Shown here in pieces: positions 1 to 64,000 of a stretch of DNA of 64,000 nt; within the stretch, counting starts at the first letter, position 1, and every line of letters begins with the position of its first letter. The notes beneath the pieces were generated by a model. The model saw nothing but the letters and a program-made list of their open reading frames with translations. It did not search any database and was not told the origin of the DNA. The position numbers and the translations under genes are program-made. This DNA comes from Gammaproteobacteria bacterium (GTDB taxonomy: Bacteria; Pseudomonadota; Gammaproteobacteria; Pseudomonadales; Azotimanducaceae). The stretch lies in the NCBI GenBank assembly GCA_026707735.1, contig JAPOWH010000002.1, positions 62,001-126,000 of the forward strand, in the 5' to 3' direction.

Positions 1-78
1 CTTCAAAAGGACTTGAATCCAGACGAGCTTGAAGAGTACTTGTCGACTTGGTTCAACGGGTCATCTAGCCCCAACTAA
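1..78 (+). CDS. 3' end of a gene cut by the window edge
   Basis: Frame 1 is open from the first base to a TAA at 76-78 and encodes an acidic, hydrophilic tail (LQKDLNPDELEEYLSTWFNG, then five more residues). The composition looks like a real C-terminus rather than random translation. The family cannot be recognised from 25 residues. Confidence 0.4.
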   Translation, partial: LQKDLNPDELEEYLSTWFNGSSSPN

Positions 79-533
79 CCTTCGTGGAAGGCAAACCGGA
101 TCGTGTAGAACCAGTAGGCCTGACGGTCTCGCGGGTTTTACTCGTTTCTTTTGGTCGACGAGGAGATCAACTCCAACGGAATTCCAGTCTGCGTCCGTTT
201 TTGTTTCGGTGGACAGCGTTGGCCAACTCGGAATATGGAGTAGAGATTGGACCTGCAAAGAACCGATTCACCATGTCGGCCGTCTTTCCTCTACATTTCC
301 TGCCTGCATCACACTTGTGACGGAGGGACATTGCAACAGTCGCTGACCCGCCGTCGCGCCCAAACATCCCCAGACGGGCTTCCTGCGGACCCGCACACCT
401 AATATCGTCGCTTGCTTTGAGTTGCAGATGCCCTTTCTGTGGCCATTCGAAGTCAAGCGTATGTAGTAGCCGGGAGCTGTGCTATATTCCAAATCGCATT
501 GTTTGAACAGTTGATAGGGTTTTGGGTCGCCTC
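79..533. other. No supported gene
   Basis: Several overlapping short reading frames occur here on both strands. None has a recognisable domain, a convincing ribosome-binding site or natural-looking composition. It may be decayed sequence, and it must hold the promoter of the next gene. Confidence 0.4.
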
Positions 534-1697
534 ATGTCAAACTTGATGATTCGGCGTGTAATGGTAACGCGCATCGTGCTGTCAACCGCAATTCTTCTGT
601 TCCTGCTGATCTGTGGGAGCGAGGTTGTTCAGGCTTGGACGATAGTTCGAATCGACCCTTGGATCGAATCGGATTTCAGGGAGCAGAATCTAGATCTGAT
701 TGAAGCGTGTCCGGAACCTCACGAAAACGTCTCGGAAGAGTGCTTGCGCGCTATGGATGCCCGCTTCAGCGACTGGCCTCTCGAATTCTCGGACACAACA
801 TGGATTTCTCTCCCCAATCGCTTAACTCTTGGAAGAGCATTGCGAGATCCTATTGGAGATAGAGCCCGTGTGATTGAAGCACTGCAACAGGAGGAGTGCC
901 GCTTGGAAAGCGGCGAGAGAGTAAGGTGGGATTTAAAGGATTCCTGCCACTCGGATGCATTTGCTAACTTGTCGGTGTTCTTGTGGGCATGCAACAAACC
1001 AAGAGATTTGCAGGAACTCTACGAGGATGTAGTCGACGACAGCGAAAAGGCACGTCAAGAATCAACGAACTCTCAGCGCTGGAAGAGAAACATGCAGTCC
1101 TCGGTCATTCGGTTGCTCCGAGCTCGTTGGCTCAATGACAAGTGTGGCGACCACCAAGTGTCCGAATTGCGGTTCGACGAATTTCGAGACAAAGAACTGC
1201 ATGAAGTGCTCATCGCGACGGCAAACCGCCTTGGCGAAATTTGGGATCGACCTCCCCATGTGCCGGAAACGTTCATTCTCAAAGCCCTCGCTGCACGCTT
1301 GGGCGATGAGGCGGCAGCGATGCAATACCATGGTCCTTCAATTAATCGTGTTAAAGAGGATTCTTGGGAGAAACACATCAACAAAGTGTGGCCATGGCGA
1401 AAGACTCTACAAGAGATCGAGGGAGAGGGGATCTATTTCATTGTCGATGGACCCCCTAAAACAGCCAGAAGTCTAAAGTTGGGTGTCACTATCGCCGTGT
1501 CACTACAGAGCTCCAAGCTAGATTTCGACTGGAACTTTCTGGTTGGCGAAGTCTGCAAACGCAAAAAGTCTGAAGACTCAACCTGTCAGCAGGCAATAGC
1601 TGAGCTGAAGGGTTCGCTGGATTGGGACCGGAAGGACGAGCTGCAAGCGCTAGACAAGTTCGAGACAGTCTCTATGGAACTTGGTCTCTTTGATTGA
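534..1697 (+). CDS. Hypothetical exported protein
   Basis: A protein of about 387 residues with a clear signal peptide: a basic n-region (RRVMVTR), a hydrophobic core (IVLSTAILLFLLIC) and a likely cleavage after VVQA. The mature part is hydrophilic, rich in Trp, Glu and Arg, with scattered cysteines (for example ACPEP, EECL, ACNK, CKRKK), which would suit a periplasmic or surface protein. I chose the ATG at 534. An in-frame TTG lies 12 bases upstream and another ATG at 546, and all three keep the signal peptide. No catalytic motif or family is recognised. It stands alone, with gene-poor sequence on both sides. Confidence 0.6.
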   Translation: MSNLMIRRVMVTRIVLSTAILLFLLICGSEVVQAWTIVRIDPWIESDFREQNLDLIEACPEPHENVSEECLRAMDARFSDWPLEFSDTTWISLPNRLTLGRALRDPIGDRARVIEALQQEECRLESGERVRWDLKDSCHSDAFANLSVFLWACNKPRDLQELYEDVVDDSEKARQESTNSQRWKRNMQSSVIRLLRARWLNDKCGDHQVSELRFDEFRDKELHEVLIATANRLGEIWDRPPHVPETFILKALAARLGDEAAAMQYHGPSINRVKEDSWEKHINKVWPWRKTLQEIEGEGIYFIVDGPPKTARSLKLGVTIAVSLQSSKLDFDWNFLVGEVCKRKKSEDSTCQQAIAELKGSLDWDRKDELQALDKFETVSMELGLFD

Positions 1698-2606
1698 ATC
1701 GTTTTCCCATCCAACAAGACCATCGTCAAGGTTAGCACCCATTCAGATCTGGCCCTACCGTTCCTGCCTTGTTAGTTGAAAACTCTATGCTGTCGTGTTT
1801 TGACTGCTCTCCAGATTTCATTGGCGTAGAGTTCTCCGCTAGCCAGTTCCGGTTGCAGTATCGCCGGAGGAGATGACGTGGTAAATGAAAATTACGAACG
1901 TACTTTGGTGGAAGGAGCTTGACAAACCCAAACTCTAAAGAACCGCCGGCAATGGACCCGTTGGCAAAACCGCACTGGTTTTGGGCAAAAAGAGGAGACA
2001 AGCATAGCGAGTACGAGGTGGTTAGGTCTACAAACAAGAAACTATACATTCCATCACAAGTGATGTTGCCGGTAAGAATGCAAAGATCTACACGGGCGAA
2101 CACAGGAGTTAGCCGGGCATTCCGGTGGGGCTCGAAGCGATCGCGCACTGTGTTGGGGAATTCGTGTGCGGACAAGCACGCACTATCGGCATAAAGCTCT
2201 TGGGCACACTCAAACTAGCACACAAGGGGACTCTTCACAAATTCAGCAAAAAACACCAACATAGTCATGTCACTGAGTTTTACGTTCGTCACAATGTACG
2301 CTGTTAGCACATGATTGCCCAGATGCAGAACGTTGCTTCCGGGATGGTTGGCAACGCTTGACGTAATGTTGGTTGGTCGCATAACTATTGACTTCCCAAA
2401 AGCAGACGACTACTATCGGCAGTGCTCTAACTGTCAGGATTGACCCTCCTCGGATTCCCTGCCAAGTACAACGGTCACAACAACTTTGGTGGACATTTAC
2501 ACCGTGTCGGACGATTTGGTGGTAACGTCTATACAACCTGTGCGCATTAAAGCATGGCCTGACACCATCGGGAATTTCGACAATCAACCTAACGGAGATT
2601 TGGGAA
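1698..2606. other. About 900 bases without a supported gene
   Basis: Only short frames overlapping each other on both strands are present, none with a recognisable motif. No terminator or repeat was identified. It may be decayed coding sequence. Confidence 0.35.
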
Positions 2607-3131
2607 ATGCAAGCTGATCAAATTAGTCAATATGCCGGTGCAATTCTAAAAATTAGTATTGCGATTTGTCTTTTGGCAACCCTAATATTTGTTGTTAGGG
2701 GTCCGGAAAAGGACTATGTATATATGGAGTTTGACGGTGGATATGTTGCTCTTGGTTACATAGAGCGTCAGGATGTGTATGTGGATGCAAGGTTGTTTCG
2801 CGACGGTGAGTTTGTAACAAATGAAATTTCACGGATTCGTGAGATGTTAATGAATGTGGGGGCGGATCCAATGGAAGAAGGATGGAGACTGGAAGCAGAC
2901 GCAGGAGTCGAGTGGACTGGTTCTGAGCGCGTACAAAAATTGCGTGCTCGGGACTTGGAGTTGCAAGCTGATGGCTCAGTCAGAGGTACGACGTGGCTGA
3001 AGGAACTAGAGAACCTTGAAGCCAACAATCGTGCAAATTACGAGTTGGTAGCCAGTTCCGCACTTCGATATGAAAAACCTCCCGGCGGAATTTCCCCTAT
3101 CGGTAGACTGCTGGAGGCAATGATAAATTAA
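2607..3131 (+). CDS. Hypothetical membrane-anchored protein
   Basis: A 174-residue protein. Residues 12-30 (ILKISIAICLLATLIFVV) form one transmembrane segment or uncleaved signal anchor. The remaining 140 residues are hydrophilic, with aromatic-rich beta-like stretches (DYVYMEFDGGYVALGY) followed by charged helices. The ATG at 2607 is preceded by a purine-rich segment (GGAGATTTGGGAA) that can serve as ribosome-binding site. No family is recognised. It may be an accessory gene carried with the transposon debris that follows. Confidence 0.5.
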   Translation: MQADQISQYAGAILKISIAICLLATLIFVVRGPEKDYVYMEFDGGYVALGYIERQDVYVDARLFRDGEFVTNEISRIREMLMNVGADPMEEGWRLEADAGVEWTGSERVQKLRARDLELQADGSVRGTTWLKELENLEANNRANYELVASSALRYEKPPGGISPIGRLLEAMIN

Positions 3132-3245
3132 AGTGGCCTCTTGATTCGAGGGATTGAAGTCATCCCGAGTAGCAGCCACAACGATTCTCGTCCAAGGTAA
3201 TTCCATATGCCGAAGTCTTTGTTCTTGGAGCTGCCCTAGCTCTTC

Positions 3246-3479
3246 ATGGACCGCTCTCAGGGGAATTCGATGATCTTCGATTGTCTCGAGAGGTTCTACA
3301 ATACGCGGCGGCTACATTCCTCGCTGGGATCTGTTTCCTGCAGAATTCGAACGCGAGCATGCGAGAGCGAGTTGAGCGAAATGAAAATCGAAAAATGCAA
3401 TTTTAAAAAATCGGCCAGTGGCTATGTGGACAACTCTGGCGAGTTCCCCCGCATACCCAACGAGGCTCAACAACAATAA
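3246..3479 (+). pseudogene. IS3-family transposase (OrfB) C-terminal fragment
   Basis: The first 33 codons carry the signature FYNTRRLHSSLGSVS, the conserved end of IS3-family OrfB integrases just after the catalytic glutamate. The DDE core that should precede it is absent, and the reading frame leaves the family after about 3350. This is a remnant, not a working transposase. No IS3 terminal repeats were found around it. Confidence 0.7.
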
Positions 3480-3539
3480 TTTTCAACTGTCTGTGTCTAA
3501 CCTGTAGCAAGCTCAAATTGTCCAAAAGTATGATATTTT

Positions 3540-3785
3540 TTCTTTACATTGACAGGTCTGGCCGTATTCGTCTTCAAGCATCCCTGTCTGCTGCAGTTCG
3601 AGCGCGCCTGGCGCAGTGACTAGAGTACACTGGCCAACTTGATTCCCGAGTTCGACATGGCGGAGGTTCCCTACAACGAGACCGTCCGGCAGCGCTTGGA
3701 CAAGGTGCATCCAGCACCCATAACGAGGTCTTCTCGCTGCAGTTCGTTCGGCTGCACCGCGATCCGATACTGCACTCTATCCAAG
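3540..3785 (+). pseudogene. Remnant of a DDE transposase
   Basis: One frame reads LAVFVFKHPCLLQFERAW, then a stop, then VPYNETVRQRLDKVHP. From memory this matches the N-terminal part of a DDE transposase family (pattern: phenylalanine-rich segment, LLQFD, then TMRERLD). A further stop and frame changes follow. It adjoins the IS3 fragment, so this is a patch of stacked mobile-element debris. The exact family is not certain. Confidence 0.4.
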
Positions 3786-3791
3786 ATCATA

Positions 3792-4763
3792 TTACGCAAT
3801 ATTTCCCAATGATTTCATGTCAAGCTTAAGCGTATTAAAATATCTTGCGATTTTTTCGGAAAATTCTTGCATTGGGATTATATCAACAACCTCTAATAGT
3901 TCTCTTCCTACGGAGGAAAACTTTGCTCCATACAGTCGCAGTCCGTTCTCCTCATCAAGACGAAATTCGGGTTGAGGCATTAGCGACCACAACTGATTCT
4001 GATGTACTAATCTCACAAATCCACCAGCAGAATAGATGGCTACACGTGCATCGTTAAGAGCGAGACGGTATTCTCCCCATGATCCTAGGTCACTTACGAT
4101 AAGACCATGTTCTATGAGCTTGATTAGTTCAGTGTAAGACAACCCATAATTTTGTAAGAAATTGTCTCCCAACTGTCCATCTAACGCAGGTATCCTAGCA
4201 TCATTTATTCTGAAATTATCTTGAATTGGAATACTTACGTAAATTTGAATACAGGCCGAGGCAGCCCTAACAAATACATTTGCAGACTCTTCGTCAAGTG
4301 CGCTTACAGTTCTCAAAGTACCAATAGAAAACTTGCCAGGTTGTCGAATCTCTCCAGCTAGTATTCTGGCAAAAGTTTCCTTAATTTCATCTGCATTGCG
4401 TAGTCCAGCTTCCGCGTAGAATATGTTCAGCCAGTCGTCATCTATTGCCTGCGATTTGATCTCATCAGATTCGGTATCATCATTAGTTTGCAAATTCTGT
4501 AGTGTTTTAATTGCTCGTGTTACTACTTCATCAATGACTTTTTGATGGTGCATTTGCTTAGTAAGTGCTTTAGCCTCAATCGCTGGTCTTTCAGCTCTAA
4601 CCTTGGCAATTGCATTTTCAAACGACTCTTCAATCAATATTTTGGTTCCGCCTAATAGCGGTGATGCTAGTTCGTCAATAGCCTTTTTTAGATTAAACTT
4701 GTAAGTTGTTTTCTTTTCCAGAAATCTACTTGTGCTATCGTCACTGTTTCTATTGTCATTCAT
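3792..4763 (-). CDS. DUF2806-family protein
   Basis: A 323-residue protein starting with an ATG at 4763. The centre (about residues 105-150) carries the DUF2806 signature: DDWLNIFYAEAGLRNADEI, then FARILAGEIRQPGKFS and TLRTVSALD. The N-terminal third is charged and helical (ELASPLLGGTKILIEE). The family has no proven biochemical role; members often lie in genomic islands beside defence and mobile genes, as here. It is AT-richer than the flanking transposon debris, which suggests separate acquisition. It stands alone on the minus strand. Confidence 0.7.
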   Translation of the reverse strand: MNDNRNSDDSTSRFLEKKTTYKFNLKKAIDELASPLLGGTKILIEESFENAIAKVRAERPAIEAKALTKQMHHQKVIDEVVTRAIKTLQNLQTNDDTESDEIKSQAIDDDWLNIFYAEAGLRNADEIKETFARILAGEIRQPGKFSIGTLRTVSALDEESANVFVRAASACIQIYVSIPIQDNFRINDARIPALDGQLGDNFLQNYGLSYTELIKLIEHGLIVSDLGSWGEYRLALNDARVAIYSAGGFVRLVHQNQLWSLMPQPEFRLDEENGLRLYGAKFSSVGRELLEVVDIIPMQEFSEKIARYFNTLKLDMKSLGNIA

Positions 4764-5504
4764 GTCATTCTTCTATTGCTTAGCTTTAAATTTTCTATGG
4801 TGTTGATGTCTTTCATAATTGTTTTGTTGGAGCGTGGTGTTTCTACTGAAAAGAGTAGGTTTCGCACCAGCGGCATTACGGAAAGCATTATAACAATTCG
4901 TCAGTAGGGAAAAGGGACGTACGGATAATCGACTAGGTGGCCAGCGGATTTCTGACTAGGGCCGTCTATTAGGATACTTCAGGCTTACCTAACGGGTCGT
5001 TCGTCAACGATTGAATACACCAAAAGACTTCGGCATCGTGGCGTTAGGTGTGTATGCCCAAGCAAACCAATTTTCTCGTTGGGAATTCCTTAATATCGAG
5101 CTAAGTATTTGGCGCATAGAAATTCCGGTTCGCTCATACCAGGTTGTTTCGCCAAAATAGCGTTTGAAAAAACTCCCACCTGGATGGTGCGAACCGGGGA
5201 CTATGAGCAAGTTAGCAAATCCGCATGGCGTTGTCATCGATTTGAGCGACTGCCATTTCACGGGATCGGGAGGAATGTGCTTTCTGTCGGGCATGGCGCG
5301 ACATGGGGACCTGCTCCGCGAGCTCTCGCACCTGCCCTCTTTAAAGCGCCCTTGGCTCGGCGTGCCGGACACGAGCGGACATCGCCGCTGATAGCCTCGC
5401 TGGCTTTAGGGACACCTTAAACTGTTACGTTTTCGTCGAGAACAATGTGACGTTTTTGTCGTATTTTGGTTTGTGAGATTGTCTCGATCCGGCATCGCGG
5501 ACCT
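4764..5504. other. Non-coding or decayed sequence between element remnants
   Basis: Frames between 5004 and 5420 overlap on both strands. One plus-strand frame (5164-5391) reads TGSGGMCFLSGMARHGDLL, faintly like the N-terminus of some IS4/IS1380 transposases, but this is too weak to call. No intact gene is supported. Confidence 0.35.
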
Positions 5505-5680
5505 AAGGATTTGGGAACATCTCGCTTTCGTTTGGAGCATGGGATTCAACGGGGGAAGCTGCGCTGCACGACCGCCTGCTGCATCGCAGCGAAGGTGTCA
5601 CGATCCAGGGCGACAGCTACCCGCTTTGCGAGAAACGCTGGTCGAGAAAAGCGACACCTTCCAATTGCAATTGAACCGTG
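5505..5680 (+). pseudogene. IS21-family istB C-terminal remnant
   Basis: The sequence reads LAFVWSMGF in one frame, then after a frameshift ALHDRLLHRSEGVTIQGDSY in another. IstB ATPases end with the pattern LAFxxWSxxFGD...ALLDRLLHHxxxxxxxGxSYRLRxKR. The two halves match this in order, so it is a frameshifted tail of an istB helper ATPase. The Walker motifs and istA are absent. Short direct repeats like IS21 termini occur near 28.28 kb. Confidence 0.55.
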
Positions 5681-5950
5681 ATAGACTCGCGAAGCAGCCC
5701 GCGGGGGATTCACCTGTCCTCCAAGTGCGGAGTTTTATTGCCGTGTGACCGATGGTCGGTCTCGCCGCAAGGGCGTCGGAGGAGCGGGTGTTTCCTTGCA
5801 GGAGCGGAGATGAACCCCTACCTCCACCTCGATGATGCGACACTTGGCTATGCCGCCAAATGGGTCGCATTGTCGGTGCAACACAATAGCTGCCGTAAGG
5901 TGGTAGCGCTGATTGGCTTTAATGTTAGAGTGCTCAGTTAGGACAAGTGA

Positions 5951-6457
5951 ATGATTAGCAACAACGAACTCAAGAACTTTTCCATCGCTGAGCTATTACG
6001 TCTACACGTTGGCATCGGTGAGCAATTACGTTCTCGAGGTATCGTACGGGGGGAAAATATTCCAACAGGAGATTTGGCTGAGTACTTATTCTGTCACTCC
6101 TACGCTTGGAAACAGGCGAAAAATTCCGAAAAAGCTTTTGATGCCAAGGACTGCGAAGGGAAACGATATCAGATCAAGGGACGGCGCATGCATCAACGTA
6201 CACCCTCTCGGCAACTGTCAGCCATACGCGACCTTGGGGGATTTGACACCCTAGCGGCCGTTCTTTTCGATCACGAATACCGTGTGTTACGCGCCGCTTT
6301 GATTCCCAACGAAGTCGTTAGGAATCGTTGTAGATATGCGAAACATGATAACAAGTGGAATTTCATTTTAACAGATGATGTGTGGGATGAAAAGGGCGTT
6401 AGAGACGTTACGAAAGTCTTGGAACGCACATGGAATCAATTATGTGTTATGGACTAA
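5951..6457 (+). CDS. DUF6998-like protein, possible PD-(D/E)XK nuclease fold
   Basis: A 168-residue protein. It opens with a helical segment (IAELLRLHVGIGEQLRSRGI), then the core FDAKDCEGKRYQIKGRR, then PSRQLSAIRDL and FDTLAAVLFD. The aspartate followed by a QIK strand is the arrangement of PD-(D/E)XK-type nucleases, and the order of segments matches the proteins grouped as DUF6998. That family is often found near restriction or mobile genes; its function is unproven. The gene lies alone between an istB remnant and a broken IS1595 transposase. Confidence 0.6.
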   Translation: MISNNELKNFSIAELLRLHVGIGEQLRSRGIVRGENIPTGDLAEYLFCHSYAWKQAKNSEKAFDAKDCEGKRYQIKGRRMHQRTPSRQLSAIRDLGGFDTLAAVLFDHEYRVLRAALIPNEVVRNRCRYAKHDNKWNFILTDDVWDEKGVRDVTKVLERTWNQLCVMD

Positions 6458-6660
6458 ACAGGATTTCTTCTCCAATCCCATCTGTATAGGAATGCGGGAA
6501 TCCAGCGTGGCGGTTCACTTTTGACCCGTGTAAATTCGAGAGCGGCCTACATCTTCTCTGTGTAAGTAACGGGAATTACTAATATAAATGAACAAAATCC
6601 TTGACAGCGGCCATGGCTATCACCCAAAAACAAACAGGAACTCGCCGGGGATGACTGGCT

Positions 6661-7131
6661 GTGACGAACAACACGACAATGGGAGAGCTGGATTTTCTGA
6701 GCTGGATCGGCAACGAGGACAAAGCCGTCCGGTTCTTCGAGTCGCGTCGCTGGCCGAACGGACGATTCTGCCCCGAATGCGGGAGTGGCTTGTTCGTGAT
6801 GTACAAGATCAGCGTGTCGCGCAAGGGCATCTCCTCGCTGCAGCTCGCCAAGGAGCTGGATAGACCGCAGAAGACGAATTGGCACATGCTCCAGCGGGTC
6901 AAGGAGGCGTGCGGCAACAAGGAGCCGTTTCTCTCCGGCATGGTGGAGGCCGACGAGAAGCAGGTCGGAGGCAGCGAGTTCAACAAGCACGAATCCAGGA
7001 AGCTCCGTCTCGGAAGGGGATCGGTTGGAAAGCAGGCGATCCTAAGAGTACACCATCGCGCATCGGTGAACAGTCTCAAGAGGTATCTGAACCAAGTTCG
7101 CTATAGACTGAATGAAGGCAGCGGAGGTTAA
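6661..7131 (+). pseudogene. IS1595-family transposase with internal deletions
   Basis: The frame joins pieces of an ISXO2/IS1595 transposase: the N-terminal zinc-ribbon half (FCPECGSG), the helix-turn-helix region (GISSLQLAKELDRPQKTNW), the first catalytic aspartate (MVEADEKQVGG), the segment NKHESRKLRLGRG, then a jump to the C-terminal end (VRYRLNEGS). The second half of the zinc ribbon and the sequence holding the remaining catalytic residues are missing, so it cannot transpose on its own. It differs in subgroup from the IS1595 copies at 18.4 and 28.4 kb. A GTG at 6661 or an ATG at 6679 could begin it. Confidence 0.75.
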
Positions 7132-7824
7132 CGTGAAGGTCCGAGTAGGCGCGCTCTCCCGCGTGTGCGCATCAATTTCCCTACCATGAACGAAGCCGAC
7201 AGGAATCCGCCAAGAGAGTTCTTCCGGCTTGTAGATGCCGTAGTCAGGCATCGACGGCCCAATCGAAGGAGCCAACTGAGAAAGATGGACAGTTCCAAGA
7301 GTTCAACGAAGAGTTCGCCCAAGGGTTCGTCGAAAGAGAAGAGCTTGCTCGAACTGCAGGTCGTGTGGATTGACTCCGCCTCAAGCTCGAGGGCTTCGAT
7401 CTCTGTTCGGCCCGTTTTTCTCAACCGACCCGTGTATATTTGTATTAGAAATTTCCAATCTTTTTCTAACACTCTTGGGCCAGGGGCCGGGGGACCGAGA
7501 TTGCCATCCTTGCGACCATGATAGAACCACTTCCGTGGTGTCTTGTGTTATGAGAACACACCGACCAAACTTGGAACCGATATCTCGGTGCGTGCGAGGG
7601 GCCTGAACCAGATTCCTAATAGTCTCTGTGCTTCCGTGGTTCCGAAGGGAGTGTCTCTACACTCTAGGTCGGAATGGCTGCTGTATAAAGTACTGAGCAC
7701 TCGAGTGCACCACCGCTTCGTTTGAACGAGTAATTCCTAGGGCTCTTGTGGCAGTTCGATTAATTTTCCTGTCGTTGGTGTAGTTGTTCCATGTAATTCT
7801 AGAGCGCAGTGGAATTTGGCAGGT
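7132..7824. other. Gene-poor sequence after the IS1595 fragment
   Basis: No gene is supported. One plus-strand stretch around 7260-7370 reads KDGQFQEFNEEFAQGF, which has natural-looking amphipathic composition and may be the tail of a lost gene, but it has no start and no recognised family. Confidence 0.3.
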
Positions 7825-8430
7825 TTACCATTGGTCAGGTTCATACCATGCAAAGTAGCTTGTGGTCACAGGAAGATCAAACTCATCTAGTACTTCCTTA
7901 ACTTGGCGGTAGGTCAGCAGCTTGTCGGAGTCTATTAGCCAGTCAGTGGGTAGACATATCCTTCTGCCCAAGAAAGTAATCTGGCCGCCAATCTCGCAGC
8001 AATCTATATCGTGTCCGTGCAAGTAGCTTGATAGATCATCCATCGACATTATTGGGAATTCATCGATATCGAAATCATTCAACAACAGCGGTAAGATTAC
8101 TCTATCGCTTGACATATTACGGACCAGTGGCTGCAAGCGGCGCTGGTATTCCAACAATCGAGTAGTCCAACCTCGATTCGCATCATTTAGACGAGTTACT
8201 AGTTCGCCAAAAGGCTTGCGCCAAGTACTGGCAATAGTTTGATCGTGCAGTTGCAATCGTCGAAATGGCTCATCGAAATTTTTAGCTATTTGGACTATGC
8301 TTCTCGCGACTTGCACATATCCGTGACTGTACGCCTCAAAATACTGATTGAATCTCTCTACTGACTCTTGTAAATTGACTGGCTCGGCTTCAGAGTTGTC
8401 AACAGTTTTCAGATCCGATATTCTGGCCAT
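7825..8430 (-). CDS. Hypothetical protein
   Basis: A 201-residue soluble protein with an ATG at 8430. The N-terminal 100 residues are helical, with evenly spaced aromatic and hydrophobic positions (ESVERFNQYFEAYSHGYVQV, then SIVQIAKNFDEPF). The C-terminal half is acidic with short beta-like stretches (ICLPTDWLIDSDKLLTY). No signal peptide, membrane segment or catalytic motif is visible and the family is not recognised. Its place between transposon debris and metabolic genes suggests an accessory gene. Confidence 0.55.
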   Translation of the reverse strand: MARISDLKTVDNSEAEPVNLQESVERFNQYFEAYSHGYVQVARSIVQIAKNFDEPFRRLQLHDQTIASTWRKPFGELVTRLNDANRGWTTRLLEYQRRLQPLVRNMSSDRVILPLLLNDFDIDEFPIMSMDDLSSYLHGHDIDCCEIGGQITFLGRRICLPTDWLIDSDKLLTYRQVKEVLDEFDLPVTTSYFAWYEPDQW

Positions 8431-8640
8431 AGCAGTCGTTGCGCTACACGATTTGTTAGATTTAATTTTACACCTAACGTAGCGAATAAGGGCGGTTGAA
8501 GGCGATATAGTGGACAGTCCTAAGCTATGGGTACTCGAGACCCTACGCCCCTTCCATTTGACAATTGAGAACTAGGTGCTTTACCCAGTCCTACCAGCGG
8601 ATTCGGTGGTCTACTACATTCGATAACAATTCGTAGAGTG

Positions 8641-10293
8641 CTATGTTGTAAGCCACTGGAATTTCTGTGGTTTGCGACCAGCACGTGGATTCAATGGAAC
8701 ATTGATCATCGCCGGACCATCGAATTCCATGATTTCATCCAGAGCGGACCGCAATTCTGCCGGATCGGAGACGTACATGCCTTTCCCGCCGAGTGCTTCC
8801 AACATCCCGTCGTATCGAGCACCATAGGTCAGAATGCTTGGTGGTACACGCCTTCCTTTCTCGAGTGGACCAATTCCGCCACCGATACCGCCGTTGTTGA
8901 GCACGATGAGCTTTATAGGAAGGTTGTAGCGAACTATGGTTTCGATTTCCATTCCAGAGAAACCAAATGCGGAATCACCCTGTACAGATACGACTGGCTT
9001 GCCAGGATTTGTCACCGCAGCAGCAATGGCAAATCCCAGACCTACGCCCATGGTGCCGTAGGTCCCCGCATCGAGTCGGTGACGAGCCAAACGGTTCATC
9101 ATTTGCGTTCGGCCTATGTCCATGGTGCTTGCGCCTTCGCCAATGATGATTGCATCTTCAGGGAGCCAATCCTCGATGTCACGAAATGCTCGGTAGTAGT
9201 TCATGGGCGTTGAGTCGTCTTCGGCCATGCCCTTCACCATTTCTGCATTTTCATTGGCTTTGGCTTGCAAGGTTGATCGCCAATCCGTTTCTGCTGGATA
9301 GAACCACTGTCGTTGTGTCAGAGCTGTGTTGATTTGCTGAGTTATGGATTTCCCATCTCCGACGAGAGCAACTTCAGTCGGAACATTGCGACCGATTTCC
9401 TCGGGAGATATATCGAGTTGTATTACACGTACGTTTTCAGCAAATCTTGGAGGAAGACCGAAGTGCATGATCCAATTCAATCGCGCTCCCATGAGGAAGA
9501 CGACGTCGGCTTCGCGAAGAGCAGTGCTTCGTGCTGCTCCAACCGAGAGAGGATCGTCGTCAGGGAGGATTCCCTTGCCCATTGGAGAGGCAAGGAACGG
9601 AAGTTGAGTGCGCTCGATGAACGCGCGAACTTCATCCTCGGCGCGAGACCACGCCATGCCTTTGCCTACTACGACTAGCGGTCGTTCAGCAGATTCCAGC
9701 ACTGAAAGTGCTTCCTCTATTGCTTGAGGGTCGGCAAATGATCGGGGAGGATCTTCGACTCGCGCCACTGTCGGTTCCGTTTCTTCAACTTCGGCACGAA
9801 TGATGTCGTCTGGGAAGTCCAAATAGGCTGCGCCTGGGCGTCCGTAGAGCGAGTGGCGTACAGCTTCGGCAACGTAGAAGGGAATGCGTTCCGCGTGCTC
9901 GATGGCGTGCGCGTACTTGCAATAGGGTTTGGCAAGCTCTACCTGACGTTCCTCTTGGAATGCACCCATGCCGTTCTGGTAGACGGGCGATGCTCCTCCA
10001 ATGAGAATCATTGGCCAGCAGTTTTGCTGGGCGTTTGCAAGCCCCGCAAACGCGTGAATGACTCCTGGTCCCGACACGGTTAGGCAGGCTTGGGGTCGCC
10101 CCGTGAGATAGCCAGCGGCATGGGCGGCATAGCTTGCCGCTTGTTCGTTGCGCATGCCGATGAACTCTATGCCGGCTTGCTGCGCCTCCGACGCAACTCC
10201 CTGAACGGGGAATCCGACGATTCCAAACATGTAATCCACGCCTTGCTGCTTCAAGCTGCGAGCCATCAATGTGGCACCACTGACGGTTGCCAT
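8641..10293 (-). CDS. ThDP-dependent 2-hydroxyacyl-CoA lyase / oxalyl-CoA decarboxylase-like enzyme
   Basis: A 550-residue, full-length ThDP enzyme. The N-terminal PYR domain has the catalytic glutamate E50 in FIGMRNEQAASYAAHAAGY and the SGPGVIHA loop. The middle domain follows (about 190-340). The C-terminal PP domain has the ThDP/Mg motif GDS at 439-441 ending in NN at 467-468. The N-terminus resembles 2-hydroxyacyl-CoA lyase (HACL1) more than bacterial oxalyl-CoA decarboxylase. HACL cleaves a 2-hydroxyacyl-CoA into formyl-CoA and an aldehyde; oxalyl-CoA decarboxylase yields formyl-CoA and CO2. A strong ribosome-binding site (GGGAGAGGAAG) sets the start. It is divergent from an ADP-forming acyl-CoA synthetase, suggesting linked CoA-ester chemistry. 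Substrate not established. Confidence 0.85.
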   Translation of the reverse strand: MATVSGATLMARSLKQQGVDYMFGIVGFPVQGVASEAQQAGIEFIGMRNEQAASYAAHAAGYLTGRPQACLTVSGPGVIHAFAGLANAQQNCWPMILIGGASPVYQNGMGAFQEERQVELAKPYCKYAHAIEHAERIPFYVAEAVRHSLYGRPGAAYLDFPDDIIRAEVEETEPTVARVEDPPRSFADPQAIEEALSVLESAERPLVVVGKGMAWSRAEDEVRAFIERTQLPFLASPMGKGILPDDDPLSVGAARSTALREADVVFLMGARLNWIMHFGLPPRFAENVRVIQLDISPEEIGRNVPTEVALVGDGKSITQQINTALTQRQWFYPAETDWRSTLQAKANENAEMVKGMAEDDSTPMNYYRAFRDIEDWLPEDAIIIGEGASTMDIGRTQMMNRLARHRLDAGTYGTMGVGLGFAIAAAVTNPGKPVVSVQGDSAFGFSGMEIETIVRYNLPIKLIVLNNGGIGGGIGPLEKGRRVPPSILTYGARYDGMLEALGGKGMYVSDPAELRSALDEIMEFDGPAMINVPLNPRAGRKPQKFQWLTT

Positions 10294-10451
10294 ACTTCCT
10301 CTCCCTCGATTTAGATGCTGTGCGATGTGCAGAATAAACCCACATTGGTGGGCTGCATACCAACACCGAAACTATACAACTTTGAGCCGTATGGTACTTG
10401 ACCCAACCCCAAGAGCGGTTCAACAACGTCAGATGAACAACGGTACTGGCC
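10294..10451. promoter_or_regulatory. Divergent promoter region between lyase and acyl-CoA synthetase genes
   Basis: This 158-base gap separates two divergently transcribed CoA-metabolism genes, so it must carry both promoters and possibly a shared operator. No unambiguous -10/-35 pair or inverted repeat could be assigned by eye. Confidence 0.4.
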
Positions 10452-12596
10452 ATGACTTTTGACACTCAACACGTACGCGCAGTAATCGAACGAGCAAAGT
10501 CGGAAGAACGAACAATGCTCACGCCTGATGAGGCTCTTGCCGTAGCAAATGCCTACCAAATACCGGTTCCGGCGCAGCAGATTGCAAATTCTGCTGAGGA
10601 AGCTGCATCCATCGTGGAATCCAGAGAGCGACCGCAGGTATTTAAGGTTATCTCCAACGACATCGTCCACAAGACGGATGCTGGAGCAGTGGTCACAGGA
10701 GTTGTCGGTGCGGATGCAGCGCGTGACGCCTATGACGGTGTTGTGTCGAACGCGAAGAGCAGCAATCCCGATGCAAGCATTGAAGGTGTGCTTGTTCAAG
10801 AACAAGCGGAAGCAGGGCTTGAGGTCATTGTGGGCGGCACGACGGATCCCGTGTTCGGAAAGCTGGTTGCCTTTGGGTTGGGCGGGATCATGGTGGAAGT
10901 GCTGCAGGACGTAACTTTCCGCTTGGCGCCAGCCACTACAGAGGATGCGCGTGAAATGCTGGATGAAATCTCTGGCAGCGAGATGCTGGACGGAGTTCGA
11001 GGCATGCCGGCGGTGGATAGAGGCGGCATTGCGCGTCTCACTGCTTCCGTCAGCCAGCTCATTGCTGATGTTCCGCAGATCAGTGAAATCGACCTCAATC
11101 CTGTAATCGCAACTGCAGATGGAGTTTGCGCCGTGGACGTGCGCATTCTGTTGGATTTTGAGGAACCAGTTCAACGTCCGCGGCCATCCCAAGAGGAAAT
11201 CCTGGCCGCCATGTCGAGAATCATGCGACCGTCGGCCGTTGCCGTGATCGGCGCTTCGGCGGAAGAAGGAAAGATCGGCAATTCCGTCATGAAGAATCTC
11301 ATTGACGGCGGCTACCAGGGACACTTGTATCCGGTCCATCCTCGTGCCGAGGAAATCCTTGGCAAGAAGTGCTACGCCTCAGTTCTCGACATTCCCACCG
11401 AGGTGGACATCGCGATCTTCTGCATCCCTGCGAGGTTTGTGGCTTCGGTGATCGCAGAATGCGGCGAGAAGAACATTGCAGGAGCAATTCTCATTCCATC
11501 GGGATTTGCGGAAATCGGGGAGCACGAATTGCAGAACGAAGTCGTCGAAGCGGCTCGCAAGCACAACGTTCGCCTTATGGGACCCAACATCTACGGGTTC
11601 TACTACACGCATCACGACCTTTGCGCGACATTCTGCACGCCCTATACGGAACGCGGTCCCGTAGCACTTTCGTCGCAGAGCGGCGGAGTGGGCATGGCCA
11701 TCATTGGATTCAGCCGCAGCGCGAAAATGGGCGTGTCGGCGATTGTTGGTCTGGGGAACAAAGCGGACATAGACGAAGACGATCTGCTGACATTCTTCGA
11801 AGAAGATCCCAATACGCAAGTTGTAGCAATGCATGTGGAGGATCTGAAGGACGGACGAGCGTTTGCCGAAGTTGCATCTCGAGTTTCGAAGAAAAAACCC
11901 GTCGTCGTCCTAAAAGCGGGTCGAACCCAACAAGGCGCGCGAGCAGCGAGCTCACACACTGGCGCATTAGCCGGGAACGATCGCGTTTACGATGCCGTGC
12001 TACGCCAAAGCGGTGTGATTCGCGTTCACTCACTGAACGACATGCTGGAGTACGCACGGGGTTTGGCTGTGCTACCAGACCCAAAGGGCGAGAACGTTTT
12101 GATTCTGACAGGAGCAGGTGGATCGGGTGTTCTCTTGTCCGATGCGTGCGTCGACCACGGTTTGAAGCTCATGGGTATGCCTGAGGATTTGGACGCGGCG
12201 TTTCGCGAGTTCATACCCCCATTTGGGGCGGCTGGAAACCCGGTTGATATCACAGGGGGAGAGCCGCCGAGCACGTATTCTGCAACTATCGATCTTGCAC
12301 TGCACGACGAACGAATTCATGCTCTAATTCTTGGATATTGGCACACCATCATTACTCCACCGATGGTCTTTGCCGAACTATTGGCTGATGCTGTTGAGAG
12401 GGCTCGAGAGGAGGGAATTGACAAGCCAGTTGCATGCTCTCTTGTTGGAGATGTTGAAGTTGAGGAGGCCTGTGAATTTCTAAACGACCATCAAGTACTT
12501 GCATACCCATATACAGCTGAGAAACCGGTTGCGGTGTTGGGAGCAAAGTACCAATGGTCTCATCAAGCCAGAATGCTCGACTCACCGATTGGTTGA
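10452..12596 (+). CDS. ADP-forming acyl-CoA synthetase (acetate-CoA ligase family)
   Basis: A 714-residue fusion of the two ADP-forming acyl-CoA synthetase subunits, in beta-alpha order. Residues 1-240 are the ATP-grasp half with the second phosphohistidine in VHKTDAGAV (H73) and GLGGIMVEV. Residues 252-400 are the CoA-binding Rossmann domain (VIGASAEEGKIGNSV). Residues 400-700 are the succinyl-CoA-synthetase-like flavodoxin domains with the catalytic histidine H502 in SSHTGALAG. Both phosphorelay histidines are present, so it should be active: acid + CoA + ATP to acyl-CoA + ADP + Pi, or the reverse. Its divergent neighbour suggests it activates, or makes ATP from, the acyl-CoA used or produced there. 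The acid is unknown. Confidence 0.85.
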   Translation: MTFDTQHVRAVIERAKSEERTMLTPDEALAVANAYQIPVPAQQIANSAEEAASIVESRERPQVFKVISNDIVHKTDAGAVVTGVVGADAARDAYDGVVSNAKSSNPDASIEGVLVQEQAEAGLEVIVGGTTDPVFGKLVAFGLGGIMVEVLQDVTFRLAPATTEDAREMLDEISGSEMLDGVRGMPAVDRGGIARLTASVSQLIADVPQISEIDLNPVIATADGVCAVDVRILLDFEEPVQRPRPSQEEILAAMSRIMRPSAVAVIGASAEEGKIGNSVMKNLIDGGYQGHLYPVHPRAEEILGKKCYASVLDIPTEVDIAIFCIPARFVASVIAECGEKNIAGAILIPSGFAEIGEHELQNEVVEAARKHNVRLMGPNIYGFYYTHHDLCATFCTPYTERGPVALSSQSGGVGMAIIGFSRSAKMGVSAIVGLGNKADIDEDDLLTFFEEDPNTQVVAMHVEDLKDGRAFAEVASRVSKKKPVVVLKAGRTQQGARAASSHTGALAGNDRVYDAVLRQSGVIRVHSLNDMLEYARGLAVLPDPKGENVLILTGAGGSGVLLSDACVDHGLKLMGMPEDLDAAFREFIPPFGAAGNPVDITGGEPPSTYSATIDLALHDERIHALILGYWHTIITPPMVFAELLADAVERAREEGIDKPVACSLVGDVEVEEACEFLNDHQVLAYPYTAEKPVAVLGAKYQWSHQARMLDSPIG

Positions 12597-13088
12597 GCTA
12601 TGGATTTCAATCGAACAGTACATGAGTGTGTTCGCATTCATTTAACAATAAACACAGACAATTTAATCGTTTGTTGTCATGTTGCGCAGCGCATCTTGAT
12701 CAAGTAGGCATTTGTAAGACGTATGCTTCGGTTCCCGCTCGCAATGATTTTTGGTAAGTCACGGAACTAATATTGCATAGTGGGGACAGTTATAGGTGAT
12801 CTTGAGAACAGGAACTTTCCAAGAAAATCTTCCTAGTAGCTGACTTCAGTTGTGTAGTCCTAACGCTTTGCAGTGACAAACCAAGCGCTTGTCCTCGGAC
12901 ACATTGATTTGCCCACTCTATCTTGAATGTGTCGAGTGCAATGACATTACACGGGCCCATGTCTAAATCGCGTCCTACTAATTCCCACCAAAATACAAAT
13001 GCAACTAACACCGTATCGTTCTGCTTTGTAGTCGTCGGTCAAATGGCTAACTCTTCACAATTAAGAGATTAGGGCATTTTCTGGATAA
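12597..13088. other. About 490 bases without a supported gene
   Basis: The gap lies between the ends of two convergent genes. Only short frames with no family resemblance are present, and no clear hairpin terminator was identified. Confidence 0.4.
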
Positions 13089-14993
13089 TCAGCTTCTCAG
13101 CTTTAGAGACCGGTTATCGCTTTCATATGCGGGACCAATCGTGTAGTTGTCCAACTCCAAGTCTGGATTCATCATAGAAGTAGTGTAAATTGCTTGGTAG
13201 GGAGCGTCTAACTCCGTTAAGCGTTCCACAAGGACCTGCTGGAATAGGTGACTACGTTCTACTTCCATTCCCTTGTCTTCGATGTTGTCGATCAGTACGA
13301 ATCGTGGATGGAAGAACTTCGCGTCGGACCCAGCGGCTAACAAAAGGCCAAGGATAGCCGCATTTTTAAGAATGACGTTACTGCTCTCCGCAAAGTTCAA
13401 AAGTCCATCAACAAAGATAGAGTCACTAGTGAAGTCAATTTGAACCCGTTTCGCTCCTACAAATTCCTCCTGTCGTTCTAGATCGGCACGGAGTATGGAG
13501 GCAGCGCAACTAGAAACACGTGAAAGTGCGTTCGATCGACGATTCATCGACTCATCCCGTAGTGTTTTCGCTTTCCCCTTTAGAGATTCGATCTTAGTCT
13601 CGTAAGCGACTTTTGACCCGACAAGTTCTGCTACTTTTGCTGCCAGACCAAGGCTCTTCTCCTGGAAATCAATCTCAGCGTCAATATAGCCGAGCCTGTT
13701 GATACGAGAAGCCAGGAAGGCCTCTCTCGGCGAATTCACTCCAGAGTACTTGATGTTGAACGTAGTCAACTGTTTCTCGTACTCACGTCGGAGTCTACGA
13801 AGCTCTCGCAGCATTTCTTGCCTTTCACTAGTTTTTTGTTCAATTAATTGCCTTGATTCACGAGTCTGTATGTCTAGATCAAGCCTTATCTGGTTGTATC
13901 GGGCTCCCTCTTTCTCAACATCAAATGGTGCCTTACATACGATACAATGCGACTTAGGCGTGTAAGCATTTAGCTCCTCCCCGCATGCAGGGCAGTGCGA
14001 GAATTCAATTGAGCCAATTGCATGAAAAGTCGCTTCTGCAAAACTTAACTTCTCCTTAAGCTCTCCAAGAAAGTCGACAAAGTCTCCTATTTCGCGAATT
14101 TCGAATTGCAGTAGTTTTTCTGAAGACTCCAGCTTTGCAACCGCACTTTGCTTAGTGATCAACTTCCCTTGTTCGTTCTTCCTCGCACCTAAGTATGCCT
14201 TAACCTTCCCCACTTCGACTAGTTCATCAACTTTACTAATTTCATCTCGAAGAACCGAGGCTTCACTGCTTAATTCCTCAATTTCAATATTTATTTCTTC
14301 TGGCATTTTGAGTTTTTCGCCGTAAGGCATTGCTTTATGCAATGTCCTAATTTGTAAATTGGTTTCGTTAAGACTTGCCTCTAATTCGCGAAGTTTCAAA
14401 TCGATGTCGTAGAGTTCATAGTCGCTAATCCCACAGATAAGGTCACCCACTGCTTCACGAATGCTCCGTGTGTCGAACTGCTCAAATCTGAACAAACGCG
14501 GTGCGGGAGTACGTTGATCCGAATAGCAGAGCCGAAGAATTTGATGCATGGTGATGTTTGCAGCACCTTCACTCTGTGCCTCTGGAATATTCGTTGAGCG
14601 GAACATAAGTTGCGAGAAACTCTCGTGATTGGCCTGTCTTCGGATTGGAAACCGTTCCCATCGTTCGGTAGAGCTCTCTAAAGCCTCTCCCATCGCGCCA
14701 AAATAGACCAATATTGGTTCTTGGTGCTTCGCAACTTTTCGTCTTAGTGTTAATCGTCCATGTGTTGTTTCAATTTCAGCTTGCACTTCATCGCAAAGAC
14801 CGGCTGCTTCTTTCCAATCTTCAAACTCTCCTCCTAGAATGAAGAAAATAAAATCCGCAATTGTCGATTTTCCAGATCCATTCTGACCACGAATGATGTT
14901 TATACCTGCATGGAAATTTTCCTCGTAGGCGATGTGAACACCTTGCAAAATGCGTAGGCAGTTGAGACGTAAGTACGCCCAAGTTTCTGTCAT
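13089..14993 (-). CDS. ABC-three-component system ATPase (Rad50/SMC-like)
   Basis: A 634-residue Rad50-type ATPase. Walker A is GQNGSGKST at 36-44. Long charged helices (about 195-320 and 355-520) form coiled coils flanking a zinc-ribbon hook with cysteines at about 334, 337, 350 and 353 (CPACGEE, CIVCK). A Walker-B-like strand (RFVLIDNIED) and a C-terminal lobe follow at about 560. Its start overlaps the end of the middle-component gene by 4 bases, giving translational coupling as third gene of an operon with the hydrolase at 15.5-16.7 kb. This is the layout of ABC-three-component conflict systems, in which the ATPase is thought to sense or process nucleic acid and license an effector. The antiphage role is inferred from family context. 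Confidence 0.75.
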   Translation of the reverse strand: MTETWAYLRLNCLRILQGVHIAYEENFHAGINIIRGQNGSGKSTIADFIFFILGGEFEDWKEAAGLCDEVQAEIETTHGRLTLRRKVAKHQEPILVYFGAMGEALESSTERWERFPIRRQANHESFSQLMFRSTNIPEAQSEGAANITMHQILRLCYSDQRTPAPRLFRFEQFDTRSIREAVGDLICGISDYELYDIDLKLRELEASLNETNLQIRTLHKAMPYGEKLKMPEEINIEIEELSSEASVLRDEISKVDELVEVGKVKAYLGARKNEQGKLITKQSAVAKLESSEKLLQFEIREIGDFVDFLGELKEKLSFAEATFHAIGSIEFSHCPACGEELNAYTPKSHCIVCKAPFDVEKEGARYNQIRLDLDIQTRESRQLIEQKTSERQEMLRELRRLRREYEKQLTTFNIKYSGVNSPREAFLASRINRLGYIDAEIDFQEKSLGLAAKVAELVGSKVAYETKIESLKGKAKTLRDESMNRRSNALSRVSSCAASILRADLERQEEFVGAKRVQIDFTSDSIFVDGLLNFAESSNVILKNAAILGLLLAAGSDAKFFHPRFVLIDNIEDKGMEVERSHLFQQVLVERLTELDAPYQAIYTTSMMNPDLELDNYTIGPAYESDNRSLKLRS

Positions 14994-15520
14994 ACGGGCC
15001 TCCTCAATCCGGTGTTTGAGCGAAGCCGATGTGGAGCTGTTTCCGAAGCAGTGGCGAAGTCTTCGGTAAGGAATGAAACTAGGTCTCTTTCACCAACTCC
15101 AGTCATTTCAGTCAATTTAGAAGCTAGAGTAATTTGGCCTACGTCTGTGAGACGTGCAACTCCTCGCTGCAATTCAGGAATGGAGATCAATCCCTTTCCT
15201 CCCATCGCGCGGAGGGCTTCTTTCTGAATTGGCTCCATTTTGCTGAAGAGCAATGCAGGAGCGGGGTAGGCAAGAAAGGTTGTTTGAGGTTGGGGAATAC
15301 GCAGGGCCAAGAACCGTTGTCGTGTCGCCCGACTCATCCTACTTCTGTGCAGTAGCGGCGGATTCGCAAAATAAAAGTCTGCTATATAGAGTCGTTCGAT
15401 ACCTGGCGGCTCGGGATATGCGAAGATTAGGGCACTAAATCGGCGAATGCAGTCATATACATCCAATTGCGGGTACCAAAGCCGGTCGTTCACACAGGTA
15501 CATCCCAACGAATGTAACAC
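14990..15520 (-). CDS. ABC-three-component system middle component
   Basis: A 176-residue small protein between an effector gene and a Rad50-like ATPase, matching middle components of ABC-three-component systems. The N-terminal half has a compact aromatic-rich region (RRFSALIFAYPEPPGIERLY) and the C-terminal half looks like a winged-helix segment (EALRAMGGKGLISIPELQRG), with a polar tail. Middle components are thought to bridge the ATPase and effector. The start at 15520 overlaps the end of the hydrolase gene by 31 bases and its stop overlaps the ATPase start by 4, so the three are tightly coupled. Assignment rests mainly on position and general pattern. Confidence 0.6.
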   Translation of the reverse strand: MLHSLGCTCVNDRLWYPQLDVYDCIRRFSALIFAYPEPPGIERLYIADFYFANPPLLHRSRMSRATRQRFLALRIPQPQTTFLAYPAPALLFSKMEPIQKEALRAMGGKGLISIPELQRGVARLTDVGQITLASKLTEMTGVGERDLVSFLTEDFATASETAPHRLRSNTGLRRPV

Positions 15521-16665
15521 TGCTCGGTTAGGAAATAAACAGCACTCAATATCGACTTTGCGTCGAATTTTGTATCTCCTATTTGCTTTCCAGCTAACGG
15601 GTCGATCACTAGATCTTGAAGCGCTTGTGCGATTGAACTGTACGATGCTGATTGACAGATTAATGGGTGATAAACGTGTGTAACGAACCTCGTTTCGACT
15701 TCTGACAAGAGGGCGTCATGACTGTTACGGGCGGAGCCAAAAAGGCCCGTCTTGCTGTATCGACGTGCAAAGCTGTTTTGTGCGTTGTTCGCGTAGCCGT
15801 ACTCGTGCTCGCGTCGCGCGTCGAGTAACTTCCGGTGCAAGTCGCGTCTATCATCCGAACTTTTTTCTAGATAGTATTCCGAAAATGCGGACCGACCCGA
15901 CTCCTCAATGCGAAGAACTAAGTTATCGATGTGACGCTTCACTCCCATGTAAACAATGTCGTTACGACTAGTCGGTTTGCAAATACTCATGTGATCTCTG
16001 TCAACTGCGGTCGGGCTTGATCCTGCTACTCCTGGATCAGCTGATTCTCGGGTCACCACTAGTATGTTTTTCGTCTTATTTTTTTCGTAGTAAGTTACTG
16101 TATTCAGATCCTCATGGTTGTTTGCGAATTTTCTATAGTGTTCATTTAGGTCCTCAAGGAGTCCAGTTTCATTTGCGAGCAGCGAGACAAGCTTTGAAGT
16201 ATTGGGAATCGCTTTGGCTAGCTTTGCCAGCCCCGACCCGAGATGCGGTGTTGCAATGAAAAACACCAATCTGACTGATCGCGCAATTCGTCTCCGGTCT
16301 TCGTCCTCCGATTCCGTAGACTTTCGCAATATCAATTTGACAAGGAGTCCGCCAAGGCTATGCGTAACGAAAACGATTGGCTTCTTGCCAATACCATGAT
16401 TTGCCAACTGCTCCAAAATATTCGCCGCTCGTTCAATCAAATCCATATCAATTCTTGAGGGCTTTTTGAAGACGAACGCGGGGTAACCTAGAGTGAAAAT
16501 GGATACTTTCTTCAAATCTGCGAGTAGCCACTTCGGCCAGAAATCTTCTGACTCGTCGTTGCTCCAAGTATTGATTGCTTCTCCCTCGAGCCCATGAACG
16601 AATATAACGTCGACAACTGACGACTCCTTGGCTGAGATCACATGCACCTGCGCTTCGCCAGTCAC
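15490..16665 (-). CDS. ABC-three-component effector: alpha/beta hydrolase with C-terminal partner domain
   Basis: A 391-residue protein in two parts. Residues 15-235 are an alpha/beta hydrolase of the DUF676/PGAP1-like lipase type: oxyanion segment VIFVHGLEG, nucleophile S103 in FVTHSLGGLLVK, IATPHLGSGL, a candidate acid D210 (ESADPG) and histidine H225 (DRDHMSICKP). Residues 270-391 resemble the C-terminal domain shared by ABC-three-component effectors, ending in a helical segment with CYIRWD. It is first of the three-gene operon. The likely toxic activity is ester or lipid hydrolysis on infection, by analogy with hydrolase effectors; the substrate is unknown. Confidence 0.7.
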   Translation of the reverse strand: MTGEAQVHVISAKESSVVDVIFVHGLEGEAINTWSNDESEDFWPKWLLADLKKVSIFTLGYPAFVFKKPSRIDMDLIERAANILEQLANHGIGKKPIVFVTHSLGGLLVKLILRKSTESEDEDRRRIARSVRLVFFIATPHLGSGLAKLAKAIPNTSKLVSLLANETGLLEDLNEHYRKFANNHEDLNTVTYYEKNKTKNILVVTRESADPGVAGSSPTAVDRDHMSICKPTSRNDIVYMGVKRHIDNLVLRIEESGRSAFSEYYLEKSSDDRRDLHRKLLDARREHEYGYANNAQNSFARRYSKTGLFGSARNSHDALLSEVETRFVTHVYHPLICQSASYSSIAQALQDLVIDPLAGKQIGDTKFDAKSILSAVYFLTEQCYIRWDVPV

Positions 16666-16675
16666 ACTCTCTCCT

Positions 16676-17285
16676 CTACCAAATCACACTCGGTTGTTCC
16701 AAACACCACGGCAAGAACCAGCTATTCTGTTGGGGTCTCGACTTCATATATGTTGAAACTAATATGGCAACCGTGGACACGCCATCTAATCGGGTCGTAG
16801 ACTCGTATGTAGCTCCGCGCGCGGGACAACTTCCTGACTTCTTGCATTGAATGCTAGTGCTCAATGAAATTATCTAACGCTAATTCCAATTAAGGAAATC
16901 TGCTTCACCCGACAACGTTTTGCTCGAAGCAGAGAAAGGTGGTAGCTTTGACCTCTTCGGCGATCAATTACGGTGTGCTTTTGCTTGATCATGAATGTTC
17001 CGTATGGCATTGTGGCTATCCCCGCAATCGAGACAACGAATCTGAGTAATGTTTCTCGAACATCCTTGCACGTTCCACGTCGAGCCAGCAGTGACGCCCT
17101 ATTGCGCTGCTGAGCGCTACGTCTAGTGCACTTCGTCATGGGTGGCCATTGTAGAGTGGTAAGTTTTCTTCACACGTTGTTTCGGGTTCGTCTGAGCCCA
17201 ACAACGTGCTCGACGCGGAAGTGAAATCCATTGGCGTAGCTTCCATATCGATTTTGGCAAGACTTTGGTACCGGTTTACATAGAA
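16676..17285. other. About 610 bases without a supported gene
   Basis: The region holds the promoter of the ABC-three-component operon and the start-distal flank of the restriction gene. A minus-strand frame at 16870-17139 is open for 89 codons, but its composition is unconvincing. An alternative frame reads QIRCLDCGDSHNAIRNIHDQ, which faintly recalls the zinc ribbon end of TnpB-like proteins, too weak to call. Confidence 0.35.
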
Positions 17286-18218
17286 TTAGATAGGATCAAG
17301 AATCTTGGGACTCTTAAAGACCTCTCTGCCATGCCAATGCAAGAATTGAGGACTAGGTAAGGGGAACCCTCGCCGAGGGAGTGCCCGTAGGGTCCTATTA
17401 TCGTATTGTCCCAAAGCACTGTCTACACCGACACCCCTGACGTCTGGGGAGACCTTCACCTTAAGTTCAGGAATTACTGTGAAGGCGCCTTTGTCGAAAA
17501 GCCGGTGATGAAGAGAACAGAGCGCTAGTCCATTTTCGACAATTGGGGGACCTTTGTACTCATGCCATTTTATATGTGCTGCATCAATAGCTAAGGGTTG
17601 GTCAAGAAATTGGGCTGAAAACTCACAAACTGCACATGTATTTCTGTATGCTAACAGTACACGTCTACGGAAGCTTGGATCGCGCCAACGACGTCTTGTC
17701 CATGTCCACTCATCATGATCTGTCGCTTCACTATAGTGAATCCCGTTCATTTGAGCGATTGTTGCTTCTAAGACTTCCTCTTGAACCACCGGAGGGAAGT
17801 GTTTGGCTACCAAGATTTCGGCAATTTGTAAAGCAAGCGTTCTGTTGTTTTGCAGAATGGCGTAGACAGGTTTGGTCAACCCTCCAGAAATTTCGTACTG
17901 CCTCAGGTCTGATACATACGCATCCTTACTTTTCGTTGTGCGTATTAGATTTGCGTTGTCAACTTCCCAAACTCCATCACTTTGAAGACGCCAAAATGGA
18001 TGGTGGGTGTTCTTGGGCCTTCCATGTGGTCCAAATCGGTCCAAGAGTAGAGTAAGCTCCTGATGCACCAATTGGTAGGTTGCCAAACGCCTCTGACCAT
18101 CCACACAACGACCAATTGCCCAAAGCACTAGCAAAGGTTTATGTGGTGCACGCTTTTCGCCAGACCTGCCAATGCGCATATTTGAAAACCGATGCAAAAT
18201 ATCGGTTTCTTCAATCAT
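17286..18218 (-). CDS. Phosphorothioate-dependent restriction endonuclease (SBD-HNH)
   Basis: A 310-residue protein of the predicted restriction endonuclease group COG3440. The N-terminal 140 residues match the sulphur-binding domain pattern of ScoMcrA-type enzymes: EKRAPHKPLLVLWAIGR, then FGPHGRP, then HHPFWRLQSDGVWEV. The C-terminal part is an HNH nuclease with C195-x2-C198, the AAH motif at 213-215, N229 in VENGLAL, C234 and histidines 237-238. All zinc and catalytic positions appear intact. Such enzymes cut DNA carrying phosphorothioate backbone modification. A broken dndDE remnant lies 1.8 kb away, consistent with a host that no longer makes the modification. Specificity is inferred from sequence resemblance. 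Confidence 0.75.
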   Translation of the reverse strand: MIEETDILHRFSNMRIGRSGEKRAPHKPLLVLWAIGRCVDGQRRLATYQLVHQELTLLLDRFGPHGRPKNTHHPFWRLQSDGVWEVDNANLIRTTKSKDAYVSDLRQYEISGGLTKPVYAILQNNRTLALQIAEILVAKHFPPVVQEEVLEATIAQMNGIHYSEATDHDEWTWTRRRWRDPSFRRRVLLAYRNTCAVCEFSAQFLDQPLAIDAAHIKWHEYKGPPIVENGLALCSLHHRLFDKGAFTVIPELKVKVSPDVRGVGVDSALGQYDNRTLRALPRRGFPLPSPQFLHWHGREVFKSPKILDPI

Positions 18219-18399
18219 TGTTTCTCAATTCATGCTCTAACAAATCGATTTTAGCAATCTTACAACTTGACTTGGCCAATTGACGACAAGACTCGGCGAC
18301 GTGTTGTCGAACCGGGCATTCCATAGAATTGATTGAACCGACAACAAATCTATTTCTTCCACGTGGGGAATTTTGGTGTCGTGTGACAGCAAGCTTTCC

Positions 18400-19136
18400 G
18401 CAACTTCGTGCAGTCGATGCGGGAAAGCAGGCGATGCCCGCACTGCTGAATGGACAAGGCCTATCGGAATGGACGAGACTACCGGGGCCCCGCCGCGCTT
18501 TCCTTGCCGACCACCCTCCTAGTACGGTTGCGGACGCACCTTCAACTGAACGACGTTCTCGCGCATGAGGAAGCCGGAGAGGTGGTCCGTCTTTCTGCAG
18601 GCCCTGGCGGCAGGAGATCGATCGCCGGTCAATTTGCACAGGCACGGAGACGTGGGAGTCTCCCAACGGACTCTTTGGCGCTGGCGCAATGTGGTGAACG
18701 AGGCTCTCGGTTTCGAGGAAGATCGCCGAAGCGTGGAGCGTCCCGGGACCACTTGCCCGTGCTGACGGCCATCGACCGCAGCGGAAACCGTCTGAAGCCA
18801 GTCATGGGGTACCGCGACGACATCAGGGAGGTTCTGCAGGATTGCATCGAGGAGGCTCGGTGCTGTGCGCCGACGGTCTTGTGACTTACCGGAATTTGTC
18901 TTGGGACGCGGAGGCCGCCGTCCGTGTCGTCGTGCTAGGCCATCGAAGGAAGAAGCTCCTGCCCATTGTCAATCAGTCTCTGAAGCGTCGGTTCAGCTTG
19001 GCCAGAGTGAACGCGCTGTACACCCACCTCAAGAGCTTTGTTAATGAACAGGCACGAGCGGTATTGACACGGTATCTGCAGGTATATCTGGGGTGGTCCA
19101 GGCCATTCGAAAGCCCCTGTTCAGCGAAAGCGTAGT
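18400..19136 (+). pseudogene. Degenerate IS1595-family transposase, copy A
   Basis: The protein is recoverable only by switching frames: YGCGRTFN, a stop, SRMRKPERWSVFLQALAAGD and VSQRTLWRWRNVVNEAL, then a gap, then VLCADGLVTYRNLSWDAE and SLARVNALYTHLKSFVNEQA. These align in order with the better-preserved copy at 28.4-29.5 kb. The first catalytic aspartate region is deleted and there are at least two stops and several frameshifts. A TAG precedes the YGCGRTFN segment at the same place as the stop in the other copy. Confidence 0.7.
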
Positions 19137-19351
19137 GCTGACTCTGCCCACACAAGACGAATTCAACACTTGACTACGATTGAGCCCAAGGGTAGTTACG
19201 TTAGCAGCGAGGATAGCGACAAACTAGTAGTATGTATCTTGGTATGTAATTCGACGTTGGAAATGCCTGCGGGAAAGACCGAGTGTAGTGCCCTTCGATG
19301 CGGATTCAGTTGTCAGGTTACTCATAGAATGACGTTTAAAGGAGGACGGCT

Positions 19352-19612
19352 TTGGTAGGACAGAACTTTCCAATATCGGAATATTACAGATCCAAAATTT
19401 TGGATGCCAAGACGTTGTCAAATCGTGGAGGTCGGTGGACTGCAATTTTGTTAATAGAGGATCCAAAAACTACTAGACCAATTGTTAGCCTATATAGATG
19501 GCAGAACACCGATAAAGGATGGAAGGTACGCAGTCGAATGCATATTCGGAATAAAACGGATGCAAAGCAGATGGTCGAATCAATAGAGAGATTTGCCCAT
19601 AGTCTGGACTGA
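19352..19612 (+). CDS. Small hypothetical protein
   Basis: An 86-residue protein with a TTG start supported by a near-perfect ribosome-binding site (AAAGGAGG, seven bases upstream). It has alternating charged and hydrophobic strands (WTAILLIEDPKTTRPIVSLY, then GWKVRSRMHIR) and a C-terminal helix (DAKQMVESIERFAHSL), suggesting a small alpha/beta domain. No family is recognised. It lies between IS debris and truncated metallo-hydrolase and dndD genes. Confidence 0.55.
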   Translation: MVGQNFPISEYYRSKILDAKTLSNRGGRWTAILLIEDPKTTRPIVSLYRWQNTDKGWKVRSRMHIRNKTDAKQMVESIERFAHSLD

Positions 19613-19638
19613 GAGGGGTTGAACCTTTGCTAATTCAG

Positions 19639-19992
19639 TCAATGCATTCCCCAGGCCAAAGAGGTGGGTTCAACAATCGAAGTAGAGGAAATCCCAAGTT
19701 CAGCTTCAACATAGTCAGCTAAAGCTTTCGCATTTCCGGCTCTAGTTCCGTCTGCGATCAAGCGCTTGGGTTGGATCGCCTTTATAAGTTCGATTGTACC
19801 TAGAAAGTCGGCGTGGTCTGTGAGTGCGACTCGAGTGACTCCGTTTGCTAGCACCATAACGGGTTCTTCCCGGGGTACCATAAACGCACTAAGAAAGATT
19901 CTGCTCTCTGGTGTTGTTGAATTTAGGTACGTCTTGTCTCTAGTCTCAATTAGAGAAATATAGCGTTCGCTGTGGATTATTTCTCTCGCTCA
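19639..19992 (-). pseudogene. C-terminal fragment of an MBL-fold (RMMBL-type) hydrolase
   Basis: The frame is open from 19992 down to the stop at 19639. It contains a segment like the final motif of metallo-beta-lactamase-fold nucleases: ALTDHADFLGTIELIKAIQP followed by KRLIADGTRAGNAKALADYV. Normal family members are several hundred residues long with an upstream HxHxDH core; here that core is missing and the frame ends where the dndD fragment begins on the other strand. The abrupt junction near 19.98-19.99 kb looks like a rearrangement endpoint. The assignment rests on the HAD motif and its context. Confidence 0.45.
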
Positions 19993-21001
19993 GACCGAAG
20001 CCAATGAACTTCTTGAGAAGTTTGCTACCAAGCTCAATATTGCGCTTGATTCTGTGAATCAAGCAATCGTTGCGGACGTATTGAGCGACTCTATTCGGAC
20101 AGTAGATCGAACTTCGCTCTCATTTGACATCAGCCGTAGGGCACTTGGTCGCATAGATTACACAGTGCGTCACGCGATCCAAGATGCACAAAGACGCGTC
20201 AATCAAACTTGTAAGGAGCTCTCCAGATCGAAGAACGCGCTAGACAACATCACACTTCGAATAGAGCAAGCTCCAGATGAAGTCTCGTTGGCTGACGACT
20301 TTGAAAAGTTGGCGGGATTCAATAAGCGGATCAACGAAGCGGCGGCGGAAGTAGCTGTACAACGTCGCGAACTAAAAGCGAACTATACAAATGCCATCAA
20401 CATTGCACGATCGTTGCGTGACAAACACAGGAGTTTGACCGAACGCCAGGAGTCGAAGCTGCCCATAGAGTATGCGGATCGCGTCCGACAACTGCTACGC
20501 GAACTCCGGCAAACATATGCTGCTCAAATAATCCGTCGACTCGAACAGGAGTTTGGATCAGCATTCCGACGTCTAGCTCGAAAGGAAGACATCGTCGCCG
20601 AGGTACTCATCGATCCTCGCAACTTCTCGGTAACACTCATGAATAGTGAGAAGGTCGAAGTTTCAAGGTCGCATCTCTCAGCCGGAGAAAAACAGATCTA
20701 TGCCATTGCGATGTTGGAAGCACTAGCTCGGACTTCTGGTCGTCGCCTACCCGTAGTTATCGATACACCTCTTGGAAGACTGGACTCACAACATCGAGAG
20801 AATCTCGTTGCTCATTACTTTCCTAATGTGAGTCATCAGGTGCTGCTGTTGTCCACGGGCACTGAAATCGACAAGTCTCTCTATCAAGAGTTGTCTCCTC
20901 AAATTAGCCATGCATACGAGATTCGATACGATGAAGAGGAAAATACTGCCCAGTTACATGAGGGTTACTTTTGGCAAGCAGAATTGAGAGGTATAAATTG
21001 A
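19985..21001 (+). pseudogene. dndD: DndD, 5'-truncated (DNA phosphorothioation ATPase)
   Basis: About 338 codons of the C-terminal half of DndD, the SMC-like ATPase of the DndABCDE phosphorothioation complex. The coiled-coil segment runs from about 20.1 to 20.5 kb. The ABC signature region follows (SHLSAGEKQIYAIAMLEALA), then Walker B and D-loop (LPVVIDTPLGRLDSQHRENL) and the H-loop segment (QVLLLSTGTEID). The N-terminal Walker A half is missing and the frame begins abruptly at about 19.985 kb with no plausible start. dndB and dndC are absent upstream. It still overlaps dndE, so the 3' end of the operon is intact. The complex cannot function from this locus alone. Confidence 0.8.
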
Positions 21002-21345
21002 TTCCTCATAGATTGCGAATATCCAAGCGCGCAAGCACGCGACTTTCGTTCTTGAAATCCAAAACCGGGCTGACACCGAACATTCTTTGCCGATTTGCGT
21101 TTCTTATGTCGGCGCGCGAGATGCAAAATGTTTCAAGAACCGCACTTGAGCTCGGCGGACAAGAGTTTAACTCATCCACCCTCTTTGGAGATCACCAAGA
21201 ACTCTACGAACTGATGCTGGTTTACTACATACACGTTACCCAGGACCCGAGAGACCCAAGCCAAATAATCGCTTGCCACATTGAGAACGGACTCCACAAA
21301 ATGGGTCACATACGAAACTTGGAAGACGTAGCCAAACTCCGCTGA
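20998..21345 (+). CDS. dndE: DndE, DNA sulphur modification protein
   Basis: A protein of about 115 residues with the DndE pattern: HRLRISKRASTRLSFLKSKT, GLTPNILCRFAF, then GGQEFNSSTLFGDH and a C-terminal IACHIENGLHKMGHI. DndE is the small DNA-binding subunit of the phosphorothioation complex. Two TTG starts are possible. The one at 20998 overlaps the dndD stop as TTGA, the usual coupling; the one at 20971 would add nine residues. The gene appears intact but its partners are truncated or missing, so it is likely non-functional in modification unless other dnd genes lie elsewhere. Confidence 0.8.
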   Translation: MIPHRLRISKRASTRLSFLKSKTGLTPNILCRFAFLMSAREMQNVSRTALELGGQEFNSSTLFGDHQELYELMLVYYIHVTQDPRDPSQIIACHIENGLHKMGHIRNLEDVAKLR

Positions 21346-21396
21346 TAAACAACGAAATAGAAATAGTTAGACAAGAGGATAACAAATGACTAAATT

Positions 21397-21628
21397 GGGA
21401 ATTACTGCTCGAAGTAACCATGTATACTACCTGTGGGATTTAAGGGGATTGACTGGCTATTTCTGCTCGAAGTGTACAGAAGATCACAATTAGGCTGCGC
21501 GACAGGCAGATTCTTGCCTTTTTGGAGTGGTCCACGGGGACTGTTGCTTGCTCGACCACTCTCATCTGTGTTGCGCACGCGACTTTTGCCGTAGTCAAAT
21601 AGCTTGTTTGTTTAAAGCAGTAATTCCC
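21397..21628 (-). mobile_element. MITE-like element, copy 1
   Basis: A 232-base non-coding element bounded by inverted ends GGGAATTACTGCT and AGCAGTAATTCCC (13 bases, perfect). The reverse complement aligns along its full length with the second copy at 30168-30401, including GTGCGCAACACAG, GGTCGAGCAAGCAACAGT and AGAAATAGCCA. It carries no open frame of note and sits 51 bases after dndE. A TT dinucleotide on both sides may be part of a target duplication, which is uncertain. No matching transposase is in the window. Confidence 0.75.
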
Positions 21629-21696
21629 TTCTATTTCGGGCGTTGCTGTAGCTAGCTTATGTGGAATTCTGTTCGAGATCATTTGGTCAGGCCCGT

Positions 21697-22035
21697 TTAG
21701 AATAATGCTAGATGCATTTGCATCCATGTGAGCGAGTACACGCAGAATATGCACCCTACGTAGACCGCGAGCATGATCTTGTTTTGACTCGCGGTGAAAC
21801 CGGCAACACCACCATTGAGTTTGCGGAATGAGTGGAGTTTCGCCAACGGATAGCCTGTGGCAACAACCGTCAGGGTAAGTAATAGGAAACTCTTCCTAAC
21901 TAATGTGGCTAGCGAATCCCAATTCAAGAGAAAGGCCAGGCAATAGGCTGCCAGCACACCGACGAGCGTCCAAATCAACAAGGAGAGAAGCGGATACTCT
22001 CGAAATTGTTCGTCTATGTAGCCAAGAAGCTTCAT
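21697..22035 (-). CDS. Small integral membrane protein
   Basis: About 112 residues with three or four hydrophobic segments: PLLSLLIWTLVGVLAAYCLA, FLLLTLTVVATGYPLA and IMLAVYVGCIFCVYSLTW. The ATG at 22035 (MKLLGYIDEQ) is preferred; a TTG at 22104 would add a basic leader. The family is not recognised and no catalytic motif is visible. It stands alone next to the MITE-like element. Confidence 0.5.
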   Translation of the reverse strand: MKLLGYIDEQFREYPLLSLLIWTLVGVLAAYCLAFLLNWDSLATLVRKSFLLLTLTVVATGYPLAKLHSFRKLNGGVAGFTASQNKIMLAVYVGCIFCVYSLTWMQMHLALF

Positions 22036-22229
22036 CGAATTGCGCGTTGCTCTGGCGTTCGCAGCTCGTTTAGATGTTACTGTGAAACGGACCAGCAATA
22101 CCAACAGCAGAGTATTGATATTGCTCCTTGAAGCGTGCGCTGTCGCCCAGTTCGCGACTAGTTGATTGCATCGTGATTTCGCGAAACAACCTCATTAACC
22201 CCTACCTGCAATAGAGATCTTGAACCTAT

Positions 22230-23066
22230 CTAGAACCCTTTGAACTTAGCATCGCGCTTCTCGCGAAATGCCTGAGCTCCCTCGCGTCCATCCCATGACA
22301 TCCCAACAAGTGGAATCGCGGATTCGGACCACTGCATTGCCGTGTCAAAGTCCATGTTTGCAGTTCTTACAGCCAAAAGCTTGCCAATTTTCTGTCCGAT
22401 AGGAGGACCTGCTTCAATTTCGAGAGCCAAATCCATTGTTCGGCTCTCAAGCTGTTCGGGATCGACAAGATAGTTTGAGAAACCGGCTTCATGGGCCTCT
22501 TCTGCGCTCATGAACCGTCCGGTCATCATGAGTTCCATGGCCTTCCGCCATCCGACCACTTTGGGTAGAGACCAGAATCCACCCAAATCGGCATAAAGTC
22601 CTCGCTTCACATAGGCGACCTGAAATCGTGCAGCCGTCGAGATAACAGCAAGGTCGCAATGACTGGCAAGATCGAATCCTGCACCCACGCAGGGACCGTT
22701 CACCATGGCAATGATCGGCACTTCCATTCGTCGCAAGGCAATGTAGGTCTCGGTTTCATGCCGAAAATTGAGACGATACCCCTCGATGTCCGCGGTTCCA
22801 GCCTCATCCAATCCTTCGGGCTTGGGATCTGGATTCGGATTTGCTGCTCCGCTGAAATCCATTCCGGCGCAGAATCCTCGTCCCGCACCCGTGATCACTA
22901 TGCAGCGTACGGTTCGGTCGAATCTTGCGTGGAACAGAATCTCCCGCATTTCCTCGAGTAGAGGAAAAGTCAGCGCATTGAGTTTGTGGGGGCGGTTCAG
23001 CGTGAGCCACAAGATTCCGTCTGTTTCGCCTCTTCTTTCGCTAAGAATGGGATGATCTTCCGACAT
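22230..23066 (-). CDS. Enoyl-CoA hydratase/isomerase family protein
   Basis: A 278-residue crotonase-fold protein of normal length. Oxyanion-hole segments are GAGRGFCAGMDF (about 60-72) and NGPCVGAGFDLA (about 122-133). The third motif KRGLYADLGGFWSLPKVVG holds the position where many members carry an acidic residue; here YADLGG keeps an aspartate. An insertion rich in Pro and Asp after the first motif (NPNPDPKPEGLDE) is like that in some actinobacterial and marine members. Crotonases hydrate, isomerise or cleave acyl-CoA thioesters; the exact reaction cannot be read. It is single on the minus strand, divergent from a methyltransferase gene 111 bases away. Confidence 0.85.
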   Translation of the reverse strand: MSEDHPILSERRGETDGILWLTLNRPHKLNALTFPLLEEMREILFHARFDRTVRCIVITGAGRGFCAGMDFSGAANPNPDPKPEGLDEAGTADIEGYRLNFRHETETYIALRRMEVPIIAMVNGPCVGAGFDLASHCDLAVISTAARFQVAYVKRGLYADLGGFWSLPKVVGWRKAMELMMTGRFMSAEEAHEAGFSNYLVDPEQLESRTMDLALEIEAGPPIGQKIGKLLAVRTANMDFDTAMQWSESAIPLVGMSWDGREGAQAFREKRDAKFKGF

Positions 23067-23177
23067 GGGATTGGCCTAGTATCAGTTTGGTCCAAATATC
23101 GTACCTTGCAGGCAATTGACGACCAAATTCCCGTGTGAATCGACTAGAGGCATTGGTCTCGTGGAAAATACTCGCTC

Positions 23178-23987
23178 ATGAGAACAAAAGGACCGAAAGA
23201 GATCGTGCGATCGTCAAAACGGAATCACCAACAGCTCAATCGCGATGCATGGAGCATGAAGGCTGAAGAATACGCAGATCCTGCCGAACTCAAGTGGGAT
23301 TCGCCAGACCCAGTCTGGGGAATTTGGCAGATCCCCAACGAGAGCATTGCCATGCTTCCAGAAAGTCTCAAAGGCAAACGGTGTCTGGAGATAGGCTGTG
23401 GAACAGCGTATGTGGCTTCATGGATGGCCATGAGAGGAGGCGAGTCCTTTGCCATCGATCCGACTCGAAACCAACTGACTACAGCAGCTCGATTAAGGGA
23501 TGAACATGATCGCCACGTCGTATTGCTTGAAGCATTCGGCGAGCAATTGCCATTTCCAGACGAGACCTTCGATTTCGCCATATCGGAGTATGGAGCGTCT
23601 CTATGGGCGGATCCCTACCAATGGGTGCCTGAAGCGGCTCGCGTCCTAAGGCCAGCTGCTCAGCTTGTCTTCATGACTTGCCATCCAATATCCCAACTGT
23701 GCTGCCCCGAACAACCCGATCTACGCAATGGAACAGCACTTCTGCGACCTTACTTAGGCATGTATGAACTGCATTGGTCCGATCCTCCAACCGTTGAGTT
23801 CCAACTCCCCCACGGCAAGTGGATAGAGCTTCTGCGTTCCTGTGGGTTCGAGATTGAAGAATTGCACGAACTCGGCGCACCTCCTGATGGCAAGAGCCAG
23901 TATGTGTGGGCGGACGCGAATTGGGCACAATCATGGCCGACAGAGGAAGTTTGGGTGGTTAAGAAACGCTCTAGCAGACTGCCATAG
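23178..23987 (+). CDS. SAM-dependent class I methyltransferase
   Basis: A 269-residue protein. Motif I LEIGCGTAYVASWMAMRGG lies at about 70-88, the acidic strand 2 residue in SFAIDPTRNQL, and the post-I segment PFPDETFDFAISEYG with ASLWADPYQWVPEAARVLR at about 125-160, as in Methyltransf_11 proteins. The C-terminal part (FEIEELHELGAPPDG, then WADANWAQSWPTEEVW) is shared with a gene fragment at 30.43 kb, so the genome carries or carried a second copy. The substrate is unknown. A basic N-terminus (KRNHQQLNRDAW) precedes the fold. Confidence 0.8.
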   Translation: MRTKGPKEIVRSSKRNHQQLNRDAWSMKAEEYADPAELKWDSPDPVWGIWQIPNESIAMLPESLKGKRCLEIGCGTAYVASWMAMRGGESFAIDPTRNQLTTAARLRDEHDRHVVLLEAFGEQLPFPDETFDFAISEYGASLWADPYQWVPEAARVLRPAAQLVFMTCHPISQLCCPEQPDLRNGTALLRPYLGMYELHWSDPPTVEFQLPHGKWIELLRSCGFEIEELHELGAPPDGKSQYVWADANWAQSWPTEEVWVVKKRSSRLP

Positions 23988-24430
23988 AGATGTAGGTCAG
24001 TCCGTGTATTTACCACTCATAAGCTCGAAGGGTTTTTCGCAATTGTGTCTTCGGTACTCTCTTCGTTTGAGAATTCGCATGGAAGCTTTTCACCGTTAGC
24101 CACTGTCCAATTTGAACGAAGCAATTCGCTTAGAAAGAAGGTGCTTCGATTGGACAGCTGCGATCACTCCATTGTAAGCACAGTTTATACTGTATAATAT
24201 TACATGTTTATAAAGATAGCATAGAACTCTTGGAGGACCTATGTGTTGGGAAGCCTTCGCATCCCGCAATGTGGTAGCCGTCCGTCTCAAGTGTCATCAC
24301 TAGCCGATGCTGGGCAGTTGAGCGTGCAAACAGCCTTTACCAGCAAGAGCTCTCAATGACGAAATTTGGCGGTCGGAAGTACACCGACTTGGTTTCGATC
24401 ACATAGATTAATGGGAGAAAGCAATTGACA
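23988..24430. other. About 440 bases without a supported gene
   Basis: No frame with recognisable content on either strand. The promoter of the following membrane protein must lie here. Confidence 0.4.
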
Positions 24431-25216
24431 ATGTTCGTACGCAAGAAGAAGTTCCAAAGAGAGTTCATTCGAGTTAGCCTTAGCAACTCCGATTTGGCTT
24501 CCTTAGCTAATAGGATTTCTAAGCAAGCAAGAAACGACGAAGGTGAAATCTTGATCACAGTAGAGACCACAGACGGTCTAGACTCCTTTGAGTCTCACGA
24601 TCCAGCTTTTCTCACAAGTGCGGACATGCCATCAAAAATTAAGAGTGTCCACATCTCCTATGGCACCTACGCTGCACCGATCAGAGCTGTGTTGTCGACA
24701 ACAGAGAATCGTTTCGTACAAGAGATTCAAGGATCACTATTGTTGACAGTTGAAGGAACTGCTGCGGGTGTAGAACAGTTGTTTCGAGATCTTGAGCGGG
24801 AACTGGCGGCAAGACAAGTTTTTGGCTCGTTGATCGTACGAGCGAACGAGAAGATTTGGCCCAGTGTGATTGGAGGTGCGTTGACTGGTGTTGCGGTATT
24901 CTGCACATTTGATATTGTAATAGACGTGTGGTTGAGGTTTTACCCGGAAATTAAAGGATCATTAAGCTTCTTTGTCGTTGGATTCATTGGAATTTTTTCG
25001 TCCCTGATTTGTTTTGTTGCTAGTCCCTTCTATTTTTCTCACATTGTTAAGAAAAACTTGCCGCCTGTAGAGTTTTGCAACCATGTTACTCATCGTAATA
25101 CTAATGTAAACAGCAAGTTCTTTTGGATCGCGACAATTATAGTGATTCCAATCTTCGTCAATATATTCTCACAGTTACTTTTCTCTGTATTAGGATTCTG
25201 GTTTACTGGTAGCTAG
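24431..25216 (+). CDS. Hypothetical membrane protein with cytosolic N-terminal domain
   Basis: A protein of about 261 residues. The first 140 residues are soluble with alternating strands and helices (IRVSLSNSDLASLANRIS, then GEILITVETTDGL and GSLLLTVEGTAAGVEQLF). Three hydrophobic segments follow: WPSVIGGALTGVAVFCTFDI, LSFFVVGFIGIFSSLICFVA and FWIATIIVIPIFVNIFSQLL. The ATG at 24431 is preferred over a TTG at 24425. It is AT-rich towards the 3' end. The family is not recognised; a soluble domain joined to membrane helices near defence genes would suit a membrane effector, but nothing in the sequence proves that. Confidence 0.55.
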   Translation: MFVRKKKFQREFIRVSLSNSDLASLANRISKQARNDEGEILITVETTDGLDSFESHDPAFLTSADMPSKIKSVHISYGTYAAPIRAVLSTTENRFVQEIQGSLLLTVEGTAAGVEQLFRDLERELAARQVFGSLIVRANEKIWPSVIGGALTGVAVFCTFDIVIDVWLRFYPEIKGSLSFFVVGFIGIFSSLICFVASPFYFSHIVKKNLPPVEFCNHVTHRNTNVNSKFFWIATIIVIPIFVNIFSQLLFSVLGFWFTGS

Positions 25217-25345
25217 TCTCCTTGGATTTGAGATGCCAACGCTGCATAACCGACAAGAGTCATTTTTATTGCTCAATAATAGTGGGAATCAAAATAGTTC
25301 CAGCCCGTGCAAGGCGTTGATTCTCTTGGTGTAGCGGAAATGTGA

Positions 25346-26188
25346 TCAATCCGACAAGAACATACTTAGAAAATCAATGTACTCTCCTAGTTCAAAGTTG
25401 TTCCAGAGATATTTCTCGCTTAGCTCGTTGATTAGAATCCAAAGAAGGATAAGTTCATTTTCTGTACCGTAAACCCACACATGATCAGTCGTCACTGTAG
25501 CTCCACTAATACTTGCAGCCTCAAGACAACTTCCAAATGGCAGTGAATCAAGGCAAACGAAACCCTTGCCTAAAACAAATACACCGTCAATAAACAGATG
25601 ATTGAAATATCCCCTACTTTCCCCACCTGATGCCTTCAAGCCGTCAATGTTGTACTCATCCTCGGAAGAAATCTCTTTCATCCATCTGAGGATGGTAGAT
25701 ATCTTAGCGGGTCCGTCATAAGCGAAAAGGAATGAATAAGGTCTCGGTTTGATAATACCTGATGGATTGAATCTTTGCTCGTCAAGGTGTGCGTGAGCTT
25801 TGATTTCTTTGGTGGAAACAGCAGTACTTCTTATGTGATCCATTCTCAGGCACGATTTCACTTCTACAAAAGACGACACTGTTTCGACGAAAAACAAATC
25901 AATGCCTGTGGCTAGAGAGACCTTCGGGTAACGGTTGTTGTGTACAACGACGTCGATTTGACGCCTCGGCAGACCAACGGCAGAGCCTGTGTTGATAATC
26001 TCTCCGGTCCCTATACCAGTTAGTGGGGAAGTATTTAGCGAGAGAAGCTCGCGAACAAAAGCTTCTCGAATTTGGCCTCGATTCGTGCCTTGTTCAAACG
26101 ACCTAGCGACTTCCCCCTCAGCTGCAAGCCGTTGAGAAATCCTTCCGAAATGCGCTTTCAGAAGTGGTATTTCGTAGTCTCCAATCAT
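25346..26188 (-). CDS. DUF6602-like protein, predicted PD-(D/E)XK nuclease fold
   Basis: About 280 residues. The N-terminal half has the DUF6602 layout: IREAFVRELLSL, then TGIGTGEIINTGS, then RRQIDVVVHNNRYP and SSFVEVKSCL. The aspartate in QIDVVV and the E-x-K in VEVKS are spaced as in PD-(D/E)XK nucleases. The C-terminal half (RPYSFLFAYDGPAKISTIL, then FVCLDSLPFGSCL) is conserved in style but of unknown role. The ATG at 26188 has a GGAA ribosome-binding site; a GTG at 26257 is also in frame. DUF6602 genes tend to lie in defence islands, as here beside a phospholipase-D nuclease. Function unproven. Confidence 0.65.
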   Translation of the reverse strand: MIGDYEIPLLKAHFGRISQRLAAEGEVARSFEQGTNRGQIREAFVRELLSLNTSPLTGIGTGEIINTGSAVGLPRRQIDVVVHNNRYPKVSLATGIDLFFVETVSSFVEVKSCLRMDHIRSTAVSTKEIKAHAHLDEQRFNPSGIIKPRPYSFLFAYDGPAKISTILRWMKEISSEDEYNIDGLKASGGESRGYFNHLFIDGVFVLGKGFVCLDSLPFGSCLEAASISGATVTTDHVWVYGTENELILLWILINELSEKYLWNNFELGEYIDFLSMFLSD

Positions 26189-26795
26189 GTGAATAATTCC
26201 ATTTCGATCATAACAATTATTGAGTAAGAGCGTCCCTAATTCGAGCGCAGTTCTCACAATTGAGCTTCAAGCTACTAAAGATTTGTGGACGCGTGAGAAT
26301 TTGTACAGGCATTGGTGGCAGGATGCAGGTACGACAGCAGTATTTCAATAAGCACAATGTTCTGCGTTATAGTTGTATGCAAATTGCGTACAGCTTGATT
26401 GCACAAGACACGACTTTTCTTCGATGATTTCAATTGCTTGTGCCATTGATAGCGGGTTTAGCGAAACTGCAACTAAAGACCTCCATGTTCAAACAAGCTG
26501 CTTTGCTGGAGTTGCGACGTTGAAACCCAATCTGTCAGGTGTGTACAGTAGGCTTAGAACCACAGCAACAATTCCTGCCGAGTTATGGTCAACCTCAGTA
26601 CTCCCAGACTAAACAAAAGGGCGAAATGTGCTTCTACTTGGAAATGGGCCGGCTCCAGGCCTTATTTCAGGACATGTCGCATCAACCATCTTTGAAGCGG
26701 TACTAGTGCTGAATCGGATGCCATTCATGCTCAAACCAGATCCTCAAAGTTTGACACCAAATTGATCCGAAGGCGCTAAATTCTAAGAGACGCTG
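26189..26795. other. About 600 bases without a supported gene
   Basis: Short frames only, for example a 79-codon plus-strand frame at 26373-26612 with no family resemblance. It lies between two minus-strand defence-like genes and should hold the promoter of the DUF6602 gene. Confidence 0.4.
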
Positions 26796-28016
26796 CTACT
26801 GCTCCGCCTCATACACGAAGACATCCACCAACGCAGCTCGGCGGTCCCAAATCTCTCGTTCTAAAGGATCTTCAATCTCATTTCGCTTCGCTTCATTGAA
26901 CCAGGTTTGTGAGTGTAGCCACGCTAAGAGTTCATCATACCGATTGGAAAGTGAGTTTGTACCTTTTGGCAATCCAGATGACTCCCCGAGTCTACGCGAC
27001 GATGCACTATTTACAGAGACAAGGCAATCTGGACGAGCAAGAGTGAGCCAACGAGTAGCTGCAGCGGGACCGACTCCTTGATTTACACCCGGCCGCTGGA
27101 TTCGCCAAATTTTCTTCATCGCGTCGAATGCTAGCGGGCGAATTGTTGAATCATCCGCTTGTAACACTCGTTCAATTTGACTCTTGACACTTTCTCGAAG
27201 GTTCCTCGTGTCTTGGGCGTTTTCTGGGTTGATGACGTAAGCAGCAACTCCTCTTACCCCCCCCCCAAGCAATGCCCAACTGCCCTCCTCAGAATTTGAA
27301 CCCCGCAATATCTGATATTCACGTTTCGAAAGCTCGTTCCAATTTTTGAATCGAACGAGCTGCTTGCTGCAGTCAAGCGTGTGAAACCAACTATGGGTTT
27401 CTCCTATGACACCAAAGCCATATTGGTTGCACCACCACTCGTCGTATGTTCGAATGCCTTCGACGAAGTCTTCCCAAGATTCAACTTGATCTAAGTGAGG
27501 AAGGTCGGACTCTCTAACATCCTTTTGGGATATAGTCCGCAGATTGGTCTTCGGGGGTACGTAGCTACTTTCGTATTCCCTGAGCTGAGGCCCTGGATCT
27601 GCAGCAAGCTTTTGCCATTGCATCTCAAACCAACACTCGTCTTCACTGCGACTAATGACGAATTCATGAACAAGCTCGGTATTTCTCCCAAACCCTCCAC
27701 GTGTTAAGTTTGAGCTCCCAATCCAACAAACAGTTTTCTTGCCATGAAAACAGAAGTACTTTGGGTGGAATATTTTTGGACCGTTTGGAACAATCCGTAG
27801 ATTGACGTGATCTTGTTCCGCCAAATTCTTGAGCGAGCTAGGATCCGTAGAGTTTATTGAAATTCCGGCGATAATGCGAACAGGTGTGCCACTCTCGATC
27901 AAGACCTGCACTGCATCGCACGGACGCACCCAAGCGACCGCCACGTCGACTCGATCTGCTTCACTGGCGAGCTGCTCGAACCTAGCTTCAATCTTGTCGT
28001 CGGGAATGAGTGCCAT
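26796..28016 (-). CDS. Phospholipase-D-like nuclease with poly-G tract
   Basis: A 406-residue protein. The N-terminal 160 residues are a PLD-like domain with one HxK motif, FHPKYFCFHGKKTVCWIGSS followed by NLTRGGFG; single-motif PLD nucleases act as dimers. The central and C-terminal parts are unrelated: an aromatic-rich segment (WEDFVEGIRTYDEWWCNQYG) and a helical domain with GVGPAAATRWLTLARPDCLV. It resembles PLD nucleases found in restriction and defence loci. A run of ten G residues on the coding strand encodes Leu-Gly-Gly-Gly-Val near residue 253. Slippage there would frameshift the gene and remove the C-terminal domain. It is in frame in this sequence. Confidence 0.7.
   Translation of the reverse strand: MALIPDDKIEARFEQLASEADRVDVAVAWVRPCDAVQVLIESGTPVRIIAGISINSTDPSSLKNLAEQDHVNLRIVPNGPKIFHPKYFCFHGKKTVCWIGSSNLTRGGFGRNTELVHEFVISRSEDECWFEMQWQKLAADPGPQLREYESSYVPPKTNLRTISQKDVRESDLPHLDQVESWEDFVEGIRTYDEWWCNQYGFGVIGETHSWFHTLDCSKQLVRFKNWNELSKREYQILRGSNSEEGSWALLGGGVRGVAAYVINPENAQDTRNLRESVKSQIERVLQADDSTIRPLAFDAMKKIWRIQRPGVNQGVGPAAATRWLTLARPDCLVSVNSASSRRLGESSGLPKGTNSLSNRYDELLAWLHSQTWFNEAKRNEIEDPLEREIWDRRAALVDVFVYEAEQ
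27257..27266 (-). repeat. Homopolymeric G10 tract inside the PLD nuclease gene
   Basis: Ten consecutive C on the plus strand (G on the coding strand). This is long enough to mutate by slipped-strand mispairing; poly-G tracts of this length are classic phase-variation switches. It could also be a sequencing-length artefact, but the frame is intact at ten. Confidence 0.8.
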
Positions 28017-28274
28017 ACGCTATCCTAATGTTGTTCCTAAGTTTCTGGATCAACTGCGGTTGAAACCGCTAGACACTGCACACTATTAGCAACCATTCCT
28101 AAAGGTCGACGTCGCCAGTTGGCGTGCTTCCAACCCAATTGATATGTCCTATGGATTCTTTTAGGCTCAATTCCAGTTACGAGTGGGATCGGCTTTTGAA
28201 AGTAGAACTATATCGTTGTTGATTGGAGAAATCAAGAAATTTGGGACTATTGTGGCATTGTCAGCAAGAATGGC

Positions 28275-28315
28275 CCGCTTGTGTCAAGTTGAAATGTTCC
28301 GCTTGCGTCAATTTC
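28275..28315. repeat. Two direct repeats resembling an IS21-type terminus
   Basis: CCGCTTGTGTCAAGTTG at 28275-28291 and CCGCTTGCGTCAATTTC at 28299-28315 are repeated 24 bases apart. IS21-family ends carry such short multiple terminal repeats. An istB tail lies at 5.5 kb, but no istAB is near here, so it may be an isolated end. Interpretation is tentative. Confidence 0.4.
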
Positions 28316-28390
28316 ACGGCGTCGGGCGCCATCCGAATTCCCCACGTCGGCCAAGCTAGGGGGATCCCGTCCATTGTCCGTTGTCAGGGT

Positions 28391-29455
28391 CTATTCCCGC
28401 TGCGCATGCAGGGACTTGCCGACCTGGCGAGGGGCTCGAGACGCAAGGACCACGTGGCACCGCCTCAAGACGGGCTTCCAAACGGCCTGCGTCCAGTTCA
28501 AGTACCCCTGAAGGTGTCGAGTGGACACGCCTTTCGCCTGTCCATTGATGAAGGTCTTCAGGTCCTGGTGCAGAGCGTTGACGCGCCCGAGACTCAGCTT
28601 TCCTCCCTCGGAATCGAGCTGGGGAACCGGTCTGTCCTCGGAAGCCTCTTCTTGCTTGACGGGACTCCCGACCACGACGTGCGAGGCCTGTGACTCTCGA
28701 ACCACCCGACGGAAACCCAACCATCCGTCCGTGCACAGAATCGAGCCGTTTCCAATCCCTTCCAGCAGCGCATCGGCAACATCGTCGCGATAGCCGACCG
28801 CGCGCTCGAGCTTCCTTCCGCTGCGGTCGGTCGCTGCGGTCACGGGAACCTGCTGCCACGAAATGCCCCGCAGGGTCGCCTTCCCGCGACGTCGAGGCAG
28901 CCGCGGCGCCGGAGGGCTTCCTCGCTTCCATCCCCGACTGCCCTTGAAGCTCTCCCTGAAGTAGGTTTCATCGGCCTCGATCACGCCTTGCAGCGGCTTC
29001 GAGCTCGGATCGGAAAGCGCTTGCAGAATCACCGTGCGCCATCGAAACAGCGTCCCCTTGGACACGCCGACTCCTCCGAACCGGTGCAGCTTGTCGATCG
29101 AGCGATGCCCGGACGCGAGCGCTTTGATGAACGTGCCCCACAACTCGGGCTTGCGCATGCGGGCGAACGGCGTTTCCGTCAATCCATTGAACGTGCGGCC
29201 GCATCCGCCCTACTTCTCGACGCAGAGAAAGCGCTGCCCGCCGCGGGCGTCGACGCCGTGCCGGTGCGCTCCCGAAAACCCGCATCGAGGGCAGATCCGA
29301 TTGGCGTTCCGGTCCCTCGCATGGTTGGCGATGGCGGAAACGCCAGTCTGCGCATCGCGCTTGGCGCGAACATGCTCCTCGACATCCGCGAGCTGCTGGG
29401 GACTGAAGCTGTCCAGCAGACGGAGGACGCAGGCGTAGAGGTCGTTGTCGATCAT
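28391..29455 (-). pseudogene. IS1595-family transposase, copy B, with one in-frame amber stop
   Basis: A single frame of 355 codons interrupted only by a TAG at 29210-29212. Before it: helical N-terminus and first half of the zinc ribbon (CPRCGFSGAHRHGVDARG, then RFLC). After it: CGRTFNGLTETPFARMRKPE, the helix-turn-helix (GVSKGTLFRWRTVILQAL), the first catalytic aspartate (GVIEADETYFRESF), the second (ILCTDGWLGFRRV) and the C-terminal SLGRVNALHQDLKTFINGQA. Apart from the stop it looks complete. The stop falls between the two cysteine pairs of the zinc ribbon. No convincing terminal inverted repeats could be assigned, so element ends are unknown. The nearby GC content is higher than the surroundings. 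Confidence 0.8.
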
Positions 29456-29600
29456 GCGTCAGGCGACATGGGAGATTAACTGTATTATTGTACAGTTTGT
29501 GTCGCCCTTGTCAATCCCACTCTAAACTGGAATTGAGCCTTCTTTTAGCCGTCTAATATTTAGTCGTAATCTGCAAGTATATTTTTGAATCAGTTCTGTT

Positions 29601-29918
29601 CTATGCGTCGAAGTAAATGTAAACGATGCTGGAATCTTCATTTCCCCCACCCGTGTCTCCTTTGAGTCCCTGATTCAGGTACACACGCTCTGCTTTCCGA
29701 GCAAGATCAACCGATTCAAAGTCAAAAGACTCGTAGTCATCAGACTGTTCGTCCAATTCATGCTCTTCGAACAATCGCCGTTCGACATCGTTGGTAATAC
29801 CAACATAGAAGTCCGAGTATTCCAAGTCATTCCCCTCCTTATAGCAATCCAAAAAGCAATCTAAATGTTCAATGCCTTCAGCGAATACTCTTCGCGCTCT
29901 GTTTGTATCTGTGCTCAT
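29601..29918 (-). CDS. GIY-YIG-like small protein
   Basis: A 105-residue protein. The core FYVGITNDVERRLFEEH resembles the second half of a GIY-YIG nuclease signature, with the arginine of the alpha-1 helix. SVDLARKAERVYLNQGLKG carries the later glutamate, and GDTGGGNEDSSIVYIYF gives the closing strand. The pattern matches a family of compact stand-alone GIY-YIG-like proteins. The first GIY strand is not clearly visible, so activity is uncertain. The ATG at 29918 fits. It is AT-rich and adjacent to an IS copy. Confidence 0.55.
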   Translation of the reverse strand: MSTDTNRARRVFAEGIEHLDCFLDCYKEGNDLEYSDFYVGITNDVERRLFEEHELDEQSDDYESFDFESVDLARKAERVYLNQGLKGDTGGGNEDSSIVYIYFDA

Positions 29919-30167
29919 AGGTTGAACTGTCCTGATTCATTGATGAAACAAAGTGAATAGCCTGCATTGGTACTCTGTGAAGATTTGGCCAACGTATACG
30001 ACATTGTAATGACCATACACGGATCAAGAGCTATCATTGGCCCGAGACTAACCGCCCACACTAGGGTTTGTTGTTTCGCTATTCGACAAATCCTTTTTGG
30101 TCTCTGAATGATGATGAGGCTGGCTGGATTTGACAGAGATGAAGACTTGCCTATTGGACATATATTT

Positions 30168-30401
30168 GGTAATTACTGCTCTAATCAAACAAGTTGTTTG
30201 AATAGGATAAAAGTTTCGTGCGCAACACAGGTGGATGGGGTCGAGCAAGCAACAGTTCCCCTTGGACCACGCCAAAAAGACAAGAATCTGCCTATGTCAA
30301 TGCCTAATTGTGACCGCTTGTCAACATCAAGACAGAAATAGCCAACCAATCCCGCTCAATCCGAAAGGTAGTATACCCGTTTATTTAAAGCAGAAATTCC
30401 C
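30168..30401 (+). mobile_element. MITE-like element, copy 2
   Basis: A 234-base element aligning end to end with the reverse complement of 21397-21628. Its ends are GGTAATTACTGCTC and AAAGCAGAAATTCCC, imperfect inverted repeats that differ by a few substitutions from copy 1. The shared interior includes GTGCGCAACACAG, GGTCGAGCAAGCAACAGT and AAGAATCTGCCT. It has no coding capacity. Immediately after its right end begins the truncated methyltransferase fragment, so the element, or a deletion starting at it, appears to have cut that gene. Confidence 0.75.
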
Positions 30402-30428
30402 TAGAATTTGTACTGTTCGCGCACATTG

Positions 30429-30587
30429 AATTCGGAGATTGAGGAACTGCACAAAACATGGACGCCAAAGAGTGGACATAGCCATTACGCGTGGACTGAT
30501 TCAAGCTGGGCACAAAGATGTTTGGTGCGTCAGAAAGAAGTTGCAGCACGCATGTCTACGCTAGTCCTGTGGCCAAATGGGGCTTGA
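30429..30587 (+). pseudogene. C-terminal fragment of a second methyltransferase
   Basis: The 52 codons read NSEIEELHKTWTPKSGHSHY and then AWTDSSWAQRCLVRQKEV before a TGA. They align with the last part of the intact methyltransferase at 23.2-24.0 kb (FEIEELHELGAPPDGKSQYV, then WADANWAQSWPTEEVW). Everything upstream, including the SAM-binding motif, is replaced by the MITE-like element ending at 30401. This is the remnant of a paralogue. Confidence 0.7.
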
Positions 30588-30594
30588 GGACAAC

Positions 30595-32991
30595 CTAAAG
30601 ACGCGCGGTACCTGTAATTCCTTTGCGCTCCAATTCGCAATACTTGGCTTGGGAAATGCCAAGTTCTTGGTGCAGCACTTCGAACGAATCCTGGCCGAAG
30701 CACGGCGAGTGCCGAATCTCGCCTTTGCCTACCGTTTTGTAGACCCAAGGATTCGTGGGCATGAAGTGAGTGCCCGATTCGGGATGGGTTACGGGCATCA
30801 GGAAATTTCGGTGAGCGAATTGAGCGCTGGGATTTCTATAGACATCCAGGAACTCCGGAACTTTGCAGGTCGTTGCTCCAACCTTGTGCAGCGAGGAGAC
30901 GGCATCCATTGTTCGCGTCTCCGACGACCAATTCTTGATCGATTCGTCCAGTTCAGACTCATGTAGCTTCCGGGACGACGCAGTCGAGAATCGTTCATCA
31001 TTGATTTCGATTTCCTCTGCAAATCGAGAAAACACAGCATCGTCGTCAATGGCTATGACTATCCATTGATCGTCCGCTGTAGGGTAGATGCCGTGTGGAG
31101 CAATGCGAGGATGCTTGTTGCCGGATGGTCGACGAATGTTTCCGTTGCCGCTGTACTCCAGAATTGCGTCGCCCATCTGCACTGCCACTGACTCGATCAT
31201 CGACAGGTCGATCCGTTGTCCCTCGCCGGTTCTCTCTCGGTGGTGAAGAGCCGCCAAGATAGCCCCCGCAAAGTAGTACCCTGAGATTGGATCCGGAATG
31301 AGCCCGCCAGTGTTTTGGGCTTCGTCACCCTCGTAACCGTGAATGGAAGCAAGTCCCGCCATCGGCTCGGTCGTTGCGCCGTTAGCAGGGTATTCGGCCA
31401 ATGGACCAGTGCGACCATACCCTGAAAGCGAAGCGAAAATGATGTCCGCTCGCTTCTCGCGCAAAGTCTCCAAGGTCACACCCCACTTCGTCATGACATG
31501 GGGGCTGAAGTTGTCCGCCAGAATGTCGAATTTTGGAATGAGTCTCCAAAAGATGTCCATGCCTTCCGGTTGCGCGACATCCAGCGTTATTGCACGCTTG
31601 TTCAGATTGACCGTGTTGTACATTCCATTGGTGTTGAGTCGATCCTGGGGGATGTCAGGATCTCGAACGCCAGGTGGCACCGGTGCCCCAGCTCCTCTCC
31701 AGACGTCGGGTCGCTTGCGCGACTCCACTTGAACTACGTCTGCTCCCAGCAGGGAAAGCAGTTGTGTGCCAAAGGTGCCGGACCATGCGCCCGTGAAGCA
31801 AAGTACGCGGATGCCTTGAAGTGGCAAGGAATTCACGCCTGAGGTTTGTCTGACCTTTGTCTCTTTCTTTGGTAGAGCTAGTTCTTCGACTGGGTGTTCC
31901 CCAATCCTAGGGGCATCGCAAGTCTTGGTCCATGGAGTAGCTGAAAGCTGGGCGAATGGACCGGGTGCGGTTAGCTTCTTGCCGTTCACACTGCTATCAA
32001 CGAGAAAGCCTCTAGCGTCCAAGTGGTCGTTCTCGGCTAGTTCCTTTGAGTTCTGAACAACACCGGAAATGCATCGGACTTTTGCCAATCCGTGGAACAC
32101 CTCCCACTTGTCTCGCGTTGCCATAGTTTCCTCAAGTCCATCGCGAACCGGTCTCGTATCCTTCTGGTGACGGCCGAAGGTGGAAATGAAGTCGGGGTTC
32201 TCAGCTATGGCGGGGAGTCCAAGGAAATGGAATGCGTTTGTCCATTGAGCCCAGTCCCCATAGCCGAAGTTGATGTGTCCATTCTTGGCTCGCCACAAAG
32301 GTCCGGAACGATCTCTCGCTCTCGGTCCATTAGGCCCCCGTGTCATTCGGTTGTTGCCGCCTATGAACAGTCCCACTTCTGCCCATGGAGCACAGGTGTT
32401 TGCCATGGCTTCGTCCTCGCTGACGTCGACAAGCTCTCCCTGACCAGTTCGCAGACTGCGAAACAGAGCAGCTGAAGCACCAACAAATCCAGCAATCCCA
32501 GAAATGTAGCCACTTTGGTTGTGGGGCAATTGCAGGGGTTCATGGTCGATGCACTGATTGATGGCGCACCACCCTGACTTTGCACAAGCTGTGAGATTGT
32601 TGCCAGGCAAATGTGCAATGGGCCCATCGATTCCGTGAGGCGTAATTGAAAGATGAATGGAGCTTGAAGGTAGAAACTCGATCTCGTCTGGGAGATCGAT
32701 GCAAGAGGTAACCACTACATCTGAAGACTCAATTAATTCTCGAAGGTCACCGTCGTCTGCACGAACAGAACGCTTGTTTGAATTTACGTATGCATACAGG
32801 AGAGAGTTCTCTACACCTGGCTCATCTTTGAGGAATGGTGGTTCATGGCGCAATGGATGGCCTCGCTCGTCTTCTACGAGAATTACATCCGCTCCAAAAT
32901 TCCCAAAGAGACGGGCTGCCCACGCACCGGAAAGGCGATCCGAAAGATCTAATACGCGAATGTTCTCAAATGCCTTTGCCATGTCCTGCAT
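30595..32991 (-). CDS. Tandem-domain class III CoA transferase (CaiB/BaiF family)
   Basis: A 798-residue protein made of two CaiB/BaiF (formyl-CoA transferase-like) units. The first (1-370) begins IRVLDLSDRLSGAWAARLFG; the second (385-798) begins IRVLCFTGAWSGTFGTQLLS and has ILADNFSPHVMTKWGV and IIFASLSGYGRTGPL. Normal members are about 400 residues and act as interlocked dimers; a fused pair is known in the family. The catalytic aspartate, in the pattern D-x-x-SG, is present in the second half (IPDPISGYYFAG), but the matching place in the first half reads SGYISG, without aspartate. So one half probably serves structure. Reaction: CoA transfer between carboxylates; the substrate is unknown, though formyl-CoA or succinyl-CoA chemistry with the lyase is possible. 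Confidence 0.85.
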   Translation of the reverse strand: MQDMAKAFENIRVLDLSDRLSGAWAARLFGNFGADVILVEDERGHPLRHEPPFLKDEPGVENSLLYAYVNSNKRSVRADDGDLRELIESSDVVVTSCIDLPDEIEFLPSSSIHLSITPHGIDGPIAHLPGNNLTACAKSGWCAINQCIDHEPLQLPHNQSGYISGIAGFVGASAALFRSLRTGQGELVDVSEDEAMANTCAPWAEVGLFIGGNNRMTRGPNGPRARDRSGPLWRAKNGHINFGYGDWAQWTNAFHFLGLPAIAENPDFISTFGRHQKDTRPVRDGLEETMATRDKWEVFHGLAKVRCISGVVQNSKELAENDHLDARGFLVDSSVNGKKLTAPGPFAQLSATPWTKTCDAPRIGEHPVEELALPKKETKVRQTSGVNSLPLQGIRVLCFTGAWSGTFGTQLLSLLGADVVQVESRKRPDVWRGAGAPVPPGVRDPDIPQDRLNTNGMYNTVNLNKRAITLDVAQPEGMDIFWRLIPKFDILADNFSPHVMTKWGVTLETLREKRADIIFASLSGYGRTGPLAEYPANGATTEPMAGLASIHGYEGDEAQNTGGLIPDPISGYYFAGAILAALHHRERTGEGQRIDLSMIESVAVQMGDAILEYSGNGNIRRPSGNKHPRIAPHGIYPTADDQWIVIAIDDDAVFSRFAEEIEINDERFSTASSRKLHESELDESIKNWSSETRTMDAVSSLHKVGATTCKVPEFLDVYRNPSAQFAHRNFLMPVTHPESGTHFMPTNPWVYKTVGKGEIRHSPCFGQDSFEVLHQELGISQAKYCELERKGITGTARL

Positions 32992-33264
32992 GTCCTAAAG
33001 AAATCGAGCAAGAGTGAAGTGAAGATCGATGGGTTCGACTTATCGACGCCAAGAAGTGGGAGATTCTAGGTCATTGAGGACTGCTTCCAGCCTTGGATCC
33101 GAGATTTCACATGATCTGAGCATTTCGTCGAGTTCGGGCAGGCTTGGAATTGAGATTCAGGGCTCTACCTTAGGTCCACTAGGGATTAACAGCATTGCCA
33201 AATTGAATTCAAACCATTGTGAGCACAATGCAGTGAGTGATTCTGCTCTTGGCCAAATGACAAG

Positions 33265-33287
33265 AAGTAGCTACAATGTAGCTACTT
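33265..33287 (+). promoter_or_regulatory. Operator of the dinJ-yafQ-like operon
   Basis: AAGTAGCTACA and TGTAGCTACTT form a perfect 11-base inverted repeat around one central A, 15 bases before the antitoxin start. RelB/DinJ antitoxins are ribbon-helix-helix repressors that bind such palindromes, so this is the likely autoregulatory site. Confidence 0.75.
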
Positions 33288-33302
33288 TCCAAAGTACTTT
33301 CC

Positions 33303-33563
33303 ATGATGAGACAAGACTCAGTTGTACGAGCACGGATCGACAGTGAAATTAAAGAGCAGGCCACCGTAGCACTTAAAGCTATGGGTTTGTCACTGTCCGA
33401 CGCAGTACGTCATTTGTTAATCCGCGTAGCGGAGGAAAAGCAACTGCCGTTCAATGTCCAAGTACCCAACCCTACGACCATTGCAGCTATGAAGGAACTA
33501 GACGAAGGAGGTGGTCAACGATTTGCCAATGCGAAAGAACTATTTCGAGATTTAGAAATTTGA
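33303..33563 (+). CDS. dinJ: RelB/DinJ-family antitoxin
   Basis: An 86-residue antitoxin. The N-terminal ribbon-helix-helix (VVRARIDSEIKEQATVALKA and LGLSLSDA-like MGLSLSDAVRHLLIRVAEE) is the RelB/DinJ DNA-binding domain. The C-terminal tail (LPFNVQVPNPTTIAAMKELD) wraps the toxin. It starts with tandem ATGs at 33303 and 33306, and the toxin begins one base after its stop. It represses its own promoter through the palindrome upstream and neutralises the YafQ-type RNase. Confidence 0.85.
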   Translation: MMRQDSVVRARIDSEIKEQATVALKAMGLSLSDAVRHLLIRVAEEKQLPFNVQVPNPTTIAAMKELDEGGGQRFANAKELFRDLEI

Positions 33564-33564
33564 T

Positions 33565-33837
33565 GTGTTAACACTAGTTCGTTCGTCGCAGTTCAAACGC
33601 GACGTTAAACGGGCGAAGTCGCGAGGAAAGGATCTAGCCAAGCTTCGGATGCTTTTGAATACGTTAATTGATGAGAAGCCATTGCCTTCGCACTTTCGGG
33701 ACCACCAGCTTCGTGGGATCTGGAGCGGTTACAGGGAGGCACACATCGAACCTGACTGGTTACTGATCTACCAGATTCACGCCGGTGAGTTGTATCTAGT
33801 TCGTACTGGCACGCACTCCGACCTCTTCTCGAGTTAG
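33565..33837 (+). CDS. yafQ: YafQ-family mRNA interferase toxin
   Basis: A 90-residue RelE-fold toxin. The YafQ catalytic set is complete: H47 (DHQL), H60 (REAHIEPD), D64 and H84 (TGTHSDLF), matching E. coli YafQ H50, H63, D67 and H87 with constant spacing. It should cut mRNA on the ribosome. It starts with GTG at 33565, one base after the antitoxin stop, so the two are co-translated. All residues needed for activity appear present, so the module is likely live. Confidence 0.88.
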   Translation: MLTLVRSSQFKRDVKRAKSRGKDLAKLRMLLNTLIDEKPLPSHFRDHQLRGIWSGYREAHIEPDWLLIYQIHAGELYLVRTGTHSDLFSS

Positions 33838-34046
33838 CTAGTCAGCGCCACGCTCTATGTTTGCTATCGCCAAAAGAGGTGGTTGATCCCTCGAACGTAG
33901 ACTAATCCAACGAGATAGAAGCTGCTTCAAAGCATGAATTTTTGCGTGCTGCACTCCACTCTCAAAGAGCGGCTTACATGTCGAATTGTCCTGCCGTATA
34001 CTCAAGATTGATTCTTCGGTAATGAGAGTTCAATCGGGTATTTGTT

Positions 34047-35972
34047 GTGAAATCCACCGCTAGCAATCGGTCTGGCCTCCTAGGCTACTGTGTTGCCTTC
34101 GCAATGGGGCTGTGCACGTTGGGCGTTGTGTGGTTTGCGTGGTCTCTCTGGAATCCTGAAAGCAGAGACCTAAGTGAGGTTCCTCGCGAATTAGCAGATG
34201 AATCCGATCGGACCGAATCACAGCAGTTAGCCGAGCCCAAGACTGACTCAGCTTCGTCAGCTCTTGCTGGAACTCCGGCAGCCACACTCGAAGAATTAAC
34301 GCTCATCGACGGCGAGTTTTCGAGAGGTTTGGCTCTCTACAACTTTGCTCTGAATGTGGACGAGACCGATATTCTTGATCTGATTGCCCAGACCGAGAAT
34401 CTTCCATCCCGTTTTCAATTTGGATTTCAGAAAGCACTTGTACATCGGTTATATGAGATCAACCCAGAGTTGGCGTTGTCTCACGTCGAAAACTCTCATG
34501 ATGGTTTAGTTCAACTCCTGTACAGGGATTTGGCACGAAAAGACTTAACCGGTGCAATTGCACGTGCCAAGTCACTGGAAGGTGAGACACTTACTCAGGC
34601 TACATTGGGAATTTTGTCACCCCATTCTGAGTTCTCCGCAGAGCAAAGAGCAGAAATCGCTCGTGAACTTGGTCGCGAAGATTTGTCGACCAGCATGGCG
34701 CGGGGAGAGCAAGTCTCAGTAATCCGGCAAGACCCTGAGAAGGCGTGGAACGACGCATTGCGCGAAAGTACATTTGACAGCAACCACATAAGAACTCTTG
34801 TGATATCAGCCGTAACCTGGTTAAGCCAGAGCGGGTCCGAAGCATTCGACGAAATCAGTGCAAGTCTGGAGAACGTTCCAGTTCGCGAGCAGGTTTTGGC
34901 ATCTGTGTTTGCTTCGGCGACTGAGTTCATGGATTTTGAGGTCGTTTTTCAGAAAGCGCTGGAAGTAGCTACAAATCAAGACCTAACCTTACTATCCTCA
35001 GTGATTGGCAGTTGGACACAATCCGATCCGGTCTCTGCCCTTGGTTCCGTGAATGACGTCGAATCGTACTCACTACGCAACCAGCTGCAGCGGATGGTGG
35101 TTCACACGTGGGCATACAACGACCCTCGATCCATGCTTGATGAACTTGACCGTATTCCCATGGATCTTCAAGCAACCGCTCGTGAAGATGCCCTAACGGC
35201 AATCGCACAAAGGGACCCCAGAGAGGCAATTACGTTGGCGCAAAATCTTGAACCTGGAGTTAGCACAACGGCGTTGGTGTCGAAAATTGCTTCCCTATGG
35301 GCGGAGCAAGACCCTCAGGCAGCGCTTGCTTGGGCTTTGAATGTCCAGGAATTTTCAAGTAGTCGATCGCAATTGATCTCTAGTGTTGTGCGGGGCTGGT
35401 CAAATCGCGAACCGAATGCGGCTCTCAACTGGATCTTGGAGAACAGGGAATATGCGGAAGTTCGCGATAGCACAATCGCGAGTGTTTTGAGAAATCTAGC
35501 CGATGAGAATCCAGACCTCGCTCTGCAGCGTGCGCTCGAACAGCCAATTGACAAGGATCGAGCTGGTCTGGTGCACGCGGTCATCAGCTACGTTGCGCAC
35601 GAAGACTTGCAGCTGGCAAGAGAAATGCTGCGACATGTGCGAGAGGGAGATACTAGGCGCAACGCCTACGCTGCAGTGGGCTTGGCGATGGTCCACGCGT
35701 CACGTGGGAACGAAGCTCTTGATCTCGCGAGTAACCTGCCGGACTCTGAGCGCGCCAGTTATGTCCGACAAATACTTAGGCGTTGGGTGTCTACTGACGC
35801 GCTTGGATTGTTCGACGCATTGAGCAATATCTCGGACTCTGAGATTCAGTCGTCAGCAGCTGACGCTCTCATTAGGCAAGACCGAACCAATGACATCCTC
35901 ACGGACGAGCAGGTTGAATACGTGAGGCAATACAAGAGCGAGAGCGACGAAGAAATAATCACAATCCGTTAA
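34047..35972 (+). CDS. Membrane-anchored helical-repeat protein (paralogue A1)
   Basis: A 641-residue protein. Residues 10-35 (GYCVAFAMGLCTLGVVWFAW) form an N-terminal signal anchor. A low-complexity linker follows (ESQQLAEPKTDSASSA), then about 550 residues of helical hairpins of 30-35 residues with the recurring core W-x-x-x-DP-x-A-A-L-x-W, for example LWAEQDPQAALAWALN and GWSNREPNAALNWILE. This looks like a TPR/HEAT-type solenoid, probably outside the inner membrane. It is closely related to the next gene and to the one at 62.7 kb. The start is a GTG at 34047, supported by the same context in the paralogue. Function unknown; scaffolding or envelope-protein binding is an inference. Confidence 0.7.
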   Translation: MKSTASNRSGLLGYCVAFAMGLCTLGVVWFAWSLWNPESRDLSEVPRELADESDRTESQQLAEPKTDSASSALAGTPAATLEELTLIDGEFSRGLALYNFALNVDETDILDLIAQTENLPSRFQFGFQKALVHRLYEINPELALSHVENSHDGLVQLLYRDLARKDLTGAIARAKSLEGETLTQATLGILSPHSEFSAEQRAEIARELGREDLSTSMARGEQVSVIRQDPEKAWNDALRESTFDSNHIRTLVISAVTWLSQSGSEAFDEISASLENVPVREQVLASVFASATEFMDFEVVFQKALEVATNQDLTLLSSVIGSWTQSDPVSALGSVNDVESYSLRNQLQRMVVHTWAYNDPRSMLDELDRIPMDLQATAREDALTAIAQRDPREAITLAQNLEPGVSTTALVSKIASLWAEQDPQAALAWALNVQEFSSSRSQLISSVVRGWSNREPNAALNWILENREYAEVRDSTIASVLRNLADENPDLALQRALEQPIDKDRAGLVHAVISYVAHEDLQLAREMLRHVREGDTRRNAYAAVGLAMVHASRGNEALDLASNLPDSERASYVRQILRRWVSTDALGLFDALSNISDSEIQSSAADALIRQDRTNDILTDEQVEYVRQYKSESDEEIITIR

Positions 35973-36060
35973 GAGTGCTAGTTCATTCAAGGAAAAGTGC
36001 GTAGCCGCAAAGAGTTGACGATTAGGTTCGCTTACGCCAGTTCCTGATTTTGCTTAGTCA

Positions 36061-36085
36061 GTCCCTCGCCGACACGGCGAGGGAC
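36061..36085 (+). terminator. Perfect hairpin between the two helical-repeat genes
   Basis: GTCCCTCGCCG and CGGCGAGGGAC form an 11-base GC-rich stem with a three-base loop, 88 bases after the A1 stop. No T-run follows, so it may be a weak or factor-assisted terminator or an mRNA-stabilising hairpin. Confidence 0.5.
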
Positions 36086-36226
36086 CACCTTAGGCTTAGG
36101 TATCCCACACTAGAGAGAAGCAATCCAATCTAGCGAAGCTCGTCGGCTGTAGCTCATAGTGAGACCTAGCCTGCCATATACTGGAAGTGGCAATCCCGCA
36201 ATTGGACATTCAAGCAGGTGTTTGTT

Positions 36227-38101
36227 GTGAAGTCTCTTGCTGGCAAACGGTTCGGCGTCCTCGGAATTTGCGCTGCTTTTGTATTTGGCTGTGCTGCAAT
36301 AGCTTGTGCGTGGATTGCTTGGTCGTTCTGGAATCCTGAGAGCGGAGACCGTGGCGGGCTAATTCACGATGCGCCAATCGACCCCAGTCAAACTGAATCA
36401 CTCGAGTTAGCTGAAGCTGGGTCAACGTCGTCCGCTCTTTCTGAAACGGCGCCCGCCTCACTCGAGGAATTGACACAGATCGACAGCCAGTTTTCGAGAA
36501 TCCGGGCTCTCTACAACTTTGCTCTGGGCGTTGACGAGGCCGACTTTCTCGCTCTGATTGAACAAACCGAAAATCTTCCACGCCGGTTTCAGTTTGAATT
36601 CCAAAGGGTGTTCGTAGAGCGATTCTTTGAGGTCAATCCAGAATTGGCCCTGTCCAACGTCGATAGCTTCCACACTACCTTAGTTCAAAATCTATTCTTG
36701 AACTGGGCAGAAAGAGACTTGGCGGACGCTATCGCACGCGCACAGTCCCTTGAAGGTACAACGCGTGAAGCGGCTGCGTGGGGAATACTGTCGCCCTATT
36801 CTGAATTTACTGCGGAACAACGAGCCGAAATTGCGCACGAACTTGGCCGTGAAGAATTATTGACCGGACTCACGTTGGGGCAGCAAGTCTCGGCGATCCA
36901 GAGAAACCCCGAAAAGGCCTGGTACGAAGCCTTGCAAGACGATGCCTACGACAGCGATCACATACGAATCCTTGTAATGTCTGGGGCTACTTGGATTAGA
37001 CACGACGGTCTTGAAGTAGTCGACGAAATCAGTGCAAGCTTAGGAGACGTACGGGTGCGCGACCAAGTCTTGGCTTCCGTGTTGTCAACGGCAACCCAGT
37101 TCGCTGATGTTGAGGAAATTTTCTCGAAGGCGCTGGAGATCGAGACGGGGCATGACGCAAAACGAGTGTTGCTGACATCTGTAGTTGCTCAATGGTCGCA
37201 ACTAGATCCACTCTCTGCGCTTGACACAATCAATCAGGTCCAGACGTACTCTCTGCGCAATCAATTGCTGGAAACGCTAGTTCATTCGTGGGCGTTCTCC
37301 GAACCTCGAACAATTCTTGACGAACTTGATCGCATTCCAAACGACATGCAAGCGACCGCTCGTGCCAACGCACTAAAAGCTATTGCACGAAGCGATCCTG
37401 AAGAGGCTATAGCGTTGGCGCAGTCTCTTGAAATTGGAACCAGCAGAACATCTCTGGTGGCGTCATTAGCTGCCATATGGGCAGAACAGGACGCGCAAGC
37501 AGCACTTGCTTGGGCATTGAACAACCAAGAATTCGCAAGTGGAAGGTGGCAATTGGTATCCAATGTTGTTACAGGCTGGTCAACTCGCGACCCAACCGCG
37601 GCTCTCAACTGGGTCTTGGAACAAGGCGAAAACTCGATGGTTCGTCAAATGACCATCGCCACAATTCTCAAGAACCTAACAGACAGGGATCCTGCACTCG
37701 CATTGCAACGGGCACTCGAACAGCCTATTGAAGAGGGGAGATCTGGTCTTGAGCACACAGTCATCAGTCACATGGCGCAAATCGATTTGGAGCGTGCAAA
37801 GGAAATGCTGAAATATGCACGAGAGGGAGAAACAAGACGCAGCTCCCACTTTGTCGTTGCGTGGGCGTTGGTCGGCGCATCGCGGGGTATTGAAGCCCTT
37901 GAGCTCGCGAATAACCTAGTAGACTGGGAACGTGAGGAATATATTTCAGAATTGCTGTCTCATTGGGCGTGGGATGATACGGTTGGATTGCAGGACTCGT
38001 TAGGCGACATTTCGGACCCTGAGATCCGGGCTTCGGCTGAAGCAGCGCTAGAAGCGCAGTCGGATAGTCCCAGCAACCCGCCGGGTGACTATTGGGAATA
38101 G
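36227..38101 (+). CDS. Membrane-anchored helical-repeat protein (paralogue A2)
   Basis: About 624 residues, the tandem duplicate of the preceding gene. Anchor: LGICAAFVFGCAAIACAWIA. A Ser/Thr/Glu-rich linker precedes the solenoid, whose repeats include IWAEQDAQAALAWALN and GWSTRDPTAALNWVLE. Long stretches align with A1, such as LTPHSEFSAEQRAEIA-type segments (SEFTAEQRAEIAHELGREEL). The GTG at 36227 matches the A1 start; a GTG at 36218 is also in frame. The C-terminal tail (SDSPSNPPGDYWE) differs from A1. Its own promoter region resembles that of A1 in the last 20 bases, so each copy may be expressed separately. Function not known. Confidence 0.7.
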   Translation: MKSLAGKRFGVLGICAAFVFGCAAIACAWIAWSFWNPESGDRGGLIHDAPIDPSQTESLELAEAGSTSSALSETAPASLEELTQIDSQFSRIRALYNFALGVDEADFLALIEQTENLPRRFQFEFQRVFVERFFEVNPELALSNVDSFHTTLVQNLFLNWAERDLADAIARAQSLEGTTREAAAWGILSPYSEFTAEQRAEIAHELGREELLTGLTLGQQVSAIQRNPEKAWYEALQDDAYDSDHIRILVMSGATWIRHDGLEVVDEISASLGDVRVRDQVLASVLSTATQFADVEEIFSKALEIETGHDAKRVLLTSVVAQWSQLDPLSALDTINQVQTYSLRNQLLETLVHSWAFSEPRTILDELDRIPNDMQATARANALKAIARSDPEEAIALAQSLEIGTSRTSLVASLAAIWAEQDAQAALAWALNNQEFASGRWQLVSNVVTGWSTRDPTAALNWVLEQGENSMVRQMTIATILKNLTDRDPALALQRALEQPIEEGRSGLEHTVISHMAQIDLERAKEMLKYAREGETRRSSHFVVAWALVGASRGIEALELANNLVDWEREEYISELLSHWAWDDTVGLQDSLGDISDPEIRASAEAALEAQSDSPSNPPGDYWE

Positions 38102-38180
38102 TTGGGGAAGTTCACTACTGGCAGTTAGTTAAATACACACCTATTCGGTCCATGGACGAAAGTCCCGCAGAGTACGTTAG

Positions 38181-38741
38181 CTAGGCTCCAATCTTCTCTA
38201 ACGAACGTGTGTGGATGCGTTTGACAACCGCAAAGATCGGATAGCTAAGCGCCACGGTTACACACATCGAAGCAAGCGTCCCGAGGCTTAGGTCGAGTAG
38301 GGAGTAAGGCGCAGCATCACGAATGAGATGGATTACAACACTGGCCACCCACCCCAGAGTTAGCGCTCCCGACAACAAAAGGATCAAGTGAATTGCGTAC
38401 GGAAGATCAAACATGCCTCTTTGAAGCAGTCTCGAATGAAATTGGACGAATTCTTTCGTCGTATGCTTCGTACTAAACGCATTGACCGAGTATCGACTAT
38501 AGAAGTGGAGGCCAACAAACGCTACCGCGAGAAACGCAACCATTTGGGGTATTCGCCAGGGGAGTTGCTCGATTGTCCCGTTCCACATTTGTGACAAAAC
38601 CAACAATGTCAAGACGTGAGGAGAAATTACGGCAACTATCAGAAAGCCCATCGAACGGTGCGCTCTGGTTGCGAGCTTCTTCGATTCCTTACTCCATTCG
38701 ACTGGTTTGGTGTCGTTTGTTGGGGTTTCCGAGTCAGTCAT
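38181..38741 (-). CDS. Hypothetical four-helix membrane protein
   Basis: About 186 residues from the ATG at 38741 (MTDSETPTND); the open frame extends 18 codons upstream but without better signals. Hydrophobic segments: MGFLIVAVISPHVLTLLVL, IPQMVAFLAVAFVGLHFY, LPYAIHLILLLSGALTLGWV and LGTLASMCVTVALSYPIFAV. The N-terminus and the connecting loops are charged. No family is recognised. It is convergent with the helical-repeat gene A2. Confidence 0.55.
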   Translation of the reverse strand: MTDSETPTNDTKPVEWSKESKKLATRAHRSMGFLIVAVISPHVLTLLVLSQMWNGTIEQLPWRIPQMVAFLAVAFVGLHFYSRYSVNAFSTKHTTKEFVQFHSRLLQRGMFDLPYAIHLILLLSGALTLGWVASVVIHLIRDAAPYSLLDLSLGTLASMCVTVALSYPIFAVVKRIHTRSLEKIGA

Positions 38742-39071
38742 TTTCAAAGCTCGACGACTTTTTCGAATTATGAGGCAAGTTTGCTCAGGAATCAATCGAG
38801 CTAAAGGAGCTTGGGTTGTTCGATGTACACGGATCTGCTCGATTCAGCCTCAAAACATCGAAGTTCAATCGAATCGCGAATTGCTTTTTCGACATCCAGC
38901 AAAATCGTGAGCGTAGTTGCCGGAGAAATAGCTCTGCTAGACCGACTACCCGCGACGCGTGCAATCAGGTAAACAGAATGTGGCAGCGACGCGAATCCTG
39001 TCGTCTATTGCGGAAGATTCAGCTTTAGCGCGACTCAAGGACTTTACGAAAAGAAAATACTATTTTGGTAT

Positions 39072-39100
39072 CATAAAGTAACGAATATAGTTACTTTATG
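39072..39100 (+). promoter_or_regulatory. Inverted repeat overlapping the abiE promoter/start
   Basis: CATAAAGTAAC and GTTACTTTATG form a perfect 11-base inverted repeat with a seven-base spacer. AbiEi antitoxins bind inverted repeats in their own promoter, so this is the likely operator. Its right arm contains an ATG at 39098, which argues for translation starting at the next ATG (39107). Confidence 0.7.
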
Positions 39101-39106
39101 GAAGTA

Positions 39107-39907
39107 ATGTGTGCATCGACTAGTCCGCGTGCTCGCGATGTCATCGACGCGTGGGCAGCTCGAGGACGTTATCACTTTACCTCGTCTGATTTTCGCATGA
39201 CTCTAAATGTAAGCGAGTCGGCAGCACGTCAGGCACTGAGTCGTCTTGCGGCCAAGAAGGAAATCGCAAGCGTTGCGCGTGGATTCTACGTCATCGTGCC
39301 GCCGCAATACCGCCGAATTGGATGCTTGCCAGCGGACCATTTCGTGCCTGCTCTGATGGAGCACCGTGGACAAGGTTACTACGCGGGACTCCTCTCTGCA
39401 GCACAGTACCACGGCGCAGCTCACCATCGCCCGCAAGAATTCCAGGTCATGCTCACAAAAAATCGGCCGCCCATCCGGTGCGGATCGGTCAAAGTGACCT
39501 TTGTTGCCCGCAAGAATCTCGTTGCCGTGCCAGTGGAAAGGTTCAACAATCCTCGGGGAACGATTTTGGTCTCTAGTGTGGAGGCAACTGCAATTGATCT
39601 AGTTGGCTACATGCAGCACTCTGGAGGCCTGGACAGAGTTGCAGGTGCATTGGCGGAACTTGCAGACGATATCGATCCGCCGCGACTTGTCGAGGCCGCA
39701 CAATCGGCCTCGGTTCTCTGGGCTCAGCGTCTTGGTTACTTGTTGGAGTATGTGGGGGCCAGAGATAAGACCTTGCTCCTAGAGAACCATGTCAGACAAC
39801 ACGCTAGAAACTCAACAAATCTTCTTCCAGGCGCGCCATCTAATAACGCTTGGCGGTCGAAGACTTGGCGGTTGTTCGTTAACGCCGATGTTGAAATTGA
39901 AGCATGA
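39107..39907 (+). CDS. abiEi: AbiEi-family antitoxin
   Basis: About 266 residues. The N-terminal winged helix (YHFTSSDFRMTLNVSESAAR, then QALSRLAAKKEIASVARGFY) is the AbiEi DNA-binding domain. The rest (LPADHFVPALMEHRGQGYYA, then GLLSAAQYHGAAHHRPQEFQ and VSSVEATAIDLVGY) matches the antitoxin domain. The two-gene AbiE system is a type IV toxin-antitoxin and abortive-infection module. Its stop overlaps the toxin start by four bases (ATGA). I prefer the ATG at 39107 because the in-frame ATG at 39098 lies inside the predicted operator. Confidence 0.85.
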   Translation: MCASTSPRARDVIDAWAARGRYHFTSSDFRMTLNVSESAARQALSRLAAKKEIASVARGFYVIVPPQYRRIGCLPADHFVPALMEHRGQGYYAGLLSAAQYHGAAHHRPQEFQVMLTKNRPPIRCGSVKVTFVARKNLVAVPVERFNNPRGTILVSSVEATAIDLVGYMQHSGGLDRVAGALAELADDIDPPRLVEAAQSASVLWAQRLGYLLEYVGARDKTLLLENHVRQHARNSTNLLPGAPSNNAWRSKTWRLFVNADVEIEA

Positions 39908-40722
39908 TTCCGCGCGACTACATCGACGAATGGCGGGAATATGCACCTTGGGTCGAGGACTTTCAGGTGGAGCAAGATCTTGTAATCAGTCGCGCCATTG
40001 TCGAGCTATTTGCTGATCCGTTGCTCGGCCAGTTATTGGCCTTCCGAGGCGGTACCGCACTCTACAAGCTCTACCTAACTCCACCCGTTCGCTATTCGGA
40101 GGACATCGATCTTGTCCAATTCGAGCCCTCGCGTGCGGGTCCGCTGATGGAACGCTTGCGAAGTGTATTAGAACCCTGGCTTGGCATCGCGCGGTGGAAG
40201 CAGTCGCAAGATCGTGTAACTCTTGTATTCCGTTACCAGTCTGAAGACGCACCAGTAATCCGTCAGCGACTCAAAGTTGAAATCAACACTCGCGAACAAT
40301 TCGCATTATTGGGCTTCAAGAAGCGCCCGTTCTCGGTCAATTCACGCTGGTTTTCGGGTTCCTCCAGCATTACTACATTTGACCTCGATGAACTGCTAGC
40401 AACGAAACTCCGAGCACTGTATCAGCGAAGTAAGGGTCGTGACTTGTTGGATCTGGCATTTGGGCTTGACGACGAGCGAAGCAATAGCCAACGTATCGCG
40501 GAAACATTTCGACAATATATGCATCGCGAGGACCACCCAGTTACTCGCGCGATGTTTGAACAGAACATAGACGCCAAGCTAAGGGATCGTCAATTCATCG
40601 CCGACACGAGCGCTCTCGTTAGGCCAGCAATTGAATGGCACCTCCCAGAGGCAACCGAAAAGGTTATGTCGAACTTGATCTCGCGCCTTCCTGGAAAGCC
40701 TTGGAGGAACACCTCAAACTAG
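39904..40722 (+). CDS. abiEii: AbiEii-family nucleotidyltransferase toxin
   Basis: A 272-residue toxin. The nucleotidyltransferase motifs are intact: GGTALYK at 49-55, the metal-binding pair D67 and D69 in YSEDIDLV, the beta-strand LKVEINTREQ, and motif TKLRALYQRSKGRDLLDL at about 170. AbiEii-type enzymes transfer nucleotides, in some members to tRNA, and arrest growth on infection. It overlaps the antitoxin by four bases. All key residues are present, so the module is likely functional. Confidence 0.88.
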   Translation: MIPRDYIDEWREYAPWVEDFQVEQDLVISRAIVELFADPLLGQLLAFRGGTALYKLYLTPPVRYSEDIDLVQFEPSRAGPLMERLRSVLEPWLGIARWKQSQDRVTLVFRYQSEDAPVIRQRLKVEINTREQFALLGFKKRPFSVNSRWFSGSSSITTFDLDELLATKLRALYQRSKGRDLLDLAFGLDDERSNSQRIAETFRQYMHREDHPVTRAMFEQNIDAKLRDRQFIADTSALVRPAIEWHLPEATEKVMSNLISRLPGKPWRNTSN

Positions 40723-41154
40723 CCTTTAAGTTGAATCCGTAGGGTGAGCCCTGCTGCTACAACGTACTAGACCGGCATAAAGATGAAGTGACTCGACTTA
40801 GACTCTGTGATAAGTGGCTGGTGACCCTAAAGTGGATTTAGAAGACTTGAGGTTTTTGCAGAGGTCTGGATTTTGAGTCGTTCGCAAAATCGAATACCAC
40901 GGTTTGAATGCCCACAGGGCACGTCACATCCGCACCGTTAGCCCGGGGTTTTCCTATTGCAGTAGATCAAGGTGCGCTGTGACATATTTGGTCAGTGTCC
41001 GAGAAGTGATTGACACTGGCATCTTCGAGAGTGTGTGCGATTTCCCAAACTGCGAATCTGTACGCCGGTCTGGGATCAAATTCCGTTCCAGCACGATTGC
41101 GAAATGGTTCGTCGTGAGCGATACTTGCAGGGCACTCGTTTTACTCGACTAACC
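40723..41154. other. About 430 bases without a supported gene
   Basis: No frame of recognisable content. It lies between the AbiE operon and an orphan antitoxin, and includes that gene's promoter. No clear hairpin was assigned. Confidence 0.4.
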
Positions 41155-41385
41155 ATGAAACCCATATCCCTTCGACTTCCGGACGACGTCGCTTCGCGAC
41201 TGGAGAACCTAGCCAATCTTTCCGGTCGGACTAAAACACGTTTAGTACTCGAAGCCATCTGTTTGCACCTGGACGAAATGGAAGACATCTACATTTCGGT
41301 GAGTCGTTTGGAGGAGTTGCGGTCCGGAAAGGTCAAAGCGCTCTCGCTGGAGAGTGTGATCGCAAAGCATGGTGTGGACCCATGA
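41155..41385 (+). CDS. RelB/CopG-type antitoxin without a toxin
   Basis: A 76-residue ribbon-helix-helix protein: ISLRLPDDVASRLENLANLS, then TKTRLVLEAICLHLDEMED and a C-terminal helical tail (VSRLEELRSGKVKALSLES). The pattern is that of RelB-like antitoxins, which precede a RelE toxin. The upstream frame is open to 41035, but the ATG at 41155 matches the family start. An ATG overlapping its stop (ATGAG at 41382) opens only a 28-codon frame with no RelE resemblance, so the toxin has been lost. Confidence 0.7.
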   Translation: MKPISLRLPDDVASRLENLANLSGRTKTRLVLEAICLHLDEMEDIYISVSRLEELRSGKVKALSLESVIAKHGVDP

Positions 41386-41445
41386 GAATGCTTCTGAGGG
41401 AGAAACGGAACCTGTGTCGCATTGATTCATGCGACGGCGAAGAGA

Positions 41446-41865
41446 CTAGGCGATCCAGGGGTTAACTGTCTTCAATCCCGCTGCCTCGAAGGGAGCCGTG
41501 TCGCGAGACGCTATTGTCATAGCACTAGCTGACGCGATTGCGGCAATGTAGCCATTTGCTGCCGGTATCGCCAGTCCAGTCAATCTTGCTTTACCCATCA
41601 GCTGAGCAAAGGCTAGCGAACACGCAAGATCGAACGACAATATACGACCCGTGAACATTGGAAGGATTAGATTTTCGAGGTCTTGGTCCAGGCGGTCGCG
41701 GCGGCGGCCCTTTGGCAAAGACCTAACTCCATATCGTAGCTCTGCGACGGTAATGGCAGACAAAAACAGTGTTTCCAATGCTTGAGCATCGAGCCATGCC
41801 GAAACGAGAGGTTCAGGATCATTTCGTATCGGCTCCAACACGACATTGGTGTCCAACAGGATCAT
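41446..41865 (-). CDS. FitB/VapC-type PIN-domain toxin, one active-site residue changed
   Basis: A 139-residue PIN-domain protein. D5 (MILLDTN), E42 (AELRYGV) and D122 (SRDTAPFE) match FitB catalytic acids D5, E42 and D122. The fourth position, D104 in FitB, is asparagine here (PAANGYIAAI). PIN toxins are Mg-dependent RNases; loss of one acid usually weakens or removes activity. The sequence otherwise is complete, with the usual ending FEAAGLKTVNPW. It is coupled by a four-base overlap to a FitA-like antitoxin, so the pair is structurally intact but the toxin may be attenuated. Confidence 0.85.
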   Translation of the reverse strand: MILLDTNVVLEPIRNDPEPLVSAWLDAQALETLFLSAITVAELRYGVRSLPKGRRRDRLDQDLENLILPMFTGRILSFDLACSLAFAQLMGKARLTGLAIPAANGYIAAIASASAMTIASRDTAPFEAAGLKTVNPWIA

Positions 41866-42113
41866 TCAAGATTGATTGGCGGGTGTCGAGTCGAATCGCG
41901 CTGTTCAAGAGCTGCGAATTCTTTCTCCGTCAACTTAGCGCGGTGACCTATAGCGGTGAGTAGCTTGCCAAGCTCAGCCCGCCCCTCTGGCATTACGGAG
42001 TCCCTCAATATGACACGTACTTCTGCTTCGGTACTGCGGCCTCTAAGAGCAGCCCGAACACGCAGCGCACAGTGCACCTCTTCTGGAAGGTTGCGTACGG
42101 TAAGTGTAGCCAT
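41862..42113 (-). CDS. FitA-like antitoxin
   Basis: About 83 residues. The N-terminal ribbon-helix-helix MATLTVRNLPEEVHCALRVR, then AALRGRSTEAEVRVILRDSV, is typical of FitA-like antitoxins of VapC/FitB toxins; the tail LGKLLTAIGHRAKLTEKEF masks the toxin. The ATG at 42113 is preferred over a TTG at 42119. Between about 42127 and 42174 the upstream region holds an imperfect inverted pair (TTGTGATT and AATCACACAA) that could be part of its operator. Confidence 0.85.
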   Translation of the reverse strand: MATLTVRNLPEEVHCALRVRAALRGRSTEAEVRVILRDSVMPEGRAELGKLLTAIGHRAKLTEKEFAALEQRDSTRHPPINLE

Positions 42114-42419
42114 CAGCAAGAGTAAGTTGTGATTTCAATGCTTTCATTTTATCTATCTGATAGCAATCACACAACGCCATCCTTTTGGAGCCCGAATAGT
42201 TGAGAGTTTTGGTTGGGAACGATTCATCGAGTTCGCTATCCAAACAGGCTGTGTCCAAAACAATGTCGCGAATCTATGAGTCGATATTAGGGTGCCCGGG
42301 AGGTGTACTCATGGAGATGGATCTTTTTTTGCCATCCATTTAGCTTGTCGCTTCGGAATGCCCATCTCTATTGGACATATGCTAGCTGCCTCAATTGACA
42401 GGTGCCGATTGGAAGTGCT

Positions 42420-42710
42420 ATGAATCGAGATGAAGTCCTCAATGACATTCGGACCCACAAGAAAGTGCTGGCAGAACGCTTCGGAGTCACTGAACTCGCA
42501 ATTTTTGGATCCTATGCTCGGAATGAAGCCACGAGTGAGAGCGACCTCGACATCCTGGTTCAGTTCAAAGCACCTTCGACGTTCAAGGGGTACTTCGGTA
42601 CACAGTTCTACATCGAAGATCTGTTGGGACTAGAGGTAGACTTGGTTACAGACAAAGCCTTACGCGAGGAAATGCGTTCTTGCATTGAGAAGGATCTAAT
42701 TCAGATCTGA
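42420..42710 (+). CDS. MNT-domain nucleotidyltransferase (MntA-like), orphan
   Basis: About 96 residues. The nucleotidyltransferase motif FGSYARNEATSESDLDILV has the GS pair and two metal-binding aspartates; FYIEDLLGLEVDLVTDK gives the third acidic strand. This is the MntA-type protein that AMPylates a HEPN toxin (HepT). No HEPN gene lies on either side, so it is an orphan antitoxin-type enzyme or the partner has been lost. The ATG at 42420 fits the family; a GTG at 42402 would add six residues. Confidence 0.8.
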   Translation: MNRDEVLNDIRTHKKVLAERFGVTELAIFGSYARNEATSESDLDILVQFKAPSTFKGYFGTQFYIEDLLGLEVDLVTDKALREEMRSCIEKDLIQI

Positions 42711-42808
42711 GCCTGAGCTTAGCTTAGAGTAGTTGACTGTATTGGCGTGCCAATTACTGAGTTCCTATGGGTTTCGCCGCTGTTTTTTACAAAGGTTCAG
42801 TGTAGCCG

Positions 42809-44101
42809 CTACGCGAATTGCGGTACGACGTAGGGACCTTCGGGAATCACCGCTACATTGGTTGATTTCGCTCGACTCAACGCGAACCTGATTCCTTCGT
42901 CGAGGGATTCTGCCATGCGAACAGCCGTTAGTTCTCGATCCTCATCGGAAAGACCATCGCTGACGAGACAAAACTCGAAATCTTCCTGCGCGTTAGCCTG
43001 CATTTGCGTTTCCCACTCGTCAATGTCAGCTTTAGACTTCTGAGAAATCCGCTTTAGAAAGGCTTTGGTTCCCTCTCTGATCAGATCGCGTTGCGATTTG
43101 CGGTATGCGTCCGAACCGAGTCCTTCCTTGCATTCGGCGGCAAGTACAAGTGTCCCCTTCTTTTCGAGAATGCTCAATGGGGTGACCATTCCCTTCACTG
43201 CTTGGTAGTAGGTCTGGTCCAGCGGGTAGCCTGCGGCCGAAGTGACTATGGTTTCAAACTTGGAAGGCAGTTGGACCGTGCAGTAGCGAGCGGCGAAATC
43301 CATGGCTGCTTGGTGGCTAGACTCGATCTCTCCAAAATTGACGAAGGCAAGGTTGCGGTCTTCGTCTATCACCGTGTTGACGGCATACACTCCAGATCCG
43401 GTATGAGCTCGAAGCATGCTCAAGATTTCCAACTGCTCTAGATGCAGTGGATTTCGCTCAATGTTGCATGCTGCGCAATTGGGATCGTCAAGGATTGCTG
43501 CGCTGTGGAGCACACCTATAGTTTCCGCGTGAGCTATTCCGGGAGCAACGACCTTGCGTCCTCCGGAGTAGCCGGCCATAAAGTGCGGTTCCACTAGACC
43601 CGTGACTAGCTTCAAATCCGCTTCAACGAAGCGGCGATCTAGCAGCACGGGCGTTCCTCGGGTAGTGGTGCCCAAATTGATGTGGGCGTGATCGTCCTGC
43701 GCTATGTGATTGGCGATGGTGGTTGTGTCTAGAACATTCCTGTCTCCAATGAGTGCTTCTAGTTCTGCACCCTCGTTGGGTCTGTGGAGACCGGTAGCAA
43801 CCAGTATCAATATGTTTTGAGGTCGTATTTTTGCGCCTGTCAAGCAGCTGACGATGGGACCCAACAAGATATCGTTAGGCACGGGACGAGTTACGTCGCA
43901 AACCAGGATGCACGCAGTCGCGGCCGTTTGAGCTACTTCACTTAGAGGCTGTGCCCCCTGCGCATTTGCCAAAGCCGATTGAACCGCTTCGGATGGACTT
44001 GGCAGCACGGGCATTTGCGGCTTGCGAATGACGGTGACATCGCATTCAGGAGGGAATCGCGCGGAAAGCGACGACCTGCCGTAGGGTAGCGAAATTTCCA
44101 T
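42809..44101 (-). CDS. LarA-family nickel-pincer racemase
   Basis: A 430-residue LarA-type protein of normal length. CDVTRPVPNDIL marks the N-terminal nucleotide-fold domain. Residues matching Lactobacillus LarA H108, H174, K184 and H200 are present as H106 (TGLHRP), H173 (VEPHFMAGYSGG), K183 (GRKVVAPG) and H199 (IGVLHS). The lysine tethers the nickel-pincer nucleotide cofactor. LarA homologues racemise or epimerise a range of 2-hydroxyacids, so lactate is not certain. larB, larC and larE are not in the window, so the cofactor must come from elsewhere. It is monocistronic here. Confidence 0.85.
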   Translation of the reverse strand: MEISLPYGRSSLSARFPPECDVTVIRKPQMPVLPSPSEAVQSALANAQGAQPLSEVAQTAATACILVCDVTRPVPNDILLGPIVSCLTGAKIRPQNILILVATGLHRPNEGAELEALIGDRNVLDTTTIANHIAQDDHAHINLGTTTRGTPVLLDRRFVEADLKLVTGLVEPHFMAGYSGGRKVVAPGIAHAETIGVLHSAAILDDPNCAACNIERNPLHLEQLEILSMLRAHTGSGVYAVNTVIDEDRNLAFVNFGEIESSHQAAMDFAARYCTVQLPSKFETIVTSAAGYPLDQTYYQAVKGMVTPLSILEKKGTLVLAAECKEGLGSDAYRKSQRDLIREGTKAFLKRISQKSKADIDEWETQMQANAQEDFEFCLVSDGLSDEDRELTAVRMAESLDEGIRFALSRAKSTNVAVIPEGPYVVPQFA

Positions 44102-44447
44102 GTCAGATGTTGGTGCTAATCGGTAGACTGTTGCAATTGCCCGGCAGGTTGCACAAGCGCACTTTAGATCTCACAATTCCCGTTGTTCTTAGGTGCGTGT
44201 TTGTCAATCATAGACCCAATGACTCTATATGCGTTGCGACAATCTATCAATTGGCATGGTAGCCGGCGATCACTTTCCCCTTGGCAAAGTCTTACTCAGC
44301 TCTTAAACCCATCCTAAGTGCCAGCGGGTTTTCTTCGGTTTCTGGGTTACCATATCAACTTAGAATGCATCCAATATTTGGATACGTAACGTGCAACTAT
44401 GTCCGCTGGTAACTGTCCATAGCCGCATACGCACACCACTTGACATC
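44102..44447. other. Divergent intergenic region
   Basis: The 346 bases between the racemase (minus) and an exported protein (plus) must hold both promoters. No hairpin, repeat or additional gene was recognised. Confidence 0.4.
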
Positions 44448-45479
44448 ATGAAGAACCCACTATTGCTAGCAGCTGTGGTTCTCGGCTTCGCAACCACGAA
44501 CCAGAGTATTGCAGAAGTTCTCGATGGCCCCAACGGACCGGTCGAATTCATTGGATTGGAGAGTTGGACTCCTACAGAGTTGTTTGAGGCCATCAAAGAA
44601 CAAGACCCCGACAGGCCATTCCATGCATGCGCAGCGGTAATGAAGGCCAGCCTGGAATTTCCGGACGCGGCTGCTTTCCTATACATGGTGGACGATGAAG
44701 ATTGGTCCAAGGGCTATTACACGGTAGTAATCGGAGTCGAAGATAACGCAACGGTCAGTTACCGTACCCCGGGGAGCGAAGAACTCGAGCTACCTGAATC
44801 ATGGAAGAAGCTACAGGCTGTTGCTGAAGAAGACTTCGTTACGGTGAACACTCTTTTGTATGTGAGCCTTATTTACGCTGATGAGGGAGAGCCTGAAAAG
44901 CTACCCGAGCGTGCGGTGAACTTCGGTGCGAATTCCGAAAATATTGAAAAGGTTTCAAAAGCCTTCGAGGGTATGCGCGAGGAAATGGATCACGAACTGG
45001 CCCTCGAAGTGCTTGCCAGGGACAAGTCATGGTCGTCTCGTCTTGTGGCAACCATCGTTCTTGGGCACTATCCGGAAGACGACAGGTCTTGGCATGGCAT
45101 CGCAGATTCTCTGATCGATTCAGCCCAGCAAGTAAGGGACATTGCGGGCAAATTAATCTTTAGTCTTACTCAATCTGAAATAGAGGTGCCTGTCGATTGG
45201 GCAGGGGCTCGTGAGACTCTCCTGGCTCTATTCGGAGGCACTTATCCATTCGCTTTCCTGAGCACCTTGGACGCATTGATTGCTACCAAGATAGATCCTG
45301 CATTTGGACTCGAGCTGGCTCAGGAAAGGCCTTCACTGCTACTTGCCCATGTAGGAGCGGAGCATGCAAAGACCCGGGAAGCGGCACTAGCTTTTCTCAC
45401 AACCGTAAGTGAAGAGGACTTTGGAAACGATGTCGATGCTTGGTCGACTTGGATCAAGCAAGTAGATCTTGATCAATAG
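44448..45479 (+). CDS. Exported HEAT-like repeat protein
   Basis: About 343 residues from the ATG at 44448, where the signal peptide begins (MKNPLLLAAVVLGFATTNQS, cleavage probably after IAE or SIA). The N-terminal half is a compact mixed domain (GFVEFIGLESWTPTEL-like LESWTPTELFEAIKEQDPDR). The C-terminal half holds HEAT-like helices (VLARDKSWSSRLVATIVLGH, then IADSLIDSAQQVRDIAGKL). Upstream in-frame codons from 44391 lack a signal and were excluded. No enzyme motif is visible. Its helical repeats resemble in style, but not clearly in sequence, the solenoid paralogues of this window. Confidence 0.6.
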   Translation: MKNPLLLAAVVLGFATTNQSIAEVLDGPNGPVEFIGLESWTPTELFEAIKEQDPDRPFHACAAVMKASLEFPDAAAFLYMVDDEDWSKGYYTVVIGVEDNATVSYRTPGSEELELPESWKKLQAVAEEDFVTVNTLLYVSLIYADEGEPEKLPERAVNFGANSENIEKVSKAFEGMREEMDHELALEVLARDKSWSSRLVATIVLGHYPEDDRSWHGIADSLIDSAQQVRDIAGKLIFSLTQSEIEVPVDWAGARETLLALFGGTYPFAFLSTLDALIATKIDPAFGLELAQERPSLLLAHVGAEHAKTREAALAFLTTVSEEDFGNDVDAWSTWIKQVDLDQ

Positions 45480-45595
45480 CTCAGCTACATCACGTTTCTA
45501 AACGTACTCCCATTTGTTGCTGCAGCACCTGAATTAGTTGTCTGAATTCACACTTCTGGTCGATACCGTTCCATGCGAATCGATGTCGGCCGAAT

Positions 45596-47254
45596 TCAGT
45601 TTGCGGGATTCCTAAGAACCTCCCCAGCACTTTCGCCTGTGTGTTCGTCATCGCGCAGAATCACCGTTCCATTGCAGATGGTTGCTGAATATCCGGCTGC
45701 ACGCTGGATGAATCTCGGTGCGCCACCTGGGAAATCATTGACGATTTCGGGCTGACGCTCCTCGAGACGCTCCATGTCGATCACATTGACATCGGCTTTT
45801 TTGCCCACTTGCAATGACCCGCGATCATGGAATCCCAGTACTCGGGCGGGCTCGGAGCTGATTCGGCGCACTGCTTCCTGGAGCGAGTAGAGTTCGGCAT
45901 CCCGGTGCCAGTGCGACAACACGAAGGTCGACCAGCCTGAATCGATCATCTGACTGACGTGTGCGCCTGCATCGCCGAGTCCAGGCATAGCCCATTCGGT
46001 CGAGATCATTCGCTGCAGGTGCTCGAGATTCACGTTGAACCCTCGTGCATGGAATAGCGCTTTGCCATTGGTTTCCAGTGAGATTCGCAACCATGACTCG
46101 ACCGGGTGCTCTCCGTTCTGTTCGGCAATATCGTACAAGCTCTCGTAGCGCGTGTGCGTGTAGTTTGGTCTTGCTTTGTCTCCCATGTAGTACTGGCGTT
46201 TCATGGCTTTGAGCAAGTTCTCGTATTGAGGATGATCCTTGACTTCTTGTACGAGCTTCGAACGAAACTCGGCATTGCGGATTGCATCAAGCCGTTGTTC
46301 CAAGTTCATTTTCCGAAGTTCGTTCCACGATTTCGTGCGCCAGAAGTTGTTTGTCGACAAGCCAGTGACACCGCCACCGCTACGCGGAACGGTGACTGCG
46401 GTTACGTCGAGACCATCGTCTCGCATCTTGCCGACGCGTTCACCCAGCAAAGCCGCGTGTTCGGAAATGGCACTGAACAACACCCGACCGTTCTGAGCTT
46501 CTTCCGCTAGCAGGTCCATTTCGTTTTCCAGATCGCCAAAGTGCGGAACCGTTTGCATCAATCCGCCGTTTGTTGCAACAGCTTTGGAAATGGCAAGCAG
46601 TTCCTCGCGCGTTGCGAACGTGCCCGGAATCGGCCTTCTGTCAGGCAATACGTGACCTGGATGGCGATTGACCGAGAATCCGATCGCTCCTTCCTTTACC
46701 GACTGACCTGCAAGCTCGGCAATTTGCTGAATCTCTTCTTCGGTGGGTTGTTCATCGATGGCTCGCTCACCCATCACGAAGAAGCGTGTGGCGCTGTGCC
46801 CCACGAGTCCGGTTACATTGATCATTGGGTTCAGTCTTTCGATCGAATCCAAATACTCTCCGTAGGTTTCCCAGTCCCATGGAAGTCCCGTCAAGATCGC
46901 ATACTTTGGAATGTCCTCGACCGTCTCCATCATGCCGGCAAGAAACTCTCGATCCCCTTTCTTGCAGGGAGCAAAGGTAACGCCGCAGTTTCCGAGCAAA
47001 GCCGTCGTGACGCCGTGCCAAGTAATCGAGGTCAGTTTGGTGTCCCAGCCAATTTGGGCATCAAGATGCGTGTGCAGATCGACAAATCCCGGAGTGACCG
47101 CTTTGCCTTCCGCGTCAATCTCTTGTCGTCCCTTGGAGCAGTCCGTTCCGACGTGTGTAATCGTATTTCCGTCGATTCCTACATCCCCGACAAAGGGTTC
47201 AGTGCCTGTGCCGTCTACGACGAGGCCGTTTCGTACAACAAGATCGTGTGCCAT
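45596..47254 (-). CDS. N-acyl-D-amino-acid deacylase-like amidohydrolase
   Basis: About 552 residues from the ATG at 47254 (MAHDLVVRNGLVVDGTGTEP); an upstream Met at 47272 is less likely. Amidohydrolase features: N-terminal beta-sandwich, the first metal motif PGFVDLHTHLDAQ, GVTTALLGNCGVTFAP, GAIGFSVNRHPG, a late aspartate in MPGLGDAGAHVSQM and the closing GSLQVGKKADVNVID. It belongs to the D-aminoacylase/dihydroorotase-like amidohydrolase group that opens amide bonds in N-acyl-D-amino acids or related compounds. It has the longer build of the marine amidohydrolase branch. Substrate unknown. Transcribed alone, away from catabolic partners. Confidence 0.85.
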   Translation of the reverse strand: MAHDLVVRNGLVVDGTGTEPFVGDVGIDGNTITHVGTDCSKGRQEIDAEGKAVTPGFVDLHTHLDAQIGWDTKLTSITWHGVTTALLGNCGVTFAPCKKGDREFLAGMMETVEDIPKYAILTGLPWDWETYGEYLDSIERLNPMINVTGLVGHSATRFFVMGERAIDEQPTEEEIQQIAELAGQSVKEGAIGFSVNRHPGHVLPDRRPIPGTFATREELLAISKAVATNGGLMQTVPHFGDLENEMDLLAEEAQNGRVLFSAISEHAALLGERVGKMRDDGLDVTAVTVPRSGGGVTGLSTNNFWRTKSWNELRKMNLEQRLDAIRNAEFRSKLVQEVKDHPQYENLLKAMKRQYYMGDKARPNYTHTRYESLYDIAEQNGEHPVESWLRISLETNGKALFHARGFNVNLEHLQRMISTEWAMPGLGDAGAHVSQMIDSGWSTFVLSHWHRDAELYSLQEAVRRISSEPARVLGFHDRGSLQVGKKADVNVIDMERLEERQPEIVNDFPGGAPRFIQRAAGYSATICNGTVILRDDEHTGESAGEVLRNPAN

Positions 47255-47356
47255 TTCGTGGAACTCCCTCAAGAAGATCAGTTGTTAATGATGCCAAAAA
47301 TGTCCATTCATTCGTTGCCGCCGAATGCGTGAGAAGCGGCAAACGCCCGACGGGGT

Positions 47357-48079
47357 CTAGGTGTCAGTCGGTTCAGCAGTGAAGATTTCGCGAGCCGTCG
47401 TGAGTTGGGACGCGAAGAATTCGGCGTATTCGTGGTCTGCTGAATTGAGCATGTTGAACGCGGACTCAAACTCTTTTTCAGTCTGATCGGTAGGATCTTC
47501 TAGCAAATGAGTCAGTGCGATCCAGCCACCCTGCATGAGCTTGTCAATCTCAGTGTCGGACATTTCGTGTGCTCCCTCGAAATGTTCAATCGCAAGCTTG
47601 TAATTCTTGGCGGACAGCGCGTGCGCACCGTTTATCCACAGAATGTTCGATGTGATGTCGTCTGCCGCCTTCGAGTACTCCAACCCGACTCGAGCAGCGG
47701 AGAATCCAAGTTTCTGAGCTTCCGGAGAGATTGGTCCGGTGTCTCCCCATCCAGGCCAAGTGAACGCCGCGATGTTGTACGCCACACCACGCGCGAATTT
47801 CCGAATCTTGTTTGCCGTTTCGGGAGCGCTGTCCTTCAATTGCTCAATTTGGTTGTCGAGGTAGAGAAGTTGCAGCCGTGCAACGGGTACGAACAAAGCG
47901 TCTTTCTTGATGTTGCGGAGCTCCCGCATCAATTCGCCAATCTGGCCAAATTCTTCGTCGGAAATTTTGGAAAGGGCGAGTTCTTCAGAGATCACAACGG
48001 TTGCTCCTAGGCATGTCAACAGGAAGGTTACAGAAATTTGAATGAGTCTTGGATTCACATTGATTCTCGATATGGCCAA
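47357..48079 (-). CDS. Hypothetical exported protein
   Basis: A 240-residue protein with an N-terminal hydrophobic segment (LIQISVTFLLTCLGATVVIS) that may be a signal peptide, then helical hydrophilic sequence: FGQIGELMRELRNIKK, LQLLYLDNQIEQLKDSAPET, and a TPR-like stretch (ALSAKNYKLAIEHFEGAHEM). An N-terminal basic segment precedes the hydrophobic run. Role unknown; TPR-like helices suggest a protein-interaction module in the periplasm. It lies 84 bases upstream of the amidohydrolase on the same strand and could share its transcript. Confidence 0.55.
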   Translation of the reverse strand: MAISRINVNPRLIQISVTFLLTCLGATVVISEELALSKISDEEFGQIGELMRELRNIKKDALFVPVARLQLLYLDNQIEQLKDSAPETANKIRKFARGVAYNIAAFTWPGWGDTGPISPEAQKLGFSAARVGLEYSKAADDITSNILWINGAHALSAKNYKLAIEHFEGAHEMSDTEIDKLMQGGWIALTHLLEDPTDQTEKEFESAFNMLNSADHEYAEFFASQLTTAREIFTAEPTDT

Positions 48080-48361
48080 TACAGATTTTGACTACGGGTT
48101 TTGAGGCGGCAGTTGCTAGCCCTTAGTGGCTGACCAACGGCGTTCACGCCATCAGGCTCAACGACTTATCTTCTGTAGTCCGGCAGCCTTAAGTATGAAA
48201 TTCACGGAATGGCGCGACTTCGTTTTTCGACGGACAGTCAGAAGATCATTGAAACTCTTGCGAACACACATAGTGCGAGACATGTGGCTAGTCCAATGTG
48301 ATAACTGTCCTTCGGCCCCATAGTCCTTTGCTCGACCTTAGGCGTAAAGCTTCATGCAACC
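48080..48361. other. No supported gene
   Basis: About 280 bases upstream of the exported-protein gene and downstream of the DUF1902 gene. Short frames only; it should contain the exported-protein promoter. Confidence 0.35.
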
Positions 48362-48709
48362 CTAGGTGGCTACCTTGCGTAAATCGTGCTCCACACTGAG
48401 AGTGCAATGAGTAAAGGAATCAGTTTTCTTGTGGCATTCGATCTGAAAGTGTATGGCGTCAGGGAGGCTATCGTCCGCAGGTTGCAGATCTTCAAATACA
48501 CGTGCTAGTTCCCCAAGAAGTTGGTCGATAGATTTCGCTTCGACAAACAATCCAAAGACATCCTTGCTCGACGCCGACCAAACCTTCGCCGGATCGTCCC
48601 AATGAGCATCGATCGAGATGTGCAATGGATTAGACGCAATGTTCACTGAACTCCTAAGCTTGCTTCTCGGTTGTAGTTCAACTCGTTGGTGCTGTTTTAA
48701 AGTCTGCAC
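48362..48709 (-). CDS. DUF1902 / HicB-like small protein
   Basis: A 115-residue protein. The core HISIDAHWDDPAKVWSASSK, then DVFGLFVEAKSIDQLLGEL, has the DUF1902 pattern (strand, W-D-x-x-x-x-V-W-x-A-x-S-x-D-V-x-G-L), a HicB-antitoxin-related fold. The first 25 residues (LKQHQRVELQPRSKLRSS) look like an artefactual extension; a GTG near 48646 could be the true start. No HicA-like toxin adjoins it. Function as an antitoxin is an inference from fold family. Confidence 0.5.
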   Translation of the reverse strand: MQTLKQHQRVELQPRSKLRSSVNIASNPLHISIDAHWDDPAKVWSASSKDVFGLFVEAKSIDQLLGELARVFEDLQPADDSLPDAIHFQIECHKKTDSFTHCTLSVEHDLRKVAT

Positions 48710-48937
48710 TCAATACTTTCTGCCGACTTGCTCTCGTTGAGTACGATTCACACTCAGGGGAAGTCACCGTGTAACCCATTTGCTCGTTGCGGTGAGAATT
48801 GGCCTCAAGAATCCCATTCGCGAAGACAAGGTTCATTTCGGATGAACTGGCATATCGGTCTTGCAAGAGATTCACCGGATGTAATTCGGTTAAATTGTAG
48901 CCTTGATAGGGGAAGTCACTAAGAGGTAGAAGTAGCT

Positions 48938-49546
48938 GTGAACTGGAGTGCCGTGTGGGATTTCTGGCTATACGTCGACGAACCAATTGGATTGATTCTC
49001 GGAGTTCTGATTGTCCTTTGCTTGATTCGACAGAACCTCTGGGCATGGCCGTTGGGGGTCTTCTATGTATTTGTCTCGATCACGGTTCTTTTGGAAGCCA
49101 AGCTTTATGCCAATCTAGCCCTTCACGTGTTGGGCTTTTTGCCGCTGAACTTGTATGGCTGGTATGTCTGGTTGTTCGGCGGAGAGCAACGGGATGATCT
49201 GCCAGTCACCCGGAGTAGATGGACGCTGCTGGCTTTTCTTGCTGCGATTTGTGTAGTCGGAGGACTTGCCCTCGGGTTTCTGTTCAACACTTATACGGAC
49301 GCCGCGTTGCCCTATCTGGACAACGGGATATTCATGATGAGTTTCGGTGCCATGTATTTGACTGCCCATAAGAAGATAGAGAACTGGGCGATTTGGTTCC
49401 TTGTCAACGTGATATCCGTAGCTGTCTACGTGAGTCAGGGACTCTGGTTCTACGGTGTGCTGTATTTCGCCTACATTTTCATGGCGATTTGGGGATTCCT
49501 AGAGTGGCGAAACTCCATGGACCAGCAGAAGCAACCATCAAATTAA
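48938..49546 (+). CDS. pnuC: PnuC-family nicotinamide riboside/vitamin transporter
   Basis: A 202-residue membrane protein. The PnuC signature is present: LWAWPLGVFYVFVSITVLLE, then YANLALHVLGFLPLNLYGWY, and in the second half KKIENWAIWFLVNVISVAVY, then VLYFAYIFMAIWGFLEW. About seven hydrophobic segments fit the 3+1+3 SWEET-like fold. PnuC proteins are facilitators for nicotinamide riboside, and related members carry thiamine or riboflavin. The start is GTG at 48938. A kinase (such as NadR) that would trap the substrate is not in the window, and no riboswitch was recognised upstream. Confidence 0.88.
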   Translation: MNWSAVWDFWLYVDEPIGLILGVLIVLCLIRQNLWAWPLGVFYVFVSITVLLEAKLYANLALHVLGFLPLNLYGWYVWLFGGEQRDDLPVTRSRWTLLAFLAAICVVGGLALGFLFNTYTDAALPYLDNGIFMMSFGAMYLTAHKKIENWAIWFLVNVISVAVYVSQGLWFYGVLYFAYIFMAIWGFLEWRNSMDQQKQPSN

Positions 49547-49686
49547 CCACGTCAAAGGAACCTAGTTGCAGGTTGGCGTTGGATTAGTCATGCTAACCTG
49601 ATCCAATCAACTTGTCTAACAAGAGCGTGATTGCTTGGGATCCGCGCTGGGACCCTTTCCACAGACGCACAATGCAGCGATCAGGC

Positions 49687-50388
49687 TCATTGCTTTGCCG
49701 GTTTAACAATCGACTCTACTGCACGCAAACAGTAGTGCACTTGACTCTTCTTGTAGCCTTGGGACAGGTGATGGCAATAAACAGCAGGACAACCTTCAAT
49801 CTCAGTGCGTCCATACCATTGGCCATTTCCGTTCCGTTTGACATCACTCCAACACCCCTCGAGGCCAAGTGATTGACTAGCTTTTTTTCCGAACACGATG
49901 ATAGAACGAGGTTGCATTGCCCGGAGCATGCGTCTCGCCCAATTTGACGAAAAATTTCTCCAGAGAGCGTAAGCCCCAGTCTTTCTCATCCACTTACTAG
50001 CATCATTGGCTCGTGCCTCCGGGAAGCAAGTCGTAATCGCTGTTGTTCGGTACTTGAGCATAGAGGCATGCCCCGCCTCATTGAATAATTTTGTTAAATT
50101 TCGGCCAAATGCGAACCGACTATCAAGATAAACGAGCTTGTCCGGCCATTCCCATTTCGTTGGAGACCTATCGCCCGCTCCTCCTTGAAAGCTCACGAGC
50201 ACCAAGTCGGGCTTGACCATAGGTGGGCCAAACATAATCGTGATCTTGGGATCTATAACCGCGTTCCATTTGGGATCTCGAGTTCGTTCACGGGCTTCTG
50301 TATACATACGTTTAGTGAGAGCATCCAGTTCCTTCAGTCGAATCTGGTCATTTGATGAAGCGGTTCTTTCGCCGGTTCGTGATTCCAT
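49687..50388 (-). CDS. Uncharacterised protein with uracil-DNA-glycosylase-like features
   Basis: A 233-residue protein. IMFGPPMVKPDLVLVSFQGG resembles the first motif region of UDG-superfamily proteins, RSIIVFGKKASQSLG the beta-strand that follows, and AVYCHHLSQGYKKSQV the late histidine loop. The central segment has YRTTAITTCFPEARANDASK. The order would fit a UDG fold, but the catalytic acid or asparagine cannot be placed with certainty, so the activity is not asserted. The start is the ATG at 50388. It lies alone between pnuC and a PhyH-like oxygenase. Confidence 0.5.
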   Translation of the reverse strand: MESRTGERTASSNDQIRLKELDALTKRMYTEARERTRDPKWNAVIDPKITIMFGPPMVKPDLVLVSFQGGAGDRSPTKWEWPDKLVYLDSRFAFGRNLTKLFNEAGHASMLKYRTTAITTCFPEARANDASKWMRKTGAYALWRNFSSNWARRMLRAMQPRSIIVFGKKASQSLGLEGCWSDVKRNGNGQWYGRTEIEGCPAVYCHHLSQGYKKSQVHYCLRAVESIVKPAKQ

Positions 50389-50557
50389 TTGTCCAAATTT
50401 TCTTCTGTTATGTACTTCCGCGTGGAATCCATACTATAGGTTGATTCGAATCGAGACTATAGTTCCTTCCTGATTTGTGCGAGAGAGTTCAAAAGCACAT
50501 GTTTGAAGGGCAATATTCTTCACACAGCCAATAAATCAACTGCGCGTCCCGGCCATT

Positions 50558-51469
50558 TCAAACAGGATCGATTTTCGCCCTCAACTTTCGCTGTTGCCGC
50601 TGATAGTCGTATAGGCGTCGAGTGGGCGCAATCAGGTAGTCGATTGGCTCGTCAGTGTAGTCGGCGTTGGGATTGACGGCGCCTCCCTCGAGTTCGGACT
50701 CGCATCCTCTCTCGAATCGTAGTCGACCTCGAACCTCTGAACTTTCATCCACATAGACCAACGCAATCATGTGTCGTGGTCGTTTGGAACGATTGGGAAC
50801 ACCTCTATGCCAAAGGCGGATGTCGCGAATCAACACATCTCCAATCGCCGTGGTTGGCTGGATTGGGGGATGATTTTCCATGCGCTCCGCCATCTGGTCG
50901 GAATTGACGGCTCGCTTCCCGTCGGTGGTCCTGACAAGATGAGTGCCAGGCCAAAGCTCGATGGCTCCGTTCGCTGAATTCATGGGTCCAGGAGGAATAT
51001 TCACTACTACGGAGAATGTTGGTTCGACGGGGCTAGGAGGGGAGGTCCGATGACCACTATCCATATGTAGGTGTTGAGTCCCACTTCGGGGACAGTTGGT
51101 GTTGCCGTTGTAGAACGTTAGCGTTGGACTCGGACCAAGCAACTGTATGCAGACATCCATTACGAAGTAATTCATCACCACGTCTCGGAACACGAATTCG
51201 CGCGATGGAGGAGGTCCCTGTTGCAGATGGCCTCTCTCGCGAGGGTTTCCGCCAATGGATGTGCAATATTCTTGCAATTCCTTTGTGTCCTGATCCATTC
51301 GGCGGCGTAACAGCGCCAAGGGCTGCTTGGGAATGGCATCCCTAAGAACGACGAATCCGTGACTTCGAATCAAGTCAACGGCTTCGTCAACTGAGTCTTT
51401 AGGTACTGAGAAGGGTTGTTCTTCTGTATGACTGGAACAGTTTTCGGTGCGATTTGATTGAGAATTCAT
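50558..51469 (-). CDS. Phytanoyl-CoA dioxygenase (PhyH) family oxygenase
   Basis: About 303 residues from the ATG at 51469; a Met at 51493 would add eight residues. The 2-oxoglutarate/Fe(II) fold is seen in SHGFVVLRDAIPKQPLALLR, the metal motif HLHMDSGH (H-x-D), the jelly-roll strand FSVVVNIPPG, NGAIELWPGTHL, and the distal histidine with its 2-oxoglutarate arginine in IRDIRLWHRGVPNRSKRPRH. All three metal ligands are present. PhyH proteins hydroxylate varied small molecules; alpha-oxidation of branched acyl-CoA is one option that would feed a 2-hydroxyacyl-CoA lyase, which this genome also carries. The substrate cannot be deduced from sequence. Confidence 0.82.
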   Translation of the reverse strand: MNSQSNRTENCSSHTEEQPFSVPKDSVDEAVDLIRSHGFVVLRDAIPKQPLALLRRRMDQDTKELQEYCTSIGGNPRERGHLQQGPPPSREFVFRDVVMNYFVMDVCIQLLGPSPTLTFYNGNTNCPRSGTQHLHMDSGHRTSPPSPVEPTFSVVVNIPPGPMNSANGAIELWPGTHLVRTTDGKRAVNSDQMAERMENHPPIQPTTAIGDVLIRDIRLWHRGVPNRSKRPRHMIALVYVDESSEVRGRLRFERGCESELEGGAVNPNADYTDEPIDYLIAPTRRLYDYQRQQRKLRAKIDPV

Positions 51470-51755
51470 TTCGTATTCGAAGTGGCTAACCAAGCCCTGT
51501 CAGGGCCGTAAGGACGCCCGATTGAAGTAGTTTAGCGGTTGAGAAAGACCTTGGACAAGGACAGACGATTGATAGCGGACCCACTTTGACCAACTTGCGT
51601 AGTGGTTTGTTCATCGAATTAGCCAGTGTTTTTTCTAAGACAAGTAAGTTAGGGAAAGTGCACCTTCCGTTGGCCTCTGATGTTGAGTCGCGATCTTGAT
51701 ACAAACGCGCTTATTCGTGTGCTATCTTGAATGGTACAGTGGAGACTCTGCAGCG

Positions 51756-54002
51756 ATGAATCCTCTTCGGCTAATCCTTAGTCTGTTCCTGATTGTCGGC
51801 GCAATGCAGGTCCAAAGCGACGATACAGTTACGCTAAATGGGCGCATTCTCGCGAATGGACACCAAGCCCATTCTGTGTGGATAGGGGTGTTTGAATTGC
51901 CAATGCGACCCGAAGCGGAAGCTTGGAGTTGGACTCAGCTTGATTCCACAGAATTCACCTTGAACGTTCCCGACGCCAAAGAAATCCAGTTGGTGGCGCT
52001 GCGGAAAGACTCCTTGCCCGTTGTGCAACGGATTCATCCAGGCTCTGCCGACGCAAGAATCGAGCTTGAGTTTAAAGAGGGATTAACACTGGAAGGAAAT
52101 GTCCTTTCAACCGACGGCATACCGGTTGCCGACATTTGGCTGATCTTATATCGCCCTGATTTGCCAAACGTTCAAATTCCGCGTTATGTCAAACCCTCTT
52201 GGAAGAGCGAAGCTGACGGTCGATTCAAGATAGGTGGGTTGGTAGCGAACGAGAGCTACGAAATAGAGATTGCTCTGCGATACAGCGCAAATGAGACATT
52301 TTCTGTGAAAATCTCAGAAAACAATCCGGTCCACGAGCTGCGACTCTCTGACGCATATTTCGTGCGGGGCAGGGTAATAGATCTTGACCAAGACCTCGTT
52401 CAAGGCTCAACAGTTAGCTTCGAGCCTGTACCGGAAACAAGAGATTTCTTTAGTTCAGATCAGTTCGGTCCGGATGCATGGAGTCCTACGACTACTACCG
52501 ATGACAAAGGCGAATTTGGAATTGGGCCATTCGAGCGTGGAAAGAAGATATGGCTAATTGCTAGGCACACAGAACATGGTCCATCCAATGTATTGCAGGT
52601 CGATTCTGGAGAACACAGGGCCGAGTTGGTTCTCAAGGGTATGGTGCGTGTGTTTGGTAGTGTGGTTGACGCCTCTACTGGTGAACCCATCGATGAATTC
52701 ACGTTATTCGCAATCCGCGCAGATGGGAGTCAAAAATATTCGTTCGATGACTCTAAGGGGGAAATTTCCAGCTTGGTGGAACCGAAGACTGTGGGGCTCG
52801 TTGTGGATTCTCCAGAATACAGCGTTCACTTTGGCATGAATATTTCAATGGAATCGGTCGACGAGTACGACATGGGCGTAATTGCTTTGAATCGTGCAAG
52901 ACAATTAACGGGTTTGGTCTACGATTCAGCAAGCAGAGAACCGCTAGCGGGAGCCGCTGTTTCGCACTTTGATAACCGGTTGATTGAAAATGTAGAGACC
53001 CATTGGCTTAACTTCATCCCTTCTTACTTGAGCGAAACTACACACTCAACCACCAACGAAGTAGGAGAGTTCTTGTTAACCAGGGTTGCGGGGGACTCAA
53101 CCCAACTGACGGTAACTGCCGCCGGGTATTTGACCCAAGTGCATCAAATTGATGGTGGCACCACGGAGTTTGATGTTGCTTTGGTGAAGAAGTCGACCAG
53201 CGCAAGAATCAGAGGAAGAATTGAGTCTAACTTGGGGGAACCTATTGCCGGGGACGTGGAATTTGTAGGCGCAAATGAAAGACATAGCGTTGGTGTTCAG
53301 AGCGACGGACTTTTCGATCACGCGGTAAGCCCTGACAAATATGAGGTATATGCAGAAACTAATCAAGGAAGATCTGACACTCTAGAAGTCGACGTTGCTG
53401 AAGACGAGGTTCAAGAAATCACGCTGGTTGTTGATTCCAAGGGCCATCTAATTGGCGCTGTCGATGGCCTTTGGGACGGAGAAACGGTGTACGTAAGCAT
53501 TTACTCGAAGACTGACGAAGTCCATTTAGGATCACTTAGCGAATTAGGAAACGGCAAGTTTGAGGTCGTGGGAGTGGGCCTAGGCGAGCTCAGAATTAGT
53601 GCATGGTCGAATAGGGGCCGCACACAGCAAAATTCGATTGAAGTGAATACAGATACCCAAGAGGCTTTTGTCGAACTGAATTTTCGCGGAACTTCGCGGA
53701 TCTTTGGATCCTTGAGCTTTCCTGGTGGCTCGATACGCAGTGGCCACTTGAATGCAGTCCCGAAACTACAGGGCAAAACTGGAGGATCGGGTGCGATTAA
53801 TGTCGATGGTACCTATGAGATCACGGGTTTGGACGATGGCGAGTATACCGTTCATGTCTATCAATTTAAGCGTCTCAGCCTTGAGCTTGAAGACCGAGGC
53901 TTTGGGGGAGGCGGGACAGTCCCAGTTGGTCGATTCGATGCTTTCGTAAGGGGAGATACAGAACTAGACCTAGCGCTACCGAAGCAGTTCAAATCTGAGT
54001 GA
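51756..54002 (+). CDS. Secreted beta-sandwich repeat protein B1
   Basis: About 748 residues from the ATG at 51756; the open frame extends 20 codons upstream, but the signal peptide begins here (MNPLRLILSLFLIVGAMQVQ). The mature protein is a chain of roughly eight CarboxypepD-regulatory-like (prealbumin-type) domains, each opening with a strand such as TVTLNGRILANG, LTLEGNVLSTDGIPVAD, VRVFGSVVDASTGEPIDEF, TGLVYDSASREPLAGAAV and RIFGSLSFPGG. No cell-wall anchor or membrane segment follows, and it ends at FKSE. It is the most diverged of the three intact paralogues and the first in the tandem array. Role unknown; such chains often serve in adhesion or substrate binding at the envelope. Confidence 0.75.
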   Translation: MNPLRLILSLFLIVGAMQVQSDDTVTLNGRILANGHQAHSVWIGVFELPMRPEAEAWSWTQLDSTEFTLNVPDAKEIQLVALRKDSLPVVQRIHPGSADARIELEFKEGLTLEGNVLSTDGIPVADIWLILYRPDLPNVQIPRYVKPSWKSEADGRFKIGGLVANESYEIEIALRYSANETFSVKISENNPVHELRLSDAYFVRGRVIDLDQDLVQGSTVSFEPVPETRDFFSSDQFGPDAWSPTTTTDDKGEFGIGPFERGKKIWLIARHTEHGPSNVLQVDSGEHRAELVLKGMVRVFGSVVDASTGEPIDEFTLFAIRADGSQKYSFDDSKGEISSLVEPKTVGLVVDSPEYSVHFGMNISMESVDEYDMGVIALNRARQLTGLVYDSASREPLAGAAVSHFDNRLIENVETHWLNFIPSYLSETTHSTTNEVGEFLLTRVAGDSTQLTVTAAGYLTQVHQIDGGTTEFDVALVKKSTSARIRGRIESNLGEPIAGDVEFVGANERHSVGVQSDGLFDHAVSPDKYEVYAETNQGRSDTLEVDVAEDEVQEITLVVDSKGHLIGAVDGLWDGETVYVSIYSKTDEVHLGSLSELGNGKFEVVGVGLGELRISAWSNRGRTQQNSIEVNTDTQEAFVELNFRGTSRIFGSLSFPGGSIRSGHLNAVPKLQGKTGGSGAINVDGTYEITGLDDGEYTVHVYQFKRLSLELEDRGFGGGGTVPVGRFDAFVRGDTELDLALPKQFKSE

Positions 54003-54353
54003 TTGGACTACTTGTTGACTGCTTGGCCCAAGTATTGATCTGGAAGGTTAGAGAAATAGGATCATCGAATAAACGGATTCTCTCTCTGGCCAATACTGCT
54101 CAATGCGCGTTCCCGCATTCGAGTATGGTTTGGCTGTTGCAAGGAAACTAGTGGGTGGCGGATGTCGGACACTGATGGCTGCAAAACCTCGTTGCCTAAC
54201 GAATGTCTTGCGACTCAGGCTTTGAGGGCTTTTCTTAAACCGGCACTCTAGGGCTTGTGAACACTGTGATGGATCGTTGCACAGGTTCCGCGCTTGGTCG
54301 GAAAGCGCATTTGCGTGTGTTATCTTGATTGGCACAGTGGAAGTAACCCAGCT
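54003..54353 (+). repeat. Duplicated intergenic module upstream of the split paralogue
   Basis: This gap aligns with 57221-57602 and 59859-60243. Shared blocks include TTCGAGTATGGTTT-like segments, GGAAACTAGTGGGTGGCGG, CTTGTGAACACTG and the promoter-proximal TGTGTTATCTTGA before the start codon. So each duplication carried the 5' flank with the gene. Confidence 0.7.
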
Positions 54354-54554
54354 ATGAGTCCACCTCGACAATTGCTTTGTCTGTTCCTGATTCTCGTCGC
54401 GGCGAATGGCAAAAGCGAAGATACAGTCGCGCTGAATGGGCACATTGAGGCCAAGGCCACGCGTGAATTCAGTTGGTGGTCGTTTTTTCTCTTCAGAGTT
54501 CCTTTCAACATAGTTTTCAAACCAAGAGACATGGAAGATTCAACGACTGTTTGA
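54354..54554 (+). pseudogene. 5' fragment of a fourth beta-sandwich paralogue
   Basis: The start and signal peptide are conserved (MSPPRQLLCLFLILVAANGK), followed by TVALNGHIEAK, the equivalent of TVTLNGHIVANG in the intact copies. Homology stops at about 54.46 kb and the frame ends at 54554. The matching 3' part resumes at about 56.84 kb, so the copy is split by roughly 2.3 kb that carries other genes, and the middle of the gene is missing. Confidence 0.75.
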
Positions 54555-54561
54555 ACCGTGT

Positions 54562-54948
54562 TTACTTGCGGTTCATTAATCCAACCTTATTTCCGCTTGG
54601 ATCGTGAACAAAAGCCAAATACTCGGATTGGCCCGCGTGTCCGAAAAGACCTGATTCGTCCTCGTATACGCGTCGAATATCCTCAACAATTTCGACTCCG
54701 GCCGTCTTTAATTCCTGCATTTTCCGCTCTAAGTTTTCAAAATATAGGTAGAACAGCGACTGAGAAGTCGTCTCGTTGCTCTCCTCGATCATGAGTCTCG
54801 GTCCCCCCATGTCAAAGAAAGCAAGACGCACTCCCGCAGTAAATCGATGTATCAGCGGTAAACAAAGCAAGTCTCTGTAGAAAGTTACTGCAGCATCCAT
54901 GTCGCTAACGGCTATTCCTATTTGATGTAGCTGGCGATCCGTACTCAT
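54562..54948 (-). CDS. VOC (glyoxalase/bleomycin-resistance-like) superfamily protein
   Basis: A 128-residue protein with the paired beta-alpha-beta-beta-beta units of the VOC fold: LHQIGIAVSDMDAAVTFYRD at the start, then FFDMGGPRLMIEES, then SLFYLYFENLERKMQELKTA and FVHDPSGNKVGLMNRK at the end. The first metal ligand H8 is present. The usual last ligand (Glu after DPxGN) reads as Gly (NKVGLM), so the metal site may be altered, or the role non-catalytic. It sits inside the split paralogue, minus strand. Confidence 0.8.
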   Translation of the reverse strand: MSTDRQLHQIGIAVSDMDAAVTFYRDLLCLPLIHRFTAGVRLAFFDMGGPRLMIEESNETTSQSLFYLYFENLERKMQELKTAGVEIVEDIRRVYEDESGLFGHAGQSEYLAFVHDPSGNKVGLMNRK

Positions 54949-55118
54949 AGCATTCTTGAACCCAATGGGAACCTAGTCGATTTTGTGGCACATGTAGAAC
55001 TGTTCTCCTCCTCTTGGTCCTAGAACAGCTTTGGTTCTATTCAAGAGACTCTCTAGACTCAAGATGGACTCGTCGACTACGGCGATGAACCCAGATAGAC
55101 GCGCAAGAAGAGCTCGTT

Positions 55119-55367
55119 TTGGGTCGTAGATTTTGGCCGGAAATTGGATTGGCGCACACTTGGGCTTTATCCGAACTGGAGGATCTGTATGGAAAATTGG
55201 CTGATCTGCCGACTCTAGAAGTAAAGTCACGAGCAGCTTCTGCTCTCATTGCACTCAATCAGTTCCGAAAAGCACTGACTGATGATCAGATTAATGCGGC
55301 GAGAGAGTTCTTGACTGACGAAGATCGAGACAACTTGGACAAGAATCCAGGAATCGTCGAGTATTGA
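55119..55367 (+). CDS. Possible small hypothetical protein
   Basis: An 82-codon frame with natural-looking content (SELEDLYGKLADLPTLEVKS, then LIALNQFRKALTDDQINAAR and a Glu/Asp-rich tail). The assigned start is TTG. An upstream frame in a different phase (55064-55129) reads MDSSTTAMNPDRRARRARFG, so a longer gene may be frameshifted here. No family is recognised. Confidence 0.35.
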   Translation: MGRRFWPEIGLAHTWALSELEDLYGKLADLPTLEVKSRAASALIALNQFRKALTDDQINAAREFLTDEDRDNLDKNPGIVEY

Positions 55368-55492
55368 GCGACTGTGTCTATTATCGTCGTTCCTGTGAGA
55401 TTCGATACTTTGTGGAAATGAAGACTCCGTAGTGTGATATCTCCAAAACCCTTGCTAATTCCCAACAATCCAGACTTGAGTGCTAGTGGAAG

Positions 55493-56140
55493 TCATTTGT
55501 CATACTGGCTGATAAGCACCTCTTCCAGCAATTCGGTTGTGAGGTCTTTCTGAAGCAAGCAACCTTCCTTGTCGATTAGATAGCTCTTTGGAATGTACCG
55601 AACGCCGTACTTGGTTGCAACTTCTCCATAAAAAGATTCAAGCTCGCCAAGATTGATCCATGGCAGTTCATACTCTTCCGATCCACTGATCCAATCTTCT
55701 CTGACTAGATCTATGGATATTGAGACGACTTCAAACCCCTGTTGCTTGTACTTGGCACGCAGCTCCTTCAACTTGGGAAAGCTCGCTATGCAAGGGCCAC
55801 ATGAAACCGTCCAAAAGTCGACAAGTACAGTGTCGTTCTCATCAAGTACATCGAATAGCGACACATTGTTGCCTTCCAAATCAGCTAGAGTGAAATTGGA
55901 CGCCTTTTGTCCACGAATGAACTGCTTGTCGTTTCGATAATGCTCACGCCTGTATGGTTTTAGTGGATTATCGCTTCCGATACCCGGGAGGATCTCGTCT
56001 AGTGGAACATGATCGCAACCTGCAGCTGGTTCGGTCGGTATGACCATCTGGTGCGTACAGGAACAGAGAAAAATAGCGAATGCAACAAGAGCGATCGCAA
56101 CGGATATGAGGTATCTAGACTTGGCCACCATGAACTTCAT
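55493..56140 (-). CDS. TlpA-like thiol-disulphide oxidoreductase, predicted lipoprotein
   Basis: A 215-residue thioredoxin-fold protein. The N-terminal hydrophobic segment ends in FLCSCTH, a plausible lipobox (LCS-C), so the protein may be membrane-tethered in the periplasm. The fold begins at NFTLADLEGNNVSLFDV; the active site is FWTVSCGPCIASFPKLKEL (C-G-P-C), with the cis-proline in VRYIPKSYLID. The alkyl-hydroperoxide/TlpA-type family reduces disulphides in exported proteins. It lies within the split paralogue region and is divergent from the small frame upstream; no partner (DsbD or cytochrome biogenesis gene) is nearby. Confidence 0.85.
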   Translation of the reverse strand: MKFMVAKSRYLISVAIALVAFAIFLCSCTHQMVIPTEPAAGCDHVPLDEILPGIGSDNPLKPYRREHYRNDKQFIRGQKASNFTLADLEGNNVSLFDVLDENDTVLVDFWTVSCGPCIASFPKLKELRAKYKQQGFEVVSISIDLVREDWISGSEEYELPWINLGELESFYGEVATKYGVRYIPKSYLIDKEGCLLQKDLTTELLEEVLISQYDK

Positions 56141-56839
56141 CCAAGCATCGAGAGCTATTCTAAATGTCTTGTCATCGTAAGAACTAACGTTACGAAACTT
56201 GAGATGGGCTGACTCGGCGAATTACCTTTTTTCTTGAACGCAGTAGGTTATGCGCAATGGTGGTTTCGTTTTTCGATCCTCAAGCAATCCCTAGTATCTG
56301 AATCTTAACGGTAATCCCGTGGACTTCTACCTATTGGATGGCTCGAGTTGCGTTCGAGCCATCGAAGACTCAAATTACCCAGTCGAAATCGATCCCACCT
56401 CCTATTTCAATAGATGCTTGACTTTCCGGAACGGTTACTTTGCGGACCCCTGTTGCCAGCCACCTTGAACAGACGCGCATCAAGGATGGATAGCCGGTTA
56501 GTGCATGCTCTGGCTACAGGAGTCTAGAACACATTCTGGTTAGCCGGCCCTGCCACTAGGTTGCTAGTTGTGATTCGCTGAACTCAGTGTCCTCTGGGGA
56601 ACCAATGTGTTTCTTTGCCGTACGACACACTTACCCATGAAGGAGACAATTGCTTGCAAAAAGCCAATTCAATCAGAACCTTGCTCTATCTAAGCGTTGC
56701 GAGTTAAGAAATGGCGCTAACTGGTGAGTGGGTCAAGAGATCCAAGGTTTCGATCTTGTCCCAAGTTCGAGATTCGAAGGTGCTAGCTCAATATCCAGCA
56801 TTGCAACCCTTGTTGGAGTAGTCGTCTACGGGAGACTAA
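56141..56839. other. About 700 bases without a supported gene
   Basis: The region continues the insert between the two halves of the split paralogue. No frame has recognisable content. It may contain the junction of the rearrangement near 56.84 kb. Confidence 0.4.
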
Positions 56840-57220
56840 TTAGCCAAGTCCATCTGGTTGGGGGTGGCACCACGGTAATGGATGTAGCTTTAGTGAAAGA
56901 GTCTGTTAGCTCAAGAATCAGAGGGAGAATTGAGTCTGCCTCGGGGGAATCTCTTGCCGGCGACGTGCAATTTAAAGGCGCAATCGAAGGTTAAGCGTTG
57001 ATGTCCAGAGCGACGGACGTTTCGACTATGCACTAGGCCCTGACAAGTATGAGGTATATGCGACAACTGCGATAGGAAGGTCTGACACTTTAGTTGTCGA
57101 CGTTGCTGAAGACGAGGTTTTGGAGGAGGCGGGACAGTCCCAGTTGGTCGATTCGATACACTCATAAAGGGAGATACAGAACTAGACCTGCAGGTACCGA
57201 AGCAGTTCAATTCTGAGTGA
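56840..57220 (+). pseudogene. 3' fragment of the split beta-sandwich paralogue
   Basis: Reads VHLVGGGTTVMDVALVKESV, then SSRIRGRIESASGESLAGDV, then a stop and frameshift, then SDGRFDYALGPDKYEVYA and VVDVAEDEV. A deletion follows that joins to the extreme C-terminus (TLIKGDTELDLQVPKQFNSE). These match, in order, the late domains of the intact copies and end with the same SE-stop. With the 5' fragment at 54.35 kb they make one decayed paralogue. Confidence 0.8.
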
Positions 57221-57602
57221 ATGCATTTTTCGTTTGACTGCTTGATCCTAATTGGTGAGACTTTAGTAACACTTGCATGGCTCAAGCACTTGTCCGCTTC
57301 GTTGAAAGAGTTCTTCGCATAAACGGATTCCCTCTGTGGCTTGTTCTGCTCAATGTGCGTTCCAGCATTCGAGTATGGTTTTGCTGTTGCAAGGAAGCTA
57401 GTGAGTGGCGGACGTTGGACCCTGATGATTCCAAAAACTCGTTGCGTAACGAATGTCCATCGACACGTGCCTTGAGGGATTTCTTCTACAGGCGCCCTAG
57501 GACTTGTGAACACTGTGATGGATCCTGACCCAGATTCCACACTTGGTCCAAAAGCGCATTTTTGTGTGTTATCTTGACTGGCACCGTGCAGATTCCCCAG
57601 CT
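57221..57602 (+). repeat. Duplicated intergenic module upstream of B2
   Basis: Aligns with the equivalent segments before the split copy and before B3, including GCTAGTGAGTGGCGG, CTTGTGAACACTG and the sequence just before the start codon. It should carry the B2 promoter. Confidence 0.7.
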
Positions 57603-59858
57603 ATGAATCCTCTGCGCCTAATCCTTAGTCTGTTCCTGATTAGCGTCGCAGTGCACAGTAACGGCGAGAATACCGTTACGCTGAATGGGCACATTGTCGC
57701 GAATGGACTCCAATCCCATACTGTATTTGTAGGGGTGTTTGAATTGCCGATGCGACCTGAAGCGGAAGCTTGGAGTTGGACTCGAGTTGAATCTACAGAA
57801 TTTACGCTAAACGTTCCGGGGGCCAAGGAAATCCAGTTGGTGGCGCTGCGGAACGACTCCTTGCCCGTGGTGCAGCGAATTCATCCAGGCTCTGCCGACG
57901 TAACAATCGAGCTTGAGTTTGAAGAGGGATTGACACTCGACGGAAATGTCCTTTCAACCGACGGCATCCCCGTTGCGAACACACGGCTGATTTTGGGCCG
58001 CAACGACTTGCCAAACGTCCAGATTCCTACCTACGTCAAGTCTTCCTGGGAGAGCGATGCTGACGGTCGATTCGAGATAGGCGGATTGGTAGCGAATGAC
58101 TGGTACGAAATCGAGGTTTCACTCCGGTCGGGAGCAAGTGAAACACTTCCGGTGAGAATTTCGGAGAGCAACGAACACAGAGAGTTGCGTCTCTCAAATG
58201 GGTATTACGTGCTAGGCAAAGTAGTGGACCTAGACCACGACCGTGTTCAAGAGGCAAGAGTTAGCTTCCTGCGTGTTGAAGAAAAAAGCAGATCTCTCTA
58301 TTTTCTTCCCCCTCAATTAGGTCCAAATGAGTGGAGTCCATTGACCAATACGGACACCAACGGAGAGTTTGCAATTGGACCTTTCCAGCGGGATAGGAAA
58401 CTGACTCTAGTTGCTCGACACGAGGAACTGGGTTCCTCGAGTGTGCTGCAAGTCGCTTCAGGGGAGCACGACGTGGAGTTGGTTCTCTCCGGCATGGTTC
58501 GTGTGATTGGAAGTGTGCTAGATGCAGCCACGGGTGAACCCATCAGCGACTTCACATTGGTTGCGATTCGGGAAGATGGGAGTCGCACATATTTATACGC
58601 CGACTCTAAGGGGAACATTTCGAGCTTGGTGGACCCGAAAACGGTGGGGCTTATTGTGGATTCATCGGGATACAGCGTCTACTTTAGTACGGGTATCACG
58701 TTGGAATCGGTCGATGAATACGACCTAGGCGAGATTGCTTTGAAACAATCAAGACAAATGACAGGTCAAGTCTACGATGCAGCGAGCAAAAGACCCGTTG
58801 TGGGGGCTACAGTATCACATTCGGATAGTCGATTGACCGAGAACGTAGTCGGACTTTGGGACGTCCTCATCCGCAGATATCTACGCGAGACGGCTCATTC
58901 GGTCACCAACGACAAGGGCGAGTACCTGCTAAACCGGGTATCTGGAGACTCAACCCAGTTGAGCGTGTCTGCCGACGACTATCAAAACCAAGAGCTTCAA
59001 GTTGATGGCGGCACCGCCGTATTCGATGTTGCTTTAGTGAAAAGGAAATCGACCAGTTCAAGGCTCAGAGGCAGAATTGAGTCCTTGGCGGGAGATCCTC
59101 TAGTCGGCGAAGTGTTTTTCAATGACGGATATGGAACATCTATCGCGCAGGCTCGAGACGATGGATTGTTCGACCATGTGTTGAGCCCGAACAGATACAA
59201 GGTGTATGCGAGAACGGACCAAGGAGTGTCGAACGTCGAAGTAGTTGACGTTGTTGAAGATGAAATCCAGGAAGTCACTCTTGTTGTTGATTCTAGGGGT
59301 CAATTGACAGTCTCAATTGAAGGCCTTTGGGATGGAGAGAGCGTGCGTCTAGAAATCTCTTCTGAAACTAGCGGAGTCAGCATACGAACGTTACATGGAG
59401 AAGGGAATGGCGATTTTGTCGTTTCCGGAGTGGGTCTCGGTAAGCTCGAAATTGGCGCTTGGTCGAATAGGGGCCGTGGACAGACTAAATCGATTGAAGT
59501 GAGCGCAAGTAGCCAAGAGGCTTTTGTTGCACTGGATTTTGGTGGAAACTCGCGGATCTATGGGTCCATAACAATGCTTGATAGGGCGGTGGGCAGCGGC
59601 GAATTGACGGCAGTGCCAAAACAATCGGGCAAGACAAGTGGCTCGGGTGCCATAAATGCCGACGGTACCTATGAGATTAGAGGATTGGAAGATGGCGAAT
59701 ACACAGTTCTTGTCGATCAATTCAAACGGTTAAGCCTAAAGCTGGAAGACAGCGGTTGGTCGGGAACTAGGAGAGTCGCCTTCGGTCAGTTCGATGTAAC
59801 GATCATGGGGGACACCCAACTAGACATACAGCTTCCGACAAAGTCCGAGTCTGAGTGA
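57603..59858 (+). CDS. Secreted beta-sandwich repeat protein B2
   Basis: About 751 residues from the ATG at 57603 (MNPLRLILSLFLISVAVHSN, a signal peptide). It is a chain of CarboxypepD-regulatory-like domains as in B1, with signatures LTLDGNVLSTDGIPVANT, VRVIGSVLDAATGEPISDF, TGQVYDAASKRPVVGATV, RLRGRIESLAGDPLVGEV and RIYGSITMLDRAVG. Blocks of about 80-220 bases are almost identical to B3 while others diverge more, pointing to gene conversion. It ends LPTKSESE, as B3. The upstream ribosome-binding region (GCAGATTCCCCAGCT) is conserved in the family. Function unknown; exported, likely at the surface. Confidence 0.78.
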   Translation: MNPLRLILSLFLISVAVHSNGENTVTLNGHIVANGLQSHTVFVGVFELPMRPEAEAWSWTRVESTEFTLNVPGAKEIQLVALRNDSLPVVQRIHPGSADVTIELEFEEGLTLDGNVLSTDGIPVANTRLILGRNDLPNVQIPTYVKSSWESDADGRFEIGGLVANDWYEIEVSLRSGASETLPVRISESNEHRELRLSNGYYVLGKVVDLDHDRVQEARVSFLRVEEKSRSLYFLPPQLGPNEWSPLTNTDTNGEFAIGPFQRDRKLTLVARHEELGSSSVLQVASGEHDVELVLSGMVRVIGSVLDAATGEPISDFTLVAIREDGSRTYLYADSKGNISSLVDPKTVGLIVDSSGYSVYFSTGITLESVDEYDLGEIALKQSRQMTGQVYDAASKRPVVGATVSHSDSRLTENVVGLWDVLIRRYLRETAHSVTNDKGEYLLNRVSGDSTQLSVSADDYQNQELQVDGGTAVFDVALVKRKSTSSRLRGRIESLAGDPLVGEVFFNDGYGTSIAQARDDGLFDHVLSPNRYKVYARTDQGVSNVEVVDVVEDEIQEVTLVVDSRGQLTVSIEGLWDGESVRLEISSETSGVSIRTLHGEGNGDFVVSGVGLGKLEIGAWSNRGRGQTKSIEVSASSQEAFVALDFGGNSRIYGSITMLDRAVGSGELTAVPKQSGKTSGSGAINADGTYEIRGLEDGEYTVLVDQFKRLSLKLEDSGWSGTRRVAFGQFDVTIMGDTQLDIQLPTKSESE

Positions 59859-60183
59859 ATGCATTCTTTGCTTGACTGCTCGATCCAAACTGGTGAGACT
59901 TGAGTAGCACTTGCATAGCCCAAGTATTGATCTGCATGGTTGGAGAAAAGGCTCATCAAATATACGCATTCCCTCTCTGGTCAGTACTGCTCAATACGCA
60001 TTCCCCATACGAGAATAGTTTGGGCGTCGCAAGGAAACTAGTGGGTGGCGGATGTCGGACGCTAATTACTTCAAGACCTCGTTGCCTAACCGATGGCCTG
60101 CGAATCAGGCTTTGAGGGTTCTCTTCTACACGCACTCTCAGGGCTTGTGAACACTGCTATGGATCCTGACCAAGATTCCACAC
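59859..60183 (+). repeat. Duplicated intergenic module upstream of B3
   Basis: Aligns with the modules at 54003-54353 and 57221-57602. Shared blocks include GGAAACTAGTGGGTGGCGG, CTCGTTGCCTAAC and CTTGTGAACACTG. It ends at the predicted promoter of B3. Confidence 0.7.
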
Positions 60184-60243
60184 TTGGTCGAATAGCGCAT
60201 ATTCGTGTGTTATGTTGACTGGCACAGCGGAGATTCCCCAACT
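60184..60243 (+). promoter_or_regulatory. Predicted sigma70 promoter and ribosome-binding site of B3
   Basis: TTGGTC (60184-60189) and TGTTAT (60208-60213) are separated by 18 bases; GGAGA at 60229-60233 lies 10 bases before the ATG at 60244. The same arrangement is conserved ahead of the other paralogues. This is a by-eye prediction. Confidence 0.5.
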
Positions 60244-62490
60244 ATGAATCCTCTTCGGCTGATCCTTAGTCTGTTCCTGTTTGTCGGCGCTGTGCAGATC
60301 CAAAGCGACGATACCGTTACTCTGAATGGGCACATTGTTGCGAATGGACAACAATCCCACACTGTATTTGTAGGGGTGTTTGAATTGCCGATGCGGCCCG
60401 AAGCGGAAGCATGGATTTGGACTCGAATTGAGTCCACAGAATTCACATTGAACGTACCTGACGTCGAGGAGATCCAGTTGGTGGCGCTGCGGAAAGATTC
60501 CTTGCCCGTGGTGCAGCGAATTCATCCAGGCTCTGCCGACGCAACAATCGAGCTTGAGTTTGAAGAGGGATTGACACTCGACGGAAATGTCCTTTCAACC
60601 GACGGCATCCCCGTTGCGAACACACGGCTGGTTTTGGGCCGCAACGACTTGCCAAACGTCCAGCTTCCTACCTACGTCAAGTCTTCCTGGGAGAGCGATG
60701 CTGACGGTCGATTCACGATTGGCGGCTTGGCTGCGAATACCAGCTACGAAATAGAGGTCGCCCCGCCCTTTGGCGAAACAGAGATGTTTTCTGTAAGGGT
60801 TTCGGAGAGCAATCCGGTCCTCGATCTGCGTCTGTCGGACGCCTATTTCGTGATGGGCAGAGTTGTAGACCTTGACCAAGACACTGTTCAAGAGGCAAGA
60901 GTTAGCTTTCTGCTTGTTGAACAAGAGAGCGAATTTTTTCTCCGTCCTCCATTTGGTCCAGATGAGCGGAGTCCATCGACCGCTACTGACGCCAACGGAG
61001 AGTTTGAAATTGGACCACTCCAGCGAGATAGGAAACTAACTTTAGTTGCTCGACACGAGAAACTGGGTTCCTCGAGTGTGCTGCAAGTCGCTTCAGGGGA
61101 GCACGACGTGGAGTTGGTTCTCTCCGGCATGGTTCGTGTGATTGGACGTGTGCTTGATGCAGCCACTGGCGAACCCATCGACGACTTCTCATTGTTTGCA
61201 GTTCGCGGCGATGGGAGTCGCAAGTATTCATACGCTGACTCGAAAGGGGAAATTTCAAGCATGGTGGATCCAAAGACAGTGGGGTTTGTCGTGGATTCCT
61301 CGGAGTACAGCGTTCACGTCAGTACGGGGATCACGTTGGAATCGATCGATGAGTACGATCTAGGCGAGATTGCTCTGAATCGATCAAGACAATTGACGGG
61401 TCAAATCTATGATGCAGCGAGCCGCGAACCCGTTGTGGGGGCTACAGTTTTGCATTCGGATAGCAGACTGACTGAGAGTGTCGGAACCCGTTGGGGCATC
61501 ATCATCAGCAAATACATGGGCGAGACGGCTCGTGCGATTACAAACGACAAGGGTGAGTACCTGCTAAACCGAGTTTCTGGAGACTCAACCCAATTGGAGG
61601 TGTATGCCGAAGACTATCAAGACCAAGTGCATCAAATTGATGGTGGCACCACCGTGTTTGACGTTGCTTTAGTGAAGAAATCGACCAGCTCAAGAGTCAG
61701 AGGGAGAATTGAGTCCTTGGTGGGAGATCCTCTGGCAGGCGAAGTGTACTTCGCAACCGGAATCGGGGCCTCTATCGCTCAGGCTCAAAGCGATGGATTG
61801 TTCGACCATGTGCTGAGCCCAAATAAGTACACGGTGTGGGCAAGAACGGACCAAGGAATGTCGAACGTCGAAATTGTTGATGTTGTTGAAGATGAAACCC
61901 GGGAAGTCACGCTTGTTGTTGATTCGAGGGGTCGCCTGACAGTCTCCGTTAACGGTCTGTGGGATGGAGAGATCGTGCAGCTAATCATTTCTTCCGAACC
62001 CAGCGGGGTCGGCGTACGGTCGGTGGAGACAAATGGGAACGGCGAAGTTGTCGTTGTGGGATTAGGGATTGGTGAGTTCACGATTAGGGCACGGTCGAAT
62101 CGAAAGCGCACACAGGTGAAATCGTTTCAAGTGAGTGTTAGTAGTGAAGAGGCTTTTGTCCAATTCAACTTCAGTGGCAATTCGCGGATCTTCGGCTCTT
62201 TAACAATGCCTGATGGGTCGGTGAGCAGCGGACAATTAACTGCAACGCCAAAGCAACTGGGCAAGACAGGCAGCACGGGTGTCATCAACACAGACGGCAC
62301 CTATGAGATTATCGGTCTGAACGACGGCGAATACACAGTTTACGTCCATCGATTAGTAAGGCTTAGCCTAAGTCGGGGAAACAGAAGTTGGTCGTCAGCT
62401 GGGACAGACCGCGTGGGTCAGTTCGATGTATTGATTAGAGGGGACACCCAACGAGACGTACAGCTTCCGACAAAGTCCGAATCTGAGTGA
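60244..62490 (+). CDS. Secreted beta-sandwich repeat protein B3
   Basis: About 748 residues from the ATG at 60244 (MNPLRLILSLFLFVGAVQIQ, a signal peptide). Domain openings: TVTLNGHIVANG, LTLDGNVLSTDGIPVANT, FVMGRVVDLDQDTV, VRVIGRVLDAATGEPIDDF, LTGQIYDAASREPVVGATV, RVRGRIESLVGDPLAGEV, LTVSVNGLWDGEIV and RIFGSLTMPDGSVSS, giving about eight prealbumin-like domains. There is no anchoring motif. The in-frame sequence upstream is short because of a TAG, so the ATG at 60244 is the best start and argues for the equivalent start in the other copies. Closest relative is B2; they share several nearly identical blocks. Expected outside the cytoplasm. Confidence 0.78.
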   Translation: MNPLRLILSLFLFVGAVQIQSDDTVTLNGHIVANGQQSHTVFVGVFELPMRPEAEAWIWTRIESTEFTLNVPDVEEIQLVALRKDSLPVVQRIHPGSADATIELEFEEGLTLDGNVLSTDGIPVANTRLVLGRNDLPNVQLPTYVKSSWESDADGRFTIGGLAANTSYEIEVAPPFGETEMFSVRVSESNPVLDLRLSDAYFVMGRVVDLDQDTVQEARVSFLLVEQESEFFLRPPFGPDERSPSTATDANGEFEIGPLQRDRKLTLVARHEKLGSSSVLQVASGEHDVELVLSGMVRVIGRVLDAATGEPIDDFSLFAVRGDGSRKYSYADSKGEISSMVDPKTVGFVVDSSEYSVHVSTGITLESIDEYDLGEIALNRSRQLTGQIYDAASREPVVGATVLHSDSRLTESVGTRWGIIISKYMGETARAITNDKGEYLLNRVSGDSTQLEVYAEDYQDQVHQIDGGTTVFDVALVKKSTSSRVRGRIESLVGDPLAGEVYFATGIGASIAQAQSDGLFDHVLSPNKYTVWARTDQGMSNVEIVDVVEDETREVTLVVDSRGRLTVSVNGLWDGEIVQLIISSEPSGVGVRSVETNGNGEVVVVGLGIGEFTIRARSNRKRTQVKSFQVSVSSEEAFVQFNFSGNSRIFGSLTMPDGSVSSGQLTATPKQLGKTGSTGVINTDGTYEIIGLNDGEYTVYVHRLVRLSLSRGNRSWSSAGTDRVGQFDVLIRGDTQRDVQLPTKSESE

Positions 62491-62739
62491 ATGCAGTTTT
62501 GGTCAACTTTTCAATCCGAATTGAATAGCCAATTGGTACGCGTGAGCGGCTCGCGTATCGACCTGCAATGCGCTACGCATCTGCGTGATAGAGAGAACGT
62601 TTCTTGTCTTGGCTAGGCTTGCTCACTGGTCGTACGCGATCAAGACTCTGCATTGGCGTCTTTTATTGACGCTTGCGAGACAAGACTAGATAATTGAGAC
62701 GCGATTCTCTAGACGAAAGATGTTCGTCTCGGTAGCAAG
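62491..62739. other. Intergenic region before the last gene
   Basis: No gene or clear terminator seen. It lacks the duplicated module found between the B paralogues, which marks the end of the tandem array. Confidence 0.4.
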
Positions 62740-64000
62740 ATGTCAGTCCAAATCATCCAAAGGCTGAAGTCGGCGATTCCAGCAATCGCAGGAGTGGTCA
62801 CTGCTTGTGCGCTCTCGTTTGTTCTAGCGTTGACTGTACTCCAACGCCCAAGCGATTTCGATTCTAGCTCTAGTACCAATTCAGCTGCTACTAGCCAATC
62901 CCAATCTGCACTAGAAGATCACGCTGAGGAGCCGGTTGACGGCAACACTCTAGTAGCCGTTGCAACAGCAGCGACTGTTGCCGAGCTTGTTGAGTTGGAA
63001 AGCGAGTACGCGAGAGCGGTGACCCTTCGTCAAATGCTGGCAAACACGAACGAAAAGGGCACCCTGGAGCTTCTTGACCAAACAGTGGCAGTAGCCCAGC
63101 CCAAACTGAGACTTCGACTGCAGGTGCAGATAGTCCAGAAGCTAGCCTCGATAGATCCCTCAATGGCGCTTGACCATGCACAAAACCTTCCAATTCAACA
63201 CCGCAATCAATTACTCGAGGTCGTGTTCGAAGAGTGGTCCGTGTCAAGCCTGGACGAGGCACTATCGCATGCCGCGACTCTTGAGGACAAAGAACGACTG
63301 GCAGTCCTAAGGACGATTTTTCGAACAAGGGAAGATCTCTCCACGACAAGATTGAGCCAGATTGCGCACGATCTGGGCTATGGTGGAATGGCGACACGAC
63401 TCAAGGAAGATCTGCTGGTCAAGTCGGCAAGCCGAAATCCAGAAGATTCCTGGAATCAGATTCTCGAAGACCCCTGGAGGGATTACAGCCAGGTAATGTC
63501 GCTAGTGGATGTTGCAGATGCTTGGATAAAGGCAGAGGGACGTGATGTGCTCTATCAAATTGCTGAGTCCATCCCTAATCATCGCACCCGAACCCAGGTG
63601 ATTCGGATCCTCCTTGGTCAATTTCCCGCTCAAGACGCACCTGAAGCGTTCGACTATGCCAGATCTTTGTACGATCAAACCGACGATTCAATCTTTCGAG
63701 CTAGCTTGTTTTGGTGGACAGCCAATGATCCCTACTCCGCATTTAAGGCGGTAACGGAATTGGACGACAAAGCACTGCGCCTGAAGATGCAGACAACAGT
63801 CGCAGACCGGTGGGCGCAAGTCGATCCTCTCGCCTTGCTGCAAAACATTGCCGACTTTCCCAACAAGGCACAAGTTAACGCACGACGCATAGCGATTGGC
63901 GAAATTGCCAATACCTCGCCTCGGAACGCGACCAAAGCTCTCGCACAGCTTCCCTCAGACGAGACGAAAAGTGTTGCTGAGCAGTTGGCTTACCGATGGG
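62740..64000 (+). CDS. Membrane-anchored helical-repeat protein (paralogue A3), cut by the window end
   Basis: Open from the ATG at 62740 through the last base (420 codons), with no stop inside the window. Residues 13-35 (AIAGVVTACALSFVLALTVL) form a signal anchor, then a Ser/Ala/Glu linker, then helical hairpins with the same core as A1 and A2: ASIDPSMALDHAQNLP, WWTANDPYSAFKAVTELD and RWAQVDPLALLQNIAD. The order of segments (YARAVTLRQMLANTNEKG corresponds to ALYNFALNVDETD in A1) shows homology along the length. It is more distant from A1 and A2 than these are from each other. Confidence 0.75.
   Translation, partial: MSVQIIQRLKSAIPAIAGVVTACALSFVLALTVLQRPSDFDSSSSTNSAATSQSQSALEDHAEEPVDGNTLVAVATAATVAELVELESEYARAVTLRQMLANTNEKGTLELLDQTVAVAQPKLRLRLQVQIVQKLASIDPSMALDHAQNLPIQHRNQLLEVVFEEWSVSSLDEALSHAATLEDKERLAVLRTIFRTREDLSTTRLSQIAHDLGYGGMATRLKEDLLVKSASRNPEDSWNQILEDPWRDYSQVMSLVDVADAWIKAEGRDVLYQIAESIPNHRTRTQVIRILLGQFPAQDAPEAFDYARSLYDQTDDSIFRASLFWWTANDPYSAFKAVTELDDKALRLKMQTTVADRWAQVDPLALLQNIADFPNKAQVNARRIAIGEIANTSPRNATKALAQLPSDETKSVAEQLAYRW

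What the first reader, a model, noticed from the sequence alone, without database searches (positions are those of the whole stretch)
17286..21345. A phosphorothioate-cutting restriction enzyme beside a wrecked phosphorothioation operon
Seen: an intact SBD-HNH type gene (17286-18218, HKPLL and FWRLQSDG patterns, complete HNH) lies 1.8 kb from a dndD that has lost its N-terminal Walker A half, followed by an intact dndE. Known: SBD-HNH enzymes of the ScoMcrA type attack phosphorothioate DNA, so an active Dnd system and this enzyme are normally incompatible. Inference: the genome switched from self-marking by phosphorothioate to attacking it, with the junction near 19.985 kb as the scar.
Basis: partly seen in the sequence, partly recalled or inferred. 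Interest (0 to 1): 0.7.

Follow-up and report, generated by a model that had tools for sequence, protein, structure and literature searches.

The report
Sulfur-DNA cutter beside broken sulfur-writing operon
A bacterial genome keeps an intact-looking enzyme predicted to cut sulfur-tagged DNA next to the wreck of the genes that would have written such tags; in relatives that still carry both, the writing genes are often damaged too while the cutter stays whole, which hints at a conflict being resolved by losing the writer.

Summary
An intact 310-aa SBD-HNH gene (17286-18218, minus) scores 273.9 bits against NCBI's phosphorothioated-DNA endonuclease model (cut-off 180). 1.77 kb away a dndD begins only at model position 322, followed by a complete dndE. 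The genome has no dndC and no other dndD. Of 97 genomes (own included), 15 carry an over-cut-off SBD-HNH, 7 an over-cut-off dndC, and 4 both, always adjacent; a named MAG contig adds a fifth. So the genes do sit together, and the window nuclease is sister to one of those linked copies: a writer-plus-reader locus that lost its writer is likelier than a later switch. But linked writers are often damaged: window (dndC gone, dndD beheaded), G002 (DndC PP-loop Asp lost), G016 (stop inside dndE), 3 of 6 linked loci against 0 of 32 unlinked, while 6 of 6 linked nucleases are whole. G010 and G069 keep motif-intact writers, so incompatibility is not absolute. The numbers are small and post hoc. SBD-HNH genes in dnd loci are already published; this is a decayed member of that kind, set in a hotspot nearly empty in two congeners.

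The parts
17286..18218 (-). intact SBD-HNH nuclease, predicted phosphorothioate-dependent (type IV) restriction endonuclease
   Evidence: NF045808 273.9 bits, cut-off 180; PDB SBD relatives; pocket and HNH positions aligned with 21 relatives
18389..19189 (+). decayed insertion sequence of the IS1595 (ISXO2-like) kind
   Evidence: DNA matches elsewhere in own genome and in G007 and G003, 3 of 18 genus genomes in all; of four copies looked at, the one with the longest open frame (L178:423-1529, G000:C1) hits PF12762 at 5.5e-7, 30.2 bits, cut-off 27
19639..19989 (-). possible C-terminal remnant of a metallo-beta-lactamase-fold (RMMBL) gene, its frame open up to the same junction
   Evidence: PF07521 only E 0.046, 14.2 bits, cut-off 21.6; frame; weak
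19991..21001 (+). dndD remnant: C-terminal half, no Walker A; signature and Walker B kept
   Evidence: TIGR03185 positions 322-650; PADLOC DndD 5.8e-100 at 353-657 of 657; motifs
20971..21345 (+). dndE, complete
   Evidence: PF08870 4e-21; TIGR03184 69.1 bits, just under its cut-off 71.85
12570..22228 (.). variable hotspot between a CoA-ligase gene (10452-12596) and an enoyl-CoA hydratase gene (22230-23066)
   Evidence: flanks 0.78 kb apart in G007, 0.53 kb in G006, 3.0 kb in G004, 7.8 kb in G003; these are the four congeners with a strong match to the left-flank gene
13089..16665 (-). neighbouring ABC-three-component-like operon (DUF676 esterase + CTD9, MC5, AAA/ABC ATPase) in the same island
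   Evidence: PF20285, PF20291, PF13476; PADLOC LmuB and LmuA matches

Best explanation
The stretch is a hotspot holding the remains of a dnd writer / SBD-HNH reader locus. The writer is dead: no piece of dndB or dndC is left in the window, dndC is not found in the assembled genome, and dndD is cut in half, leaving dndE without partners. With no detectable way to put phosphorothioates into its own DNA, the host is safe from it, and the nuclease most likely works as a plain type IV barrier: the SBD recognises a sulfur-marked site on incoming DNA and the HNH domain cuts nearby, excluding dnd-bearing plasmids, islands and phages. Shown by sequence: intact nuclease gene with pocket and catalytic residues, broken dndD, dndC not found, IS remnant, nearly empty sites in two congeners, nesting of the nuclease in a dnd-linked subclade, damaged writers in two of the linked relatives. 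Inferred: that it cuts PT-DNA, that the genome is PT-free, that nuclease and dnd remnant came as one locus, and that loss of the writer was tolerated or favoured because the nuclease cuts only marked DNA.
For: Family and motifs. Writer broken and not replaced: TIGR03185 322-650 only, TIGR03183 no match in own genome, no DndB or DndC piece in the window by tblastn at E 1. Window SBD-HNH is sister to the dnd-linked copy of G002 (98/96), in a clade with the dnd-linked copies of G010 and G016 (92/88, short of the tool's star) and the unlinked G055 (100/99). The dndD remnant does not reject the same partners: window+G002 p-AU 0.225; window+G002+G010+G016 p-AU 0.287. In G002, G010, G016 and SB0670 the SBD-HNH lies about 80-240 bp downstream of dndE on the same strand; in G069 it converges on dndE about 10 bp away. 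11 of the 15 over-cut-off carriers among 97 genomes have no over-cut-off dndC, and no dnd piece at E 1e-3 lies in the stretches (11-19.5 kb) fetched round 12 unlinked SBD-HNH genes, L081-L092 (one of these is a second copy in G002), which fits an enzyme silent on unmarked DNA. Hotspot, IS remnant.
Against: Order and strand differ from all five linked relatives: here the nuclease is divergent from and upstream of dndD with about 1.77 kb between, so a simple deletion from a C-D-E-SBD operon does not give this order without an inversion. By raw identity the dndD remnant is nearest to SB0670 and RHO2 (57-58%), not to G002 (37%). The DndD tests are weak: window+SB0670 is not rejected either (p-AU 0.379), and G002's DndD is a long branch whose place is unsure. 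Expression and activity are untested; Bsp48385I, a dnd-adjacent relative, had only low residual activity regardless of PT (PMC7461809 section 27). About 4% of the genome may be missing; other PT writers (Ssp) were looked for only through the DndC model.
Confidence: 0.58

Rival explanations
1. Independent arrivals: the hotspot received an SBD-HNH gene and, separately, a dnd operon that later decayed; their closeness is only defence-island clustering.
For: Opposite strands and 1.77 kb of IS and other debris between them; the same site holds other cargo in G003 and G004 and little in G007 and G006; best raw identity of the dndD remnant is to SB0670/RHO2 rather than to G002; an ABC-three-component-like operon sits in the same island.
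Against: The window nuclease nests with dnd-linked copies (98/96 with G002; 92/88 with G010 and G016), whereas 11 unlinked SBD-HNH copies of its own genus are 31-36% identical to it; the DndD tree does not reject shared ancestry with those partners.
Confidence: 0.25
2. The SBD-HNH is not an attacker of PT-DNA but the restriction arm of the dnd operon that uses PT as a self mark (as proposed by Rakesh et al. for SBD-containing HNH genes in dnd loci, and like DndI or SspE), now orphaned.
For: Linkage to dnd genes in five relatives and in at least two SBD-HNH lineages; co-occurrence among 97 genomes; proposal in PMC10853773 (passages).
Against: Nucleases that cut DNA lacking PT harm cells without the writer (DndFGH, DndI: PMC11662687 passages), yet here and in G055 this subclade persists intact without dndC, and in G002 and G016 beside a damaged writer; no NTPase domain such as SspE or DndI use was found; tested SBD-HNH homologues restrict PT-marked plasmids (PMC6224610 and PMC7461809, passages and sections).
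Confidence: 0.1
3. The nuclease is a relic too: full length but silent or inactive, so nothing was switched.
For: It lies amid decayed genes and an IS remnant; the position of the base-contacting lid Tyr of ScoMcrA (Y164) is His here, and Tyr, Asp, Glu, Gln, Phe or Leu in the 21 relatives aligned; expression is untested.
Against: No stop in 310 codons, HNH and zinc-site residues kept, score far above the family cut-off.
Confidence: 0.05
4. Assembly or binning artefact: the junction at 19.985 kb joins two organisms' DNA.
For: The relatives are mostly fragmented assemblies, and one 4.4-kb contig of G003 is 99.9% identical to this window over nearly its whole length, so mixing between genomes of this set may happen.
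Against: The junction lies inside a long contig (window is C18:62001-126000) with flanking genes in the same order as in congeners on both sides; contamination estimate 0.04%.
Confidence: 0.02

Closest known systems
SBD-HNH phosphorothioate-dependent restriction endonucleases (NF045808; EcoWI is the example in PMC7461809; ScoMcrA and SprMcrA carry the same SBD)
   Same: SBD with HK...PF pocket residues, HNH with Cys positions, family score over the curated cut-off
   Different: no SRA domain found (about 45 residues between the SBD match and the HNH match), unlike ScoMcrA; Y164-equivalent is His and A168-equivalent is Arg; activity untested
SBD-containing HNH genes inside dnd loci (Rakesh, Aravind and Krishnan 2024, PMC10853773: 698 taxa with wHTH+SAD+HNH; Lutz 2020, PMC7461809: Bsp48385I)
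   Same: nuclease gene adjacent to dnd genes in five relatives, three of them in the same subclade as the window copy
   Different: two-domain form without SAD/SRA; in the window the writer is destroyed and gene order and strand differ
Dnd phosphorothioation operon (dndBCDE)
   Same: dndD C-terminal half and dndE are recognisable members
   Different: no dndB or dndC, no Walker A: not a functional writer
PT-sensing restriction partners SspE and DndI
   Same: a nuclease that senses phosphorothioate beside a PT writer
   Different: those have DUF262 NTPase + DUF1524 HNH domains (PMC11662687 passages); in the window protein only HNH_2 was found by Pfam

Membership tests
SBD-HNH PT-dependent restriction endonuclease | score over curated cut-off of NF045808 | tested here: met
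   273.9 bits, cut-off 180
SBD-HNH PT-dependent restriction endonuclease | sulfur-pocket residues (ScoMcrA H116, R117 or Lys, P165) | tested here: met
   H26, K27, P74 by alignment with 5zmo and 21 relatives; Y164 is His, A168 is Arg
SBD-HNH PT-dependent restriction endonuclease | HNH catalytic and zinc residues | tested here: met
   C195, C198, H215, N229, C234, H237, H238 the same in all 22 sequences
SBD-HNH PT-dependent restriction endonuclease | cleaves PT-DNA but not unmarked DNA | not testable with these tools
   needs the enzyme assay
functional dnd writer | dndC present | tested here: not met
   no TIGR03183 match at E 0.001 in own genome (95.8% complete)
functional dnd writer | full-length DndD with Walker A | tested here: not met
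   positions 322-650 only
functional dnd writer | dndE present | tested here: met
   PF08870 4e-21
Dnd restriction module DndFGH | dndF, dndG or dndH in the genome | tested here: inconclusive
   TIGR03238 and TIGR03237 gave nothing, but neither rang in any of 14 control genomes
dnd-linked SBD-HNH locus (Rakesh type) | nuclease phylogenetically among dnd-linked copies | tested here: met
   98/96 with G002, 92/88 with G010 and G016
dnd-linked SBD-HNH locus (Rakesh type) | intact dndCDE adjacent | tested here: not met
   remnant only
PT-sensing effector SspE or DndI | DUF262 + DUF1524 domains | tested here: not met
   only HNH_2 found; PADLOC hits were HNH and mREase_IV models

The most novel reading that the evidence does not exclude
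SBD-HNH-linked dnd loci are being caught in the act of losing their writers: a resident reader that cuts sulfur-marked DNA selects against the writer beside it.
Probability: 0.28. Interest if true: 0.65.

Novelty: new member of a known kind. Interest (0 to 1): 0.45.

Why it matters
dnd operons are oddly sporadic. Attack by PT-dependent endonucleases has been suggested as one cause and was called untested in the introduction of Jian 2021, which itself argues for transcriptional interference (PMC8569181, passages). This genus is unusual: 13 of 18 genomes (own included) carry an over-cut-off SBD-HNH against 4 of 369 (own included) in a class-wide sample. It holds reader-only, reader beside motif-intact writer, and reader beside damaged writer states of one nuclease subclade. 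That makes a clean comparison possible: test one subclade's enzymes against their own partner's mark, a rival mark and bare DNA, and count writer lesions beside readers across all genomes.

Tried and rejected
Rejected: that the two features are chance readings (family scores); that a complete dnd lies elsewhere in the assembled genome; that dnd-linked SBD-HNH copies are dead (five of five linked copies have no stop and keep the HNH and pocket residues); that every linked writer is dead (G010 and G069 keep the DndC PP-loop, DndD motifs and a whole dndE; SB0670 keeps DndD and dndE but only the end of its DndC is on the contig).

Weakness of the writer-decay reading. Lesions: 3 of 6 linked loci (window, G002, G016) against 0 of 32 unlinked loci, in which the DndC PP-loop Asp, the length of the DndD frame and the wholeness of dndE were checked (L063, a contig end with only the tail of dndD, left out). 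Fisher p 0.0024; without the window, which was chosen because it is broken, 2 of 5, p 0.015; without the window and with the near-identical G010/G016 pair counted once as lesion-free, 1 of 4, p 0.11; writer against reader within the six linked loci, 3 against 0, p 0.18. All are post hoc and ignore relatedness, and the G016 stop could be an assembly error. 'Unlinked' means no tblastn match to the window nuclease at 1e-5 in the fetched stretch. Departures from near-invariant columns do not track linkage: unlinked L062 has 16 in DndC and 8 in DndD, unlinked G067 13 and 6, linked G002 3 and 7, linked G069 1 and 8.

Led nowhere: single-protein scan of viral contigs (no relative); plasmid searches with the debris ORFs (no match); Pfam on the debris (nothing over cut-off). 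The SBD-HNH alignment scan of viral contigs gave 23 loci, of which one (L198) had a weak DndC-like match nearby. Four plasmid SBD-HNH neighbourhoods, of 70 plasmid records with a match, showed no dnd gene. DndFGH models were uninformative. A structure prediction was still unfinished and was not used. The pattern used for dndE failed and was replaced by a profile.

Literature: seen as passages or single sections only: PMC7461809 (passages; sections 27 and 26), PMC6224610, PMC10853773 (passages 28; abstract and outline 29), PMC11662687 (abstract and outline 25; passages 26), PMC3009677, PMC7470945, PMC8569181, PMC12707154, PMC12193691; others only as search listings. No paper was read whole. That the PP-loop Asp is needed by this enzyme class is recalled, from no call.

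Full report
What is there. The gene at 17286-18218 (-) is an uninterrupted 310-codon SBD-HNH gene. NCBI's curated model for phosphorothioated-DNA restriction endonucleases matches residues 6-302 at 273.9 bits (cut-off 180); its N-terminal part aligns with the solved sulfur-binding domains of ScoMcrA and SprMcrA. The pocket residues named in PMC6224610 (passages) map to H26, K27 and P74; the lid tyrosine Y164 is His here and varies among the 21 relatives aligned. The HNH and cysteine positions checked are the same in all 22. 1.77 kb away dndD starts abruptly: TIGR03185 matches positions 322-650 only, and full-length DndD of RHO2, G010 and G002 align to the window only from residue 320-323, beginning at 19976-19991. 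The remnant still shows LSAGEKQ and VVIDTPLGRLD with no stop in 336 codons, so the cut looks recent compared with decay. dndE is complete.

The rest of the genome. The window is C18:62001-126000 of a 3.37-Mb, 29-contig assembly, 95.8% complete. It has no dndC match, no second over-cut-off dndD (one weak 20.5-bit ATPase match aside), and no piece of DndB or DndC in the window. It has a second full SBD-HNH on contig C10 (304.8 bits) and two partial matches under the cut-off. DndFGH could not be judged because the models used rang in no control genome. dndA and dndB were not searched for in the whole genome.

The site. Between a CoA-ligase gene ending at 12596 and an enoyl-CoA hydratase gene beginning at 22230 the window holds 9.66 kb. 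The ends of the matching stretches are 0.78 kb apart in G007, 0.53 kb in G006, 3.0 kb in G004 and 7.8 kb in G003; these four are the congeners with a strong match to the left-flank gene among 18 genomes. Of five G003 cargo ORFs scanned one is a PADLOC Orf5/HEC-06 protein with weaker SspE similarity and four had no PADLOC match, nor had two G004 ORFs. So the site is a hotspot, with defence-like cargo in at least the window and G003. An ABC-three-component-like operon shares it in the window. A decayed IS1595-kind element (about 18389-19189) lies between nuclease and dndD. A possible metallo-beta-lactamase-fold remnant ends at the same junction as dndD (weak).

Are Dnd and SBD-HNH incompatible? 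Experiment says so for ScoMcrA with the S. lividans dnd cluster (PMC3009677 passages), and three homologues cut transfer of a dnd cluster 10- to 1000-fold (PMC6224610 passages). As genes they do occur together in this lineage. Of 97 genomes (own included), 15 have an over-cut-off SBD-HNH, 7 an over-cut-off dndC and 4 both (G002, G010, G016, G069). In all four the nuclease abuts dndE: downstream on the same strand in G002, G010 and G016, convergent in G069. A named contig, SB0670, adds a fifth; it was the only one of 31 named dndD loci with an SBD-HNH match (tblastn 1e-5), so the linkage is not general. In a class-wide sample of 369 genomes the counts are 4 (own included), 7 and 1, the one case (G141) on separate contigs. 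Fisher tests give p 0.010 for the 97 genomes, 0.074 for the class sample and 0.52 within the genus, none corrected for relatedness. G010 and G016 are near-copies of one locus. The five linked nucleases pass the family cut-off and fall in at least two, probably three lineages: the window/G002/G010/G016 clade, SB0670 (joining it to the window rejected, p-AU 0.00035; to the whole clade 0.0235) and G069.

But are those neighbours working writers? Of 36 DndC sequences with a readable PP-loop, 35 keep SGGKDS; G002 alone has SGGKAS, and its DndD signature reads LSEGEKH where 36 of the other 37 readable rows keep LSAGE and one reads MSAGE. All five conserved DndC cysteines remain in G002, so this is suspicion of inactivity, not proof. 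In G016 dndE is split by an in-frame stop; its near-copy in G010 is whole. With the window that makes lesions in 3 of 6 linked loci against 0 of 32 unlinked loci, while 6 of 6 linked nucleases are unbroken. Fisher p is 0.0024, 0.015 without the window, and 0.11 if G010/G016 are counted once as lesion-free; the numbers are small and the test was thought of after the fact. G010 and G069 have no lesion in what was checked, so coexistence with an apparently working writer remains possible.

Origin of the window copy. The window nuclease is sister to the dnd-linked copy of G002 (98/96), within G002+G010+G016+window (92/88), with the unlinked G055 outside (100/99). Eleven unlinked copies in its own genus are 31-36% identical to it, against 50-54% for G002, G010 and G016; the linked copies of G069 and SB0670 are 40% and 38%. 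The DndD tree puts the remnant in a well-supported group of 12 that contains four of the five SBD-linked dndD genes but does not resolve it further, and G002's DndD is a long branch; common ancestry with G002 or with G002+G010+G016 is not rejected (p-AU 0.225 and 0.287), nor is pairing with SB0670 (0.379). I therefore favour joint arrival followed by loss of the writer, at 0.58, over separate arrivals at 0.25. Strand and order speak against the simplest version of joint arrival.

How it most likely works. An enzyme that cuts DNA lacking the mark would harm a cell that lost its writer, as reported for DndFGH and DndI (PMC11662687 passages). This subclade survives intact without dndC here and in G055 and beside damaged writers in G002 and G016, and 11 of 15 carriers among the 97 genomes have no over-cut-off dndC. 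That fits PT-dependent cutting and an attacker role. Survival beside motif-intact writers in G010 and G069 then requires that the enzyme ignores the partner's motif, is tightly regulated, or is weak; Lutz et al. offer a similar list, including non-functional dnd clusters (PMC7461809 section 27), for which G002, G016 and the window are candidates. I rank different sequence specificity first for G010 and G069, as inference.

Novelty. SBD-containing HNH nucleases in dnd neighbourhoods are in print (PMC10853773, 698 taxa with a wHTH+SAD+HNH form; PMC7461809, dnd clusters near under 3.6% of homologues, and Bsp48385I). The window is a decayed member of that kind. I did not see a report of writer lesions beside intact SBD-HNH genes in the searches, which cover only the held open-licence library and were read as listings plus the passages named.

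Noticed in passing
13089-16665: ABC-three-component-like operon (DUF676 esterase with CTD9, MC5, AAA ATPase; PADLOC LmuB and LmuA matches) in the same hotspot.
   Followed up: partly
23954-30608: A second variable site: 6.65 kb here against 62 bp in G007 and 128 bp in G003; it holds a DUF6602 / PD-(D/E)XK-like gene (25346-26257) and a PLDc-domain gene (26796-28016).
   Followed up: no
22908-27255: A 4.4-kb contig of congener G003 (C72, L159) is 99.93% identical to this stretch, although the matching parts of G003's C11 are 70-82% identical to the window: cross-binning or a very recent transfer.
   Followed up: no
L203 (G141:C112, 9060-11735): Three SBD-HNH genes in tandem in one genome that also has a dndC on another contig.
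   Followed up: partly
genus of the window (18 genomes): SBD-HNH over cut-off in 13 of 18 genomes (own included), two of them (G000, G002) with two different lineages, against 4 of 369 in the class-wide sample.
   Followed up: partly
L079 (G002:C63), 6878-8425: Full-length DndC with the PP-loop Asp replaced by Ala (SGGKAS), the only such row among 36 readable, beside full-length dndB, dndD, dndE and SBD-HNH.
   Followed up: partly
L078 (G016:C3), 7908-8279: dndE split by an in-frame stop between a full-length dndD and an intact SBD-HNH.
   Followed up: partly
L155 (G003:C11), 9674-11977: At the same hotspot in G003 a PADLOC Orf5/HEC-06 protein with SspE-like similarity.
   Followed up: no
L077 (G010:C54), 14654-19281: Divergent from the dndCDE-SBD operon lies a second DndD-like ABC ATPase gene, a small gene and a 719-aa gene, resembling the CxC/Pbe-type arrangement (the naming is recalled, not tested).
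   Followed up: no
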